Part shown: piece after piece, positions 1 through 64,000 of the stretch | How the letters are laid out: every line of letters begins with the position of its first letter | Numbering within the stretch: the first letter of the stretch is position 1 | NCBI GenBank assembly: GCA_030407315.1 | Contig: JALQPE010000603.1 | Location: 62,001-126,000 of the forward strand | Direction: 5' to 3' | Source: Asparagopsis taxiformis | Taxonomy: Eukaryota > Rhodophyta > Florideophyceae > Bonnemaisoniales > Bonnemaisoniaceae | Length of the DNA: 64,000 nucleotides | Made by a program: the position numbers and the translations under genes | Notes under the pieces: model-generated | What the model saw: only the letters and a program-made list of their open reading frames with translations | Databases searched by the model: none | Told to the model about the DNA's origin: nothing

Positions 1-686
1 TATATCCCTTTCCGCCCATGTGCTCGGTAGCACGACTCGTACCGATGTAGTACAATGAGCTCTACGGCTACTAGACAGTCCTGGAGACATCTTTCCAAGC
101 CTACAGCCGCTTTTTGTTCCATCTATTTCACACGTTGTATCCATGCTTTGTGGGAAACATGTTTTCAGAATGAACGGTAAAATGACTTTCCTCATGTACG
201 AGTCGCTAGGTGCTTGATCCGAAATATCCTGCTTGAAATTAGACATCTCACGCATACCTTCATAGTCCTTGCGTTTCATCCGTAGCGTTCCACTAAGCAA
301 TACTATTGCAGAGAATACTGGCCAGGTCAGCAGTTTATCCACAAGTCCGCGGTCATCTTCCGATGCCTCTTCTCCGTCGTGGTCATCACAGCTCTCGGCC
401 GAGCTTTCCTCAGAGCCTATCGTTTCTTCTTCTCTGGTAACTTTTCCAGCCTCAAAAAATGCAATGTGCTCTTCTCCATTGCCACTAGAAATATTCTCGT
501 CTTCAGCAGTTGCTTTTCCGACGTTTTCGTCCGGTATATCGGCGTGAACCTCGAATGTTTCGTTCGAAACTAGCGGGGTTTCCCATTTTCGTGCCTTGTC
601 CCACTTTCGTATGGGATTGACAATGATTCAAACCTTCTCCGGGTTCTTCGAGGTGTACCTTTCTTCCGAACAGCTGTTCGTTTCAT
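1..686 (-). pseudogene. Frameshifted and truncated copy of the CACTA orphan gene (see 26071-27468)
   Basis: This is the left-arm counterpart of the 465-residue gene at 26071-27468. The ATG is at 684-686 on the minus strand. The first base of the window corresponds to the middle of that gene, so only the N-terminal half is present. A run of three C (582-584) replaces the four present in the right arm, which shifts the frame after about 34 codons. The surrounding sequence is otherwise matched base for base where I compared it, so the lesion is recent. The protein family is not recognised. Confidence 0.7.
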
Positions 687-1480
687 CTCTTCTCTTTGGA
701 TTCGAGACAACCTTGCACAAATTGTGGATTAGTGTCAACTAGTAGGCAACTAATAAGATGGTATCCGTCTCTTTTTAACCAGGCCACTGTAATAGTTTAT
801 GGTACCTATATTTTCTTACCGTTACATCTTATCGAAAACTTCACACTGACTAGTGTCCTACCTAACTCAAGGAACAGGTGACTTGATTTCCCATGCTGGG
901 TTCTTCAGCGAGCTTTCATGATTCCAACGATTCCTGCTTCCTTTTCTGAATGAAACACACGAATCATTTACAATTTAGCTTCAGTACATGGTATAATAGG
1001 CCTCATTAGTAATCTTGTTATGGTAATAAACTATATATAGATGAGAACACGGTTGCAATTCTCTTTCGGATTGTCTACTACTCTAATTTACAGCATTTAT
1101 TAGATGTTTCTCCTTCAGTATGCAGCTAAACATCATTACCAAGACTTTTAGGTTGGTTTGACATTGCATAGGGGCATGATTTCAATTACTGCTATTTTAT
1201 CACTTCCAGAAAATTTGACAGATCATCCGCTGCCAAATCATCTGCCACATCATCGTCTGCCAAATCATCTGCCTTCCAGTTACGACGAGTTTATCATGGG
1301 TGGATGAGCTGTCTATTTAAGGCTATTGACGCGCGACGTATAGGACCATTTCATCATCCGGGTATCATGAAGATGACAGGTAAGGCTGGTACGTTGTCGA
1401 GTAGGTATCTTTCCCCTCTCTCATTTCTTTCCACATGTTTTCCATGGAAGACAGTGCACTAACCATGAGTATCGTTCTTC

Positions 1481-1588
1481 ACTGATCCTATTCTAGTCTA
1501 TTGATTTGAATGGTTTCTGGCATATGTATTGCTTAAGCAATGCATATGCCAGAAACCATTCGAATCAATAGACTAGAATAGGATCAGT
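1481..1588. repeat. 108-bp near-perfect palindrome inside the CACTA arm
   Basis: The sequence is an inverted repeat centred on GCTTAAGC (centre 1534/1535), with about 54 bp per arm and two mismatched positions. It recurs at 25169-25276 in the other arm. It is either a foldback/MITE insertion in the element or a structural feature of it. No coding content. Confidence 0.85.
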
Positions 1589-2139
1589 TTTCGTCATTCC
1601 AACCTACAACCAATACCGTTGCACGCAAAAATAGTTCAATGATGGTAAGTTTGTTCATTCCATTCATACTCATGTTCTTCTCATCCTTTACAATACTTTT
1701 CTATATCCGATTGCTAACCAGTTGCAAATCATCTGTAATGGTGTTTATTTCCCTCCTGTCTGAACATCACATGTAGTTTTGAAACAGCAAGGAACTCGAT
1801 TTGCTTGCACAATAGTCCTGGTTGTAGAGATAGTAAGATTTTAGATACGATAGTTCGATTTTATGAGTAGTCTAGTCTAATGATAGAACTGAAACAATCC
1901 TTCAGGCATCGTTGTCCTTGCTACATAAAAGTTCTGACATCCTTTTAGATCACACTTGGTTATCCCTATACACTTCTATGAAGACCACCGAGAGAGATAC
2001 TCTATTCTGCCCGACATTTCGTAGCCAGATGCCTGAACATGCGGCTGGAATGGCATTTCCACCTGATTCTATCGTCCTGAACATCAATTGTAGGCACTAG
2101 AAAGTATTACCCTAGGCATCATATTCTACTAATTTCCCG

Positions 2140-3312
2140 TTCTGTCCGAGTCAGTACCGCCAGGCACTACAATTTACTGGTGCAGTATAGACTTCCCGGC
2201 AGTAAATTGTACTGTCTCAAGCACTAGTTCCAGGTAGTGAAATGTACTGCCACAGGTAGCACTTCCAGGTAGTACACTGCACTGCCACAGGCAGTAACTG
2301 GTACTGTCCTATGCCCCTGTCGAGTACAACACTATCAGACAGTACTTTACACTGATCTGGAAAGCTCTATAATACATCAAAATCTACTACTTTTTGTAGT
2401 GCTGTGGGGCAGCAATTCACATATCCTGGAGCAGTACAGCATGGTAGTGATTTACACATACGCAAGTAGTAGAGCACGGCAGCACTTTCCACCACGGCAA
2501 GTAGCACGGTACGGTAGCACTTTTCGTATCATAAAGCAGTACTATCAGGCAGCTTTTCCCAGAGACTATCAGCACCTCATTTCATTGCTTTCACACATTT
2601 CGTCAGACATCATAATTTACTGTCCCCACTCGCTTCCACAGGCAGTACAATACACAGCCTCGAAGCATGTCTGCTGTCATCATATTCCACTGCATTACTC
2701 TACTGCCAGAACATAGACTTGTCACTACCTGTAAGTACAAAAAAAAGCAGCACCACACAGCAGCAGAAATTACTGCTTTGTCCAATAATAGAATACAGTA
2801 CATTTCTCTGCCTCTGCCATGACCTGCAGGCAGTATCATACAGTACATCGGGGCACTACCTAAATATAGCAAAATGTGCTGCCGTCATTCGGGCCCGCAG
2901 CCAGCACAGCACGCTGCCGGAAACACTAGCTTCTACTGCCACACGGTGCATCCCACGCCACCAAATAGTACTGCCGTGGGCCATATTCCTGGACAGCATA
3001 TTTTACTCCCTCCCCGTGCTGCCCAAGTCAGCACAATATAATACTTTATTTTACAGGCCAATGTAGCACAAATCACTGCCAGAAAGACAATCTAAATCCA
3101 GCAACTATCACTGCCTCCCACCACTGCCTCACGTCATACATCCAGGCAGTACTTTCTACCGCCGTCGGCAGCACATGGCCACTGCCTCCGGGCAGTGCAC
3201 TGTACTGCCGGCAAGTAGGGCATTAATTTATATTTTTACAGTACTAAATTTTACTGCCTCAGGCAGTAAATTTTACTGCCGTACAGTACTGCCCCAGGCC
3301 CGATTTCAGACA
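2140..3312. repeat. Subterminal repeat field of CACTA copy C1 (GGCAGTA/TACTGCC)
   Basis: Dozens of short units of the form ACTGCC...GGCAGT in both orientations are spaced every 30-60 bp. They become perfect palindromic pairs near the terminus (3240-3300: a CAGGCAGTAAATTTTACTGCC-like block). Subterminal repeats of this sort are the known binding sites of CACTA/EnSpm transposases. Small open frames here (for example 2399-2716) are by-products of the repeats and are left uncalled. Confidence 0.75.
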
Positions 3313-3320
3313 CAGTAGTG

Positions 3321-4380
3321 CAAGATAGTGCGCGAGTTGCTGGAAGAAAACTTTGTCTTCGTCTTGCGTGGTCTTTCGGAGTACTTGAACCCTGCTCATG
3401 GTGGACGTCCGGATGGACGCTTTGACGTGAACGACTTCTATACATACGTCCGTCGCGTGACTGCAATAGCAAATTCTCTGTACGCTGCGTATGGGCGCTC
3501 AAAGAGTATTATGCGCAAGTCATTTCTGAGCACAGAGATGGCAATTGGGTCGGTTAAGCAGCCGAAGGAGTTGCAATGGCATCTCACCAATGCCATTGCA
3601 ATGTATAGAGGGGACGACCGGAGCAGTGAGGTTCGAATGTGACGGAGAACCACGCGTTTACAGGATTTGGAAACGAACTTGAAAGAGTTTTTCAATCCGA
3701 CATTGAAGAAGAAGACTAAGGCTCGACGCAAACGCCGCCCTTCTGCTGCCAATGTGAGACTCACTCACAAGAAGCAGCGGAATGTCGTACATGAGCCTGC
3801 TTCGCATGGCATCCGCCGCCGTTCACAGCGACTTCGCTCGACGGGGAGCACACGCCTCGAGGAAGAAGAGCCGGTTGTGGTACAACAATCCGCCGGGGAA
3901 GAAGAACAGGCCGTTGTTGATAAACCCACCGATCAACAACAAGCCACTGTTTCCGGTGATGAGGGTGACGAAGACTCCGCCCGTTCCCCCGATTCTGCCG
4001 TTGAGATTGTCCCCCAAGATAACCAACGTGCTGGTGCGACTCCCTCCAACCAAGAATCTGTCCATACCGCTTCGGACGAAGAAGACAAACAGGGTGCAGA
4101 CGAGGGCCAAGTCGAAAGCAAGGGGGTCCGCGAAGTGACAATTACATTCACTGTTCCGGAAGGAGTGGAAGTCGATGAAGACGGTTACATCGTTCGTGAC
4201 TCCCCTTCTGAACACGACCTCCTGTTCGACGACCGTATGCCATCTCTTCCTGACGATTTCGAAGTCAAAGACCGAGCCGAAGGGCATCATCTGGCGCAGC
4301 GTCCCGCGGACGTCATCGCATCGGTGAGGGTTGGCTGTCTGCCCCCGATTGAGCTCAGGTTGTTATTGGAGAGCGTGTAA
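3321..4380 (+). pseudogene. 5' part of a dioxygenase-element gene, cut by CACTA and carrying two in-frame stops
   Basis: One reading frame (phase 1) runs from the CACTA terminus through 3640 (TGA), 4378 (TAA) and on into the 2OG dioxygenase frame at 4402-5784. The frame is never shifted, and both flanks of each stop look coding. The first part has a compact helical segment (VRELLEENFVFVLRGL). After the first stop comes a basic stretch rich in K and R (KKKTKARRKRR), then an RRSQRL-type motif and a long acidic E/D/Q-rich linker, as in many chromatin proteins. The start codon is missing because the gene is truncated at 3320. Either this is a decaying copy or the stops are bypassed; decay is more likely. 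Confidence 0.6.
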
Positions 4381-4425
4381 ATCGATGAGGAGGGCAGAGA
4401 GGTGAGGTATTTGAAGCAAGTGGCG

Positions 4426-5784
4426 ATGGACCCTGTGTTTGAGGGGCTGCATATTCCGGAACAAAATCGGGCTCGTCATCTTGTTTTGGAGATCGACACC
4501 ATCTATCCGATGTTTTTCGCAGTGTGGAAGATGGCTGCCAAGGCGATGTGTGAGCCTACATCGACGTTTATACCCTCGAGGCTGGACTTCGCCCAGGTTG
4601 CGCGAATGTCTACAAGCTGGAAGGATTCGTATGAGGCCGGCACTGGTATGGCGTACTTCCACAATTGCCGAACGGAAATCAACGAGCGAGGGTATACGGT
4701 GATGCACAATTTCGCGGATGTAAGCTACCTCGATGCGTCGGACAAGTTCCCATTTGACTTGGGTCTCATGGAAGAAATTCCTAACCAGGAATTGTTTCGG
4801 TACTTTTTGGGAACGTGGGAGGGGGAGGAGGTGCACAAGGACCCTGGGAACCGGCAGCTGTGGAGTCCCATTGTCAATACAGGGGACGATGAAACAGATG
4901 AGAAGAACCGGAATGAGGGGAGGGCTCGCTTCACGTCTACGCGCCATTGCCTGGTTGACTATGCCGAGAACGATGAGACGCATATCGACCGGTTCAAGTT
5001 TGTGACGCGGCGAGCCCTGCTGGATGTGTGGTTGGGAATCCTTGTCCGGCTGATAGGGCTGGAGGAGTGCGGTTTACCGGGAGAAAAACTTGTCATGCCG
5101 GCATCTGGGGGACGGTTTTTGATAACGGGAAAGGGGTGTCCTCGGCAGGTCCCACACAATGATTTCCCTGTTCCTCCTCGCGACCGCAAAGATCAACTTC
5201 CGGGTTACTTTGTTATTGCCAACGGAGATGACCCATTCCCTATCTGGGTGTGCCCAGGATCCCACAAGTACGGCTTTTCCAAAGCGCTGGAATTAGATAT
5301 GTACGCCAAGACGATGAAGCTGAAGAAGGTAATCGTTCCGCCACGTTCAGTCTTCATCGGCCACGGCCATGTACAACATGCCGGGGCAGGGCATGTCGAC
5401 AGAGTTGTGTCACACACGACAACGAGGTATCACACGTATTTCAGGAATTCGTCGTATCCGATTCCCGACAATTTTTCGTTTGGTTTCATCAGGCGGTTGG
5501 GATTCGAAGAAGTAATCGCCAATGCTCCGCGCCGGTCAGCCAGGCAAAGTCAACCGGCACCTGTCAATGTTCGCCACAAGACAGTTGTTCCCATCCCGGT
5601 CAAGAAAGATCGTAGGCCAAAGACAGGGCAGCTGGGAATGATGCGGATGAAGACGACAGAACGCAAGCCTATAGCCCACACAATTAGTGGGATCCCGTTG
5701 ATGCCCATTCTGCCGGGAGATCCTGAATATCAAATTCAGTATTATAGTGAGGACGAAGAGGAAGAACAGTTTTCCGACGGCTAG
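4426..5784 (+). CDS. 2-oxoglutarate/Fe(II)-dependent dioxygenase, transposon-borne
   Basis: From the ATG at 4426 the frame encodes 452 residues. The C-terminal half carries the double-stranded beta-helix signature: H244-x-D246 (context QVPHNDFPVP), then PGYFVI, a conserved WVCPGSHKYGF strand-turn, VIVPPRSVFIGHGHVQHAG with the distal iron-ligand histidine at about 318, and R334 in RYHTYF as the probable 2-oxoglutarate salt-bridge residue. Known relatives of this fold oxidise small molecules, proteins or methylated bases (PhyH, AlkB, TET/JBP). The base-modifying role is inferred from context only. A basic tail (RRSARQSQ) follows. The homologous N-terminal domain (about residues 90-235) recurs at 51577-52188. 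The same frame extends upstream through two stops to 3321. The element's right inverted repeat follows at 6057. Confidence 0.75.
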   Translation: MDPVFEGLHIPEQNRARHLVLEIDTIYPMFFAVWKMAAKAMCEPTSTFIPSRLDFAQVARMSTSWKDSYEAGTGMAYFHNCRTEINERGYTVMHNFADVSYLDASDKFPFDLGLMEEIPNQELFRYFLGTWEGEEVHKDPGNRQLWSPIVNTGDDETDEKNRNEGRARFTSTRHCLVDYAENDETHIDRFKFVTRRALLDVWLGILVRLIGLEECGLPGEKLVMPASGGRFLITGKGCPRQVPHNDFPVPPRDRKDQLPGYFVIANGDDPFPIWVCPGSHKYGFSKALELDMYAKTMKLKKVIVPPRSVFIGHGHVQHAGAGHVDRVVSHTTTRYHTYFRNSSYPIPDNFSFGFIRRLGFEEVIANAPRRSARQSQPAPVNVRHKTVVPIPVKKDRRPKTGQLGMMRMKTTERKPIAHTISGIPLMPILPGDPEYQIQYYSEDEEEEQFSDG

Positions 5785-6056
5785 ATAGCTTAACAACAAC
5801 TACTTTAGGAAACAATTATCGAGAATATAATCATCTCCTTTATCACTTTCAATCTATGAACCTACTATAATGTACTTCCGTTCCATGCTTTCAAACTAGA
5901 TTGTCCATTCCCTCGTGGGTTGGAGCATGATTTCCAGGACGACTCCCTCACATCTCTAGACTCGATGTTCTATGCTAGAAATAGCAGAACCATTGGGTTT
6001 GCACGTGCTTCATCGCCTTCTTGCTTCCGGTAATGGGTGGACGTGCACGATACACG

Positions 6057-6345
6057 ATCAACCTGAAATGGACGTCCGGTGGATGTCCAGCTCAGATGCA
6101 TTGCTGGCCAGCTCAGAAATTCTACAATTTCGGGCACAAAAAAATATTGCAAAAAACATCGATTTGGGCGGTCGATTGTGCCGTACGGCACACCCCCATC
6201 TCAAAAACATGTTCACATGTGCATGTTTTTGAGAATAGCCTAAATTTTAATTCAAATCAGGGTGTCTAATTTGGCCACAACGGCCCCAGGAACCAACCGC
6301 CGCCCCGAGCGGGGTCATCACTGGCTTCTGTAAGCACTAGCTGTA
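6057..6345 (+). repeat. Right terminal inverted repeat of the dioxygenase element (family T)
   Basis: About 200 bp (6057-6262) match the right repeat of the methyltransferase-SET element at 38451-38648 with only scattered differences. They are complementary to the left repeats at 33183-33345 and 34488-34690. Landmarks in order are GGACGTCCGGTGGATGTCC, the GCCGTACGGC palindrome, and AAACATG-TTCACATGTG-CATGTTTT. The outer part (6263-6345) is more diverged but still shows a GCCGCCCC block and ends near CTAGCTGTAA, comparable to GACAGCTGTAATT at 38698. 5785-6056 holds no gene. Confidence 0.75.
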
Positions 6346-6448
6346 AGCCAAAATCGCGTCTCACGAAGGGTCGATTTCAGGCTCAACACGTCAGGGACAG
6401 GTCTTGGTCCTTGTTCCATCATGGTCCCGCCCCACTCTCTCACGACCA

Positions 6449-6520
6449 ACCTGAAATGGACGTCCGGTGGATGTCCAGCTCGATTGCACTGCTGGTCAGC
6501 TCAGAAATTCTAAAATTTCC
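6449..6520 (+). repeat. Partial family-T inverted repeat
   Basis: A second, shorter copy of the inner part of the family-T repeat (GGACGTCCGGTGGATGTCC, then CAGCTCAGAAATTCTA). It diverges after about 70 bp, so it is a fragment of another copy. No gene is seen between 6263 and 6740. Confidence 0.6.
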
Positions 6521-6739
6521 GAAAAGTCAATTTGGTGGCCCAGCATCTCCTGTGCCGAAAATTCCCGCAGTCACTTCTGATATACTATATCGTAGTAGTA
6601 GTAGTCTAGACGTGTTTCGCACTTGTACGCATCAGGGAAGGCTGCACGGAAGGTTGAGACTACGCTACTTGTGTACCGCGTCGTCTGAAATAGCGAGTAG
6701 TGTTTGTTGTATAGTTGTGGAGTATGCGTCTAGTGGTTT

Positions 6740-7875
6740 GTAAAGCTTGCAGAACGGGATAGGGATGTGGGTGGCCCTATTTTATGAATACATGAGTACC
6801 AATATTCAGGGTTGACAAAGCGGAAAGTCATAGGCTCATACATGTTTGAGATTGCATAGTGGAGAAAATATTTACATCGAAATTTACATGGAGCAGATGG
6901 AGGTTTTAAGGATGAGGTATGAGAGGAAGAAAATTCTTCTGTGGTATGAGGATGTGTTCTGTGGAGGGATGCAATCTTGGGATGGTACAGGGGGAGGTGG
7001 AAATGTACGGAGTGCGGGTTTAGAATGGAGTGTGATTCGGAGAGGAGTGCCGACAAGCATATTATGGGGATTGGGGAGACGCTGCGGGGTGTTGGGGTAG
7101 TGAGGGCGGAGGAGGTGTTTAGGTGGGACCGTAGGAGGGTGCGGTTGAAGGCCCCGAGAGGAGGGGGTTCTAGGAAAGTGAGGAGAAAGAGGCGGGAAGG
7201 GGGGTGGCGTCTGTTCTGGCTGTGATGAGTGGGGATGTGATGGAGAAGAAGGGGGTTATTGTATTTGGGGAGGGAGGGGAGTGGGAGGAAGGGTGCGAAG
7301 TGGGGGGTTGATATGTATTTCAGAGCGGGGAGGTTTCTGGGGAGACGGCGGGGGAGCAGGATCGTGGGCCGGTGGTGGTGGTGTATACGGTATCGAAGAT
7401 GCGGATGGCGTGGGGGGCATGGAGCAGCTGAGGGAGGGAGGGGTGGAGCAGGTCGGGTACGGGACGGGGAGTGAGAGGTTTTGGAAGAGTAAGCTGCAGG
7501 GGAAGTTTGTGGAGAGGGCGAAGGAGAGGGGTTGAAGGTACAGGAGAGAGGGTATTGAAGAACAATACGTTGCAAAGGTGTTGGGGGAGAGCATGGTCGA
7601 GGAGATAGAGGGTGTTTTTCCCAATTCGGAGGTAGTATGAGGACTGGTTATACGAAATCTGTACGGTAGAGAAGAAAAGTAGGTATGGAATGGAGGTGTG
7701 CACCGTGGAAGCGGGGATAGGTAGTGAAAATGCGTGCTAGAGTGTTCTTGGGGGTGTTTGAGGTACAGTACGGGGGAGGTGAGCACCAACAGGAAGGGGG
7801 TGTGAGCGAGAGGATGAAAAATTAAAGACGAAATTGGAGTCGACCGACAAGGAAAAATAGAGTGGTCGCCGTGAT
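6740..7875. other. Strongly purine/G-biased stretch without a credible gene
   Basis: The plus strand is very rich in G and A, with long GGGGAGG, GGAGGTG and GTGGGG runs. As a result the minus strand stays open as Ser/Pro/His/Thr-rich low-complexity translations (6730-7575 and 7256-7900). Neither shows a domain. A plus-strand frame near 6977-7225 contains an isolated C-x2-C...H pattern but lacks a second histidine. I regard this as degenerate sequence with strand asymmetry. Confidence 0.4.
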
Positions 7876-8173
7876 GGATGCGGACATCCATGTCGAGCAC
7901 GGCGGCAGAAATTTCTGGGGTCGAAATTTTTGAATTTCTGAACCGGCGCCCGTCCTAGGTGGACTTAGACATGGCGGAAGTCCATCCCGAGGGGGACATC
8001 CGTGGTACTAGAAACAATGAATGTCGCCCTAGTAATACTAGACGTACTAGACCGCATGGACGTCCGGTTCAAGGCGGACATCCAAAAATACTGGAGAACA
8101 TGGACGTCCGCCTAGTAATACTAGGTGTACTAGAGGTTGTGGACGTCCGCGTCCATTTCCGAGAACACAGACG
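7876..8173. mobile_element. End of a GGACGTCC-repeat element (family G) inserted in a ParB-like gene
   Basis: Repeats of GGACGTCCG/GGACATCC alternate with TAGTA(C)TAG motifs. The segment ends at 8173 with CGCGTCCATTTCCGAGAACACAGACG (written in two parts: GGACGTCCGCGTCC, then the TTCCGAGAACACAGACG edge). The same edge occurs at 46540-46713 with small changes, as expected for two ends of one transposon family. It abuts the broken ParB-like gene at 8174. Confidence 0.6.
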
Positions 8174-8666
8174 CTATGACAGCACAGACATTGTCGGCAA
8201 TGCTCACAGAAGCGACATCATGAGTTTGTATATTGGCTTCGAGAGACCGTTTCAGAACCTCCAGCGCATCGAAAATTAGACGCCCGTTCGGCGCAATCAA
8301 CTGTTGTACCCAAAGCAATTCCAAGGAATCCCTGTTCTTTCCTGAGTACTTCTCCAGGCATAGTTGCAGAGCAGCTATGCGATGAGAGCCATCGATGCAG
8401 TAAAACTCGTCTCCTTCGTTATCTTCTATTTTGCAGACTGTAATCATAGTTCCAGTGGTAGAGAAACCTCTATCCATGAAAATGCTGGCCAGCTCGTTTA
8501 CACGACCCGATCGCACCAAACGGGAGGTCACTGTCGGAAACTTCACTTTGCGAGGATCAACTTGCACTTTAGAAGAGCTGTACTGAGCAATAGTGATGCT
8601 TGTCTCTTCAGCGGAAGGAGAGTTGCTCTTCTCCGCTGTAGTATTCATGATACTATCGTCTCCCAT
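8174..8666 (-). pseudogene. N-terminal half of a ParB/Srx-fold protein gene, broken by a family-G element
   Basis: From the ATG at 8666 the minus strand encodes about 164 residues of a ParB-like domain: SRLVRSGRVNELASIFMDRGF, then the signature C-IDGSHRIAAL (DGSHR at about residues 92-96), and the family-specific SIADNVCAVI segment. The ParB/sulfiredoxin fold binds nucleotides through this GxxR/DGxHR loop. Here it is used in mobile elements rather than chromosome partition. The frame is interrupted at 8174 by the family-G terminus. The missing C-terminal half of the same family begins at 46714, also directly after a family-G terminus. The nearest relatives in the window are at 14582 (deletion derivative) and 48597 (intact). 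Confidence 0.7.
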
Positions 8667-8739
8667 TGTAATCCCTGCAATCTCAGTTCGTTCAATCGGT
8701 TCTTTGTTCAAATGTTGTGTAGATGATGAAATCCACAAT

Positions 8740-9499
8740 TGTGGTACCTCCGAGTGCGCTTTCCGTCTCTCAGCTTCCTCTCATATACTGTCCGGACAAG
8801 ACATCCCCTACCTACCTTCAGTCCTGATGAACCTTACGCTGCACCCGCTCAGCACCTCTGACTCTACCTGATCCTGATACCTCCACAAAGCGTTTAGCCC
8901 TTTCCATCAATCTACACCTAATAGTATGTACCTCTAGCGCATATAATGAAATCGAACCCGTTTACCTCACCACGTCAATTATCATTCATATTCCAACAAC
9001 CTATTTCATCCACACTCTCCACCTCGCTTCTTCTTCCATACCATTGATTCCTCTCAATCGATTCTACGTGAGTTTTATACATTTACTACGATCCACCTCT
9101 CCTACAAGTCTTAAAAATTCATTTCTACACTAACTTTTGCTACTCACCAATAAACGGTTCCCGTGCAGGCCACTGCTTGAATTTCTTCCTATTGGCGTAC
9201 TCGGCTGCAAAGGATTCATAGACTATTTAAACGGTGATCATATAAATGGTTTTCAATGTGCTCCAATGGACAATACACCAATGAGCATCAATATGAATTC
9301 ATTTCAACTACCTATTCACTACTGCGATTCAGTTTTCTTGCATACCAAATCTCATTGCCTTCCTATCCTAGTCGATTCAAAATGCTTCCTCCTCGTTGGT
9401 TGATCAATATTCCTTACAACGAGCACGTCCTCTGGACATCCTAAAGTTGGTTACTTAACCTTAACTATCGATGCATTTGCTGTGATGAAACGTTTTCTT
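8740..9499. other. No convincing gene
   Basis: AT-rich sequence with only short open frames (such as 9137-9403 on plus) that show no domain. It is the region upstream of the broken ParB-like gene, up to the hairpin cluster, and may hold its original promoter. Confidence 0.4.
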
Positions 9500-9648
9500 T
9501 CATCAAAGTCATCGTTACGATGACTTTGCTGTAAGAAAAGAAAACATTACAGCGGCCACGATTTTTTTACCCGGTAAAAAATTCTTGGCCACTGTAATGG
9601 CGACGTTTTCTTACAGCAAAGTCATCGTTACGATGACTTTGCTGTAAG
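9500..9648. repeat. Hairpin cluster of family P (two CATCGTTACGATG hairpins around an ACCCGGT palindrome)
   Basis: Two copies of a 33-bp hairpin (arms ACAGCAAAGTCATCG, loop TTA) flank a TTTTTTACCCGGTAAAAAATTC-type palindrome and CACTGTAATG motifs. The same cluster recurs at 16144-16545, 17290-17445 and 48212-48363, usually near ParB-like genes. It is therefore probably the subterminal/terminal region of the ParB-carrying element. Confidence 0.65.
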
Positions 9649-9768
9649 CATACCTCCCTCCATCCTCTCAGATCCTCTCCCCACTACTTCGCACCAATGC
9701 ACCAACGCCCTAGAGTGTACAATTCATATGTGATGCATCTGGTTATTCATTTTATTTTTCTCTAAAAA

Positions 9769-10092
9769 TCATGCAGCCCTCGGTGGAAATCCGTCTCGCC
9801 TACATAGTGAATATATCTCTCCACCCTCCAGCAGTCCCGGTCCGTGCCTTACCTCCCTCATGTTCTCATCATATTCGCATACACTCCCATTGCAATAGTG
9901 CATACCAAACACCTCAGTGACTCCCTCACTCATCTCCACAATTACTGTTCGTCGCCTCTCTTCGACCTTGAACACTCCTTCATCAGTTTTTCGCAAACCC
10001 AGGCAAACTCCATAAGCTGTACCTTGCTCATCTCTCGCACTCTCGTTCCTCAGGATAAAGAACGCTAGAACAATAAAAAAACCGCGGTTCAT
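9769..10092 (-). CDS. Small putative secreted protein
   Basis: An ATG at 10092 opens a 107-residue frame beginning with a typical signal peptide (MNRGFFIVLAFFILRNESAR). A short soluble part follows with four cysteines (YGVCLGL, HYCNGSVCEY, SLCRRD), rich in charged residues. The frame continues upstream without stop but without the hydrophobic core at its start, so the internal ATG is preferred. No family recognised. It lies in a small unique patch between hairpins and a gag gene, so it could be a host gene. The evidence is the signal peptide plus an intact frame only. Confidence 0.4.
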   Translation of the reverse strand: MNRGFFIVLAFFILRNESARDEQGTAYGVCLGLRKTDEGVFKVEERRRTVIVEMSEGVTEVFGMHYCNGSVCEYDENMREVRHGPGLLEGGEIYSLCRRDGFPPRAA

Positions 10093-10873
10093 AATTAATT
10101 CTTCCCCGCTGTAGTATACGTGGCAATTCCGAAATTGCAAATATCTACGATTTCCGCGGAATTCGTATTTCGGCGGACACGACCGGCGACAGCAAAGCAC
10201 GAACATTGCTGGCGCATGCGCGCGCGCAACCGACACACGTGTGCAACGAGCGTACTGGCAACGGCCCACGGACCAACGGGTCCCCACGTGCGACCCACAA
10301 GGCCCTTTTCCATTCGGGGACGTTACGAGCAGTGTTTTCACTGTAAAGCGATGCCATCGTGGCTATATAGGTATTGGCATCGTGCCGGGAGGGAAAGGGG
10401 ACAATTGACGATCGGGCAACGTGCTCTAGTCTACGACTGACTTCTACGTTACGTATTACGTTTATGCCTAACGAGGCCTCGTCTCCATCGAGCTGCGTAC
10501 TCCCTACCCATCGCCACACGTGAGGCTGATCGCGTGTCGTGCCTACCGGTTTGGTCGAGAGCACCTCCGGTGACGTCCCACCTCGTTCGTTAACGTAGTC
10601 CACGCGTGGAACGTTGCGTCGTGACGCCCGTGTCTACCTGCTAACCTATCCTCTACCCTATCCTTTCTTTGCTACCCAAAAATACAGTCAAAACACCAGC
10701 GGGTGGACTTGTTCGTTTCGTTAAGGACAGCGTGTCCACTGCCTCGTACCAGCTATTCTAGAAGTAACCTACCACACTGGTCTCTCGAACTATAAGTTGC
10801 TACGAGCATAACGACAACCAACGAGGTTGAGCTCTTTTACGTTACGAAAGCTACGTGCTAAAGACTACGGTCT
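10093..10873. other. Leader region before the gag gene, no gene called
   Basis: Enriched in ACGT/CG motifs (CACGTG, TACGT), similar in style to the gag region that follows. It probably contains the 5' LTR and leader of that retroelement, but with no second LTR in the window the limits cannot be set. Confidence 0.35.
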
Positions 10874-12229
10874 ATGAATTACGCTATGTCTAATTCGCGT
10901 ACGTCGCCCAGGCAACCGTTGCCAACGTCAGCGGACGCCGAAGCCGACGTGGCCTTGTCAGCAGAAGCGCTCTTCGCGACTGATCGATCTATCCCGACGG
11001 ATACCGAGGCGATCGGCCAACTACCACGTACGGTAAGCCCGTTTGAGTCCTTGGGTATGGACCCCGCAACGCGCGGTCAGCTCGAGCAAGGGAACGTGAC
11101 TCCCACGGCACTACGTGTAGTGTACGAAGACCTTCGAGGTCACATCGAAAGGGCGAGCGACGCGGCCGTCGACGAAGCCGTAAGGCAGAGACTCGGAGTC
11201 TCGGAGTGCGAGGCTGCTGCGTTACGTGAACGCTCAGCGACCCTCGAACGGGAAAACGAAGGTTTACGAAACTGCCTCTCCGCCGTGGAGGGAAGACTCG
11301 ACTCTTTTGTCGTATTATTCAACGAAATCGTCGCCGGACGTTCCGCTCCGCCGAGCGGAAGCGATCCGAATTACGAAGAAGGCTCGCGCGCCTATAACTC
11401 GCAATCCTCCCCGGCCGTTCCGGGAGGATACCCCTCAACACCTGTTCCGACGACCCGACAACGTACGGAAGGGGGGCGACAGTGCAACGAGCCATCGCCG
11501 ACCCCGACGTGACGCCACGAAGGCAATTAAGTTTTAACGATACGCCAGACCACGCGCGGTCGGCGGATGCAGCACGAGCTGCACAATTCGATACGAGAGC
11601 TCCCACGCCACGCGAGGCGTACATTCCGTGGCTGGGTGCGTTCGGCACGACGGACACGCGAGTCCAGGAAAACGAACGTGCCGACGCGGTACGCTTACCA
11701 GCTGGAGGGACTTTTCCCTACGTTAAAGCCGTTCTCCGGCCGGAATCCGATTACGTTGCTCGGATTCCTCGCCCAAATACGTGATGGGTTCAGCACACTC
11801 GGAGTGTGCGAGGGAGTGGCAGTACGTGCGCTGCACTTCTTCCTCGAAGGGGACGCCCGACGGTTCTACGATTCCCAGTGTACGACTGGCGTGATCACGA
11901 CTGATCCGACGAAGAGGTTCTCGTGGCCTCACGTAATCAACGCGTTGATCAAACGATACCTGCAAGACGACGTGCTGCACGAGGCCTACGAAAGGTCACG
12001 ATGATCACGCAGAGTCCTAACGAGGACGAGAATCAGTACGCTGATAGACTCGACACTGCCACGCGGGCGTGCAACTACTTGTTTACGGGCCGACTCCTCG
12101 TTCACCACTACGTACGTGGTTTGCTGCCCTCGACGCGGGCAGCCGTGACGGAACGACTCCAGTCACTCCCCGAACGAGAGAGGAACGCCCTCACCGTTGT
12201 GAGACGATTGGCAACGGCCGAAGGAACGA
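10874..12229 (+). pseudogene. LTR-retrotransposon gag, frameshifted and cut by a CACTA element
   Basis: From the ATG at 10874 the first ~205 residues contain a Ser/Pro-rich part, then a coiled coil (LRERSATLERENEGLRNCL). Coding signal then moves between phases near 11490, 11700 and 11995, giving a capsid-like domain (LKPFSGRNPITLLGFLAQI, ALHFFLEGDARRFYD, INALIKRY, then RVTMITQSPNEDENQYADRL, VRGLLPSTR). That order matches the Gag/retrotransposon capsid family. At least three frameshifts show it is dead. It stops at 12230, where a CACTA-like terminus begins. The Ty3-type RT fragment at 14005 may be its pol remnant. Confidence 0.65.
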
Positions 12230-13030
12230 CACTATGGTGTTGAAAAGGGGGCCTCAGACAGTACGGTGAGACAGTGATTTTTACTGTCTGAGACAGTAAA
12301 AATCACTATGCGGCAAATGAAAATTAATGCCACACTTGGAGACAGTGATTTTCACTCTCTGGCAGACAGTACGGAACACTGTCTGCAGACAGTAAAAAAC
12401 ACTGTCTCACCGTACTGTCTGGGGCAGTGATTAGAGACAGTAAAAATTAATGATTTATTCAATAGTTGGATATGATGTAATTTACTGTACTGGGCAGTGT
12501 TGGCGGATAGTGTTTTGTATTGGCCAAGGCAACATGGCCGGATAGTGAAACACGCTGCCTGGGACAATAGATGGAACCACCACGGTGCACTGTCCTGGGC
12601 AATACCTGGAGACAGTGATTTTCACTGTCCTGGGCAGTACCTGGAGACAGTGATTTTCACTGTCCTGGGCAGTACCTGTAGACAGTACTTTGTGCTGCCC
12701 TGGGCAGTACCTGTAGACAGTATTTCGTGCTGCCCTGGGCAGCACCTGTAGACAGTACTTTGCGCTGCCCTGGGCAGCACCTGTAGACAGTACTTTGCGC
12801 TGCCCTGGGCAGTACCTGTAGACAGTACTTTGCGCTGCCCTGGGCAGCACCTGAAGACAGTGTTTTTTGCTGCCCTGGGCAGCACCTGAAGACAGTGTTT
12901 TTTGCTGCCCTGGGCAGCACCTGGAGACAGTGTTTTTTGCTGCCCTGGGCAGCACCTGGAGAAAGTAAAAGTAGTGTCCTGATATAGTAAAATTCAGTGT
13001 CTGAGAGTGGTGGATGAGATGGAGCGTCAT
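12230..13030 (+). mobile_element. Diverged CACTA-type left end (copy C4)
   Basis: Starts CACTATGGTGTTGAAAAG followed by GGGGGCCTCAGACAGTACGG. This parallels the C2 left end, CACTACTGTGTCTGAAATC followed by GGGCCTGGGGCAGTACTG. GACAGTA/TACTGTC subterminal repeats follow, including a TTTTTACTGTCTGAGACAG-type palindrome. The other terminus was not located, so the end coordinate marks only the repeat-rich part. Confidence 0.6.
12611..12960. repeat. 35-bp minisatellite, ten units
   Basis: Ten head-to-tail units of exactly 35 bp (GACAGT-N8-CTGCCCTGGGCAG-CACCTG-x-A). The first two units have ACTGTCC instead of GCTGCCC, and the last three share a TTTTTTGCTG variant. The array keeps minus-strand frames open (repeating CCPGQ peptides). 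I treat these as a by-product, since 35 is not a multiple of three. It appears to be an amplification of the CACTA subterminal motif. Confidence 0.9.
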
Positions 13031-14004
13031 GCTGTCTTGGGCATCTTTTTGGGGTAGAGGGAGGCAGTTCTAGTGCTATGAGGATGGGTAATGGACGGTA
13101 TCTACGTGGGAATGGACACAATTGTGCGGCTAGGAATTTTTATTTCGTAGTGACTATGAGCTAGAGAGAGGTACAAGCGGTAGGATAGGTAGCAATCTAA
13201 GAGGGTGCAATATGGGAAGCTTCACCCTGGATTTGTTTATTTGCGAAGTCTACATTGAGAGTAAACTACCCCTATGTTAAAACTGTTTCTACTGCAACTA
13301 ACACTATTCTGACGAGTAAAACTAAAACTACTAGAAAAGTCTACAAATCTATCAACTGATTGAGCTGCATGAATAAGCTAGAAGATGAAGAGAAGAAGAA
13401 AAATGATGTAGTGAAAGGAAACAAGTTAGTGACGTTGAATTGGAGAGGGAAATTTATGGTTACCAGGTGACTAACGTACCTTAACGAATACCATTGCATC
13501 CCAAATCGAAATATGTACTCACAGGCAGAGCCGAAAAGGAATGGAGAAGGCGTAAGAGAGAAAGATAAATGAAAGAAGTGGAAAACTCACCGAATAAAAA
13601 CCTGAGAAGAGGAAATGAATAGAATAATGGGTTAGTGGCGTGAAATGTGGAAACGTACGTTTCAAAAATTACGCTTCCGAAGTAGTGTACATGGTACGTA
13701 CCATGTACACGCTCCGGAAGCGTAATTTTTTGTTGCTTTGTTTTCCGACGGATATGGAGATGGAAACAGGGATTTCCAGAATCTGTCGTTTAAGTAGTCC
13801 TCTACGGGCGGAAAAGACGTATAGGAGAACAAAAGAGGGATAATTTTGAAACAGAGCAATGCGATGGGAGGCCCAGAAAAACGATGCCTAGGGTGCGAAT
13901 TATGCTTGGAAGCACATGATCTGGCAGAAGAGGCGCACATGATTGTATCTTCTACCGCCTTTTATGGTCTAGAATGACGTCATCACTACAGAAATATAGG
14001 AAAA
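13031..14004. other. No convincing gene
   Basis: AT-rich sequence with short frames only. It contains one foldback at 13663-13732. It probably includes the unseen right part of the C4 element. Confidence 0.4.
13663..13732. repeat. 70-bp foldback
   Basis: An inverted repeat centred on GGTACGTACC (13697/13698), with outer arms AAAATTACGCTTCCG and CGGAAGCGTAATTTT. A small mismatch and indel occur between the inner and outer parts. Confidence 0.75.
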
Positions 14005-14256
14005 ACACTACCATATGGGGCCTACAGGAAAGGGGGAGGTGAAGAGTAAGACAAATAGCGCACTTTCCTGGACGAGGAGTCCGCGCTTCCAGTGATGATG
14101 TGGATAGTATATATCGATGACGTCATTGTATGCTCGGAGCACACTTGGCAGGGAGTCAAAGCGGGCCACGTAATGGTGGCGGTTAGGAAACAGCAGTGTG
14201 GAAGGAATTTTATGATTTTCATGTTGCAAGCGAGCAGTGAATCTGCATTTTAATAA
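14005..14256 (+). pseudogene. Reverse-transcriptase fragment, Ty3/gypsy-like
   Basis: The plus strand encodes LPYG at 14012 onward, then after stops in the same frame IVYIDDVIVCSEHTWQ around 14100-14150. This is the catalytic Y-x-DD box of reverse transcriptase in the Ty3/gypsy form (YIDDIIVFS-like). A helix-like tail follows and stops at about 14256. In-frame stops between LPYG and YIDD show it is a remnant. It may belong to the gag at 10874, separated by the CACTA insertion and deletions. Confidence 0.5.
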
Positions 14257-14581
14257 ATAAATGTATGCTAATTTAAGATATCACACCGAGTAAGATTAAA
14301 CGAGAGGTCGTGTTTTCACCTCGTGAATAGGGCCGAGAATATGGTAGAGTATACAAGTAGGAACTACGTGTATGAGAAAATCAGATTCAGTATTAGTGCT
14401 TAGAGCATCACTGCGTAATAAACGGAAATGGATACGTCTTTGACAGGTTTGTCTTGAGGGAATGCGACGCAAGATAGCAAAACCATTTTGAGTAGGTCCA
14501 GCCCGGATAAAATAGCAATAATTCAGCAGAAAGCAATAAACATAGGACAAATAATTGTGATAAACCAGTTCATCTGATCGA

Positions 14582-15755
14582 TTGAAACCCTGGAAAGGTT
14601 TTATAACGGTTGAAAGTAGTAGCAGAGAAGTAGTGGAGAAGATTAATTCTCTCTCAGCTAGCGAGACAATCATCACTGCTGCTCAGTACAGTTCGATTGA
14701 AATGCAAGTTGATCCTTGCAAAGTGAATGTCAGAAGTCGTTCACAAGTCGTTGAAGAAGTCTGCAACGATGAAGCAATTCGTGCGAACGGATTTGGTAGC
14801 AGAAAACTCAAAAGAGGTCGGGGATACTGATCATCGCATTGGAGAGCGCATTTTATTCGTCCTTATTGACTTTCATGACGACTTGATAGACAGAAGAAGT
14901 CTGAGAACCAAGAACGGGATGTTTACAAACAGTTTTTATGACAAACTGGAATATGCTACGGGGACAAAGGCAATTCATCTTACCAAGGCCAAAGAGGAAA
15001 GAGAACGGAGTCGTATGACCCCCAGAGAAATAGAACAAGCACTTGTTGTTGGTGCAAGAAGGAAAAGAGTAAAAATCTACTGTCGCAGAAGTAGAACAGG
15101 GCAATACTTCTACAGAGAAGGAAGAAGTGGAAACTGCTTATTTTCCTCAAGAAGAAGAGAGACTACCTGCCTAAGCCCAAGTAGAACAGGAAGTTTCTGC
15201 TCTTGTGGAGCAAGAACAGGAAATCACTCCAATTTTCATAGCTGAAGAGTTGATACTGCTGTTGCCAAAGCGGTAGAAGAGGCACCTCTCAGCACCTCAA
15301 AAGAAGCATCAGACTGTCTTGCTGCAGCAAAAGTCGGAGAACACAAACGTCAAGCTAAACGTCTTGCAGTGCTCCAAAAAGAACAGGAACGTCTTTCTGC
15401 TTTGAGGACAGAGCGAGAACGTCGTGCTAGGGATAACTCTCCGGGAAGAATTGTCAGAGAAGATCTTCCTCAGGGAAGGAAACATAGAAGCGATACGCAA
15501 AGCGTGGAAATCAACTTGGACAATAGTGGTCGCATGGACATAGACACGGCTGGAAAAGGAGACCATGTTGAAGTTGTGCAGAACCGCTCTGTGATACTGA
15601 AACTTCGAATCAGGACGCCAGAAATTAACAGCACTAGCCCGGAGAAGGAAGGAAATGAAGATGCTGAAGTGGACGAGGATAAATCGAGGAGAAGCAGGGG
15701 TTCTGGTGGAAGCGATGAAAACAAGTCCAGGCTTGATAATAAGCGAAAAAGATAA
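14582..15755 (+). pseudogene. Internally deleted ParB-like gene
   Basis: The N-terminal stretch (SLSASETIITAAQYSS, MQVDPCKVN) matches residues about 16-42 of the gene at 8174-8666. At about 14728 the sequence jumps straight to the C-terminal region (SATMKQFVRTDL, DHRIGERI, RSLRTKNGMFTNSFYDKLEY) that is also seen at 47265-47480. The ParB signature itself is therefore missing: an internal deletion of roughly the central half. Frameshifts follow. The tail (LQKEQERLSALRTERERRARDNSPGR, 15369 onward) matches 47900-47990. The end (15690-15755) is basic and Ser-rich. It is followed by the family-P hairpin cluster at 16144. Confidence 0.65.
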
Positions 15756-16143
15756 CCCAAGATTCTCTGCACCCGGTACGCCTGATAAAAACAATGAGAC
15801 TGAGCCTCCCCGGGAAAAGAATAGGAGATTCAATGCAGGGAAATGAAAGACTGGAGAAGAAGCACTACTTTTCACTGATGAGCAAAAAAACTCCCTTTCA
15901 GACGGCACATTTGCTGAAAAACTATTTGGGAAGTTGCCTTTATGCATTCCTTCCAGTTCGAGAGTGAAGTATTGTATCGCAGGAGATATACAATACTGAG
16001 TTCCTTATGAGCAAGAGAGGAAACGATGGCGGGCGGTACTGGAATAGAACAAGAAGGCGATGAGCGTAATGACGCAGTCGTCTTCGTCTGCAACATTGAG
16101 AGCATGAGGAAGGCTTACAGAGGCGGCAGTTTCGGCGGAGCGC

Positions 16144-16545
16144 TAACAGAAAAGTCATGGTAACGATCGTAGCGATGACTTTGCTGTGAGGCAACAAATC
16201 ATTACAACAGTCACGATTTTCTTACCCCATAAAAAAATTCTTGTTGATTTTGTACCCGGTAAAAATTCTGCCGCCAATGTAATGGCAACGTTTCCTTACA
16301 GCAAAGTCATCGTTACGATGGCTTTGCTGTAAGGAAATAAATCATTACTGCAGCCACGAGTTTTACCCGATAAAAAAATTCTTGGTGACTTTTTTACCCG
16401 GTAAAAATTCTTCAGTCACTGTAATGGCAACGGTTCGTTACAGCAGCCACAATTTTTACCCGGTAAAAAATTCTTCGGCCACTGTAATGGAGACCTTTCC
16501 TTACAGCAAAGTCATCGTAACGATGACTTTTCTGTAAGCATCTCT
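16144..16545. repeat. Family-P hairpin cluster
   Basis: Three hairpins of the CATCGTTACGATG type (the first degenerate) are interspersed with four TTTTACCCGGTAAAAA palindromes and CACTGTAATG motifs. It lies downstream of the deleted ParB-like gene. Confidence 0.75.
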
Positions 16546-18170
16546 TGTAAACGGCTTCTGCTGTAAGTGGTTGGGAGTTTAGTCCCTCTCCCACCTTGGG
16601 AAGGATAGGAAGGGAAGTGTGAAGTCCGGAACATCGCGAGCGGTTGGTTTGGACGGGTGTTGATAGCTCTGGGGAGCACTCTTCGTTACGCTCAACGGGT
16701 CTGAGCTGGCTGTAATACATGGTATCGCAGCAAGAGTGCACAAAATTTGTGCCACCACTTTCTCACGGCAGAGACTCGGACGGCCGAAATCCGACCTCGC
16801 TGAAAAGAGCTAGAACAGGTCTGGAGTACATCCAAGACCACTGGAAAGGTACTATCAGAAATTTTCCTGAGCATGCGGGGGGCTTTCCTCATCGAAATCG
16901 AGCATAGCGGTTCTGCGACCAAAGCTTACTCATGAAGAAGGTAGGGTGCTGGGTACCACACCAACCATAGCTACTTACATTTGCAGTGTACTCTAGCGAT
17001 CTACTTAGTATTCTACTTCCTCACTGTACAATGATTTTCAGGAAGTAGGATATGCTCTGGGCCTAGCACGGGAGAGTAAGAAGGAAGGGTAGGCATGCAG
17101 AAGTACAGAGGCAGTAGTATGTGAAGACTATGGCAGTGGTAGAGAAGTATTTCATGTACCAAAGGGGCGGGCAGAGTGACACTAGAGACGTGGTGCGCAG
17201 GGCGAAGGGAGGTGAAGATGATGGAGGACAACAGACATGAGAGCGAGGGTTGAGACCAACGGCTTACAGATGGAACAGTTTACCAGGGATGCTTACAGCA
17301 AAGTCATCGTTACGATGACTTTACTGTAAGGAAAGGTTTCATTACAGTAGCCATGATTTCTTTACCCGGTAAAAAATTCTTCGCCCACTGTAATGAAAAC
17401 GTTTTCTTACAGCAAAGTCATCGTAACGATGACTTTGCTGTAAGCATCCCTGGTAAACTGCCTCAGCTGTAAGCGGCTGGTACCTTGGTCCCTCTCTCAC
17501 CTTGGGAAGGGTGAGATATGAATTGTGAAGTCGGGAACATTGTGGAAGGATGGTTTCGACGGCTTCGGGCGGCTTTGAAGAGCAATCTGCGTCTTGTTCA
17601 CCCGACCTGAACTACCTGAAAAGTTCAGTATTGCGAGAGGAGCACGCAAAATTACAACCACCATGGTGGTGGGAAACTGCATTTTCTCACGGCAGAGATT
17701 CTGGCTGTCGAAATTCAAACTCGTTAAAATGGACTAGAGTTGGTGTGAACACCTCCAGGACCTCTGGAAAGGTACTACCTGCACATTTTCCGAGGCTACA
17801 AGAGGCTGTTCTCTCCAATATCAAGCATAGATTATCGGTGCGCAAAATCTACTCCTGGTGCTGTGTAGCACATTGACTATACAAAACCGACCGTTTCCCG
17901 TTATAATAAAATATGCTCTCAAGTAGGTAGGAATGTAGATATTCACTTTACATCGATGGTTATGAAGTAGGTTAGCTTAGGATTGAAGGGCAGAAGGGAA
18001 AGGATAGGATGGTAGGCATGGGGTAAAATGAAGGCGGTGGTATGAGTAGAATATGGAAGTGGTAGACAGGTATTTAATGCACAGGAGGGGCGTGTGAAGT
18101 GACACCAGAGGCGCGGTGCGTCACAGGAAGGGAGACTTGAATGATGAAGGAGGACTAGAGACATGAGAGA
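16536..18170. repeat. Degenerate tandem duplication, about 0.92 kb per unit
   Basis: Landmarks repeat at nearly constant spacing: GTAAGCATC(T/C)C after the hairpins (16536, 17440), TCTCACGGCAGAGA (16761, 17684), and TATG(T/A)G-AAGA/TAGA-TATGG-AGTGGTAG (about 17115, 18035). The second unit is more diverged. Part of a third copy is at 48030-48210. No coding sequence is evident. Confidence 0.6.
17290..17445. repeat. Family-P hairpin cluster
   Basis: Two CATCGT(T/A)ACGATG hairpins flank a TTTACCCGGTAAAAAATTC palindrome. The arrangement is the same as at 9500-9648 and 48212-48363. Confidence 0.75.
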
Positions 18171-18362
18171 TAGGTTGTTGAGGCATGATTCTAGCTCTAG
18201 TACATAACTACATTGCTCCTCTATAGGCCATGGCAATCGACTCCATCAGTCCAAGAACAAATAGACTATATGAATGTTTCATTTCAATATCAGACTTGTG
18301 CAGTTGAGCCTCTTCAAGGTACGAAAACTTGTCCAGAGTACACTTCCAGGCTACTTGAAGGC

Positions 18363-18905
18363 ATCCAGAACACTTGCACTTCGTTCCTACAAAGTTCAAT
18401 TTTGGCCATCACATCTCCAGTTGTGAGAATATGGTGACCAAAAATCGATACATTCTGTCATCCCTACCTCGCAAGCCAGAAGCTTTGAGATCAATTAGAG
18501 CATGTTTCAGTGCTCCTCAGAGCCACTCTATCCCTTCTAGACCACTTCCACATCGTTCCAAAAAAGTTCAATTTTGGCCATCACATCTCCAGTTGTGGGA
18601 ATCTGATTGCCAAAAATCGATGCATTCTGTCAGCCCTAGCGCGCAAACCGGAAGCTTTACAAACGCATAGAGCACTTTTCCGTACTCCCTAGAGCCACTC
18701 CGAACCTTGCAGACCACATGCACATCATTCAGACAAAGTTCAATTTTGGCCATCACATCTCCAGTTGTGAGAATCTGGTGACCAAAAATCGATGAATGCT
18801 ACCAGCCCATCCACGCAAGCCAGAAGCTTTGAGTGCAATTAAAACTCGTTTTAGTGCTCTCTAGAACCACCCCAACCCTTTCAGACCACTTTGCAGCCTT
18901 TTTCG
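18363..18905. repeat. 172-bp tandem repeat, about three units
   Basis: The block AAAGTTCAATTTTGGCCATC starts at 18391, 18563 and 18735, exactly 172 bp apart, followed each time by ACATCTCCAGTTGTG, ACCAAAAATCGAT and GCCAGAAGCTTT. Units differ by scattered substitutions. No coding function seen. Confidence 0.85.
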
Positions 18906-18991
18906 CGGGGTCCGAAATCGTCTCCTTCTTCCCGAGTGAGAAACATCAGTCCCTCTCATATGCTTACAGAGAAGTTGGTTTACCATGGTTT

Positions 18992-19276
18992 CTTACAGCA
19001 AAGTCATCGTTAAGATGACTTTTCTGTAATGTTTTGTTTCCTTGCAGCAAAGTCATCTTAACGATGACTTTGCTGTAATGTTCTGTTTTCTTACAGCAAA
19101 GTCATCGTTAAGATGAGTTTGCTGTAATGTTTTGTTTTCTTACGGCAAAGTCATCTTAACGATGACTTTGCTGTAATGTTTTGTTTCCTTGCAGCAAAGT
19201 CATCTTAACGATGAGTTTGCTGTAATGTTCTGTTTTCTTACAGCAAAGTCATCGTTAAGATGACTTTGCTGTAAGC
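18992..19276. repeat. 49-bp array of six hairpins
   Basis: CAGCAAAGTCATC starts at 18996, 19045, 19094, 19143 (CGGCAAAG variant), 19192 and 19241. Each unit is an almost perfect hairpin whose loop alternates between CGTTAAGATG and CTTAACGATG. Spacers are TGTTTTGTTTCC-like. It is the family-P hairpin amplified in tandem. Confidence 0.9.
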
Positions 19277-19389
19277 AGCCGGGGTAAACTGCCTTTGCTG
19301 TAAGAAAACCGAATAGCAGTTCCGACAGCTTGTCCTGAGAAAGCAAATCCGCCTTAACGATGACTTTGCTGTAAGAAAACAGAGAAATT

Positions 19390-20677
19390 ACAGTTCCGAC
19401 AGCTTGTCCTGGAAACCCGTCCTCCCGGATCAGTTTATATTCTGTTACCTACCCTAGAGCTCCAATGACGTGCCCAGTCCCAAGTTTCGCACCTGGTGCT
19501 AGGCAGAAAGGCTGATTAGCGAACTTCATTCGAAGGATGAAGTCGACATTCTGTCCCGTCTGCAGCCATTACATGCCGTTGGCGCCGATTACAGCGGTGA
19601 TTACACCGTTTGTGACGTAGCCATCGGCGTCGATGATTTATGCGCCGTAACACTTGAACGCGCCCACCGCACACGCAATTGCGTGTACATTAATGTACTG
19701 CCATATTAGGTTTTCCCAAATCCTCGTCCGCCCACGCGCTCAATTCATGCATGCATTCCCTCACCGCCTTCCACTCGCGTCACACGCACCCTTTCGCCCG
19801 TCTCAATGCCCCCTTGCCTTGACATCCCTCCTATATCAACTAGTTCGACTCGCACCGCGTTGGTCCACTTAGGATGACCATAGTCGCCGCGCCCATTCTT
19901 CGACCACATTCGCCGTCCAGTCGCGCCCAATCCCAACTGCCGCACACATACATAAACGAGCTCCCTATGATCACTTTCGCCCGGGCTGTCCCAACGGGCA
20001 TACGATTCCATCCATACCCTGTCCGCAGATGAGCTCAACTCCCTCGTGCCAATCCCTTGACGCCATTCGCACCTTCCACACACCCACCTCGCTGTTTCTT
20101 ACTACCCTTCACACACACCTCGCAGCTGCCCAATCACATCTTCCAGTCAGTCACACTCAGTGATCCATTATCGATTCTCACTAGAATAGATACACCACTG
20201 CTAACCTGATAACACGAAAATTTCGTGTACTCTCATTGCTGCGCCAAGCGACACTATCCTTCAAACCTAGCTTCGGACCTCTCCAGTCAATCCCACTTAT
20301 CTAGCAACCACGTCTCAGTCGCCTTCGTTGCGAGCACGCCCATTGAAACAGCGGCATTCATGCATTCACTCCCCCTCTTTGCAACGACGATCACTGTTTA
20401 GAGAAGATAAGCGCCGCCCCGTCCCGTACTGCAGCCCACCGTAGCGCCGCACCGGGCTGCGCAATATACCATGTACAAAGTCACGCAAATCTCTCTTCAG
20501 ATATCTGAATTAGAATTGTGACCGCCAGACTATCCAGCGCGCTGCCAACAAACATGTACACTGCGTCGCACAAACAAATTGCAGTATGCGTGCTCGGCAA
20601 CCAATGGAGCACTCGCACCTGCACCCACAATCATCCACTATATAATTCGACACAAAATCCACCCGACGAAGTCTCTC
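19390..20677. other. Mostly unique sequence, no confident gene
   Basis: C-rich on the plus strand with a few simple motifs. A minus-strand frame (ATG near 20011 to 19745, about 88 residues) has no recognisable feature. This could be the flank of the secreted-protein gene that follows. Confidence 0.35.
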
Positions 20678-21040
20678 TTAATTTTGAATCCACCCATCCG
20701 TACCAATATCACATCGACATTGTGCACTATCGCTAACACGTCCATCCAACGTACATTGCTCCATCTCATAAATAAACCCCTGATTCCCCGCATCCGACGC
20801 GTTGAACAACCGCAAAGACGCGCACATAAACCCCAAAGCGTCTTCCAACAACTTGAGATAACTAATCCCCAGCCCGGAAAACTCATAGCGATCCGTCTTC
20901 GACTGCTCCCGATACACAATCGGGCTCTCCAGCAACGTGCAACAGCACAACTGCACGCCGTCCAACGGGCGTGCACGTGGGGTCTGCGCCAGCACAACGG
21001 CAAGTATCGCCTGAACAACGAGCAATTTCCGCCAGATCAT
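20678..21040 (-). CDS. Small cysteine-rich secreted protein
   Basis: The ATG at 21040 opens a 120-residue frame beginning MIWRKLLVVQAILAVVLAQ, a good signal peptide with an Ala-x-Ala-like cleavage region. The mature part has seven cysteines, including a CCC triplet and a C-x-C near the end (QCRCDIG), plus one potential N-glycosylation site (NAS). A TATA-like ATAAAAGG lies on the minus strand at 21084-21091, about 45 nt upstream, which supports this start. No family recognised. With its unique surroundings and intact frame, it is a candidate host gene rather than transposon cargo. Confidence 0.45.
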   Translation of the reverse strand: MIWRKLLVVQAILAVVLAQTPRARPLDGVQLCCCTLLESPIVYREQSKTDRYEFSGLGISYLKLLEDALGFMCASLRLFNASDAGNQGFIYEMEQCTLDGRVSDSAQCRCDIGTDGWIQN

Positions 21041-21382
21041 CACTGCCAACTACCAACCATCCTCCATCGCGTCTGTTGGCACGCCTTTTATGCGCCCCAG
21101 TACATGAGCCATGTGAAACCGTGTCCTCGTCCCGATTTGCCATCTTACTATGACAAGTCGTCCACCCGTAAACGCGGAATCAAGACCGAGCGCGAAGACA
21201 TGTAACCTATCCACTGTTCGCGTATTGTGTAACCGAGCGGGCGTTTGTGTATGCCGCATGCGTATCGGACGTGGAATGAGCACACAGAGATACGTCGCGT
21301 TTCGTTTTCCGGTTTGTTTCGATCCCATCCGGCGTGAAGCAGCGCGGCGGTTTACATTCGTGAAACAAGGATGTATCTGCGT

Positions 21383-21430
21383 ATTGCGTGATGCCGCTTG
21401 CAACTTAAGTTGCAAGCGGCATCACGCAAT
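21383..21430. repeat. Perfect 48-bp palindrome
   Basis: Arms of 24 bp with no loop, centred on CAACTTAAGTTG (21406/21407). The flanks are not symmetric, so it is not the centre of a larger inverted duplication. Confidence 0.95.
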
Positions 21431-22755
21431 GATAATTATGCTACGTGTACGACATACACGCACGCACCCGTGCCAACGCGCTGTCATTCGCGTTTGGTTG
21501 CCCCTGTTTTCGTACGGCGTTTCCGCACATCTGAGATCGCTGCACACATCGGTAAATTGTCCGACACATGTCCTTTGCACAAACGCTTCCACACCGTCCA
21601 AATGCACCCGCTTCCTGCGCTGGATACTTGCATGGCACCCGTTTTGTTCTCCGGACAGCGTGCGTCATAACTAGAATGCACATCGGTACGTACAGCAACC
21701 ATGGTTGGTGACTGTTAGGCTGCTATACGACGTCGTCCACGCACGCACTTAGTTACCCCCATCGCGATGCTTTTTGCCGTGTGATTGCCGCTTCTACGCT
21801 CGCTGCCCACCGCTCGCTTTCGCGCTTGCTTCCTCTGCCCACAGCATGCACAAATAATAGAAAAAGCAGTAGTAAAAGTTAGTTGACTTTTGTGCAAACT
21901 TAATCGTGCACGCAGCGGCCGTAATCTTGCGGATAATTGTGGTGATCGTAAAGGCGCAAGCTTCGAAGGTACAAATACACCAATTATTGTTATTTAGGCT
22001 TTCAATCTGGCTGACTGGCATTGCATGAAGTGAAAGGCGGTTAACTCTGTGAATGTGCTGTCACCGAGAATATTCGTCGTGTAATGGGCAATTTCGCCTG
22101 GCTCCTGCCGAATAACCCAGGAATATAAGCATATCTAGCGTGCAGTACATTTGCTCAAACTCGCCGTTACTGAAAACAAGCCGATGCCAATGTTCAATCC
22201 AGCCTTGGTCGTCGCAATGAGGCAGGGTCCAGAAGAGGGTGATGTGTACTGTGTAGTTATAAATGAGAAGTAAAAACAAGGCATCACTCCAGACAATGAG
22301 CTACGCGTCCATGGCACGTGCATCGCCCGTACATGTGCTGAATGTTTAACAATAGATGCGTATTGTGCAGGTGAGAATCCTTGACGGCGTGGAAGTAACG
22401 AAAGAGCGTGTGGGTGTTTTGCATGCATAAAGGTGCAATGTATTCTTGTTCAAGTGAAGCGGAGAGAGGGAATGAAATTGAATTTGAGTTTCAGATCTCG
22501 TGGGGATTAGATCTAGTACGAATCGGGCGTGCACTTGCTGTGTGGTAATAGCTCCCCGGGTGTGTGACCAATCCATTTACACATGAAATATGTGCTCACG
22601 TGCTGGTCATTGGCATTGGGTAGAGTAAGAGCCGTGCGCTTAGAGGTAGATCTGGCGATAATGCCGGACATATTACATGCCATCTCGACTTGATGTTTGG
22701 TTATGGGAGTAATCAAATCGTACTTACAAAATTCTAAAGTATTCTTGCATTTAAG
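21431..22755. other. No convincing gene
   Basis: Several short frames on both strands (for example 22061-22279 minus) lack ATG starts or domains. Nothing repetitive was recognised. Confidence 0.35.
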
Positions 22756-23079
22756 ATGCGCACGCAGAACCGTCAGAAAATGGAGATGCTATCGAGCTCC
22801 TGGCGGTTCACGACAGGTGGGGGGGTGTTGACACCACGCTCAGTGGACAAGGTATACAACGCTGCATATGCGCCTAAAATAGTAGTGAAGAACTGGGACA
22901 AGACGAAACTGTTTCTCCAGCGTGACGGTCTCAAAACCTACTTGGAGAGGGACAAGGTGAACTTGCGCAGCGGGGATAACGAGGGGCGGACGGAGGTGAT
23001 TACGACTATGCAGAAGGGTCCGACCAAGGTGTCTTTCTCACATGCATCGATGAGACTTTGGATGCTTGTAGGAGACTGA
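22756..23079 (+). CDS. 107-residue open frame, uncertain
   Basis: ATG-initiated and basic, with no signal peptide, membrane segment or recognisable domain. It has a fairly normal amino-acid mix (VYNAAYAPKIVVKNW). It could be a small host gene or a fragment. 23080-23436 has nothing else of note. The last bases before the CACTA terminus (AATTAT) form its flank. Confidence 0.2.
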   Translation: MRTQNRQKMEMLSSSWRFTTGGGVLTPRSVDKVYNAAYAPKIVVKNWDKTKLFLQRDGLKTYLERDKVNLRSGDNEGRTEVITTMQKGPTKVSFSHASMRLWMLVGD

Positions 23080-23444
23080 GTGAATCATAACCCAGGGCGA
23101 CCCAATTCTCCTTCACATATCCGGTGCCGAATGATAACCTGCCTTCGTTCGAAATCACGTTGATCGATAGATACTAGGAAGTGAGAGGGCTATCCAGCTC
23201 GCGAATTGCAGCTTGGTCGCGGACAGCGGTTGCGCGCGTGTTTACGCTTGGTGGATTTCTAGTTCCAAAGTGGAACCTTTGGTATGCGAATCCATCATCT
23301 CACGCGTCTTACACGTTTCAAAACTCTGTACATACGGCTGTTCCGGCAGAGTCGGGAGATTCATCTGTTCAAATAAATTGAGAACCGTGGGATATCACGC
23401 ACTCTTGTCACACTCCTCTAAATAGGAAATAATTATCACTACTG

Positions 23445-24620
23445 TGTCTGAAATCGGGCCTGGGGCAGTACTGTACGGCAGTAAAATTTACTGCCTGAGG
23501 CAGTAAAATTTAGTACTGTAAAAATATAAATTAATGCCCTACTTGCCGGCAGTACAGTGCACTGCCCGGAGGCAGTGGCCATGTGCTGCCGACGGCGGTA
23601 GAAAGTACTGCCTGGATGTATGACGTGAGGCAGTGGTGGGAGGCAGTGATAGTTGCTGGATTTAGATTGTCTTTCTGGCAGTGATTTGTGCTACATTGGC
23701 CTGTAAAATAAAGTATTATATTGTGCTGACTTGGGCAGCACGGGGAGGGAGTAAAATATGCTGTCCAGGAATATGGCCCACGGCAGTACTATTTGGTGGC
23801 GTGGGATGCACCGTGTGGCAGTAGAAGCTAGTGTTTCCGGCAGCGTGCTGTGCTGGCTGCGGGCCCGAATGACGGCAGCACATTTTGCTATATTTAGGTA
23901 GTGCCCCGATGTACTGTATGATACTGCCTGCAGGTCATGGCAGAGGCAGAGAAATGTACTGTATTCTATTATTGGACAAAGCAGTAATTTCTGCTGCTGT
24001 GTGGTGCTGCTTTTTTTTGTACTTACAGGTAGTGACAAGTCTATGTTCTGGCAGTAGAGTAATGCAGTGGAATATGATGACAGCAGACATGCTTCGAGGC
24101 TGTGTATTGTACTGCCTGTGGAAGCGAGTGGGGACAGTAAATTATGATGTCTGACGAAATGTGTGAAAGCAATGAAATGAGGTGCTGATAGTCTCTGGGA
24201 AAAGCTGCCTGATAGTACTGCTTTATGATACGAAAAGTGCTACCGTACCGTGCTACTTGCCGTGGTGGAAAGTGCTGCCGTGCTCTACTACTTGCGTATG
24301 TGTAAATCACTACCATGCTGTACTGCTCCAGGATATGTGAATTGCTGCCCCACAGCACTACAAAAAGTAGTAGATTTTGATGTATTATAGAGCTTTCCAG
24401 ATCAGTGTAAAGTACTGTCTGATAGTGTTGTACTCGACAGGGGCATAGGACAGTACCAGTTACTGCCTGTGGCAGTGCAGTGTACTACCTGGAAGTGCTA
24501 CCTGTGGCAGTACATTTCACTACCTGGAACTAGTGCTTGAGACAGTACAATTTACTGCCGGGAAGTCTATACTGCACCAGTAAATTGTAGTGCCTGGCGG
24601 TACTGACTCGGACAGAACGG
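23445..24620. repeat. Left subterminal repeat field of C2
   Basis: Same GGCAGTA/TACTGCC units as 2140-3312 in reverse complement. The densest part is at 23455-23560. Small frames inside are repeat by-products. Confidence 0.75.
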
Positions 24621-25168
24621 GAAATTAGTAGAATATGATGCCTAGGGTAATACTTTCTAGTGCCTACAATTGATGTTCAGGACGATAGAATCAGGTGGAA
24701 ATGCCATTCCAGCCGCATGTTCAGGCATCTGGCTACGAAATGTCGGGCAGAATAGAGTATCTCTCTCGGTGGTCTTCATAGAAGTGTATAGGGATAACCA
24801 AGTGTGATCTAAAAGGATGTCAGAACTTTTATGTAGCAAGGACAACGATGCCTGAAGGATTGTTTCAGTTCTATCATTAGACTAGACTACTCATAAAATC
24901 GAACTATCGTATCTAAAATCTTACTATCTCTACAACCAGGACTATTGTGCAAGCAAATCGAGTTCCTTGCTGTTTCAAAACTACATGTGATGTTCAGACA
25001 GGAGGGAAATAAACACCATTACAGATGATTTGCAACTGGTTAGCAATCGGATATAGAAAAGTATTGTAAAGGATGAGAAGAACATGAGTATGAATGGAAT
25101 GAACAAACTTACCATCATTGAACTATTTTTGCGTGCAACGGTATTGGTTGTAGGTTGGAATGACGAAA

Positions 25169-25276
25169 ACTGATCCTATTCTAGTCTATTGATTCGAATG
25201 GTTTCTGGCATATGCATTGCTTAAGCAATACATATGCCAGAAACCATTCAAATCAATAGACTAGAATAGGATCAGT
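25169..25276. repeat. 108-bp near-perfect palindrome (copy of 1481-1588)
   Basis: Exact reverse-complement counterpart of the foldback in the left arm, including its two mismatches. It therefore predates the duplication of the arms. 25277-26070 has no gene. Confidence 0.85.
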
Positions 25277-26070
25277 GAAGAACGATACTCATGGTTAGTG
25301 CACTGTCTTCCATGGAAAACATGTGGAAAGAAATGAGAGAGGGGAAAGATACCTACTCGACAACGTACCAGCCTTACCTGTCATCTTCATGATACCCGGA
25401 TGATGAAATGGTCCTATACGTCGCGCGTCAATAGCCTTAAATAGACAGCTCATCCACCCATGATAAACTCGTCGTAACTGGAAGGCAGATGATTTGGCAG
25501 ACGATGATGTGGCAGATGATTTGGCAGCGGATGATCTGTCAAATTTTCTGGAAGTGATAAAATAGCAGTAATTGAAATCATGCCCCTATGCAATGTCAAA
25601 CCAACCTAAAAGTCTTGGTAATGATGTTTAGCTGCATACTGAAGGAGAAACATCTAATAAATGCTGTAAATTAGAGTAGTAGACAATCCGAAAGAGAATT
25701 GCAACCGTGTTCTCATCTATATATAGTTTATTACCATAACAAGATTACTAATGAGGCCTATTATACCATGTACTGAAGCTAAATTGTAAATGATTCGTGT
25801 GTTTCATTCAGAAAAGGAAGCAGGAATCGTTGGAATCATGAAAGCTCGCTGAAGAACCCAGCATGGGAAATCAAGTCACCTGTTCCTTGAGTTAGGTAGG
25901 ACACTAGTCAGTGTGAAGTTTTCGATAAGATGTAACGGTAAGAAAATATAGGTACCATAAACTATTACAGTGGCCTGGTTAAAAAGAGACGGATACCATC
26001 TTATTAGTTGCCTACTAGTTGACACTAATCCACAATTTGTGCAAGGTTGTCTCGAATCCAAAGAGAAGAG

Positions 26071-27468
26071 ATGAAACGAACAGCTGTTCGGAAGAAAGGT
26101 ACACCTCGAAGAACCCGGAGAAGGTTTGAATCATTGTCAATCCCATACGAAAGTGGGACAAGGCACGAAAATGGGGAAACCCCGCTAGTTTCGAACGAAA
26201 CATTCGAGGTTCACGCCGATATACCGGACGAAAACGTCGGAAAAGCAACTGCTGAAGACGAGAATATTTCTAGTGGCAATGGAGAAGAGCACATTGCATT
26301 TTTTGAGGCTGGAAAAGTTACCAGAGAAGAAGAAACGATAGGCTCTGAGGAAAGCTCGGCCGAGAGCTGTGATGACCACGACGGAGAAGAGGCATCGGAA
26401 GATGACCGCGGACTTGTGGATAAACTGCTGACCTGGCCAGTATTCTCTGCAATAGTATTGCTTAGTGGAACGCTACGGATGAAACGCAAGGACTATGAAG
26501 GTAGGCGTGAGATGTCTAATTTCAAGCGGGACATTTCGGATCAAGCACCTAGCGACTCGTACATGAGGAAAGTCATTTTACCGTTCATTCTGAAAACATG
26601 TTTCCCACAAAGCATGGATACAACGTGTGAAATAGATGGAACAAAAAGCGGCTCTAGGCTTGGAAAGATGTCTCCAGGACTGTCTAGTAGCCGTAGAGCT
26701 CATTGTACTACATCGGTACGAGTCGTGCTACCGAGCACATGGGCGGAAAGGGATATACAGACCGGACCCATTCTGGACTGCATAAAGTCTAGTAAAAGGG
26801 ATAGTAGTGATGAAAGAGAAGATGAAGCATATCAAATTGCTTCAGAAAGTATTGAAAACTCTTTCATTGTCAAATGCCGTTCAGCTGTTCTGAATGACCC
26901 ATTCCATCGCATTTCGGTAAGTGCATCAGATCATGACGGTCACAAGATGCACAGAAAGGTATACGCCCGATATAGAGACGAGTTGAGGATCATATGTATG
27001 CCGACGACAAATCAAGAGGCCCTGGTGGCTAAGCTGGGAGGAGCCAGAACGAATCAGGGGAAGAACATCGAAACTGGAAAGAAATCTAAGAGCAGAAGAA
27101 GTTTTCCAGCAAGGAGTGACTGGAGAATAGAAGCTATAGCTTTTGCAATCGGAGAAGAACTACAAGAATTAAATATGGAAGGTGTGATAGGCCCGCAACT
27201 CGATGCAATGCAAGAAACCGAGAAAAGAAACGCGAGGCGTGTCGTCTCCACCACAACGTTCGACGGAGAACATTGCAACAATGATATTCGGGCAGGTGAC
27301 GCTATCACTCTGTTTCGGCCAAAAATTAAGTCTGACGGGAGCACATTCGAAGGGTTACTACTCGTGAACAGACATCTGAAGAAGGGACGCTCTGAACATG
27401 CAGCTATATCGCGAACAAATTCGGGTGAAAGACGTCCAGCTCATAGGAGCTCCAGACAAGAGGTCTAG
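26071..27468 (+). CDS. Orphan protein of the CACTA element, 465 residues
   Basis: The ATG at 26071 is the first in frame. The N-terminus is very basic (MKRTAVRKKGTPRRTRRRFE), then an acidic Glu/Asp/Ser-rich stretch to about residue 120. One short hydrophobic helix follows (LLTWPVFSAIVLLSG, about 121-135). The middle contains ILPFILKTCFP, and the C-terminal half is basic and helical (REFQ-free, EELQELNMEGVIGPQLDAMQ). I recognise no DDE triad, zinc finger or helix-turn-helix. The composition suits a nuclear DNA-associated protein. Intact here, frameshifted in the left arm (1-686). It converges with the gene at 29820-30628/55846-57369, which is the usual two-gene layout of CACTA elements (transposase plus accessory protein). 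The assignment is by position only. Confidence 0.55.
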   Translation: MKRTAVRKKGTPRRTRRRFESLSIPYESGTRHENGETPLVSNETFEVHADIPDENVGKATAEDENISSGNGEEHIAFFEAGKVTREEETIGSEESSAESCDDHDGEEASEDDRGLVDKLLTWPVFSAIVLLSGTLRMKRKDYEGRREMSNFKRDISDQAPSDSYMRKVILPFILKTCFPQSMDTTCEIDGTKSGSRLGKMSPGLSSSRRAHCTTSVRVVLPSTWAERDIQTGPILDCIKSSKRDSSDEREDEAYQIASESIENSFIVKCRSAVLNDPFHRISVSASDHDGHKMHRKVYARYRDELRIICMPTTNQEALVAKLGGARTNQGKNIETGKKSKSRRSFPARSDWRIEAIAFAIGEELQELNMEGVIGPQLDAMQETEKRNARRVVSTTTFDGEHCNNDIRAGDAITLFRPKIKSDGSTFEGLLLVNRHLKKGRSEHAAISRTNSGERRPAHRSSRQEV

Positions 27469-27719
27469 ATGGCACCCCGGCTCTAAACGTATGGATGCCT
27501 GTAGTGAGGGGAATCGTTCCGATGGCAGGAAATATATCCTATACCGATTTCTGCAACTTAGTTTCTACCGCTTACATAGTACTCACGATTCTCTCTCTCT
27601 CTTTCCTCCATTGATAGCCTACTATTGCAGAACTGCACTACATACCGCTCCCGACTTCGTCTCTTCTCTACTCTCGTTGAGCTGCAGACTTAGTTAACAC
27701 ACCATTTCATTCGATCTGC

Positions 27720-28335
27720 TGCAGCTCGACAACCCCGCGTTGGCGAATGGAGCTCCCCTACTTAGCCTTCTCGGGGCAAACAAAATTACTACGTAGTATT
27801 CTTGCGTGGCAACTGCCAGTCGCTCCATTTTCATTGCCTGAAATTTAGGTGGAAATTCCCAGCCAATGACGTCGTTGCACTTGGCCTAGTCCGCCCAAAA
27901 ACTATACCCGGTATTATTTTGGCATGGCAAATGCCAGGTGCACGATTTTCATTGGCTGAAAATTGGCTAGATATCTCCAGCCTATCGTGTGCCTGAGCCT
28001 GGCCTAGTCTAACTAAAAATTATACCGGGTATTAATTTAGCATGGCAAAGGCTAGCTCCACTATCGGCACTGGCTGCAAGTTGGTTGGATATCCCCAGAC
28101 TAGTTTTTAGCTGAGCCTGGCCTAGTCTAACTAAACATAATACCGGATATTAATTTGGCGTGGCAAACGCTAGGTGCACTATTCTCACTCGCTGCAAATT
28201 TGCTGGACATCCTCATCCTATGGTGCTGCTTTCGTCAGCCTAGTTCGACCAAAAAGATTACTGGGTAATATATTGGCATGGCAAATGCCAGGTGCACTAT
28301 GCCGAGGACGGCGTACGAGCTGGAAGGAGAAGTAT
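27720..28335. repeat. 118-bp tandem array with ATACCCGGTAT palindromes, five units
   Basis: The palindrome AT(T)ACCCGGTA(TTA) or a variant starts at about 27786, 27904, 28022, 28139 and 28257, i.e. every 117-118 bp. Each time it is followed by TTGGCATGGCAAATGCCA or a variant and a CCTGGCCTAGTC-like block. Related single copies occur at about 54045, 55415 and 55510 within copy C3. It sits between the two convergent genes of C2. Confidence 0.8.
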
Positions 28336-28852
28336 TGGAAAGGACAGTGGACTACTTGCCCATGAACACATGTCCTATTGGAAAAATGTGATCATACGCC
28401 ACAAGTAATGCTGTTACTGTCACTGCAATGCGGTGGGGGGTGAGATATGAGCGTCTGCGAAAATTTACGTCATTTCACCTAATGTCAGAAGTATAACATA
28501 GTACAGAGTAGTATTTGTGCAGCGGAAAGTTGGTACAAGGAAGAAGCAACCAATTCAATTCAGTGCAAAATGATTTGACTCCTTTCATTTCATTCCAGTG
28601 CATAAATGCATTGTAGTGTAATTGGACAGTCAGTGGGTTGGTCATGACCAACACGTCTGCAGACGGGGCTGAACAACGCAAAACGGGTTCGACCTACACA
28701 TACGTGATATCCTCAAATACTGCGTACATGTACATGTATTATCCATACATGTGGTCAGGTTACGTGCCAGGCGTCAGGGTTTGAGAGGTAGTATGGCTGT
28801 AGTGATGCGGGAAAGGAATGAAGACAGTGAACGGTAGTGTTGAGATCTCAAC

Positions 28853-28896
28853 ATCGTAAAGCTCTAGACCACTCGAGTAGTCTAGAGCTTTATGAT
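28853..28896. repeat. 44-bp hairpin
   Basis: Arms GTAAAGCTCTAGAC and GTCTAGAGCTTTAT around CACTCGAGTA. One mismatch. Confidence 0.8.
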
Positions 28897-29063
28897 TGCG
28901 GAGTTTTACTTATTTGTACATTTTTCATTCATGGTATCGTGACGAAAGAAGGGGAGGCATTGTGACAAGATGTAGTGAGGACTTAGAGAGAGAACGCGCT
29001 TGTGGTTCAGTACAGATATATCCATGTATAGTATGAATACTAGGAGAGATGCAAGGAGGTATG

Positions 29064-29396
29064 TTATGGAACTTTATCGCATGCGTGTGTAGCAAAAAAT
29101 GAGATCCAAACTAATGCTTCCCGGAGTGTTCTGAACCTGGCGAGGCGGTTTGCAATCTCCAGCACGTTGTTCTGTACAGCCATGGTACATATTTTGTTCG
29201 CTCTCCTTTGTTGTATTCGATGTTGCATGAACTGAAGACCGCTCTCCACCCTAGCTCCGAGCACTGATCTACGTGTTCGACCTTGCCCTTTTCGGGTCAT
29301 CCATCCATTCTCTTCTTTGTTTATTAGCTCGTTCGTCGGCTCATTCATATATTGAAAGATTAGATTGCAATACGCGCATGTATTGTCAAAGCCCAT
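29064..29396 (-). CDS. 110-residue open frame, uncertain
   Basis: ATG-initiated (29396), with a basic middle (RKGQGRTRRSVLGAR) and a helical C-terminal half (LEIANRLARFRTLREAL). No domain recognised. It lies inside the CACTA element between the array and the truncated minus-strand gene. The rest of 28336-29819 has no gene. It may be chance. Confidence 0.2.
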   Translation of the reverse strand: MGFDNTCAYCNLIFQYMNEPTNELINKEENGWMTRKGQGRTRRSVLGARVESGLQFMQHRIQQRRANKICTMAVQNNVLEIANRLARFRTLREALVWISFFATHACDKVP

Positions 29397-29819
29397 GTCG
29401 CACGCACACTAATCGTCCCAAATCAAATCACTCCCCCTCATTAAATCATGCACATTCTCCATTCAACTACTATTTCTATTTCCCTGTACTCTCCAGCTCC
29501 TCACATCACGAGCGAAAATACGGGACATAGAACACTCTCCCGTGCGTTCGAATATACTTGCACAATCCCTTTCGCCCCTTCCTCACCCATGTTCCCAGAG
29601 TCATGCTTACACGCGCTCTCACTGAGCACAATTCTGAACTTCCATGTTCGGTGTCGAAGCTGCCACCCGCCTCTTTCTATTTATTATTGCATCTGCACAC
29701 AATACTGTTTTACGCAATGATGATGCAGCACTCAAACACAAACTCGTTCGCATCTTGAAAGTCATAGAGAAAACGATTACGTCTTTCGTCAGTTCCGATT
29801 TCAGGCCACTCAGTTCAGC

Positions 29820-30628
29820 ACAACTTTCGAAACAGCCAAAGATATTTCACGCTTGCTCAATTGTACACCATTTCCATTTGTTTTCCTCCGCTTCCTAGCC
29901 CCTCCGTCAATGCTTCCTGCAGGCTTGTTTCAACCTTCTCCAGTGGCACCATAAAAAACTTCTTCGATTATTTTGTCCGGAATGTACTTGTTCTCCTTCC
30001 AGACGTTGAACGCATTCGAATCGCGCCCTAAGCTCGAGCCTTCCGCTGTACGGCCTGTACCCGACTTTTCCTTCTGAATGTTCCGCAGGAGAGACATCAC
30101 CACTTGGAATCGAAGCTCGATGTTGTTCTTCCCGGTGTTGGATTGGAACACATCTCTCTTGTCATTGCTCTGCTTCGCAAACATCATTGCAGAGAGCAGC
30201 CTGCACCCACGGAGGTCGTAGATTCCGTGGTTGGTGTAAATTGTCGCCCCAGCATCAATCTTGTCGACCAGCAAAGGTACCACACTTCCAAATACTGCAC
30301 ACAGAAAATTGTAAGAAAACGATAGTTCTGCTGACTGCGAGATGCGCAAACGGTCCCTGTCCTTGTCAGTCATCCCCTTCTTCGAAGTGCCCTGATTCTG
30401 CTGTAATAAACCATCACAGATGCCTTTCACACCCTGTAGTTCCGTTACTATAAACTCGACGCGACTCATCAGCTTTTCGATTTGCTGGCGTTGTGACGTT
30501 CGATCATCGTCAATTTCATCCATCCTCTCCCCAATACGACGAATTTCCCCAGTCACTGTCCTGAACCCCTCTCGAATAATCCCTACTAGGCAGTCATTTG
30601 GATTTTCCTCACGACGCTGAGATTCCAT
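29820..30628 (-). pseudogene. Truncated copy of the second CACTA orphan gene
   Basis: Near-identical to 56560-57369, the first ~270 codons of the 507-residue gene. A CGA-to-TGA change ends the frame at 29930 (232 residues), and homology stops completely at about 29820, where unrelated sequence begins. The missing part corresponds to 55846-56559. The two lesions show that C2 could not make this protein in full. Confidence 0.75.
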
Positions 30629-30944
30629 CTTCCGTCAAACTTCGCCTCTCGTTCCAATCGCAGAGTGTCACTCCAAACGCTTTTCCTGCAACGAGAATGC
30701 TAGCAATAGTAACAAATAATTCCAACTACTCTACTCATATCCTCGGAAAACGACCGATTTTCTCCTACCTTTTTGTAACGGTCATTTCCATGTGACCATG
30801 CATCCTCTACACTTCTCACTACTAGTAGCTTCAGAATAGTTTCCTCTCTTCTCTACTTGAACTCACATGCGAACACATTGTACAACACTATCCTGGACAA
30901 CTATTCCAATATTGAATCTCAGAAAATACCAATCACCAATTACT

Positions 30945-31318
30945 ATCAAGGCAGTACTTGCAGGCAGTACAATTCACTGCCGCAGCCAGTATATTTTACT
31001 GCCTGATTCTAATGCCAGGTCATTTGCCAGGGCAGTACTGTATGGCAGTACATTCCATTGCAAAAATCATCAAAAATCACTGCATTGCACTACTGCCCTG
31101 TGGTACCAGCAAAAATTACTAGAATTTGCTATCGTACAGTACTGAATTCTGCTACATACCGTACTGCCAGGAAATTTTGTATTTTACTGCCTGCGGCACT
31201 AGAACTGAAAAAATTAAAATAGTAATTTTACTGCCTCAGGCACCAAATTGCTCAGGCAGTGTTTTTACTGCCTCAGGCAGTAAATTTACTACATTTTTTA
31301 ATCTCTAACTCAGTAGTG
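30945..31318. repeat. Right subterminal repeats and terminus of C2
   Basis: GGCAGTA/TACTGCC units become TTTTTACTGCCTCAGGCAGTAAA near the end. The terminus is ACTCAGTAGTG at 31318. Nearly identical to 57690-58060. Confidence 0.8.
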
Positions 31319-32834
31319 TGTGGTCCAGATGCGTTATCCCAATCTCGTTGCGGCGCTCGGAATTGTTCAGCTCACGCAACACGTCGTCGAGAACAGGATG
31401 CTTCAGCGTTGCTATAGCCAAACGCGTCCACCGCCGGGCCGTGTTCGTTGAATTCATCATCCCCATGAACTGCGCCTCGAACAATGTTCGGATGACATCA
31501 GACTCACGCAAGTCGCCAGCGTTTTCCACGTTATTTGCAACAGCAATCGTACGGATGAACTGCTGGATGGACGACAAGATTCGAACCAGGGAGCGTTCCG
31601 TCAGTTGCGTCCCAGTCGTATGGTTCGACTCTGCGCTCTTGTGGATGATCTCATGAGGCTGAAGATCACTGTTGTCCTTGCGGCGAAGGTAGTACACATC
31701 CAGAGGCTGAGTAACCCAGCGCAAGCGGTTTGCGTCCTGTGGCAGCTTGGTTCTGTGCATACGGGTGAGGCGCGTGAAGTCATCCGCAATGCTATGCATA
31801 GCATTGAGACGATGCAGTCCGTCGATCACGGTCACGTTCGCATTGGCATGGAATTTGCCATTCTGGAACAGACGCGTGGCGGCGGACAGATGCGTGTTCT
31901 GCGACCTCAGAACCGTCACAGTGATACGCGAAGAGCTCACATACCCCACCGCCAACATATTGTTGCGCAGGTCCTCCACGTGGTCTTCTTTCACATCGCG
32001 AAGGGTCACGGCCGGTTCCACTAGCTGCCTCACCAACACAGTCGCTCCTTCTCCGACGTAATCCAACGTCACAAACTTGGGCACCGTAATTTGCGTCCCC
32101 TGCTGCTCACGAATGCTTTCCGCCACCTCCGGTTCGTCGTCCACCTCGGTTACGTCCTGCGTAGTAGCTTCGGTGACGTTGGAGCGAGCAGGGTGCTTCG
32201 TGCCTCCACTGGAGGCTCTGGCAGAGCGAGCAGGGTGCTTCGTGCCTCCACTGGAGGGTCTCGCAGAGCGAGCAGGGCGCTTCTTGCCTCCCGAAACCGG
32301 AATGGAGCGTACTGGATGCTTCGTACCCCCCGAACCAGTGATTTCGCCTGCTGGACCGGTACTGGGCATCCGTCCCGAGCTGGCCTGGTTCGTCGCTGCG
32401 TTGAAGTTTGACGCTGCAGGAGGGGTACGAATGTCGCTAGGGCCATCCTCCGCAGCGGTGCGAATCATCCGAGTATCCCAAGGGTAAAACGCCGCGGCGT
32501 ATGCTCCACCCATCGTCTCCGGCGGTCCCTCGGCGCCATCAAACATGTACGGGAACGGGAGGTCTTTGAACTTGTCCTTAGTCGCAATGTTGCGCACGAC
32601 GATGTAGTCGGCCTCGTCGGTTTCCGGCAGCTTGTGGTTGTGCAGCGTGCGCTGAAGGCCAACATCGCCACCAGCAGTGCTCACCGAAGCCGTCCCTATA
32701 TGTACAGCCGCACCGTCCACGTCCGCAAACAAGTCGACATCGACGCCGTGCTTGAGTCCGCGCGACTCCGCTGACGCGCTCACTTGATCGCCGCAAACCG
32801 TTGAAAACAAACTGCTGAAATGCGTATCCGCCAT
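31319..32834 (-). pseudogene. ParB/Srx-fold protein gene interrupted at its 3' end by a CACTA element
   Basis: The ATG at 32834 starts a frame of 505 residues up to the CACTA terminus; the few codons after it come from the element. The N-terminal ~165 residues show no domain. Residues about 168-218 hold repeats of SGGTKHPARS. The ParB core follows: VEPAVTLRDVKEDHVEDL, VTVLR, and VTVIDGLHRLNAM with DGLHR at 338-342. Then comes a family segment (KSAESNHTTGTQLTERSL) that parallels VSEVTVADNV in the 909-residue protein. Known ParB folds are nucleotide-binding DNA-associated clamps; a role in element maintenance or transposition is inference. On the far side of the element (minus strand from 23436) every frame closes within about 15 codons, so little of the C-terminus may be lost. 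Confidence 0.65.
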
Positions 32835-33119
32835 GGTTGTTGAGCTGGAAAGTAAAAAGAGATGGTTGACGTTGACGTATTGGAGTGATGTGGATGGTAT
32901 GTTTCACGTTAAGTTGAAGAATGGTCGTGAACGCCAATCGCTGGAAATAATAACACAATACAACCGAAATTTTGTTAGGTACAGACCTATCGTGACCGCT
33001 GGAATGCAAGAGAGGCAATCCAGATGTGAGTGTCCGTTCGGAACGGGCCCGAGTCGGGCTCTCGAAACCTGACGAGGTGGCGTGAAGCAGGCAGTGTCCT
33101 TGATGTGTAATGTGTTAAA

Positions 33120-33345
33120 ATTACAGCTGTCAAGCTAGGCGGCTTTTGGGGCGGCTGCGAGAACCCCTTTATCCGGGGAACACCCTGATTTGAGTTAAAA
33201 TTTGGGCTATTCTCAAAAACATGCACATGTGAACATGTTTTTGAGATGGGGGTGTGCCGTACGGCACAATCGACCCGCTGAAATCAAGGTTTTTTACAAT
33301 ATTTTTGCTGCCCGAAATTCTACAATTTCTGGGCTGGCCAGCAAT
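33120..33345 (-). repeat. Left terminal inverted repeat (family T)
   Basis: Complementary to 38451-38698 over its whole outer part. The inner end stops at GGCCAGCAATGCAAT, before the GGACATCC segment that the other copies have. 32835-33119 holds the upstream region of the ParB-like gene. Confidence 0.75.
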
Positions 33346-33668
33346 GCAATAGCTATCTGCTCTAAACCGATTCTAACAAGCAGAAAGAATCCTCTCCTTC
33401 ATGACGATGCTCTGGAATTGAGTGCAATGCAACGGACTCCCTCCAAGAGAACGACAAAGCATCGTCTTTTCCAAGGCATTTCCGTAGGAAAAATAATCGA
33501 AAAACATATTTGACTTTAACCTAACAGCTATCGCGAGCACCGTACTCAGCTATATTTCCTCTGTGATTTCCTTCCTCCAACCAATCAATAGCCGCTTGGT
33601 CACAGGCTTAAAAGCCTTCCACTATCTGTCCTATCCATCGAAGACCCTCGGAAGGTTCGATCCAGGCC

Positions 33669-34195
33669 TTGATCACCCATGATGGGTGTGCAACCCGAGA
33701 AATTGAAAATGGAACATATTGCGACAGGGACGAGATGTCATTCAATGAAAGAGAAGTTCTCTTTCGTTTACTTTTCTCTAACAAGATTCTAAACGTCTAC
33801 GGAGCGGAACAAACCCTATGTCGTGCGTACGTTTTCATCCCGGAGAGATGTGGATGTGAGGTAAGACGCAGTGGTGATGTCGTGTTGATTCCCACAGACG
33901 GAGGTGGAGGAGGTGGCTACGGAGGAAGCCTGGAGAACTTCTCCGGTACTGACATCTCACATGTTGAGAACATGTGAGATGTCAGTACCCATGGATGAGA
34001 AGAAACACATGTTCAGGTCCGGTTCGGATATTGTTGCCATTAACGGAGGCGGAGGAGGCGGCTACGGTGGAAGCCTGGAGAGCATGTGAGATGTCAGTAC
34101 CCATGGATCACAAGAAGAACATGTTGAGGTGCGGTTCGGATATTCTTTCCATTAACGGAGGTGGAGGAGGCTATGGTGGAAGCCTGGAGAAGAAT
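33669..34195 (+). pseudogene. Glycine-rich repeat segment inside the family-T element
   Basis: A plus-strand frame (33669-33977) encodes CDRDEMSFNEREVLF, then RCGCEVRRSGDVVLIPTDG, and a Gly-rich block ending YGGSLE. The DNA coding for (GG)nYGGSLE recurs three times (about 33898, 34044, 34156), each preceded by GCGGTTCGGATATT-like sequence and followed by CCCATGGAT(C/G)A. The repeats are not in one frame, so this looks like a decayed tandemly duplicated exon. Function unknown. Confidence 0.4.
33945..33989. repeat. 45-bp perfect hairpin
   Basis: Arms of 21 bp (GGTACTGACATCTCACATGTT) around GAG. The right arm alone recurs at about 34085-34103 within the Gly-rich repeats. The 3' half is thus a repeat unit and the 5' half its inverted copy. 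Confidence 0.9.
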
Positions 34196-34487
34196 AGAAT
34201 AGTCCTATACCCATGGATCACAAGAAGACGTTGTTGGGCTCCTTTTCGAAGCCCATTCGTCTCTTGAATAAATTTAGCACCCGAATCATATACGATTGCC
34301 GAGTTGACACCCCGTATGTCTCGTTGGTAGAAATAGCAGGGGTTCCACCACTCAGCTGGCGGGAAGTAGTTACTGATTATATGAGATATGGCTTAGCTCC
34401 CGCCAAAACCGATAGCTCTGGGCTCAGGTTCTCCAAATGTGGTTATACGAATGTGTTCTGACAATGGTACAAGACGAATATCTGCAT

Positions 34488-34690
34488 CCTGATTTGAATT
34501 AAAATTTGGGCTATTCTCAGAAACATGCACATGTGAACATGTTTTTGAGATGGGGATGTGCCGTACGGCACAGTCGACCACCGAAATCGATGTTTTTTGC
34601 AATATTTTTTCTGCCCGAAATTGTAGAATTTCTGGTCTGGCCAGCAATGCATCTGAGCTGGACATCCCCACGTCCAGTGGCCCTCCGGAT
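34488..34690 (-). repeat. Second left-type family-T inverted repeat
   Basis: Runs from CCTGATTTGAATT to GGACATCCCCACGTCC and matches the complement of 38451-38648 closely. It extends further inward than the copy at 33120-33345 but lacks the outer ACAGCTGTC segment. 34691-35017 is the leader of the methyltransferase-SET gene. Confidence 0.75.
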
Positions 34691-35017
34691 GTCGCTCACC
34701 TGGTAAGCGTGATGCACCTGTGACAACCTATGTGACTGCAGTCACAGCCGCCATGGCGGCCGTGCAGTACAACACTCAAAGACAGGGAATCACAATCTTT
34801 TTAAAATTTTTCTCTACCACGTATCCGTCACAACTTATTACCTACACCGGTTACGGGTTTCAAGACCTTTCCAGTGCTGTGTACCCGTATATTCTGTTCC
34901 GTTCGATATCAACCAGTGTTCCTCACGAAAGAGTGCAAACGTCACGAGATACGTCGTCAAATTTGACTGTCTCGCCGTGCGGTCGCCATCCTGTACCGAA
35001 TTTCCACTCATTCCATT

Positions 35018-38000
35018 ATGACGAATAAGCGCAGGCGCAACAGCAATCCGATCGTTGACGACGCAACCGTGCCAATTCTGCGCGAACCCGCTAGCCCTTG
35101 GGAGGATTCTAGTGACATGGGTACACGTCGAAACGTAAGTCGCGCCGCCCGCGAAACTACTCTCGCTGGCAAAGACTTCCTCCGCCTCTTGCTGGATTTA
35201 TTCGCCCACTCAAGTTTCGCAGACTTGACCGACAAGCCGGGAGGTTTCACATACGCAGACCTTGGCGCTTGGGTTGCGCAGGGCACGGAAGAACAATTTG
35301 TGGCGCTGCAAGGTCGACTCAGCATAGCCTTCAGCGGTCGTTCGAAGAATGCTGGAGTCGAGGCGGATGTTGCCGAAATCGTCATGGCAGAGATGAACGT
35401 TGAGCGAGCCAAGCAGATTGTTCGTCTGGCATTACCGATTGCCGAGTTTTCAAGACAGGATGAGCGTATCGGGCAATGGGTTGAGCACTGCATCCTTTCT
35501 GGGATCGTGCCGCAGACCTTCCTTATTGGATGTAACATGCTTCCTTCGCCACTACAGGCGCCGCAGCGCGGGGAACCAAGCGCCTTCGTTCTTGCTCCAC
35601 CGGAAACGTTCGAGGTATTGATGTATTTCCAAGCGTTGTCTATCATCCGAAATCACAACAAGAACCTGCCGCGTCGCCGAATAGGAGATGCGGCCGAAGA
35701 GGGGAACGAAACCGCACGCGTCCCAGCCCATCGGAAAAGCACTAATCGAGCTTGTTACGTGGTTCAAGTTTTGTACCATGCTTGGACCGATGTGGCCTTC
35801 GCCGCAAAGTTTTCCAGCTTCGAAGAGTTGATGGCGCCGTACATCATTTTCGACAGCAGTGAGCATTGGTTTGACGTGCTCGATGAAGGTCTATTCGCAC
35901 CGATGGAGCAGAAGCTAGATCTCTACCACGACAAAGCTCCCCTATCTCATCCTGATGGATATGGTGGAAAAGTAGAGACAAGAACCAGTGCGCAGCACAG
36001 TGCATTTAGGGACCTTGTGAGGAAGTTCTTCGACCGGTTGCAGTTTCTTATCGTCAACCCGGACCTGTACACCTGGCCGGAGTCCGACCGCTGGGGGGCG
36101 CTGGAAATATACTTGTCAAGCGGAAATCCGGACAAGCTGCCAGCGTACTTTGACACCCTCGACGAAGACGTTATGGCTGTCCTCCGCCCGGCACCACAAG
36201 CCGCGGACGCAGAAAAGGTCCCCAAGCCGGTTGATGACACTCCCACTCGTCGCAACACAGGAGGGAGAGGTTTGGTTCCGTCGACAAGACACACAACCAG
36301 GCTTCAACTTGGACCTGGGAGGACCAGTCTTACTGCCCAAGGGCCGTCTCCCCCGTCACCGTCACCCCATGCGACAGAAGAGCAGGAAAGTGAAGGGCAG
36401 GCTCTCGCAAAGGACTTTCTTTCGAAAATGAGTCAGTATTGCCGGGTGTACGACGTCCCTTTCGAAGATTTGGTCAGTGCCGACGAGAGCCGAGAACACG
36501 TGCCCATCACGGGCAACGTTCAGCTCATTCTGACTGATCCGCCCTACAATGTTCGTCGTAAGAGGAACGATTCCAACTCTTCGTACGACAGGCTAACTGC
36601 AGAAGATATGCAGGCTAGCATCGAAGTGTTTGACGAGCTGTTGCGCCCCGGTGGCCACGGCATCGTGTTCTGCTCCGTTTTGCAGTTCTACGAATGGTTC
36701 CATTACTTGGAAACGTACAAAGGACAGCAGTCAGAAGGCCCAACCGATGCTGCTGCCAGTGATGACGGGTCGGATGAAGAAGAGGTTACGTCCATGAATT
36801 CGGACTCCGAAGCATCGCAGCACAGTGGCGAAGAAAGTGTTGATGAGGAGGATGAGGAGGACGAGGAGGAGGAGGACGTCGTTCGGAATTCAGTTTTCTT
36901 CGTTGACGAGGTACCTCTGTTGTTTGTCCGACTACCTGGGCACCTCTATCAAATACCGGGGCGGAAGAGGTACCAACGCATGAACATAGCAGAGGTCGCT
37001 ATCCACTTCTGGAAGCGAGGTGTTCCGTTCAAGACCGGAAGCGAGATGGTGGCCTATAGGAACCACGGATACATGGACGGCACGTACCCGGCGTGGTGCA
37101 ACGTCACCATCAATATGCCCGCCATCGATTCGAATGAGATGGTGTGGCGAACAAGGAGCACAACCGGTGCTACGGTCAGAGTTCGTGCAGAGCAGAAGAG
37201 CGTCGCTCTCATGATGGAGTTGATCAGCCAGCATTCACAGCCTGGTGATATTGTTGTCGATCCATTCTCTGGCACTTTCGCAACGGGAAAAGCAGCTATG
37301 AGCTTGCCTGAGCACCGTGTTTTCGTCGGCAGTGACATGGACAAATTGTGTGTGGCACGATCGCTTCCAAAGCTGTGTGCAGTCATGTCACGTGTAATTC
37401 TTTCAAACAACACTGACATGAGGGTCACGACAGAAGCGAAACAGAGTGCTGAGAAGTTCTTGGCGTCCCCCTCTGTCACGATGCGTACGCAGAGGGAACG
37501 CAGGATCATCGAACCCCCACCTGGCCTTCCCCTGTACCAGAGGTTCCCGAAATATATTCGGCAGTACCTCTGGCAGCTGTGCCCAGAGTCGATTGCGTCG
37601 CACGAGCACATGGAAAAACCGGTACATTATTGGCCACCTTCCCTGCGCCGCTGGTTGCAAACTGAAAACCCTCGCGTGATGCGGGCACACGATTGTGTTG
37701 CGAAAAAATTGAGCGTTCGACCATCGCTGATTAAGCATCCAAATGCAGGAAGAGGGCTCTTCGCTGAACAGACATTTAATGTTGGCGACGAAGTATGTGC
37801 ATACTACGGAACTGTTGTGTACTCTGATATGAGCAAGGAGTCGATGAGGTTCGCGTACGGAGAGGGTCACATGGCGATAACGAAGGAAACATTCTTGATG
37901 TATGCCATCAAGCTGTATGCAACAGCGGAGGACGACGAAAACATCGAGCATCCAATTTGGATTGTTCCGGCTCCGTTCTGTTCGGCGCAGTTCATCAACG

Positions 38001-38221
38001 ACCCGCGGTATTTGCGAGGTGAGGACACTCCGGCGGAAGACACCAGGCGGATGGCCAACGTCGAGTTTGTCGAGAACTACAGCAGCGGTTCGACGGGGAA
38101 GAAGCTCAAGGCGAAGGACCTAGAAAATCCGAAGATCATTGTAGTACGTGCAATCCGCGATATCCGTCCGGGGCAGGAGCTCTACGTTCATTATGGGACA
38201 GCGTTTAGAGCATGGAATTAG
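35018..38221 (+). CDS. Beta-class DNA amino-methyltransferase fused to a SET domain
   Basis: Intact ATG-to-TAG frame of 1067 residues, no introns. Residues 1-480 form an unrecognised region ending in a Pro/Ser linker. A methyltransferase follows with motif IV LILTDPPYNV (DPPYN at 507-511), LRPGGHGIVFCS, a long acidic insert (about 578-620, DEEDEEDEEEED), and motif I VVDPFSGTFATG at 746-757 with VGSDMD after it. The order IV before I is that of beta-class N6-adenine/N4-cytosine enzymes of bacteria (CcrM type), and DPPY favours adenine. A SET domain ends the protein: GRGLFA (911-916), FINDPR (992-997, in place of the usual FINHSC), NVEF, and IRPGQELYVHYG (to 1060). It would methylate DNA and possibly a histone or other lysine. 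Both catalytic cores look intact, though the changed NHS motif makes SET activity less certain. It lies between family-T inverted repeats. Confidence 0.85.
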   Translation: MTNKRRRNSNPIVDDATVPILREPASPWEDSSDMGTRRNVSRAARETTLAGKDFLRLLLDLFAHSSFADLTDKPGGFTYADLGAWVAQGTEEQFVALQGRLSIAFSGRSKNAGVEADVAEIVMAEMNVERAKQIVRLALPIAEFSRQDERIGQWVEHCILSGIVPQTFLIGCNMLPSPLQAPQRGEPSAFVLAPPETFEVLMYFQALSIIRNHNKNLPRRRIGDAAEEGNETARVPAHRKSTNRACYVVQVLYHAWTDVAFAAKFSSFEELMAPYIIFDSSEHWFDVLDEGLFAPMEQKLDLYHDKAPLSHPDGYGGKVETRTSAQHSAFRDLVRKFFDRLQFLIVNPDLYTWPESDRWGALEIYLSSGNPDKLPAYFDTLDEDVMAVLRPAPQAADAEKVPKPVDDTPTRRNTGGRGLVPSTRHTTRLQLGPGRTSLTAQGPSPPSPSPHATEEQESEGQALAKDFLSKMSQYCRVYDVPFEDLVSADESREHVPITGNVQLILTDPPYNVRRKRNDSNSSYDRLTAEDMQASIEVFDELLRPGGHGIVFCSVLQFYEWFHYLETYKGQQSEGPTDAAASDDGSDEEEVTSMNSDSEASQHSGEESVDEEDEEDEEEEDVVRNSVFFVDEVPLLFVRLPGHLYQIPGRKRYQRMNIAEVAIHFWKRGVPFKTGSEMVAYRNHGYMDGTYPAWCNVTINMPAIDSNEMVWRTRSTTGATVRVRAEQKSVALMMELISQHSQPGDIVVDPFSGTFATGKAAMSLPEHRVFVGSDMDKLCVARSLPKLCAVMSRVILSNNTDMRVTTEAKQSAEKFLASPSVTMRTQRERRIIEPPPGLPLYQRFPKYIRQYLWQLCPESIASHEHMEKPVHYWPPSLRRWLQTENPRVMRAHDCVAKKLSVRPSLIKHPNAGRGLFAEQTFNVGDEVCAYYGTVVYSDMSKESMRFAYGEGHMAITKETFLMYAIKLYATAEDDENIEHPIWIVPAPFCSAQFINDPRYLRGEDTPAEDTRRMANVEFVENYSSGSTGKKLKAKDLENPKIIVVRAIRDIRPGQELYVHYGTAFRAWN

Positions 38222-38450
38222 GGTCACGAAAGATGTTTTCATTTCGACTACAAATAAAGCTACGTTCCAGAGTTGAAGTATATCATATAATGCAGCATGT
38301 CCAGCCACCATTAGTCCAGGGTGAAACCTATTCAGCAGTACTCGCCTGTCAAAAACCAATCGTTCACACTCTAGGTGCACTTCGTCCGAGCAGTGAACCT
38401 GACTGCTTGGTTGCTGTTATGCGTGCAGATGCAAAATACAAGACCAAGTT

Positions 38451-38698
38451 GAAATGGACGCCCGGTGGATGTCCAGCTCAGTTGCATTGCTGTCCAGCCC
38501 AGAAATTCTACAATTCAGGGCAGAAAAAAATATTGCAAAAAACATCGATTTCAGCGGGTCGATTGTGCCGTACGGCACACCCCCATCTCAAAAACATGTT
38601 CACATGTGCATGTTTTTGAGAATAGCCCAAATTTTAATTCAAATCAGGACGTCTTCCGGACATAGGGGTGCTCGCGGCCTAGCTCGACAGCTGTAATT
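38451..38698 (+). repeat. Right terminal inverted repeat (family T)
   Basis: Inner landmark GGACGCCCGGTGGATGTCC, centre GCCGTACGGC, outer end GACAGCTGTAATT. Closest relative is 6057-6262, downstream of the dioxygenase gene. Confidence 0.8.
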
Positions 38699-38876
38699 GT
38701 ACCTCATTAAATACTGTTGATGACTGCCTACCGTATACAATCTGGACTGTTGGCGTATTCTCCGGTACTTGACCTGAACGTTCATCGCAGACCGTTGTGG
38801 TTACCGACACTATACAGCAATCTTTTTTGTATCTCGTGCAACTCAATCGTTCCATCGCTTCCGGGAAGGCTTCATT

Positions 38877-40699
38877 ATGCCGCCGCGTATTGCGAAGAAA
38901 GCTCCAAAGCCTCCGGGCCTCCAGAAAACCCGGTCAGCAGCTGCTGTATCGAGTGCCCGACAATCCCGTGCGAAGAAGCGGTCTGGGCCTACCGGCAGCA
39001 TTGAACCGCGGTCCGGTAGTCGCAAGACGGACCGGCGCAGAACTGGGGATCCGCAGCGAGAAAGTGAGGAAGGAGGAACGGCGCGGAGAGAGATGGGGCT
39101 TGACCGAGGCAAGCGTGCTCGCAGGGACAGTGAACATCATGATGATGACATGATAGTGGCTCAAAACATGTTGGAATTGCGGCAGAGTGCTATGGCAAAG
39201 GTAGTTCCTCCCGGGTTGGCAGATGCGGAGGTGCTGCAGACGGAGTCCCAGCCGGGGGTTCCCGAGACACTGGAGGCTGTGACCCCCACTGCGCCAACTA
39301 TGCCGAGTACATCAGCCCCAGCAGGTAATGCAGTCAGGGACCCGAGGATAGCGGCAAGGGATGTTGTTTCTGAGCAACGTTCACAGGATGCCAACTATCA
39401 TCGGCGGTCAGGTGGTACTGAGGGGAGAGAGCAGCCGGAGTGCGGGCCTCGTCACAACAGACTGTCATTGGTGCCAAATATGCGCGTAACGCCCCCGCGA
39501 CGTCAGGCTATTGCCGATGGAGGACATCATAATCCCGATAGCGTGCGAGATGGGGGGACGGTGAGGGCAGAGAGGTTGCATCCGCCGGAATCCATCGATT
39601 TAATGGCGAGTCGCATCAATGCGCAGAAGAAGAAGATCGCGGAGCTGGAAAAAAAGTGTTTAGCCAGGACATAGCAAACAAGGCGCTCACCACGGAGATA
39701 GTTGCGTTGGAGGCTAAGGTGAAGACTCTGCAGGCGGAAAATGCCAGCCTTACTGCAATTGCGAGAACAGGTAGAATCAGTGATCACGGTGGCGGTAAGT
39801 CGAAAATACAGAAAGCCATTCCTGTGAAATACCTTGGAGTTCTTAGGGCGGTTGAGGAAAACCTGACAAAGTGGTGCAAGAACGAGACTATGGAGCTGGA
39901 CCCTATAGCGGAACAAACGCAGAGACGTTGGACTGGACGTACCATCGAGGTAGAGCCGGTAGAAGGGACACTTTGGAGCGAAAACGGTGTAGGATATATT
40001 GCTACTCCTCCGGGCTATATCATCAAGAATCTGCAGTGGTATACACCTTCGTACAGGGACGAGAGTGATCTGCTGAATGACTTGGTGCGACACGTACTGC
40101 GTCAAAGTCCGTGGTGTGATGTGTTTTCCGATGAGGAGCAGCGTGTGTGCTGTCAAGAGGCTGTGGCGGGGAGCAAGGAATTGAAAGTGAAGGTGACGCA
40201 GAAACTGTCCGACGTGATGAGTGCACGGAAGCGTAATGCGAGGGACAGATTGTTCGGTTCGCTGGGGTACACGAAATTAATGTCTAGATGCACGATGCTG
40301 ACGACGCGAGCTGAGATGGACGAGCGAGAGGATCAAAAGCGCGAAGCGTCTGAGAAGCTTTTGAAACGGGAAAGCAACGGTGATTTGGATATGGGGAGGT
40401 GGCGAACGGCACCGTTCTCAGAGCTGCGATACAGCAAAGGCATGGTTCCTGACAGCTTCGAAATGGAAGTGAATGGTGATGCATGGTTTAACAACCGAGT
40501 AGCTGTGAATGTGCTGGACATCTTCAGGGGTTATTCGATACGACCAGAACAAGTAATGGACATAGAGACGAGCATACTAACGCTGGCGCGCCTGGATGCT
40601 TGGCTAGTGACTACTGTGGAGTGTTTGGATGAACCGAAGGGGAAAGGAGGTGCACGGCAGAAGGAGTTTACAAGGCGGTACAGTCAATATGTGGGGTAG
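38877..40699 (+). CDS. Coiled-coil protein split by a -1 frameshift at A AAA AAG
   Basis: The ATG at 38877 opens a 265-codon frame (basic, Arg/Ser/Pro-rich N-terminus, RGKRARRDSE). Its end, INAQKKKIAELEKK, is the start of a coiled coil. The frame stops at 39672, but the -1 frame continues the coiled coil without a gap (IANKALTTEIVALEAKVKTL) and runs to 40699. The switch lies at 39650-39656, gaA AAA AAG in the zero frame, which is a canonical -1 slippery heptamer. Joined length would be about 606 residues. The C-terminal part (LDPIAEQTQRRW, FRGYSIRPEQVMDIE) shows no known domain. It converges with the Plavaka transposase gene and may be its accessory protein. The alternative is a simple one-base loss in an A-run. 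Confidence 0.55.
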
Positions 40700-40719
40700 C
40701 TTTTCAGCAATTAGTTGGT

Positions 40720-41160
40720 ATGGTGGTGTACTGCATGTCTTGTCTCCAAGGCTCGCAAGCAAGGGAAGAAACGGACGTTGTCGAGAGCGAACAGCGGACT
40801 AGTGCACAGTCACGGCATGTGTTTGCAAGCCGTACTGTGACGAGAGAGGCTGTTGAAGTGTGGCAAAGCGGAGAGGGGTCTGGAATTGTTCATGTCGTCG
40901 ATGATGTAAACCGTTGCTCATCACTTGTTCTAGTGTCCGAGGATTGGATTCAATCGCATATTACGCCAAACCTCGGTGCTGTAATGGATTGTGTGATTGC
41001 GCAAGGACTAATTGGCGCAGAACTTTTCGTCGTTGACCCATATGCTGGACACCTGAGTGCAAACCTGAATGTCGAAATCAATGCCCCACAGTATGGGGGC
41101 ATGGAGCGGCGCCATGCAGCCACTGCTGATAACGGTTTTGGCGTAATGGAGGATGGTTGA
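40720..41160 (+). CDS. 146-residue open frame of unknown function
   Basis: ATG-initiated, beginning 20 nt after the coiled-coil gene in a different phase. The middle has regular beta-like segments (GIVHVVDDVNRCSSLVLVSE, GAELFVVDPYAGHL). No domain recognised. It may be a further exon or frame of the gene before it, or an independent small gene. The frame ends 77 nt before the 3' end of the convergent transposase gene. Confidence 0.35.
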   Translation: MVVYCMSCLQGSQAREETDVVESEQRTSAQSRHVFASRTVTREAVEVWQSGEGSGIVHVVDDVNRCSSLVLVSEDWIQSHITPNLGAVMDCVIAQGLIGAELFVVDPYAGHLSANLNVEINAPQYGGMERRHAATADNGFGVMEDG

Positions 41161-41237
41161 AATTAGTGCAGTAAATGTGACGTTGGCTAGAAGGCTTATC
41201 ATGTAGTACATTATCAATAGAGTGCTGCGATTTAGAT

Positions 41238-44200
41238 TTATTCTTCTTCATTATCATCTGTGAACTGGTAATCAGTGTTGGTGTAGAAGCGGTTGAGATA
41301 GAAACGGTGGTCCGACCAGTGCATTTGTTTCGTAAATGGCTTGACTGGAAAGCTACTTCGTACGATGTGCACGGTGCCGGATATAGTAGATGCAGGAATG
41401 AGGTCAAACCAAGGACCACCTGCACTGTGGGATGCAGTGTCATTGCTGTCAACGGATCCGTTGTCCGGGTCCCATGTGGACCACTTTAAACAAATGCACC
41501 CAAGTGATTTTTCCACAGCGGTTTTTGGGGCAAAGCAGGTCATATACTGCACGAAAGCGAGCTCTACAGGTTGAAACAGGTTTGGAGACTGCAGGCGTAC
41601 CAGTGCCAGGACGCGCCCTACCCATATGGTTCTGTAGTCATCGGCAGTTCCGGAGATGACGACAAAGGAGTACTGCGATCTCTTTGCGGGGCCGAATGAT
41701 GAAGTTGCAAAGACGCGCTGCTGCTTGTGCCTCGACACGTTTGTGGGGCGAAGCATGCCACTGTGCGGGTCAAAGTCGTCGGCATCTGGGACGTACCCTC
41801 CCATGACGTAGGCGGACTTTACCACGGTGACGGAAATGTCCATGTCATGTATTGGAGGGCCTTCTGCCGTGGCGCGCAGTCTAGCGAGGGTGAGGAACGC
41901 TTGTGCAGCTGTGTCACCGAGTTGCTGGAATAGCGTTATGGTGCCAGACGGGAACGAGGAGTTGTGCAGAGGCAAAAGAGTGGCAGGATCGGGCTGTCCG
42001 TCGATATCTGCAACGAGGAGTGTTGCATCGGGCAGCAGGGAGGCAAAGTCGTGCAGTGCAACGGTGAATCCGTCGCGAACGAGTACTGCACCGTCTGTGG
42101 GCGATATCATGCGTGGGTTTCCCAATGTGTTGGATGGGGTGTGACCAGTTGGAGTGGCCAAGGAGAATTCCATGTGGCGAATAGTCTCTTCCATGGCTGT
42201 GGAGCGCCTTCGAGAGGTTTTCCTATAACTCTGTTTGAACAGAAGATGCGAGTGTTCGTAGGGGCCTGCATCGATGTGTTCCAGGGCGCCATATCTCTGC
42301 AAGTCACCGGGAAGATGGTCTAGAAGATGGAACTTGAAAGTTTTGAGACCTGTGGTGTGGAATGGGCCGAGGGTGGAGAGCATTGATTGTTTGAAATAGG
42401 AAATGGAGTTTTGGAGGCTTTCTAGTTCGGCGGCAGTCCAGTGCTTGATGCGACCGCGTTTCATGACCCATGCGACGAGGTCAGAGTATTGCGTGCAGAT
42501 GGAAGTGAGGGGGGCTGTATCTACTTCGTCACAGCATGTGTCAATGAATGCTGCGATGAAAGGGAACACCATGTCGACATGGTGATAGTCTTTGGCTGCG
42601 AGCATGCCGCGTATGCCGTCCTCCGTGAAGAGGCCGTTCAAATTGGTGCCCTTCTCACCCTTGGAGAAGTCGACATGAAGACCGGTGATATAGTAGTCGC
42701 GTTCGATAGCGGACAGAATGCTGTTTGAGCCGGCGAGGATGGATTTTTTCACCTTCTTGAAGGTGCGAGGTGTCCCGGAATGGGAGGCAGTGGTGGTGGT
42801 GAGGTCTGGGGAGCTGAGGCGGTGGACAATGCACTGTTTGATGAGCTTTGAGATGCCGAGGTGGAGATTGTGCAGAGGCTCGAAGGAGAAAATGTTGTAG
42901 GGGTCTAGGGGACTGTTGGTGGGTAAAAGAGCGGTCGATTCGAGGACAGAGTGTTGTTCGAGGAGGGAGAGAGCTTCGAGCGGAGCAGTTGTATGCTCCT
43001 GAGCGCTCTCTTGGCGTGCAGAGCGTGTATCATCGAGGGAGCGGGGCTGGTGTGGCGCGCTGGATTCAAGTTGAGTGGCGGGGATGTAGCAGCGGTGGCA
43101 GGGATGTGTGGTGGTAGTGCTGTTGCGAGTGCATGACAGCTCTTTGGCCTCTGGAAAGTCGCAGCAATAATTGGCTAGGATGGGAAAGCATTGGCGGGCA
43201 GTTGCAGTGGAGTCTGTGCAGGGGAACCCGGAAGAGAACGCGGTGGATAGGGACGAAAACACTTTTTCGAGTGCTTTATGAAGAATATCAATTTTGCGAG
43301 CGCGACTAGCAGAACTAGAGGTTGTCGGCATTTCATCACCGAACAAGGCGTTGGACGAAGGGTTAACAATGTACGGAAGATACCCGACGATGGTGAGGCC
43401 GGTACGGATGCAGTGGCGACGGAGGGGGGCGGAGAAGTTGAGCAGTGTGACGTGTATGGGGTATGCGACGATTGCGGAGCTCTTGAGGCTTGTGCTGCTC
43501 TTGTCGGAGTACACTTGGAGGAGGCCGGCAAAGGAGGAAGGTGTGGGATCAGTTTCCTCTGCCCATACGACCTGTGGATCTTCCGAGAGCTGCACGCGCT
43601 GTCTAGTAACCTGGTGCAGCGTTTTCGCGAATTCTGTGTGTAGGGGATGAGAAAATATTGCGGTGCCGTCTGGGGCGGTCTGTGGGGAGGGGTGGAAGAG
43701 AGTATTTTGGTCGTTAGCCAGTGCTAACTGCCTGCGGAGCATGTCGACTGGGTCGCGGAGGTACAGCTGTGCCGAGTACTTACCAGTTTTGTCTGGAATG
43801 ATGTGGCTCTTGTAACCTTCGGTGCGGAAATGTGTTTCGACCATGGAAGCGGTAACGTGGCGACATTCTTCTACGGTGCGAACGGCGCTGTTGAACTTTT
43901 CTAGGGAGAATGCGGGGTCTTGTAGGATGGTGATGACTTCGCTCACGCGGCCAGCGCCGGCCTTGTACTCGAGGGTTGTGAGACTGGCGGCGAGGGATTG
44001 CACGAGGAGGTCTGCGCGGGAGGGGGTTGAGGTTGGTGGCAGTGGAGCGTCACAGGGTGAGTCGCTGGAGGAAGCACGACCAGATTCTGGGTCTGGGGAG
44101 CTGGGTTGCGGGGAATCATGGTCGCCGTTTCGAGCAGGCTCATGGGTGACGGCAGGGACACGAGCGTTGTTGAAATGTTGGGGAGAGGGGTTGAAACGGT

Positions 44201-44279
44201 AGCGACACGTTCGCTCATGCAGCGCGAGCGCATAAGCATCTACGCAGTAGTAGAAGCACCCTTCATACTTGCATTCCAT
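41238..44279 (-). CDS. Plavaka/KDZ-type transposase, 1013 residues
   Basis: Intact ATG-to-stop frame, intronless. An N-terminal zinc finger (C3-x4-C8 ... H21-x3-C25) is followed by a Pro/Ser linker. Then come hallmarks of the Plavaka branch of the CMC/KDZ DDE transposases: VTLLNFSAPLRR...IVGYLPY (278-303, counterpart of the fungal IGNIPK.IRRKPS..GYLP block), YCCDFPEAKEL (371-381, first catalytic Asp probably D374) with a CHRC knuckle at 394-397, FSFEPLHNLHLGISKL (464-479), FHLLDHLPGDLQRYG (650-664), and EHSHLLFKQSYRKT (675-688, probable catalytic Glu at 675). Such enzymes cut and paste elements with CACTA-like or similar ends. The element limits could not be fixed. It is the only full-length DDE transposase in the window, so it may act in trans on the others. 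Confidence 0.8.
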   Translation of the reverse strand: MECKYEGCFYYCVDAYALALHERTCRYRFNPSPQHFNNARVPAVTHEPARNGDHDSPQPSSPDPESGRASSSDSPCDAPLPPTSTPSRADLLVQSLAASLTTLEYKAGAGRVSEVITILQDPAFSLEKFNSAVRTVEECRHVTASMVETHFRTEGYKSHIIPDKTGKYSAQLYLRDPVDMLRRQLALANDQNTLFHPSPQTAPDGTAIFSHPLHTEFAKTLHQVTRQRVQLSEDPQVVWAEETDPTPSSFAGLLQVYSDKSSTSLKSSAIVAYPIHVTLLNFSAPLRRHCIRTGLTIVGYLPYIVNPSSNALFGDEMPTTSSSASRARKIDILHKALEKVFSSLSTAFSSGFPCTDSTATARQCFPILANYCCDFPEAKELSCTRNSTTTTHPCHRCYIPATQLESSAPHQPRSLDDTRSARQESAQEHTTAPLEALSLLEQHSVLESTALLPTNSPLDPYNIFSFEPLHNLHLGISKLIKQCIVHRLSSPDLTTTTASHSGTPRTFKKVKKSILAGSNSILSAIERDYYITGLHVDFSKGEKGTNLNGLFTEDGIRGMLAAKDYHHVDMVFPFIAAFIDTCCDEVDTAPLTSICTQYSDLVAWVMKRGRIKHWTAAELESLQNSISYFKQSMLSTLGPFHTTGLKTFKFHLLDHLPGDLQRYGALEHIDAGPYEHSHLLFKQSYRKTSRRRSTAMEETIRHMEFSLATPTGHTPSNTLGNPRMISPTDGAVLVRDGFTVALHDFASLLPDATLLVADIDGQPDPATLLPLHNSSFPSGTITLFQQLGDTAAQAFLTLARLRATAEGPPIHDMDISVTVVKSAYVMGGYVPDADDFDPHSGMLRPTNVSRHKQQRVFATSSFGPAKRSQYSFVVISGTADDYRTIWVGRVLALVRLQSPNLFQPVELAFVQYMTCFAPKTAVEKSLGCICLKWSTWDPDNGSVDSNDTASHSAGGPWFDLIPASTISGTVHIVRSSFPVKPFTKQMHWSDHRFYLNRFYTNTDYQFTDDNEEE

Positions 44280-44889
44280 GTCGAGTTTTGACGCAAAAGG
44301 GAGGATTGCGAGCTGAACAGGGGAGACTGTGCCGTCCAGATGCGACCAATTTTATTTTTGTGGTGCTTTCGAGACTTGGAATGTAACGTGTTCGTAGTTT
44401 TGTGGGTAGTAGTTTTGTGCTCACTCCAGCTGACATCCCAACGGTGGAATTTAACCGAGAGTTCAATCATTTCCAACTGTTACATCACATTGCGTGCTGG
44501 CAACGTGTGCATGGAAGGACGAACGACTGCCCTGGGACATGAATTTTCAATTAATTCATTTGTAATAATAAACTTTTTTATTTCCGAACTTCGTGGAATC
44601 TGAATGTGCTTTACAGCGGATATGCCACGGATCATGTAAGGAAAGCAAATGGATTCTCATATATATGATTATATGTTTATATTCGTTGTTCTCGATCCGG
44701 ATCTCATTGTTCGGGGATCAGAGACCATGGCTTGGGCCATACTCAATCTCACTGCCGGCGATGATTTCGAGTATGCACAGCAAGACTTAAGCGGACGCTG
44801 AAAGCTGTCCGGTCGACGCCGCAGGCTCCACTCCGCCCTCATCACCGACTGAGATTCTTTGACCGCCTTTGCTTTGTTTAGTGTAGAGG
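44280..44889. other. No gene seen
   Basis: Upstream region of the Plavaka transposase gene, AT-rich, presumably with its promoter. Short frames only. No CACTA terminus recognised. Confidence 0.35.
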
Positions 44890-45960
44890 ATGGACGAAGG
44901 TACGTGCGCGAATCTTGAGGGTATGCATTGAGGGAAGCGTGAGTTTTGAGTCTGACTATTTCCGTTGATGCGATATTTTTCATGGGAAGCCTGTTGACTC
45001 ATGGTGTGTATTGAGCGGAGGATGGAAGAGAGGTACGTGAAGTTTTGAAAGTATGCTGCGAGGGAAGGTTGGTTTTGAGTCTGACTGTTGTGGTTGATTC
45101 CGATGTTGTGTAGATGATGCAGGAATGTTGATGACGGAAGGTAAGTTTCATTGAGTGCCAAGATGTGCTTTGCGAAGATATGGACTGCTGACTATGATTA
45201 TTATTCATTGCAAGGTTTTTGGATCATGGTTTGTATTGTGTGTAGGATGGATGAGAGGTACATTTGCGAGTTCTCAGGGTATGTAGCGAGGGAAACGTTG
45301 GTTTTCAATCTGACTGTTGCGATTGATTCCGATGTTGCGTAGGTGATGGAGGAATAGTGATGACGGAAGGTAAGTCACATTGGGCGCCCAGACCGGTTGT
45401 GCGAAGATGCGGAATGCTGACTACTTTTCTTGGCTACACGATTACGTGACTTATGGTTTTTATTGTGTGCAGGATGGAACGGGTAAGGTAAGTGTGCGAG
45501 TTTTGAAAGTAAGCAGCGAGGGAAGGTTGGTTTTGAGTCTGACTATTTCCGTTGATGCGATATTTTTCATTGGAAGCCTATTGAGTCATGGTGTGTATTG
45601 TGTGGAGCGAAGGTAAGTGTGCGAGTTCTGAAAGTATGCTGCGAGGGAAGGTTGGTTTTGAGTCTGACTGTTGTGGTTGATTCCGATATTGTGTAGATGA
45701 TGCAGGAATGTTGATGACGGAAGGTAAGTTTCATTGAGCGCCAGGATGTGTTTTGCGAAGATATGGACTGCTGACTTTGATTATTCATTGCAAGGTTTTT
45801 CGATCATGGTTTGTATTGTGTCTAGGATGGATGAGAGGTAAGTAAGGGAGTTTCTAGGATATCTTTCGTGGTAAGCGTTGCTTTTGAATCTGACTGTTGG
45901 GGTTGATGTTTTGTATGTGATGCAGGAGTGGTGAAGCAGGAACGGCAGGACTGAAGGAGA
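44890..45960. repeat. Higher-order tandem repeat, about 585 bp, of three related monomers
   Basis: The anchor TCTGACTRTT occurs at 44951, 45080, 45309, 45538, 45663 and 45889. Spacings of 129, 229, 229, 125 and 226 give a composite period of about 585 bp that is repeated nearly twice. Monomers share GAGGGAAGGTTGGTTTTGAG, GATGACGGAAGGTAAGT and TATTGTGTGTAGGATGGA. Minus-strand frames across it reflect the repeat. Confidence 0.7.
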
Positions 45961-46279
45961 GTGAAGAAGGGATCTAGGAAGATGGGGAATGAAGCTGTGA
46001 GGTGTTTCTGGTATGTGTATATTTTCGGGCATACGATAGAAGTGAGAGTGGGTTTCAAGTGGTGTAAGATTTTGCTGACCATGTTCGTGTTTGATGTCTT
46101 GATGATTTAATGGGCTGGGGTGGTGTCGAGGAAAGCGGGGATGGAATTGGGAAGGAGCGGATTTTTGTAATCTAGGTCCTGAGGATTCTTGAAGTATGTG
46201 CGGATGGTGGTGCATGGCGTTCGGATGGTAGGGAGAACGCGATAGTGAGGGAGATGGGTGATCGACGATATGCTGACAG

Positions 46280-46416
46280 GTATTTTGTATTCTGGCTGGA
46301 TACGTATTTCGTATTCTGGCTGGATACATATTCCGTATTCTGGCTGGATACGTATTTCCTATTCTAACCGGGTATTTATTTCCTATTCTGACCAGATATG
46401 TATTCCCTATTCTAGA
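46280..46416. repeat. 24-bp tandem repeat, nearly six units
   Basis: Units of GTATTYCGTATTCTGGCTGGATAC and variants begin at 46280 and every 24 bp to 46400. Because 24 is a multiple of three, the minus strand reads an eight-residue repeat (ARIRNTYP-like). No larger gene context supports coding. Confidence 0.85.
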
Positions 46417-46539
46417 GAGACGTATTGTATACGAGCAGTTTCGTAAATGAGAGAATAAAATACGGTCCGATATGGGCCCTGAATTTACCATCCGCTGTAA
46501 TTTCTTCCCTACCGGTTTTCGCTGATATATTGTATACTG

Positions 46540-46713
46540 GATGTCGGGTCCTAGTATTCCGCCATATGTACTAGAGAAAGTGGACGTCCGCATCCAAAAA
46601 ATTTTTATTTTTTTTTGGACGCGGACGTTCATTTGTTCTAGTAAATCTCGGGGCAGACTAGGACCCGTACTAGAGAGACTGGACGTCCGCGTCCACTTCC
46701 GAAAACACAGACG
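46540..46713. mobile_element. Family-G element end
   Basis: GGACGTCCG repeats with TACTAGAG motifs, ending GGACGTCCGCGTCC and TTCCGAAAACACAGACG at 46713. Counterpart of 7876-8173. It directly precedes the C-terminal half of a ParB-like gene. Confidence 0.6.
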
Positions 46714-48096
46714 AGAGTTTCTCAGGTTTTCCAACCAGATGGATCTTCCTGTTGTCCGGCTTATTCCTATTCTGAAAGAAGTGAGCTATATTCTGCCGTC
46801 CGACAGGAACCGTTCGGAGAACTCGAATAGGCAGTACATCAACATTGCGAAGGGGTTCAATCGCACAGACAGCGATGCTTTCGTGTACTGGAGCTCTATC
46901 CCTACTAGGGATAGTACGCTAGTAGCGTTTACAATGCTTTGGATAGGAACAGAGAAATCGAGGATGCAAGAACCTAGGGAAGAGATCCGGACTTTTCTCG
47001 AATTGACTCTGCCGATATGTACGGGTGCGTGCTCGATTTTGTCAATAACGCAATATTCCGCAATGGCACGGACGGACGCGGGACGCGCGATAAGGAGTGG
47101 TTCCAGTGGTTTGTGCTCGAGATGACAGCGTCGTGGACAAGGATGAGGAGGAAGAGAGGACTTGTCAGAAATATCGGAAGCGGAAGTCCGTTCACGATGC
47201 GCACTTGGCTACTGGCTCTGTTGGCCATCTATGATATGGCAGAGGTCGTCCGCAAGTGGTTGAACTCTGCAACGATGGAGGAATTCGTGCGAACGGATTT
47301 GGCTGCAGAAAACGCGAAGGAGGTCGGGGATGATGATCATCGCATTGGAGAGTGCATTGTACTCGTCCTTGTCGACTTTCATGACGACGTGGTAGACAGA
47401 AGCAGTCTGAGAACCAAGAACGGGATGTTTACAAACAGTTTTTACGACAAACTGGAATATGCTACCGGGACAAAGGCAATGCAGGAGACGAAAGCGGAGG
47501 AGGAGAGGGAACGGAATCGCATGACCCCCGGAGAAATAGAAAAAGCACTTGTTGCTGGCGCCAAAGCAGAAGAGTAAGAAGCAGCTACTGCCGCAGAACA
47601 GGGAAATGATTCTACATAAAAGGAAACGTTGGAAACTCCTGGTCCTCCTCAAGCAGAAGAAGGAATATCTGCCGAAGCCCAAGTAGAGCAGGAAGTTTCT
47701 GCTGTTGTGGAGGAAGAACAGGAAATTACTCCAAATGTGGTGGCTGAAGAAGTGATTCCTGCTGTCGCGACGAAAGCAATAGAAGAGGCACCTCTGAGCA
47801 CCCCGAAAGAAGCAGAAGACCGTCCTGCTGCAGCAAAAGAGGATGTACAGGAACGTCCTGCCACGCGTCTTGCAGCAGCTGAGAAGAGGGAAGCATAACG
47901 TCTTGCTGTTCTCCAAAAAGAACAGGAACGTCTTTCAGCTTCAAGGGCAGAGCGGGAAAGCCGTGCCAGGGATAATTCGCCGGGAAGGATTGTCAGAGAA
48001 GATCATCATCATCATCATCCCCCGAAGGCAGCAGTATGTGTAGACTATGGCAGTGGTAAGAAAATATTTCATGCACCAAAGGGGCGGGCAGAGTGA
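46714..48096 (+). pseudogene. C-terminal half of a ParB-like gene with stops and a frameshift
   Basis: Starts right after the family-G edge at the point where the N-terminal half at 8174 breaks off. It matches the C-terminal part of the 909-residue protein: VRLIPILKEVSYI, YINIAKGFNR...FVYWSSIP (YVSIARGFK...FKYWSSIP there), and FVLEMTASWTRMRRKRGL (FILEMTARYTCSRRSAGL). The phase changes near 46,950-47,020. The rest stays in one phase to 48096 but contains TAA at 47575, 47617 and 47896. The tail is Glu/Ala-rich, then QKEQERLSASRAERESRARD, as in the relic at 15369. A run of His codons lies at 48004-48018. Confidence 0.65.
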
Positions 48097-48365
48097 CAGT
48101 AGAGACGTCGTGTGTAGGGGGAAGATAGGTGGAGATAATGAAGGAGGACAACAGAAATGAGAGCGAGGGTTGAGACGAACGGCTTACAGATGGAGCAGTT
48201 TACCAGGGATGCTTACAGCAAAGTCATCGTAACGATGACTTTGCTGTCAGGAAACAAAACGTTACAGTAGCCATGATTTCTTTACCCGGTAAAAAAATTC
48301 CTGGCCTCTGTAATGAAAAGTTTCCTTACAGCAAAGTCATCGTAACGATGGCTTTGCTGTAAGGA
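48030..48365. repeat. Third copy of the 0.92-kb unit end plus family-P hairpin cluster
   Basis: 48030-48210 parallels 17110-17290 (TATGGCAGTGGTA, GGGGCGGGCAGAGTGAC). 48212-48363 holds two CATCGTAACGATG hairpins around TTTACCCGGTAAAAAAATTC. It lies between a ParB-like relic and the intact ParB-like gene. Confidence 0.75.
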
Positions 48366-48423
48366 TCCTTGGTAAACTGCCTGAGCTGTAATTGTCGGAC
48401 AACGAAAAGTGATGTGGAAGGTT

Positions 48424-48596
48424 CGGATTGGTCAACCGCTGAATATCATTACCAGGGTGTATACTAATAGGAATATGTCAGTTCTCTGAGTTTCGCCTAT
48501 CTTACTCAGCTTACGCAGCAAAACAGCTTGTCGTTCAGATCTTCTTCTCTCTTTCTCAATCTTTCACTCTTCTTTCCTCATTTCTTCACCAAAGCA
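48424..48596 (+). promoter_or_regulatory. Probable promoter and leader of the 909-residue ParB-like gene
   Basis: An inverted CCAAT box (GGATTGGTCA, 48424-48433), a TATA-like GTATACTAATAG at 48459-48470, and a long C/T-rich leader (48538-48590, CTTCTTCTCTCTTTC) precede the ATG at 48597. The combination resembles a eukaryotic core promoter. It is inferred from motifs only. Confidence 0.35.
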
Positions 48597-51326
48597 ATGG
48601 CTCAACAATCCCCCAACGCTTTCGACCGCCAGGTGCGCTCTGCCAGCCGCCGTGACAACGATTCTCCCACTCCTTCTCCCTCTCTGGCCCCCCCTGTCCC
48701 CATGGACGTTTGCGAAGCTGCTGCAGCGCTGACCCAGCTCAGCCCAGCACCTAAGCCCGTCCCCTCCCCCCCTTCGGCTTCCGATCCCGCGGCTGTCCCT
48801 TCAATCGACGCTGGCGTTCCCGCAACTCCGCTTCCGGCTCAATCTGCCGAAGCGGCGCCAGCCGTCGAGGGATCTGGTGCTCCTCTGCCTAGCTCGCCTG
48901 CTCCGGACATGATCATCGCGTCCGGCAGCGACTTGGCAGAGGATGCGGAGAAGGTCGATGATCACAACGCTCGTGACATCGTACCGAACAAGCCTCTCCG
49001 CAGCACCAGGCTGGCCTACCCTGGCACAGTGCCCATCCCGGTGGATGTGGACTACGACATAAGTCCGGAGAGCTGCCGAAACATTCCATTTTTCATTTCC
49101 CCTCCGGATGTTTCTCCTCCGGCAGTCGTGTCCAGGGTGGTCAGGCCGCATCGCGTTGATGAGTTGAAGAAAACGTTTCTCACTCAGGGATTTTCCGTGA
49201 TTGCTTCACGCGTGTCCGTCTGCGAGGTGATTGATTCCAATGCCAAAGTACGACTGCAATATGTCGATGGATCTCACCGAGTGACCGCGTTGAAGGCCAT
49301 TCTCGAGTCGGCTGGACCTGCTCCTGCGAAGGACAGTTCAGAGTGGGAGGAGTTTGTCCAGTCTGACATCTACCGTCGCTTTGGAACCATTCCAGTCGAC
49401 TTTCTCCTCCCACCGACTCGGCTTGGCCGGGATGTCTTCTGCTCCGAAGAAGTACTCCCGCTTTCACGGCTGATGAACTTCCACATCCACAATGTCAGCG
49501 AGGTAACAGTTGCTGACAATGTGTGCTCTGTGATGGAGTTCATCAATATCCACCGCCTGGGAAAGAAGAATATCGAGCCGACCGTTCAGTACATTAAAGA
49601 ACGGAAAGCGCTGAGCTGGATTCGTCCGAGACAGCTCGTGCGCTACGTCTCCATCGCCCGAGGTTTCAAGACCATTGAAAGCCCTGCTTTCAAGTACTGG
49701 TCGAGTATTCCGAACAGGCCGGAGTTCGTGCAGTTCTCTTCGACGGAGGATCTGGCTGGGTGTACGGTGAATTTGTTGTTCAATGGGTCGTTCAGGAGTG
49801 CTCCGGATGTGCAGAAGTGTTTCATCCTGGAGATGACGGCGCGCTACACTTGTAGCCGTCGGTCGGCCGGGCTGAAACCGTACTCGGTTGGTACCATTGG
49901 GCAGGAATGGATTGCTGGTTTGTTGGAAATATTCGGGTACGTGAAGGAGGTAGCCGAGTATTGGAACGTGTCGGATGTGTTGAGGATGCTGGATGGTTCA
50001 ATTCCGAGCTGGGGTGACCCGAGCAAGAGCTTCGACATTCGCTCGCGCGTTGTCGAAGTTCTTGCTCAGATGGTCCCCAAGAAGGGGTGCTGGGCAGACT
50101 TCCGTCCCAAGGAAGGCCCCCCCCCCGATGGTTACAGTTACGAACACATTTTTCCCCGTAAGAAGTCTGTCTTCGGGAAGGACGCCAGGAAAATGCTCCT
50201 GTGCGTCACTGGGTACCGCGACATGCAAATGCGGAAACGCTTTCACGCGATGTACCCAGACATCCCACATGCTGCGCTCCCAGCCACATGTGGTGATGAT
50301 GCCCCCATCCCTTCCTCTTCCAATTCCTTGCCCATCCCTTCATCCTCCATTCCTTTGCCCCCACCACCTCAACTGGAATCTTCCAGCAATTCCGAGGTTG
50401 CCCTTGTTCCTGTCTCTACCACTGCCGTGTCGGCATCCTCCCCTGCGGTGACCCCGGTCAAGCCGACTGCGTGTGGTCCCCAGGATGGCAGCGAACGCTC
50501 TGGTCCAGTTTCCCACGCTGGGACTGGTACCCCCAACCGTCCTGTCCAAGCCGCGCAGAAGCAGGTCTCACCGGCTTCGCAGCCTGAGCCTGCGACTCCG
50601 GCTGCCGAGCAGCACCCTGCTGCTCCGGCCCCCGGTGTCGAAACTTCCCGTTCTGCATCTGCTAGCAGTTCGGGAAGCTCCAGCGATGACATTTTCGTCC
50701 CTTCACCATCCGGTGGGGTTGGACAGAAGACGGTTGCGAGGATTTCGACGGAGGGCCCTACTCCCGAGAATGTGGTCGAGGACAGGTCGGGTGGACAGGG
50801 AGGTAGCAGTGCGAAGGACGGTACAGATCCTGACGAAGATGTCATTGAGGTCAGTGATTCTGCACCGTCCGGAGTGGAAACTTCTGGGAGGAAAGTGATT
50901 CCCAGAAGGAGTACCCGCCTGCAAGCGAGTCGTTCCGGTCGTGGTGGAACGGCGGGTGGTGCTATGGAGGTCGTCGAACTGGAGAGCGCCCCCGAGGATG
51001 CGGGTGAAAACTCCATCCTCGGGAAGCGTAACTTGGAAGCAGCTTCTGCGACGCCCGAGCCTTCTACCAAAAAGAGAAGGCTCGGTGAGACTTCATCAAA
51101 GTCGTCGTCAAAGAAATCCAAGTCGGCTTCCCGAGGTCGCTCTCGGGAGCCGGTTCTCCAGTTCGACGACGCCCAGGAGAATCCCATTCCCGACAGTATC
51201 GTCGATGAGAATGTGGCCGCCGTTCTCCCCAGCGCAATTGCGTCTGGCAGCCGGATGAAGTACTATATGGAAAGTACGACGGTGGAGACGGTTCGGGCGG
51301 AAATGAGGGCGGCAGCATCCCAGTAA
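48597..51326 (+). CDS. ParB/Srx-fold protein with chromatin-type C-terminal tail, 909 residues
   Basis: The ATG at 48597 follows a C/T-rich leader; the upstream extension of the frame lacks ATG. The N-terminal ~150 residues are Pro/Ala/Ser-rich. The ParB-like core comes next: RPHRVDELKKTFLTQGFSV, then VDGSHRVTALKAI (DGSHR at 224-228), LPLSRLMNFHIHN and VTVADNVCSVMEFI. The family's C-terminal domain follows (IRPRQLVRYVSIARGF, FKYWSSIP, FILEMTARY, EYWNVSDVLRMLDG). The tail is long, low-complexity and Ser/Pro-rich, with RRSTRLQASRSGRGG (AT-hook-like) and a nuclear-localisation-like KKRRL plus KKSKSASRGRSR. The frame is intact, unlike the other family members here. Nucleotide-dependent DNA binding is known for ParB folds; the role in these elements is unknown. 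Confidence 0.7.
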   Translation: MAQQSPNAFDRQVRSASRRDNDSPTPSPSLAPPVPMDVCEAAAALTQLSPAPKPVPSPPSASDPAAVPSIDAGVPATPLPAQSAEAAPAVEGSGAPLPSSPAPDMIIASGSDLAEDAEKVDDHNARDIVPNKPLRSTRLAYPGTVPIPVDVDYDISPESCRNIPFFISPPDVSPPAVVSRVVRPHRVDELKKTFLTQGFSVIASRVSVCEVIDSNAKVRLQYVDGSHRVTALKAILESAGPAPAKDSSEWEEFVQSDIYRRFGTIPVDFLLPPTRLGRDVFCSEEVLPLSRLMNFHIHNVSEVTVADNVCSVMEFINIHRLGKKNIEPTVQYIKERKALSWIRPRQLVRYVSIARGFKTIESPAFKYWSSIPNRPEFVQFSSTEDLAGCTVNLLFNGSFRSAPDVQKCFILEMTARYTCSRRSAGLKPYSVGTIGQEWIAGLLEIFGYVKEVAEYWNVSDVLRMLDGSIPSWGDPSKSFDIRSRVVEVLAQMVPKKGCWADFRPKEGPPPDGYSYEHIFPRKKSVFGKDARKMLLCVTGYRDMQMRKRFHAMYPDIPHAALPATCGDDAPIPSSSNSLPIPSSSIPLPPPPQLESSSNSEVALVPVSTTAVSASSPAVTPVKPTACGPQDGSERSGPVSHAGTGTPNRPVQAAQKQVSPASQPEPATPAAEQHPAAPAPGVETSRSASASSSGSSSDDIFVPSPSGGVGQKTVARISTEGPTPENVVEDRSGGQGGSSAKDGTDPDEDVIEVSDSAPSGVETSGRKVIPRRSTRLQASRSGRGGTAGGAMEVVELESAPEDAGENSILGKRNLEAASATPEPSTKKRRLGETSSKSSSKKSKSASRGRSREPVLQFDDAQENPIPDSIVDENVAAVLPSAIASGSRMKYYMESTTVETVRAEMRAAASQ

Positions 51327-51576
51327 GCCTTAAAGGTGTACCAAAGATGGCCGTATGATGTACCTATGACATGCATGGTGTTCCTCCGATGTACGGATAA
51401 GGAACATTTGCTCTTCAGCTGATGGCCGCATAGCGATACACCAATGATGGACGGGAGATGTCCATACGCTCATCTCCCGGACATCAGCGAAGTATCTCTT
51501 GCGTACAGTAGAGATATCACGTACATCATTGGTTCATCTAAAGCATATCAGGGGTACATATTCCTTTTCTTATAGG

Positions 51577-52188
51577 GCATTCCAGGCAGCTGCATCGCCG
51601 GGTGCTGAGGATACGGTGGTGGACAGGTACTTTGCGGTGAAGAAGGCGTTGTTGGAAAACTTGGGGGTTATTGTTATGGAAGGCCTGTTGGCATCGTCCA
51701 CGGCTGGTAATGCGACGCATGAGTTGTTCGGTCACTTCGCTAGGCAGTTCCCGCTGGTTGAGGAGGTTGAAAAACCACAGAAACCCTCCCAGCAGTCTGA
51801 TTCTAACGATGACGACAGGGAGCCACAGGACGAGCCGCCAGCTTTCGCAAAGCCCGGCTTCGATCCTTCGCCGTGGCAGTTCATCCACAACGTGGGTGAT
51901 GCGAAGGACCGCATCGATGGTGGTCGTGGGCGCCTCTCTCTGCCGCGGCGTGAGTTGTGCGATAAGCTGGAGGAGGGTAATTTGGAGATGTACAAGAACA
52001 AGTTGGTGGCAGAGCTTGCTCTTGGTTTTTGTGCGGAGTTCTTGAAGTTGGGAATGGAGGGTGAGGATCCTGTCTTCTTCCCGAAGACAGGATTGCGGCT
52101 GCTTCTTACAGCAGATGGGGCTGCGGACCTTTTGATGTTGCGAGTGCAGTCGATGTTGCTTCAAGACTCGTGTACGGAAGCAGAGTAG
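51577..52188 (+). pseudogene. Truncated homologue of the 2OG dioxygenase (N-terminal domain only)
   Basis: Aligned with the gene at 4426-5784: RYFAVKKALLENLGVIVMEG with AYFHNCRTEINERGYTVMHN, HELFGHF with QELFRYF, WQFIHNVGD...GRGRL with WSPIVNTGD...GRARF, and FLKLGMEG...GLRLLLTADG with RLIGLEEC...GGRFLITGKG. It then diverges just before the position of the HxD iron ligands, so it cannot be catalytic. The frame is open upstream to 51499 without ATG, and 51558-51575 (CCTTTTCTTATAG) looks like a 3' splice site, which is why I start here. It follows the intact ParB-like gene on the same strand by 250 bp. Confidence 0.5.
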
Positions 52189-52351
52189 GCTTTCATCTCG
52201 GACCGTCGAGTAGCTCGGAACATGAGTATGTGATTGCAGTTCGTGTTGTACAACTCGTGCTTTCTGATGCGTTCCTGCAGAGAATGGATCCCAAGGATAG
52301 AGAATAATTGGTTGCTGGGCTCGAGGAGCAGCTTGTTCGAGGACTGAATCC

Positions 52352-52824
52352 GCTCTGAGGTGAAGTGAACCGGATCATCGCTGAGCGTAAAGCCGATAGA
52401 GAATTTGATGAGAGTTCGAGGCAGAGCACGCCGCATAGCGCGCCAACTGTTTTATCATCTAGAGAGCAGGATGCCAGTGATGTGCGTGAGGCGCCGGATA
52501 TTTATTCCACTTTGAAGACATGTGATATTGTATATGAAGTTGATGATGAAGATCGACTCCGGACAGCTTTTGCGTCATCTTCTAAAAGTGACTCTCTTTC
52601 TTATCTTCGAGCAAATAAGCAGCTTTGTAGAGTTTTATCGGAACAACTCGGGGGATATATCACTAACAGGGGACAATGAGGAACTCTTATCAGAGGCATT
52701 ACTGACTGAGATTCCATCAAATACAAGTACAATAGATGAGACGAGCTTCATGAGAGCCGGCACAGTGTTGATAAGGAGGATGAAAGTGAGCAGGTATCGC
52801 AGAGTTGGAACGGATGAGGAATAG
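52352..52824 (+). pseudogene. Remnant coding fragment, unrecognised
   Basis: Coding-like sequence in two phases: ERKADREFDESSRQS up to about 52660, then, one phase over, SLTGDNEELLSEALLTEIPS to 52824 (RRVGTDEE end). The composition resembles the acidic tails of the other element proteins. No domain recognised. The overlapping minus-strand frame (52161-52436) is an alternative reading. Confidence 0.3.
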
Positions 52825-54029
52825 CGGGCGCATAAGCGTCGGGTTTTGAAATAGCCTAAGTGCCGTTCATTTTTCGTGCTGGTTGGAAGGCGTCTGGCAA
52901 TCGTGTTTAATTGACGAGATACTAACATTAACGCTAGTGTGGGATTGGTGAACCAAGATCTTTCATTCTTCATGACAATCTCGCTGATATCATAGTGGCA
53001 TCGACTTATTCGTGTTAAATTATGCTTTGATAGATATATGTATGTCGCGTTATATAGATATCTATACGAAGAGCTTGGCAACTACAGACACTGTTTCCGA
53101 CTGTCCGAAACATGTTTCGTGATGTCAACAGACACTGCAGTGTCTGTTGACATCAACGAGCAGTCAGAAATGGAAGACGGATCTGTATGTGCTGCAGACA
53201 CTGGCGAAATATAGATATGGACATTTTAAAATGGGAAGGATATAAGTGCAGCTGATCGACGAATAGGTACAATAGGCATGGTGACTGCGATTCATATTGG
53301 AGTTGAATGGAGGAAAAACAATATTGGAGTATGTCATGCTCATCCTTTGAGATGGCTATCAATGCTGCAGCAATCTCATGAGACTAGAGATCTGGAGGTG
53401 GTAGGTGGAAGCGCGGAATTAGGGCTGGGGAATATTACTTTCCTTCTCAATGGGTGAAGAGTAGTAACTGGTGATAGCTGTACCGATGCTACGGGCCCGT
53501 AGTCACCCGGGTGAATCTAGTCGACGTATTGGCTTCACGGTGTATTACCGACGCAGATCTAATACCGCAACTGCTGTTCGGCTGATGAACTGAAATCCAA
53601 GCACTGATTTCTCGCCTACCGACATTGCAATATTTAAATTACACTACCATCGTTGAGTCGATTCAAGTTAAGTCACACCACGGCTGAAGGGATAAAACTA
53701 GACCAATTGAACTGTCATCTACATAGAGTCTGAGACGGGTGTTAGTTTGGTGTAGGCAAGGCAGCATACCTCGATTATTTTGCATTCTAGAGACATTCTT
53801 CCCTCCACCTCCACCATTTCCTGGTTGCAAGGGTTTGTGCTTGTAATCTATCTCCATGATGCGTTCCATTTCGACATTGAGCCGGTCAAGTCTAGCCAGA
53901 CCTCGGCAGTTTCCTACAATTCTTCACTAACGGTCACTCTATTCCAAATGAATTACCATCCCCAGCCGCTCTGTCATTGGCTGCCTGTCGGCTGGTCGCC
54001 TCTGGCCAGTGATAGTGCTGCACCTGGAC
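52825..54029. other. No gene seen; one perfect palindrome
   Basis: AT-rich with short frames only. It contains the perfect 36-bp palindrome 53120-53155. The left limit of CACTA copy C3 probably falls in or before this stretch, but no CACTACTG terminus was found. Confidence 0.35.
53120..53155. repeat. Perfect 36-bp palindrome
   Basis: Arms of 18 bp centred on CTGCAG (TGATGTCAACAGACACTG and its complement), no loop. Confidence 0.95.
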
Positions 54030-54363
54030 TGGGTAGACCCAAAATAATACCGGGTATTATTTTGCCATAGCAAAGGCCAGGTGTAACACTGACATTGGCT
54101 GTAGTGTAATCCGACAGAGTGGGCCCATAGCACTGCAGGAGCCTTTTTTTGAGGTGCAGCCTAGTACTCGAGAAAAGTCGAGATTATCCAGCTTGTATGC
54201 ATGACGGGCATTGGTAGTAGTATCCTGTTCATCTTCAAGTGAGATGCAGGCTCGAAGGAAGCGTCATGTTTTCCTGCTTGGATACCATTTCATTTGGGAT
54301 TAAAACTTTTAAAGTATCCAGAAGGAAAGATGCATCTATACTCAGCGACATTTCGACCTCCAA

Positions 54364-54900
54364 CTAAATCATAGGAACAGTATAGTCCTCTGGAAGCCCA
54401 TCATTTGCTATGAGCATGATTACAATTCTGGGAGGATGCTCACCATTCATTATCTCTATCTGGCCCTCAATGATCCGACCCGTATTAGGGTTGATTTCGT
54501 AATAGCTGTAGACGGGAATACTCTCGTTGATGACGTCGACGAGCCTGTAGTCGATTTTGCGAATGTCAACATATCTTTTCATACTGAATGGATCGATATG
54601 TAATGAACCATTGCGTGCCTTTAATGACCTTAAAATACTCTTAATACACTTCGAGTCTCGAGAGAAAAGAGCTATCAATCCACTTGGGAACATTCTATGG
54701 CCTATGCAGTACTTCAACTCCTTCCATGTCTACTTGCACAAACTGTACTGCTCTCAAGTGGAAGATAACACGACCCGATTCTGGATCCTCTGTCATAATA
54801 ATTTTGGGAACTCTAGCAGGCGGTGCTCACGATTAGTCTGTTTCATCTACAAAGGCTGTTCTCGTGGGGTCCTCTGTATACAGGAAATCTGGAGAAATGA
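54364..54900 (-). pseudogene. Decayed coding fragment, unrecognised
   Basis: Minus-strand coding signal in shifting frames: DPESGRVIFHLRAVQFVQVD near 54790-54720, then VDIRKIDYRLVDVINESIPV, and INPNTGRIIEGQIEIMNGEH to a stop at 54364. The two '(D/N)P-x-(S/T)GR-(V/I)I' segments look like tandem versions of one beta-rich unit. Stops and frameshifts lie between them. No family recognised. Confidence 0.4.
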
Positions 54901-55845
54901 GTAACACCATCCTTCTGATTCGAGAATCTGAAGAGTAAGACTATATAAATTACAGATATTCTTACTCCTGGACGCTCGGGTCCTCTCAAGTCGAGAAATG
55001 ATGGAGAACTTTGAACTGCCGGACAACACCAATTTTAAGTTTTCGGACTCGTTCTCAATGGCCGGGAAACCTGTTCAGGGCCCTCTTCCATGAGGAACTT
55101 TCGAGGGAGTTCTGCAACTTCAGTGGACACACCATCTGCAGCGAGCTAGGCAGAATTGGACACCATTTTATTGTTGGACTGAGTAGTTCTAGTTCAGATG
55201 CACCTCATCCTACCGTACACCATGTCGCCTCCGAGTAAAACTTTTTTCTATCTTCTCTAGATGTGTCTACACGACTGCTCAGAATTAGTCAACCTCTATC
55301 AAGGCGATGGTATCCATCGATACATGCTCCGCTTCTTTCTGGCCAGTTCCTTCGTCCAGGGACTGTCGGCATTCTGTAACAATGATTGCCCTCCACTTGG
55401 CAAAATATCCCTGAAAATAATACCGGGTATTATTCTTAGGTTTCATCCAGGGATTGCCTGTAGTCGGTACCAATGATTGCCCTCCACTTGGCAAAATATT
55501 CCTCAAAATAATACCCGGTATTATTTTCCGCACTACTCTGCCAGGTGGAGCCACGGCATTGGATGGGACTGCACAGGCCCCGAAGCTACTAGAGGCGTGC
55601 TCAATGACAGGGTAAAACTCTTAACCGTTGTAGACATGACGCTTTCTAGTCGCAGAGTGAGCTGAAAAATAAGAACGATAGTTATTGTTTCCAATACACC
55701 AGGTAGTACGTAGCATGCTACGGTGCACCTTTTCCACTCATATCCTAGACAGTTTCATATCTAAAGTTTTTTATTTCTCCCAAGTCTCTCTTGTAGTAAA
55801 AGCTTTTCTTCAAATGATGTGAAACTTTACTCTACGCTTCCATTA

Positions 55846-57369
55846 TCAATCTTCCTCATCAAGGAAAACTTCAACGTAGCTTTCACTCCCATCTTCTTCA
55901 TCTCCATGTCCGCTATCTTCCTCAAACGCTGTACTACGCTGTTCCAAGTGTTGTTCATCGAATTTTTCGTTAGTAATTGTCAGTACATCTTCGCAGAGAT
56001 GCCTCTTACAGATTCGCTCACTCGGCAACATCGCCTTTCCTAATTGTTTGAGCTCGTCTTGTACACTTTCTTCGAAGGTCTGACCTGATTGTACCTTGAA
56101 AATTCCTAGAATCCCGGAAGCGATTGCATAGACAAATCTGAGTGAATTGCAGGAACGTCGCAGGAAAAACGTTCTACTCGTGCATTGAAGGAAAGCAATT
56201 GCAGTGTTCAGGGCTACCTCCAGGATATTGATTCTCCTTCGGATCATCATTTTGGTCACACATCCCGATATCTCGACTTCGTACTGAATGATGACAACCA
56301 TTTCTTTCCGCTCAGTGATGAATTGTACCATGATCTCGGAATTCTTGTCATCCACAACTTTCCGTTCCTCAGGCCTTACATTTCCGTTGGTCACACGGGT
56401 ATCGGGGATAACGTCCATATCTCGAATGAGATCGTGAGTTGGAAACTCGAAAGTGATAGAAGCGTCCGTTTCCAACACTGGAGCGAACCCCAGTTCGACA
56501 AGGAATCGATGACGCACCTGTTCTCTAGACTTGTTCAGGAAACCGAGTACCTTTGTCAGCGCAACTTTCGAAACAGCCAAAGATATTTCACGCTTGCTCA
56601 ACTGTCCACCATTTCTATCTGTTTTCCTCCGCTTCCTAGCCCCTCCGTCAATGCTTCCTGCAGGCTGGTTTCGGCCATCGCCAGGGGCACCATAAACAAC
56701 TTCTTCGATTATTTTGTCCGGAATGTACTTGTTCTCCTTCCAGACGTTGAACGCATTCGAATCGCTTCCAGAGCTCGAGCCTTCCACTGTACGGCCTGTA
56801 CCCGACTTTTCCTTCTGAATGTTCCGCAGGAGAGACATCACCACTTGGAATCGAAGCTCGATGTTGTTCTTCCCGGTGTTGGATTGGAACACATCTCTCT
56901 TGTCATTGCTCTGCTTCGCAAACATCATTGCAGAGAGCAGCCTGCACCCACGGAGGTCGTAGATTCCTTGGTTGGTGTAAATTGTCGCCCCAGCATCAAT
57001 CTTGTCGACCAGCAAAGGTACCACACTTCCAAATACTGCACACAGAAAATTGTAAGAAAACGATAGTTCTGCTGACTGCGAGATGCGCAAACGGTCCCTG
57101 TCCTTGTCAGTCATCCCCTTCTTCGAAGTGCCCTGATTCTGCTGTAATAAACCATCACAGATGCCTTTCACACCCTGTAGTTCCGTTACTATAAACTCGA
57201 CGCGACTCATCAGCTTTTCGATTTGCTGGCGTTGTGACGTTCGATCATCGTCAATTTCATCCATCCTCTCCCCAATACGACGAATTTCCCCAGTCACTGT
57301 CCTGAATCCCTCTCGAATAATCCCTGCTAGGCAGTCATTTGGATTTTCCTCACGACGCTGAGATTCCAT
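55846..57369 (-). CDS. Second orphan protein of the CACTA element, 507 residues
   Basis: Intact frame from the ATG at 57369. Residues about 25-80 form a coiled coil (RIGERMDEIDD, QQIEKLMSRVEFIVTELQGV). A conserved globular part follows (FSYNFLCAVFGSVVPLLVDK, GIYDLRGCRLLSAMMF). Next come a Ser/Gly linker, a basic ARKRRKTDR patch (nuclear-localisation-like), a second helical domain (VALTKVLGFLNKSREQV) and an acidic tail (EEDSGHGDEEDG). No catalytic motif is recognised. It is encoded next to the right terminus and convergent with the first orphan gene in C2. A truncated copy is at 29820-30628. It may be the element's DNA-binding or accessory protein; this is inferred from position and composition. 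Confidence 0.6.
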   Translation of the reverse strand: MESQRREENPNDCLAGIIREGFRTVTGEIRRIGERMDEIDDDRTSQRQQIEKLMSRVEFIVTELQGVKGICDGLLQQNQGTSKKGMTDKDRDRLRISQSAELSFSYNFLCAVFGSVVPLLVDKIDAGATIYTNQGIYDLRGCRLLSAMMFAKQSNDKRDVFQSNTGKNNIELRFQVVMSLLRNIQKEKSGTGRTVEGSSSGSDSNAFNVWKENKYIPDKIIEEVVYGAPGDGRNQPAGSIDGGARKRRKTDRNGGQLSKREISLAVSKVALTKVLGFLNKSREQVRHRFLVELGFAPVLETDASITFEFPTHDLIRDMDVIPDTRVTNGNVRPEERKVVDDKNSEIMVQFITERKEMVVIIQYEVEISGCVTKMMIRRRINILEVALNTAIAFLQCTSRTFFLRRSCNSLRFVYAIASGILGIFKVQSGQTFEESVQDELKQLGKAMLPSERICKRHLCEDVLTITNEKFDEQHLEQRSTAFEEDSGHGDEEDGSESYVEVFLDEED

Positions 57370-57689
57370 CTTCCGTCAAACTTCGCCTCTCGTTCCAATC
57401 GCAGAGTGTCACTCCAAACGCTTTTCCTGCAACGAGAATGCTAGCAATAGTAACAAATAATTCCAACTACTCTACTCATATCCTCGGAAAACGACCGATT
57501 TTCTCCTACCTTTTTGTAACGGTCATTTCCATGTGACCATGCATCCTCTACACTTCTCACTACTAGTAGCTTCAGAATAGTTTCCTCTCTTCTCTACTTG
57601 AACTCACATGCGAACACATTGTACAACACTATCCTGGACAACTATTCCAATATTGAATCTCAGAAAATACCAATCACCAATTACTATCA

Positions 57690-58060
57690 AGGCAGTACTT
57701 GCAGGCAGTACAATTCACTGCCGCAGCCAGTATATTTTACTGCCTGATTCTAATGCCAGGTCATTTGCCAGGGCAGTACTGTATGGCAGTACATTCCATT
57801 GCAAAAATCATCAAAAATCACTGCATTGCACTACTGCCCTGTGGTACCAGCAAAAATTAATAGAATTTGCTATCGTACAGTACTACATTCTGCTACATTC
57901 CGTACTGCCAGGAAATTTTGTATTTTACTGCCTGCGGCACTAGAACTGAAAAAATTAAAATAGTAATTTTACTGCCTCAGGCACCAAATTGCTCAGGCAG
58001 TGTTTTTTACTGCCTCAGGCAGTAAATTTACTGCATTTTTTAATCTCAAACTCAGTAGTG
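57690..58060. repeat. Right subterminal repeats and terminus of C3
   Basis: Nearly identical to 30945-31318 (GGCAGTA/TACTGCC units, TTTTTTACTGCCTCAGGCAG block, ACTCAGTAGTG end). Flanking triplet TAG. Confidence 0.8.
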
Positions 58061-60459
58061 TAGGAAGTCGTCCATGCTGATTGCGAAGTGGAAGTACGTG
58101 GTGGTTGAGTGGATGAGGGAGAAAAGGGTGGGGTCTATGTGGGATTGTGTGTACCCGCAGGATTTGAGGAAGCGGAAAAGATCTGTGGAGTAGATGTGTG
58201 CGGCCGGTGGAGTGCCGTAAATATTGCGGACGAGGATTCCAGTTTAGTCTTTGTGCTTCAGTGTGCCGTTGAAGCGCGGGGGTAGTTTCACGTACACAGT
58301 GTGGAACGGGTCGTAGAGTTCATGGATGTAAGCTGATTTGATGTCGAATGCTTCTATGTTGAGGTTGTATGCGGCAGTAATGGCGAAAATGAGTCTGATG
58401 GTCGTGCGTTCTGCCATGTGCGTGGAAGTGTGGAGAGGGTCATAGTGGAGGCCAGGGATCATGCGGTCACCGCGGACGGTGATCCGGGCTTTGCGGCGTT
58501 CGATGCTTCCTTCGGTGTTCCTTTTGTATCTGTAGGCCATTTTGAGGGGGATAATGCGAGTTTGTTTAGGAACGGATGACGAGGGTACCCAGGATATGGT
58601 TTTGGTGGCGTCAATTGTTTCGAGCTCGTCGTCATGGGCTGCGGACCACTTTTTGCATCTAAGTACATGCGGGCTTGGTTGGGGGAGGATGGTGCAGGGC
58701 TGTTTGGAGTGATTTGCCGTGGTATGTCGGGTGATTTGATGTGAAATGCGGCGTTTGTGGTGAGGAGCGGATCGGTTGACTGGAAATAGGGTTTGAAGTC
58801 GGTGGCCCGTATGTTGTGTAGTCGTCTGGGGGAGAGGGTTTCTACGTAGACATGGCATGGATGTGCCGAAGAGGTATCGTGCGGGGAGAGCTTTGGGGCT
58901 GAGTTTGGAGCTTCTTTTGTGTAAGGGGATGGTGCCTATTTGGCCGAATATGAGTAGCCGCGTGGGGCGTGGACGGATGCCGTGCCATTGTTCGTAGGGT
59001 GTGGTGTCCGACAGAGTCTGTGCTGCTGTGGGAGAGCATGTTTTGTGTAAAGACTGCGTCTTTGTGTGCGTACTCCCAGTATGTGTCGGGGAGTCCGGAA
59101 TGTAGTAAGTATGCTCGAGTGGCTTCCATGGTGGTGCGGTTTACCCTTTCTGCGATGGAGTTTTCTTGGGGTTGGTAGGAGACTGTGGTTGAGAATTTTG
59201 TTCCGAGCTGGTGGAAGTAAGTTTGGATGGATGTCTGGGTGAATTCTTTTGCATTGTCGGAGCGGAAATGGCGTGGTGGGCGGTCATGCTGGGTGCAGAC
59301 AAGATTGATAATTTTGGAGATCGATGCGGAGACGGCGGCTCGCGACGGGAGGTATTCAACTATGAGGAATCTTGTGGCTGCGTCAATGAAGGTGACGAAA
59401 TAAGAGTTTCCTTTTGTGGATTTGGTGGGGATCGGGCCGCATATGTCGGAGCTAATGAATTCTCCAGGGGAGTAGTTGTGGGAGGTGCGATGGTGTGGCC
59501 GAATGGATTGTTTGCCTGGTGCGCATGCAGAGCATGTAGTTGCTGTCACCGTTATGTCTGCTGGGAGTAGTTGGAGACAATTTGATTTGGACATCGCTGA
59601 GAGGCGCTTGTTCGGTGCGTGATTGAGTCTGAGGTGCCATTCGAGTGTCTCTTTTACCTTTGGGGTCTGGGGTTTGTTTGTGGCGGGGTTGTGGGTATGC
59701 TGGAGTGTTTTGGGAATGGGCTGGCGGTGTGTGTGTGTTGGTGTGCTGTGGGAGGGTGTTGGTTGTGTGGGGCTGGGTCCTGGTGGTGGTCTGGGGGGGG
59801 GTTTGACGTCTTGGAGCGAGGCTGGCTGGGGATGAGGGTTGGGGTGACTTTTGCGGGCTTCTGTCGCGGGGTGGGGATACAGCGTGCGCCTTTTGCAGGG
59901 AGTGGGGTGGAGATTTCTTTATGTGAGGTCCCTGGCTCTGTAGCTATATGTGTTTCACGGACACAGTACATGTTGTTGCGCCATTCCGCTGTAAGCACGA
60001 TGCGAGGTCGTGTGGGATGTTTGGTGTTGATGACGAAAGCACGTGAGGGAGTGAATGTGACTTCTCCATATTCTTGGGCTAGGTCATGAACGGAGAGGAG
60101 GTTGGGGAGATGGATGGGTTTGCAACCGCAGGGATGGAAATGTGTGCTAGTGGGAATTTTAAGTGGGGGACTCCTCTTTATGTGCAAGGTACGACTTGGT
60201 TAGCTGCTGTGACGGAGGCAGACGGTTTTCGGATGGGGTGCATTGCCATGGTTGGGCGGGTGACGTGGGAGGGGTGTGCGCCGGAGTCTAGTATGAACGT
60301 ACCGTCGCTGGATTGGTTCGTAGTTGGCAGTGGTTCTATTTCTGGGTTCATAGTAGGCGTGAAAAGGGCTCTTTTTGCGTGGTTGCCGCGCCTAGGGGGG
60401 CTTTTAGGGCAGTTGTGGGGGCTTGGTGATGTGTTCTTTGGGTGGTGGGGTGGCGGCAT
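58061..60459 (-). pseudogene. Copia pol: protease, integrase, partial reverse transcriptase
   Basis: Protease active site FILDSGAHPSHV near 60240. GAG-pre-integrase-like NLLSVHDLAQEYGEV (about 60095). Integrase at 58842-59594 with the zinc-site CSAC and the catalytic triad D50, D113 (RSDNAKEF) and E149 (NSIAER), numbered in that frame. Reverse transcriptase from about 58640 (KWSAAHDDELETI, WVPSSS, FDIKSAYIHELY). A TAA at 58244 interrupts it, yet the same frame continues VRNIYGTPPAAHIYS, SHIDPTLFSL and the catalytic box ISMDDFL, ending at the CACTA insertion. The frame shifts between protease and integrase. Dead copy. Confidence 0.75.
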
Positions 60460-61226
60460 AGGGAGTCAGAGTGCTGTGGTTTGAATCCGAGAGAGGTGTG
60501 GTAGGAGCACGGATGGCGGGGTGCTGGTGTGACACGGCGTCGGTTGCGGGGTGGAGGGAGATGGTTGTAGAAGGTGTGTGTGAGTTTCTGCGGGATTATC
60601 GGTGGTTGGGGTTCTTCTTCAAGCTTTATGAAGTCTTGAAGGTTGTGCATGCGTATGGAGAATTCTTTGATGGATCTTGGGGTGTTTCCGGCTAGGAGCT
60701 TTCCCATTTCGATGTCTTTGCGGGAATGTTTCAGCCCTGTGAGCATGAGGTCGACGGTGGTTGCTTCGTCGTTGATGAGTAGGTAGTTCGCGGATATCAT
60801 GCGGTCGCGGAGGGATGCATGAGTGGATATGTAGTCGTTGATGGGGGTGTGGTCGAGAAAGCGGATAGACTCAGCTTCTCTGCGGAGGGATTGGTGATCG
60901 GCGAGTGCATTGGAGGAAATTTCTCCTTCGATGCGTTGGAGAAGTTGGAAGGGTGTATTGGAGGACATGTTGCGCTTCACCACTCTCGTGGCGATGGTGG
61001 CTGGGAGTGATAGTATAATGAGGGCCGTGAGAGCGTGTTGAGTACGGTGATGAGAAGTGTTTTCCTGTAGGGACGTGTCGGATGTTAAGTGTATGGATAC
61101 GCCGTGGGCGGTGGCGGTAGCGTGAAGAGTAGCAAACCACGGGTTGGGATTTTCGGGGGTGAACGTGGTCAGGGCAGGAAAGCTGATGGTGGGTGGGTCT
61201 GTGGACGGTGATGTGATGTCAGTCAT
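60348..61226 (-). pseudogene. Copia gag
   Basis: The frame is open from 61568, but the Met at 61226 (MTDITSPSTDPP) is the likely gag start, the region before it being leader/LTR. The capsid-type region (NPNPWFATLHATATAHGVSI, RTQHALTALIILSLPA, FQLLQRIEGEI, INDYISTHASLRDRM) matches the Copia UBN2-like gag layout. A zinc-knuckle-like C-x2-H...H-x4-C (CSYHTSLGF...LC) lies near the end. This frame has no internal stop. I call it a pseudogene because the element is truncated and pol is broken. Confidence 0.65.
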
Positions 61227-61335
61227 GTTGTGGTATGGAGTGGATGATGCGGATAGCGAGATGGATCGGGTTGTGATGAATCGAAGGTAGCGGAGGTGTC
61301 TTGGAGTGTCGTCAGGTAGCGATGGGACCATAACC

Positions 61336-61597
61336 TGTGAAGTCTTGAGAGTCCGATGACCCTTTTTGTTTATTGATCCGGCGTCCGGTGCTATAAATAT
61401 TGACGGAATAGTTAATTTGTAATTGAGATCTCTAGGTGTTATTTGATAATGGGTGCATTGCTGTGAGGAGGCGAGATTTGTCCTCACAATCTCTTCACAA
61501 AGTCCCCACATGTCCTCGGGTTGACACGTGTGACGCAGCACACGTGTAGCCATGAGTGTTCGTTCCATTTGTTATCATAAGCACTCAAATTACAACA
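61336..61597 (-). repeat. Probable 5' LTR of the Copia element
   Basis: The minus strand begins TGTTGTAATTTGAG (61597) and ends CACA (61336) just before GGTTATGGTCCC, a plausible primer-binding region. TG...CA ends and the position before gag fit an LTR of about 262 bp. The second LTR is absent, so the limits are unconfirmed. Confidence 0.35.
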
Positions 61598-64000
61598 ACT
61601 GTACCGCCGTTAGATTGATCGCACCCCTACTTAACCAACCCGATTACGCAAATAAAATGGAGAGCTCGCAACAGAGACAACCATGTAACGGTAAGGAGCA
61701 ATATTTGTACATGTGAGAACAGAACAGTTATGATCCCAATAGTGAAAAGTTGAACAACAACAGTGTGATCACAGGTCAAGAGGGGTCGAAGTCGACGCTC
61801 CCAGCAACAGGTATGCTATCAAGCCTAGTTAGAGTTCCCATTGGGAGCAAGAAAACTCCATGGGTTATAGTCAACGATACAGCTGGCAAATTACACTGCA
61901 CAAACCATGCAATTGCGCTTCGTTGATCGATTATAGGCCCACCATACCGCTTCAAGAACAGATATAGTACTGAACCCAACTCCAAGTCACCATGACTGTT
62001 ATCAAGTCCTGCTCACCGGGCAAATCTTCAAGATTAACCAGTGAAAAATACGCTCGCATGAAAGGTTGAATAGAAAATGGTAGCCAATAGAGCACGGAAA
62101 TGGTCTATTCCCTCTACAATCACTGAGCCAATGGAGAATGATTGATTTGAGCCACTCAAAGTGCGGCATAGCCTTTCATCTTCGCTTATTCCGTGAACAC
62201 GCATCACTTTTGGTCGCTGGCTCGACTTTGCCAGGATGCCTGCTGAGCTGGATACTGTCTGTGCTGTATGGTTGCACCGGTGCTACCATGGAGACTGTCA
62301 CCTCGGTATATAGGCACCGATTCCGGTTTGCAGAGATGTGAGTGGGTTGTTTTCATGGATTGAGGACAGCCAATTATATCCGGCTCAACGATGCACTCTT
62401 GATGATCAATAACGTTGCAAATATAACCGAGTCGATGTAGGATTCATTTGATGCCTATGTGTCTATCACACTTGTGATGCATGAGTCGGTTCAGCAGCTC
62501 GTCGTACATTGAGTGAGATCGTACCTTACACTCGTTGGTGATATTTGACAGATTGGTCAAGTGTAACTGGACGGAGAATGGATGGTTCGGGTCGACTCAA
62601 GATCTGGTATTTCATTTTGATGTGGGCTCGACTTTACCGATCACATGGTTGTATGTGCCCCATGCTCCGGGGCCACCAAGGTTTACAGTTTGCCGAAAAT
62701 GGTACTACAAAGTTCGAAATCGTGAATTGGACATAGGGAACAAGTGATCTGACCAACACGTCAGGCATCATTCGTGCGGAGCGGTAAACCCTCTAGACCA
62801 AAATGCCGGTGTGACTAATGTGGTTTTCTGCAGCCTGGAAAATTCATCTCCCGCAATTCGCTCAGAAGCTCTCAAGTCAACATCGTGACAGAGCGGAAAA
62901 TATGTTTTGGCAGGTCAGCCGTCTCTAGACAACGTACAGTACGAATGCCGCCCTCAGGCGGACAATGGGCCAGGTGAGTTGGAAGTAATCGAACCTTCGA
63001 AATTAGAAGATAACGACTGAATTTGCTTTCCGATGTTTTGCACAACGTCTAGGATGGGCCACTGAAGGGGGCAGTAGAGGCCGCGGGTTGGGGCAGAACC
63101 AACAAGCTCTGAACGTTTCGTGAATACGTGTCACAGTTGTTGTCATATAATCTAAGTCCAACAAAGCATTGTCATCCTTTATGGCCCCACTCAGGATGGA
63201 GTGATACTGGGACGATGGACGGCACATGAACGATACTGTCCAGCTCTGCATTGTCTAAATTTCAAATATATTTGTAGCTGCTATCAAAAGAACGAGTGTT
63301 ATTCCATTTCGGAGTGATGAGAAGGGATCTCTTCAGATGGGAGCACGATTGGCAGCGGGGGTTAGCAAGACGGGTCGTGCAAGTGCCATCTTGAAGGGCC
63401 AAGAAAATGATGGAAGGGGAGCGTCGAAGACGTAGCCTACTTGTACAACATAGGCCATTCGTTTCTGGCCCATCAGGGTGGCACATGCTTAGTACTGAGC
63501 CTAGCCCAGCACTGCGCAGGCTACAAGCACAATTGGCCGGCCTCTACGGACAAAATGAATCGGACGTGTCACAGCAGGATTCATCAAAACAATATGTGGC
63601 TAGAGAGCCATTCTCTAGATTACAGTAGAACCCCGAAGCAAGCTTCAGTAATGAGATTACCTTCGAGTAGTTGCGACGCGCCCTTTAGACTGGTGGACGG
63701 CGTCTCCAGCTGTGGCCGTAAATTTGGCCGATTATAAAGGTTAGCCGTACAAATCGTTAATGTTACGTTTTGCAGGCCACCTACTAATTCGTTTGTTACC
63801 TGGCAGTTGGGGTTGATGAAATAGAGTCGGAAGATTTGTGGAATAACTGAACCATAATGGTTCTATGGCAACGATCTGAATCGGTCCTCATGACCTGAAT
63901 TCATTCCGTCAACGCCACAGCTTTTTGCGGTGATGCCGGGAGGATTCAGATCATGGGGACAGATTCCATACCCAGCATGAGGGTGTAAAGTTATCGTATC
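61598..64000. other. No convincing gene or repeat
   Basis: Only short frames on both strands. None has a recognisable domain, signal peptide or membrane segment. No terminus of the element families described elsewhere was recognised. It could be intergenic host DNA. Confidence 0.35.

Follow-up and report, generated by a model that had tools for sequence, protein, structure and literature searches.

DNA transposons bearing TET/JBP genes, among them PlavakaB, are known from fungi (Kojima 2025, PMC12730594). As described in the available part of that paper, the fungal elements pair a Plavaka-type transposase with a putative DNA-modifying dioxygenase, for which an anti-silencing role has been proposed, and SET genes are mentioned there on HarbingerS and MuDR transposons of oomycetes. 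Plavaka transposons are expected to leave target-site duplications of 2–3 bp. According to the available text of a second study, bdelloid rotifers possess N4CMT, a captured bacterial amino-methyltransferase with a chromodomain that makes 4mC (PMC8885841), and a third, likewise available in part, reports ParB-methylase fusions from phages and bacteria, in which a ParB-superfamily domain is joined to an adenine methyltransferase (PMC5512222).

The element described here, from an apparent red alga, shares with the fungal ones a Plavaka-type transposase and a dioxygenase-like domain. Unlike in those elements, the dioxygenase-like domain is fused to a ParB-like domain, and the element additionally encodes a fusion of a DNA methyltransferase with a SET domain; DNA methyltransferase, ParB and SET are not named on the fungal elements in the available text (PMC12730594). 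Its termini, CGTCTGTG..CACAGACG, also differ from those given in that text, TGT..ACA for PlavakaA and CATCA..TGATG for PlavakaB, so we did not file it under either name. HarbingerS and MuDR share a transposon-encoded SET domain with it, but they belong to other transposase superfamilies, and the available passages mention no fusion to a DNA methyltransferase. N4CMT (structures 8s9m–8s9o) carries a chromodomain, a reader, where the fusion carries SET, a writer, and the available part of PMC8885841 does not present it as the cargo of a transposon. In contrast to the ParB-methylase fusions, our element has its ParB-like domain on a separate protein. The preliminary description of this DNA knew of no precedent for the SET fusion, and we likewise found no DNA-methyltransferase/SET fusion in the titles and abstract openings of the open-licence literature, which is weak evidence; none is mentioned in the available parts of the three papers above, and we found no open-licence paper on Plavaka in Rhodophyta.

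A methyltransferase and a SET domain in one frame

The window analysed here, a stretch of 64,000 nucleotides, comes from contig C603, in an assembly of 141 Mb. On its plus strand, positions 35018–38221 are open for 1067 codons and encode a protein with a methyltransferase domain (residues 501–776; 36518–37345, +) followed by a C-terminal SET domain (residues 911–1060; 37748–38197, +). Both exceed their curated Pfam cut-offs: N6_N4_Mtase scores 56.3 bits against 26.7, and SET (PF00856) 29.6 bits against 22.4 (E 9.7e-7). In Foldseek, the SET part resembles the SET structures of SUV4-20 and MLL1 (E 2.6e-5 to 5.1e-5). The preliminary description, made from the sequence alone, had proposed such a fusion in a single intact frame, and the fusion as such is confirmed. 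Its motif I, VVDPFSGTF, lies at residues 746–754 as given there (37253–37279, +), and the SET strings GRGLFA and VHYG occupy residues 911–916 and 1057–1060; motif IV, LILTDPPYNV, is present too, at residues 503–512 (36524–36553, +), one residue before the 504–513 originally assigned.

The order of motifs, IV and then X and I, together with a Rossmann methyltransferase fold, supports the earlier assignment of this half to the beta class of DNA amino-methyltransferases. A DPPY motif points to N6-adenine as the methylated base, which is probably the base mark of this enzyme; N4CMT differs in motif IV, which is SPPY there. Identity to the bacterial N6-adenine methyltransferases CcrM, M.BceJIV and MboIIA is 12–20%, and these enzymes are not known to have a SET domain or the mostly helical N-terminal part of 470 residues. 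A ParB domain hidden in those 470 residues was considered and rejected (profile comparison probability 0.15). A second structure comparison covered residues 469–794, so a lack of SET or N-terminal matches in it carries no weight. No Pfam match to a chromodomain appeared up to E 0.5 anywhere in the fusion, which has SET instead.

Copies and relatives of the fusion

A protein search of the assembly, in which the best candidates were scored, found at least 43 copies of the fusion on 43 contigs, and all 43 of these best-scoring copies are full length, stop-free and 99–100% identical. A SET-family scan gave at least 150 places. Ten of those listed have E <1e-10 and resemble host genes; about 140 score 33–36 bits, as this element does. 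Some 65 of these element-type matches lie in frames of at least 1065 aa; the frames of some 75 fall short of this, the smallest being 166 aa, so many copies of the element are broken or cut off by contig ends.

We compared the window copy with 29 others, which were picked by top score and thus leave out broken copies. All 30 retain the 1067-aa frame. The 29 differ per pair by a mean of 2.21 synonymous and 0.81 non-synonymous codons, where 2165 synonymous and 7438 non-synonymous changes are possible and shared ancestry inflates the pair counts.

Relatives of the fusion also exist in other assemblies. Among 7977 scored candidates, those sharing most words in a search of 5.8 billion proteins, 49 were homologues, the best 98% identical and the rest 25–37% identical over the aligned part. 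The preliminary description had suggested looking for the same architecture in other genomes, and precomputed annotation places both N6_N4_Mtase and SET in 23 of the 49. The fusion therefore belongs to a multi-copy family, has relatives elsewhere and is no isolated case; with the frame intact in 30 of 30 best-scoring copies and both domains recurring in 23 of 49 homologues, chance does not account for it. Prokaryotic and viral collections were rejected as a source of fusion relatives. They yielded at least 25 loci and at least 80 kept matches, each confined to short segments of the methyltransferase half, and none of the matches listed showed a methyltransferase-SET fusion; the closest phage family is the phrog_67 DNA methyltransferase (E 5e-17).

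Residue conservation was counted over a 50-row alignment of the homologues. In the methyltransferase, P508, P509, R723, Q726, D748, G752 and T753 are invariant. D507 of motif IV is kept in 47 rows and changed in three, and the motif IV tyrosine is swapped in four rows (two Q, one R, one L) and replaced by F in seven; this element keeps DPPY. The SET domain retains the GxG glycines G911 and G913 in 44 and 46 rows, the YG glycine G931 in 48, N994 in 45, N1014 in 49 and the catalytic tyrosine Y1059 in 43. The canonical NHxCxPN string is absent from the SET domain, which has INDPR...NV with an insert instead. SET is degraded in homologues P0038, P0039, P0042, P0044 and P0045. P0050 has none and starts with a ParB-like domain, making it a ParB-like/methyltransferase fusion of the ParB-methylase kind introduced above.

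A Plavaka-type element of about 20–22 kb

The preliminary description placed the fusion on a transposon, and this is borne out: the gene lies in a multi-copy element with terminal inverted repeats (TIRs) and a Plavaka-type transposase. The inverted repeats then taken for the element's ends are internal. These repeats, at 33153–33306 with a partner at 38526–38679 (also 34487–34579/38557–38649), were rejected as ends since the copies remain co-linear past both. The right terminus is at position 46713 of the window, where a 34-nt TIR (46680–46713, +) matches the left one with two mismatches. Among 18 right-end pieces, 16 have this terminus and diverge in sequence beyond it; L146 and L164 lack it.

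The left terminus, inverted and matching over 34 nt with two mismatches, was found in contigs C2192, C2038, C2302, C1754 and C474. It was missing from the pieces of C340 and C350 first taken for it, and a candidate left-end piece from C221 matched nothing in the window. Four copies have both ends and measure 20.0 kb (C2192), 21.8 kb (C2302), 21.7 kb (C2038) and 21.7 kb (C474). The element is a TIR DNA transposon of about 20–22 kb that carries further genes beside its transposase. The C2302 copy interrupts a gene whose uninterrupted relative lies in the window, with the empty counterpart of its target site at 49548–49549, and is flanked by a 2-bp AT target-site duplication. No dinucleotide match flanks the remaining three copies with both ends, which leaves such a duplication tentative for the element as a whole.

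The element reads, from left to right: left TIR, ParB-dioxygenase gene (−), methyltransferase-SET gene (+), ORF3 (+), Plavaka transposase gene (−), right TIR. The 1013-aa transposase (41238–44279, −; Pfam PF18759, E 3.3e-24) has at least 45 scored copies and stands in the same relation to the methyltransferase in all five shared contigs. ORF3 (38877–40699, +) is represented in the window by two overlapping frames, 38877–39674 and 39656–40699, with 385 aa open; frames in other copies span 399–820 aa, often 539, 670 or 794. Its coiled-coil Pfam matches are weak and below threshold, and 117 scored copies are 100% identical over 347 aa. The spacing between the methyltransferase gene and ORF3 is 1.44–1.45 kb in 12 of the 13 contigs common to both match lists; in the thirteenth, C340, the listed ORF3 lies elsewhere.

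The left arm is more variable. The ParB part is divergent from the methyltransferase gene and 1.9–3.3 kb away in five of six contigs (not adjacent in C120), and the ParB and dioxygenase parts lie on the same strand, 1154–1161 nt apart, in five of six, the exception being the window. C2192, C2038, C2302 and C1988 have the left arm in the standard order; the window and C430 have it otherwise, and in C350 the dioxygenase part is in the opposite orientation. In the window the ParB frame breaks off at about 31319, and a left arm (about 3321–8173) lies 23 kb away, inverted, ending in a left TIR (8150–8173, −) that matches that of the C2192 copy (L158:838). This displaced arm may be that of the window copy itself or of a different copy. 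The rearrangement spares the methyltransferase-SET gene.

The first 2.2 kb of the element (C2192 copy) contain the palindrome GGACGTCC five times and the last 2.2 kb (window) contain it twice; 9.1 kb of the interior have none. Such a bias towards the ends is also seen in the subterminal binding motifs of CACTA-type transposons.

A ParB-like/dioxygenase-like protein

The two parts of the leftmost gene are separated in the window: a ParB-like N-terminal part at 31305–32834 (−) and a C-terminal 2OG-dioxygenase-like part at 3322–5784 (+; homologues P0052–P0055), in the displaced arm and with two in-frame stops. They are joined in P0052, a natural protein of 1201 aa, whose N-terminal part matches the ParB frame of the window (E 2e-27) and whose C-terminal part matches the dioxygenase part at 39%. 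An open frame of at least 1270 aa, long enough to take in the ParB part, accompanies 55 of 92 dioxygenase matches, a few of these with one stop.

The DGxHR motif of the ParB-like part (D338, G339, H341 and R342) is invariant in five rows; comparison with P0050 by hhalign gave E 4.8e-4 but a probability of 32, and the window's ParB frame has no Pfam or PHROG match. The dioxygenase-like assignment is suggested by motifs: H1025, D1027, H1099 and R1115 of P0052 form the HxD...H...R signature of 2OG-Fe(II) enzymes, common to 2OG oxygenases in general, and are invariant in 10 rows. Its structural model has a pLDDT of 37.6, and the top Foldseek match (E 0.046) is not significant; the matches listed are 2OG oxygenases. 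No relevant profile match was found in the PDB, and neither part reached a Pfam family.

Possible roles of the cassette

Writing DNA marks and writing histone marks usually fall to different proteins, which need to find each other. Here both are on one chain, owned by a genome parasite and intact in dozens of near-identical copies. The most likely use of the cassette is anti-silencing or the licensing of transposition, with the DNA and chromatin of the element itself as the presumed target of the enzymes; the clustering of GGACGTCC towards the ends is a hint of this. The fusion protein would be drawn to this DNA by its methyltransferase moiety and would methylate bases there, probably N6-adenine and possibly within the subterminal GGACGTCC palindromes, any link of an enzyme to these being a guess. 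SET would act on lysines of neighbouring nucleosomes or of the transposase; its substrate could be a non-histone protein. The ParB-dioxygenase would load on the same DNA and oxidise methyl groups on bases or proteins, thereby removing them. The joint outcome would be a self-mark through which the element stays open to expression, or licensed to transpose, in the face of host silencing.

We hold this account tentatively, at a probability of roughly 45% as a whole. Against it stand the ~75 of ~140 listed SET matches in frames under 1065 aa, a SET domain that conserves N994 and N1014 around an insert in place of NHxCxPN, the five homologues with degraded SET and P0050 without it, and the dioxygenase's reliance on motifs, given the low pLDDT and insignificant structure matches. 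A C5-methyltransferase, which might have supplied the silencing mark to be countered, was not detected in the host scan; a clean target-site duplication flanks one of four two-ended copies; and the left arm or dioxygenase is oriented otherwise in the window, C430 and C350.

The cassette might instead restrain its own carrier: by placing repressive marks on the DNA and histones of the element's copies, the fusion would limit transposition and damage to the host. This pairing of DNA and histone writing recalls silencing partnerships such as N4CMT and SETDB1 in the available text of PMC8885841, and such copy-number control could pay at a copy number as high as ~140 listed SET matches suggest; the recent amplification, with 43 scored copies 99–100% identical and 117 of ORF3 at 100%, speaks against it, and we think it unlikely. 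Somewhat less credible is a methyltransferase whose main task is to bind DNA sequence-specifically and so bring SET to the element, with DNA methylation weak or absent. Because motif IV varies at its tyrosine (swapped in four of 50 rows, F in seven) and at D507 (three), some relatives may do without DNA catalysis, but R723, Q726, D748, G752 and T753 hold in all 50 rows and DPPY is intact here.

Two further accounts strike us as improbable. The methyltransferase could shield transposition intermediates from a host nuclease, telling self from non-self as phage and plasmid methyltransferases do, with SET as an accessory. The phrog_67 match (E 5e-17), the ParB-methylase fusions of bacteria (available part of PMC5512222) and P0050 as a ParB-like/methyltransferase fusion would suit this protection. 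It leaves the conserved SET domain unexplained. Eukaryotes are not known to have a nuclease of such a kind, which we also count against it. No better placed is the notion that the genes are mere passengers of no use to the element: large transposons have room for cargo, and ~75 of the ~140 listed SET matches lie in frames below 1065 aa, down to 166 aa, but all 43 best-scoring copies are stop-free, amino-acid changes among the 29 are few, and the architecture persists at 25–37% identity in other assemblies.

A bolder reading, which we consider less likely than not, is a private epigenetic kit in which the fusion writes a bacterial-type base mark and a lysine mark and the ParB-like/dioxygenase protein targets and erases. 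This would be an adenine-based 'self' mark coupled to chromatin, a transposon-owned eukaryotic counterpart of a modification system, at more than 100 loci of one genome in a lineage without a detected C5-DNA methyltransferase. That a single polypeptide would mark DNA as well as chromatin, as suggested earlier, is still hypothetical, and the preliminary interpretation as a whole is partly supported. An active fusion would represent a naturally occurring dual writer and a route for bacterial amino-methylation into the chromatin of eukaryotes. It would also offer a test case of the ways in which transposons handle silencing where C5-methylation machinery is not detected. Long reads show base modifications such as 6mA and 4mC directly, which makes the idea testable.

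The host genome

The assembly contains 10 matches to LHC proteins and 13 to phycobilisome linkers, three of the latter in one frame of C469 that is possibly plastid; these genes point to a red algal host. A fungal host, which Plavaka had suggested, was rejected on the strength of these genes. A contaminating bacterial contig is an unlikely source of the fusion: its 43 copies lie on 43 contigs, and C578 and C340 bear a phycobilisome-linker gene together with the element. A scan of the assembly for C5-DNA methyltransferases gave no candidates, where 10 of 14 control genomes, all ten of them prokaryotes, were positive and introns could hide exons in the alga; in a scan for MT-A70 the control genomes were silent, so it carries no weight for the host. 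The N6_N4 methyltransferase matches, the best 150 of 2605 candidates being scored, fall into several frame-size classes, so further families with a methyltransferase exist in this host beside the element.

Methyltransferase and ParB-like families in the host genome

A genome-wide profile scan of the 141-Mb host assembly returned 2605 candidate N6_N4 methyltransferase matches, the best 150 of which were scored. Their open frames fall into several size classes (about 1186, 1161, 1106, and 943 aa), and identical scores are common among them. This pattern points to additional transposon-like methyltransferase families. Contigs C224, C83, C497, and C421 were checked by eye; among the SET matches listed, none lay beside an N6_N4 methyltransferase on these four.

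The window also encodes a second kind of ParB-like protein, present as a 932-aa frame on the forward strand (48528–51326) and a shorter frame on the reverse strand (8130–8738). Both were labeled ParB-like by the motif VDGSHR, and neither matched a Pfam family. A relative of the 932-aa protein was the insertion target of the element's copy on contig C2302. Among the homologs of the methyltransferase-SET protein, P0050 (967 aa) carries a ParB-like domain and a beta-class methyltransferase on one chain, without SET; it is a possible link between the element's two fusions.

Element ends and repeats in the window

The palindrome GGACGTCC occurs in subterminal copies at both ends of the element: inward of the right terminus at 46713, and at the left TIR of the C2192 copy (sequence piece L158).

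Elsewhere in the window, two inverted repeats of 3.3 kb each (1–3320 and 23437–26757), 99–100% identical, flank 20 kb and may reflect a recent rearrangement or an assembly effect. A repeated ORF is present in two copies (29930–30628, and 55846–57369 on the reverse strand; the longer 507 aa) with 94% identity across a 300-nt stretch. A tandem array of a 35-bp unit occupies 12448–13002, and integrase- and gag-like frames at 58244–61568 on the reverse strand were judged by eye to be Copia-like retrotransposon remains.
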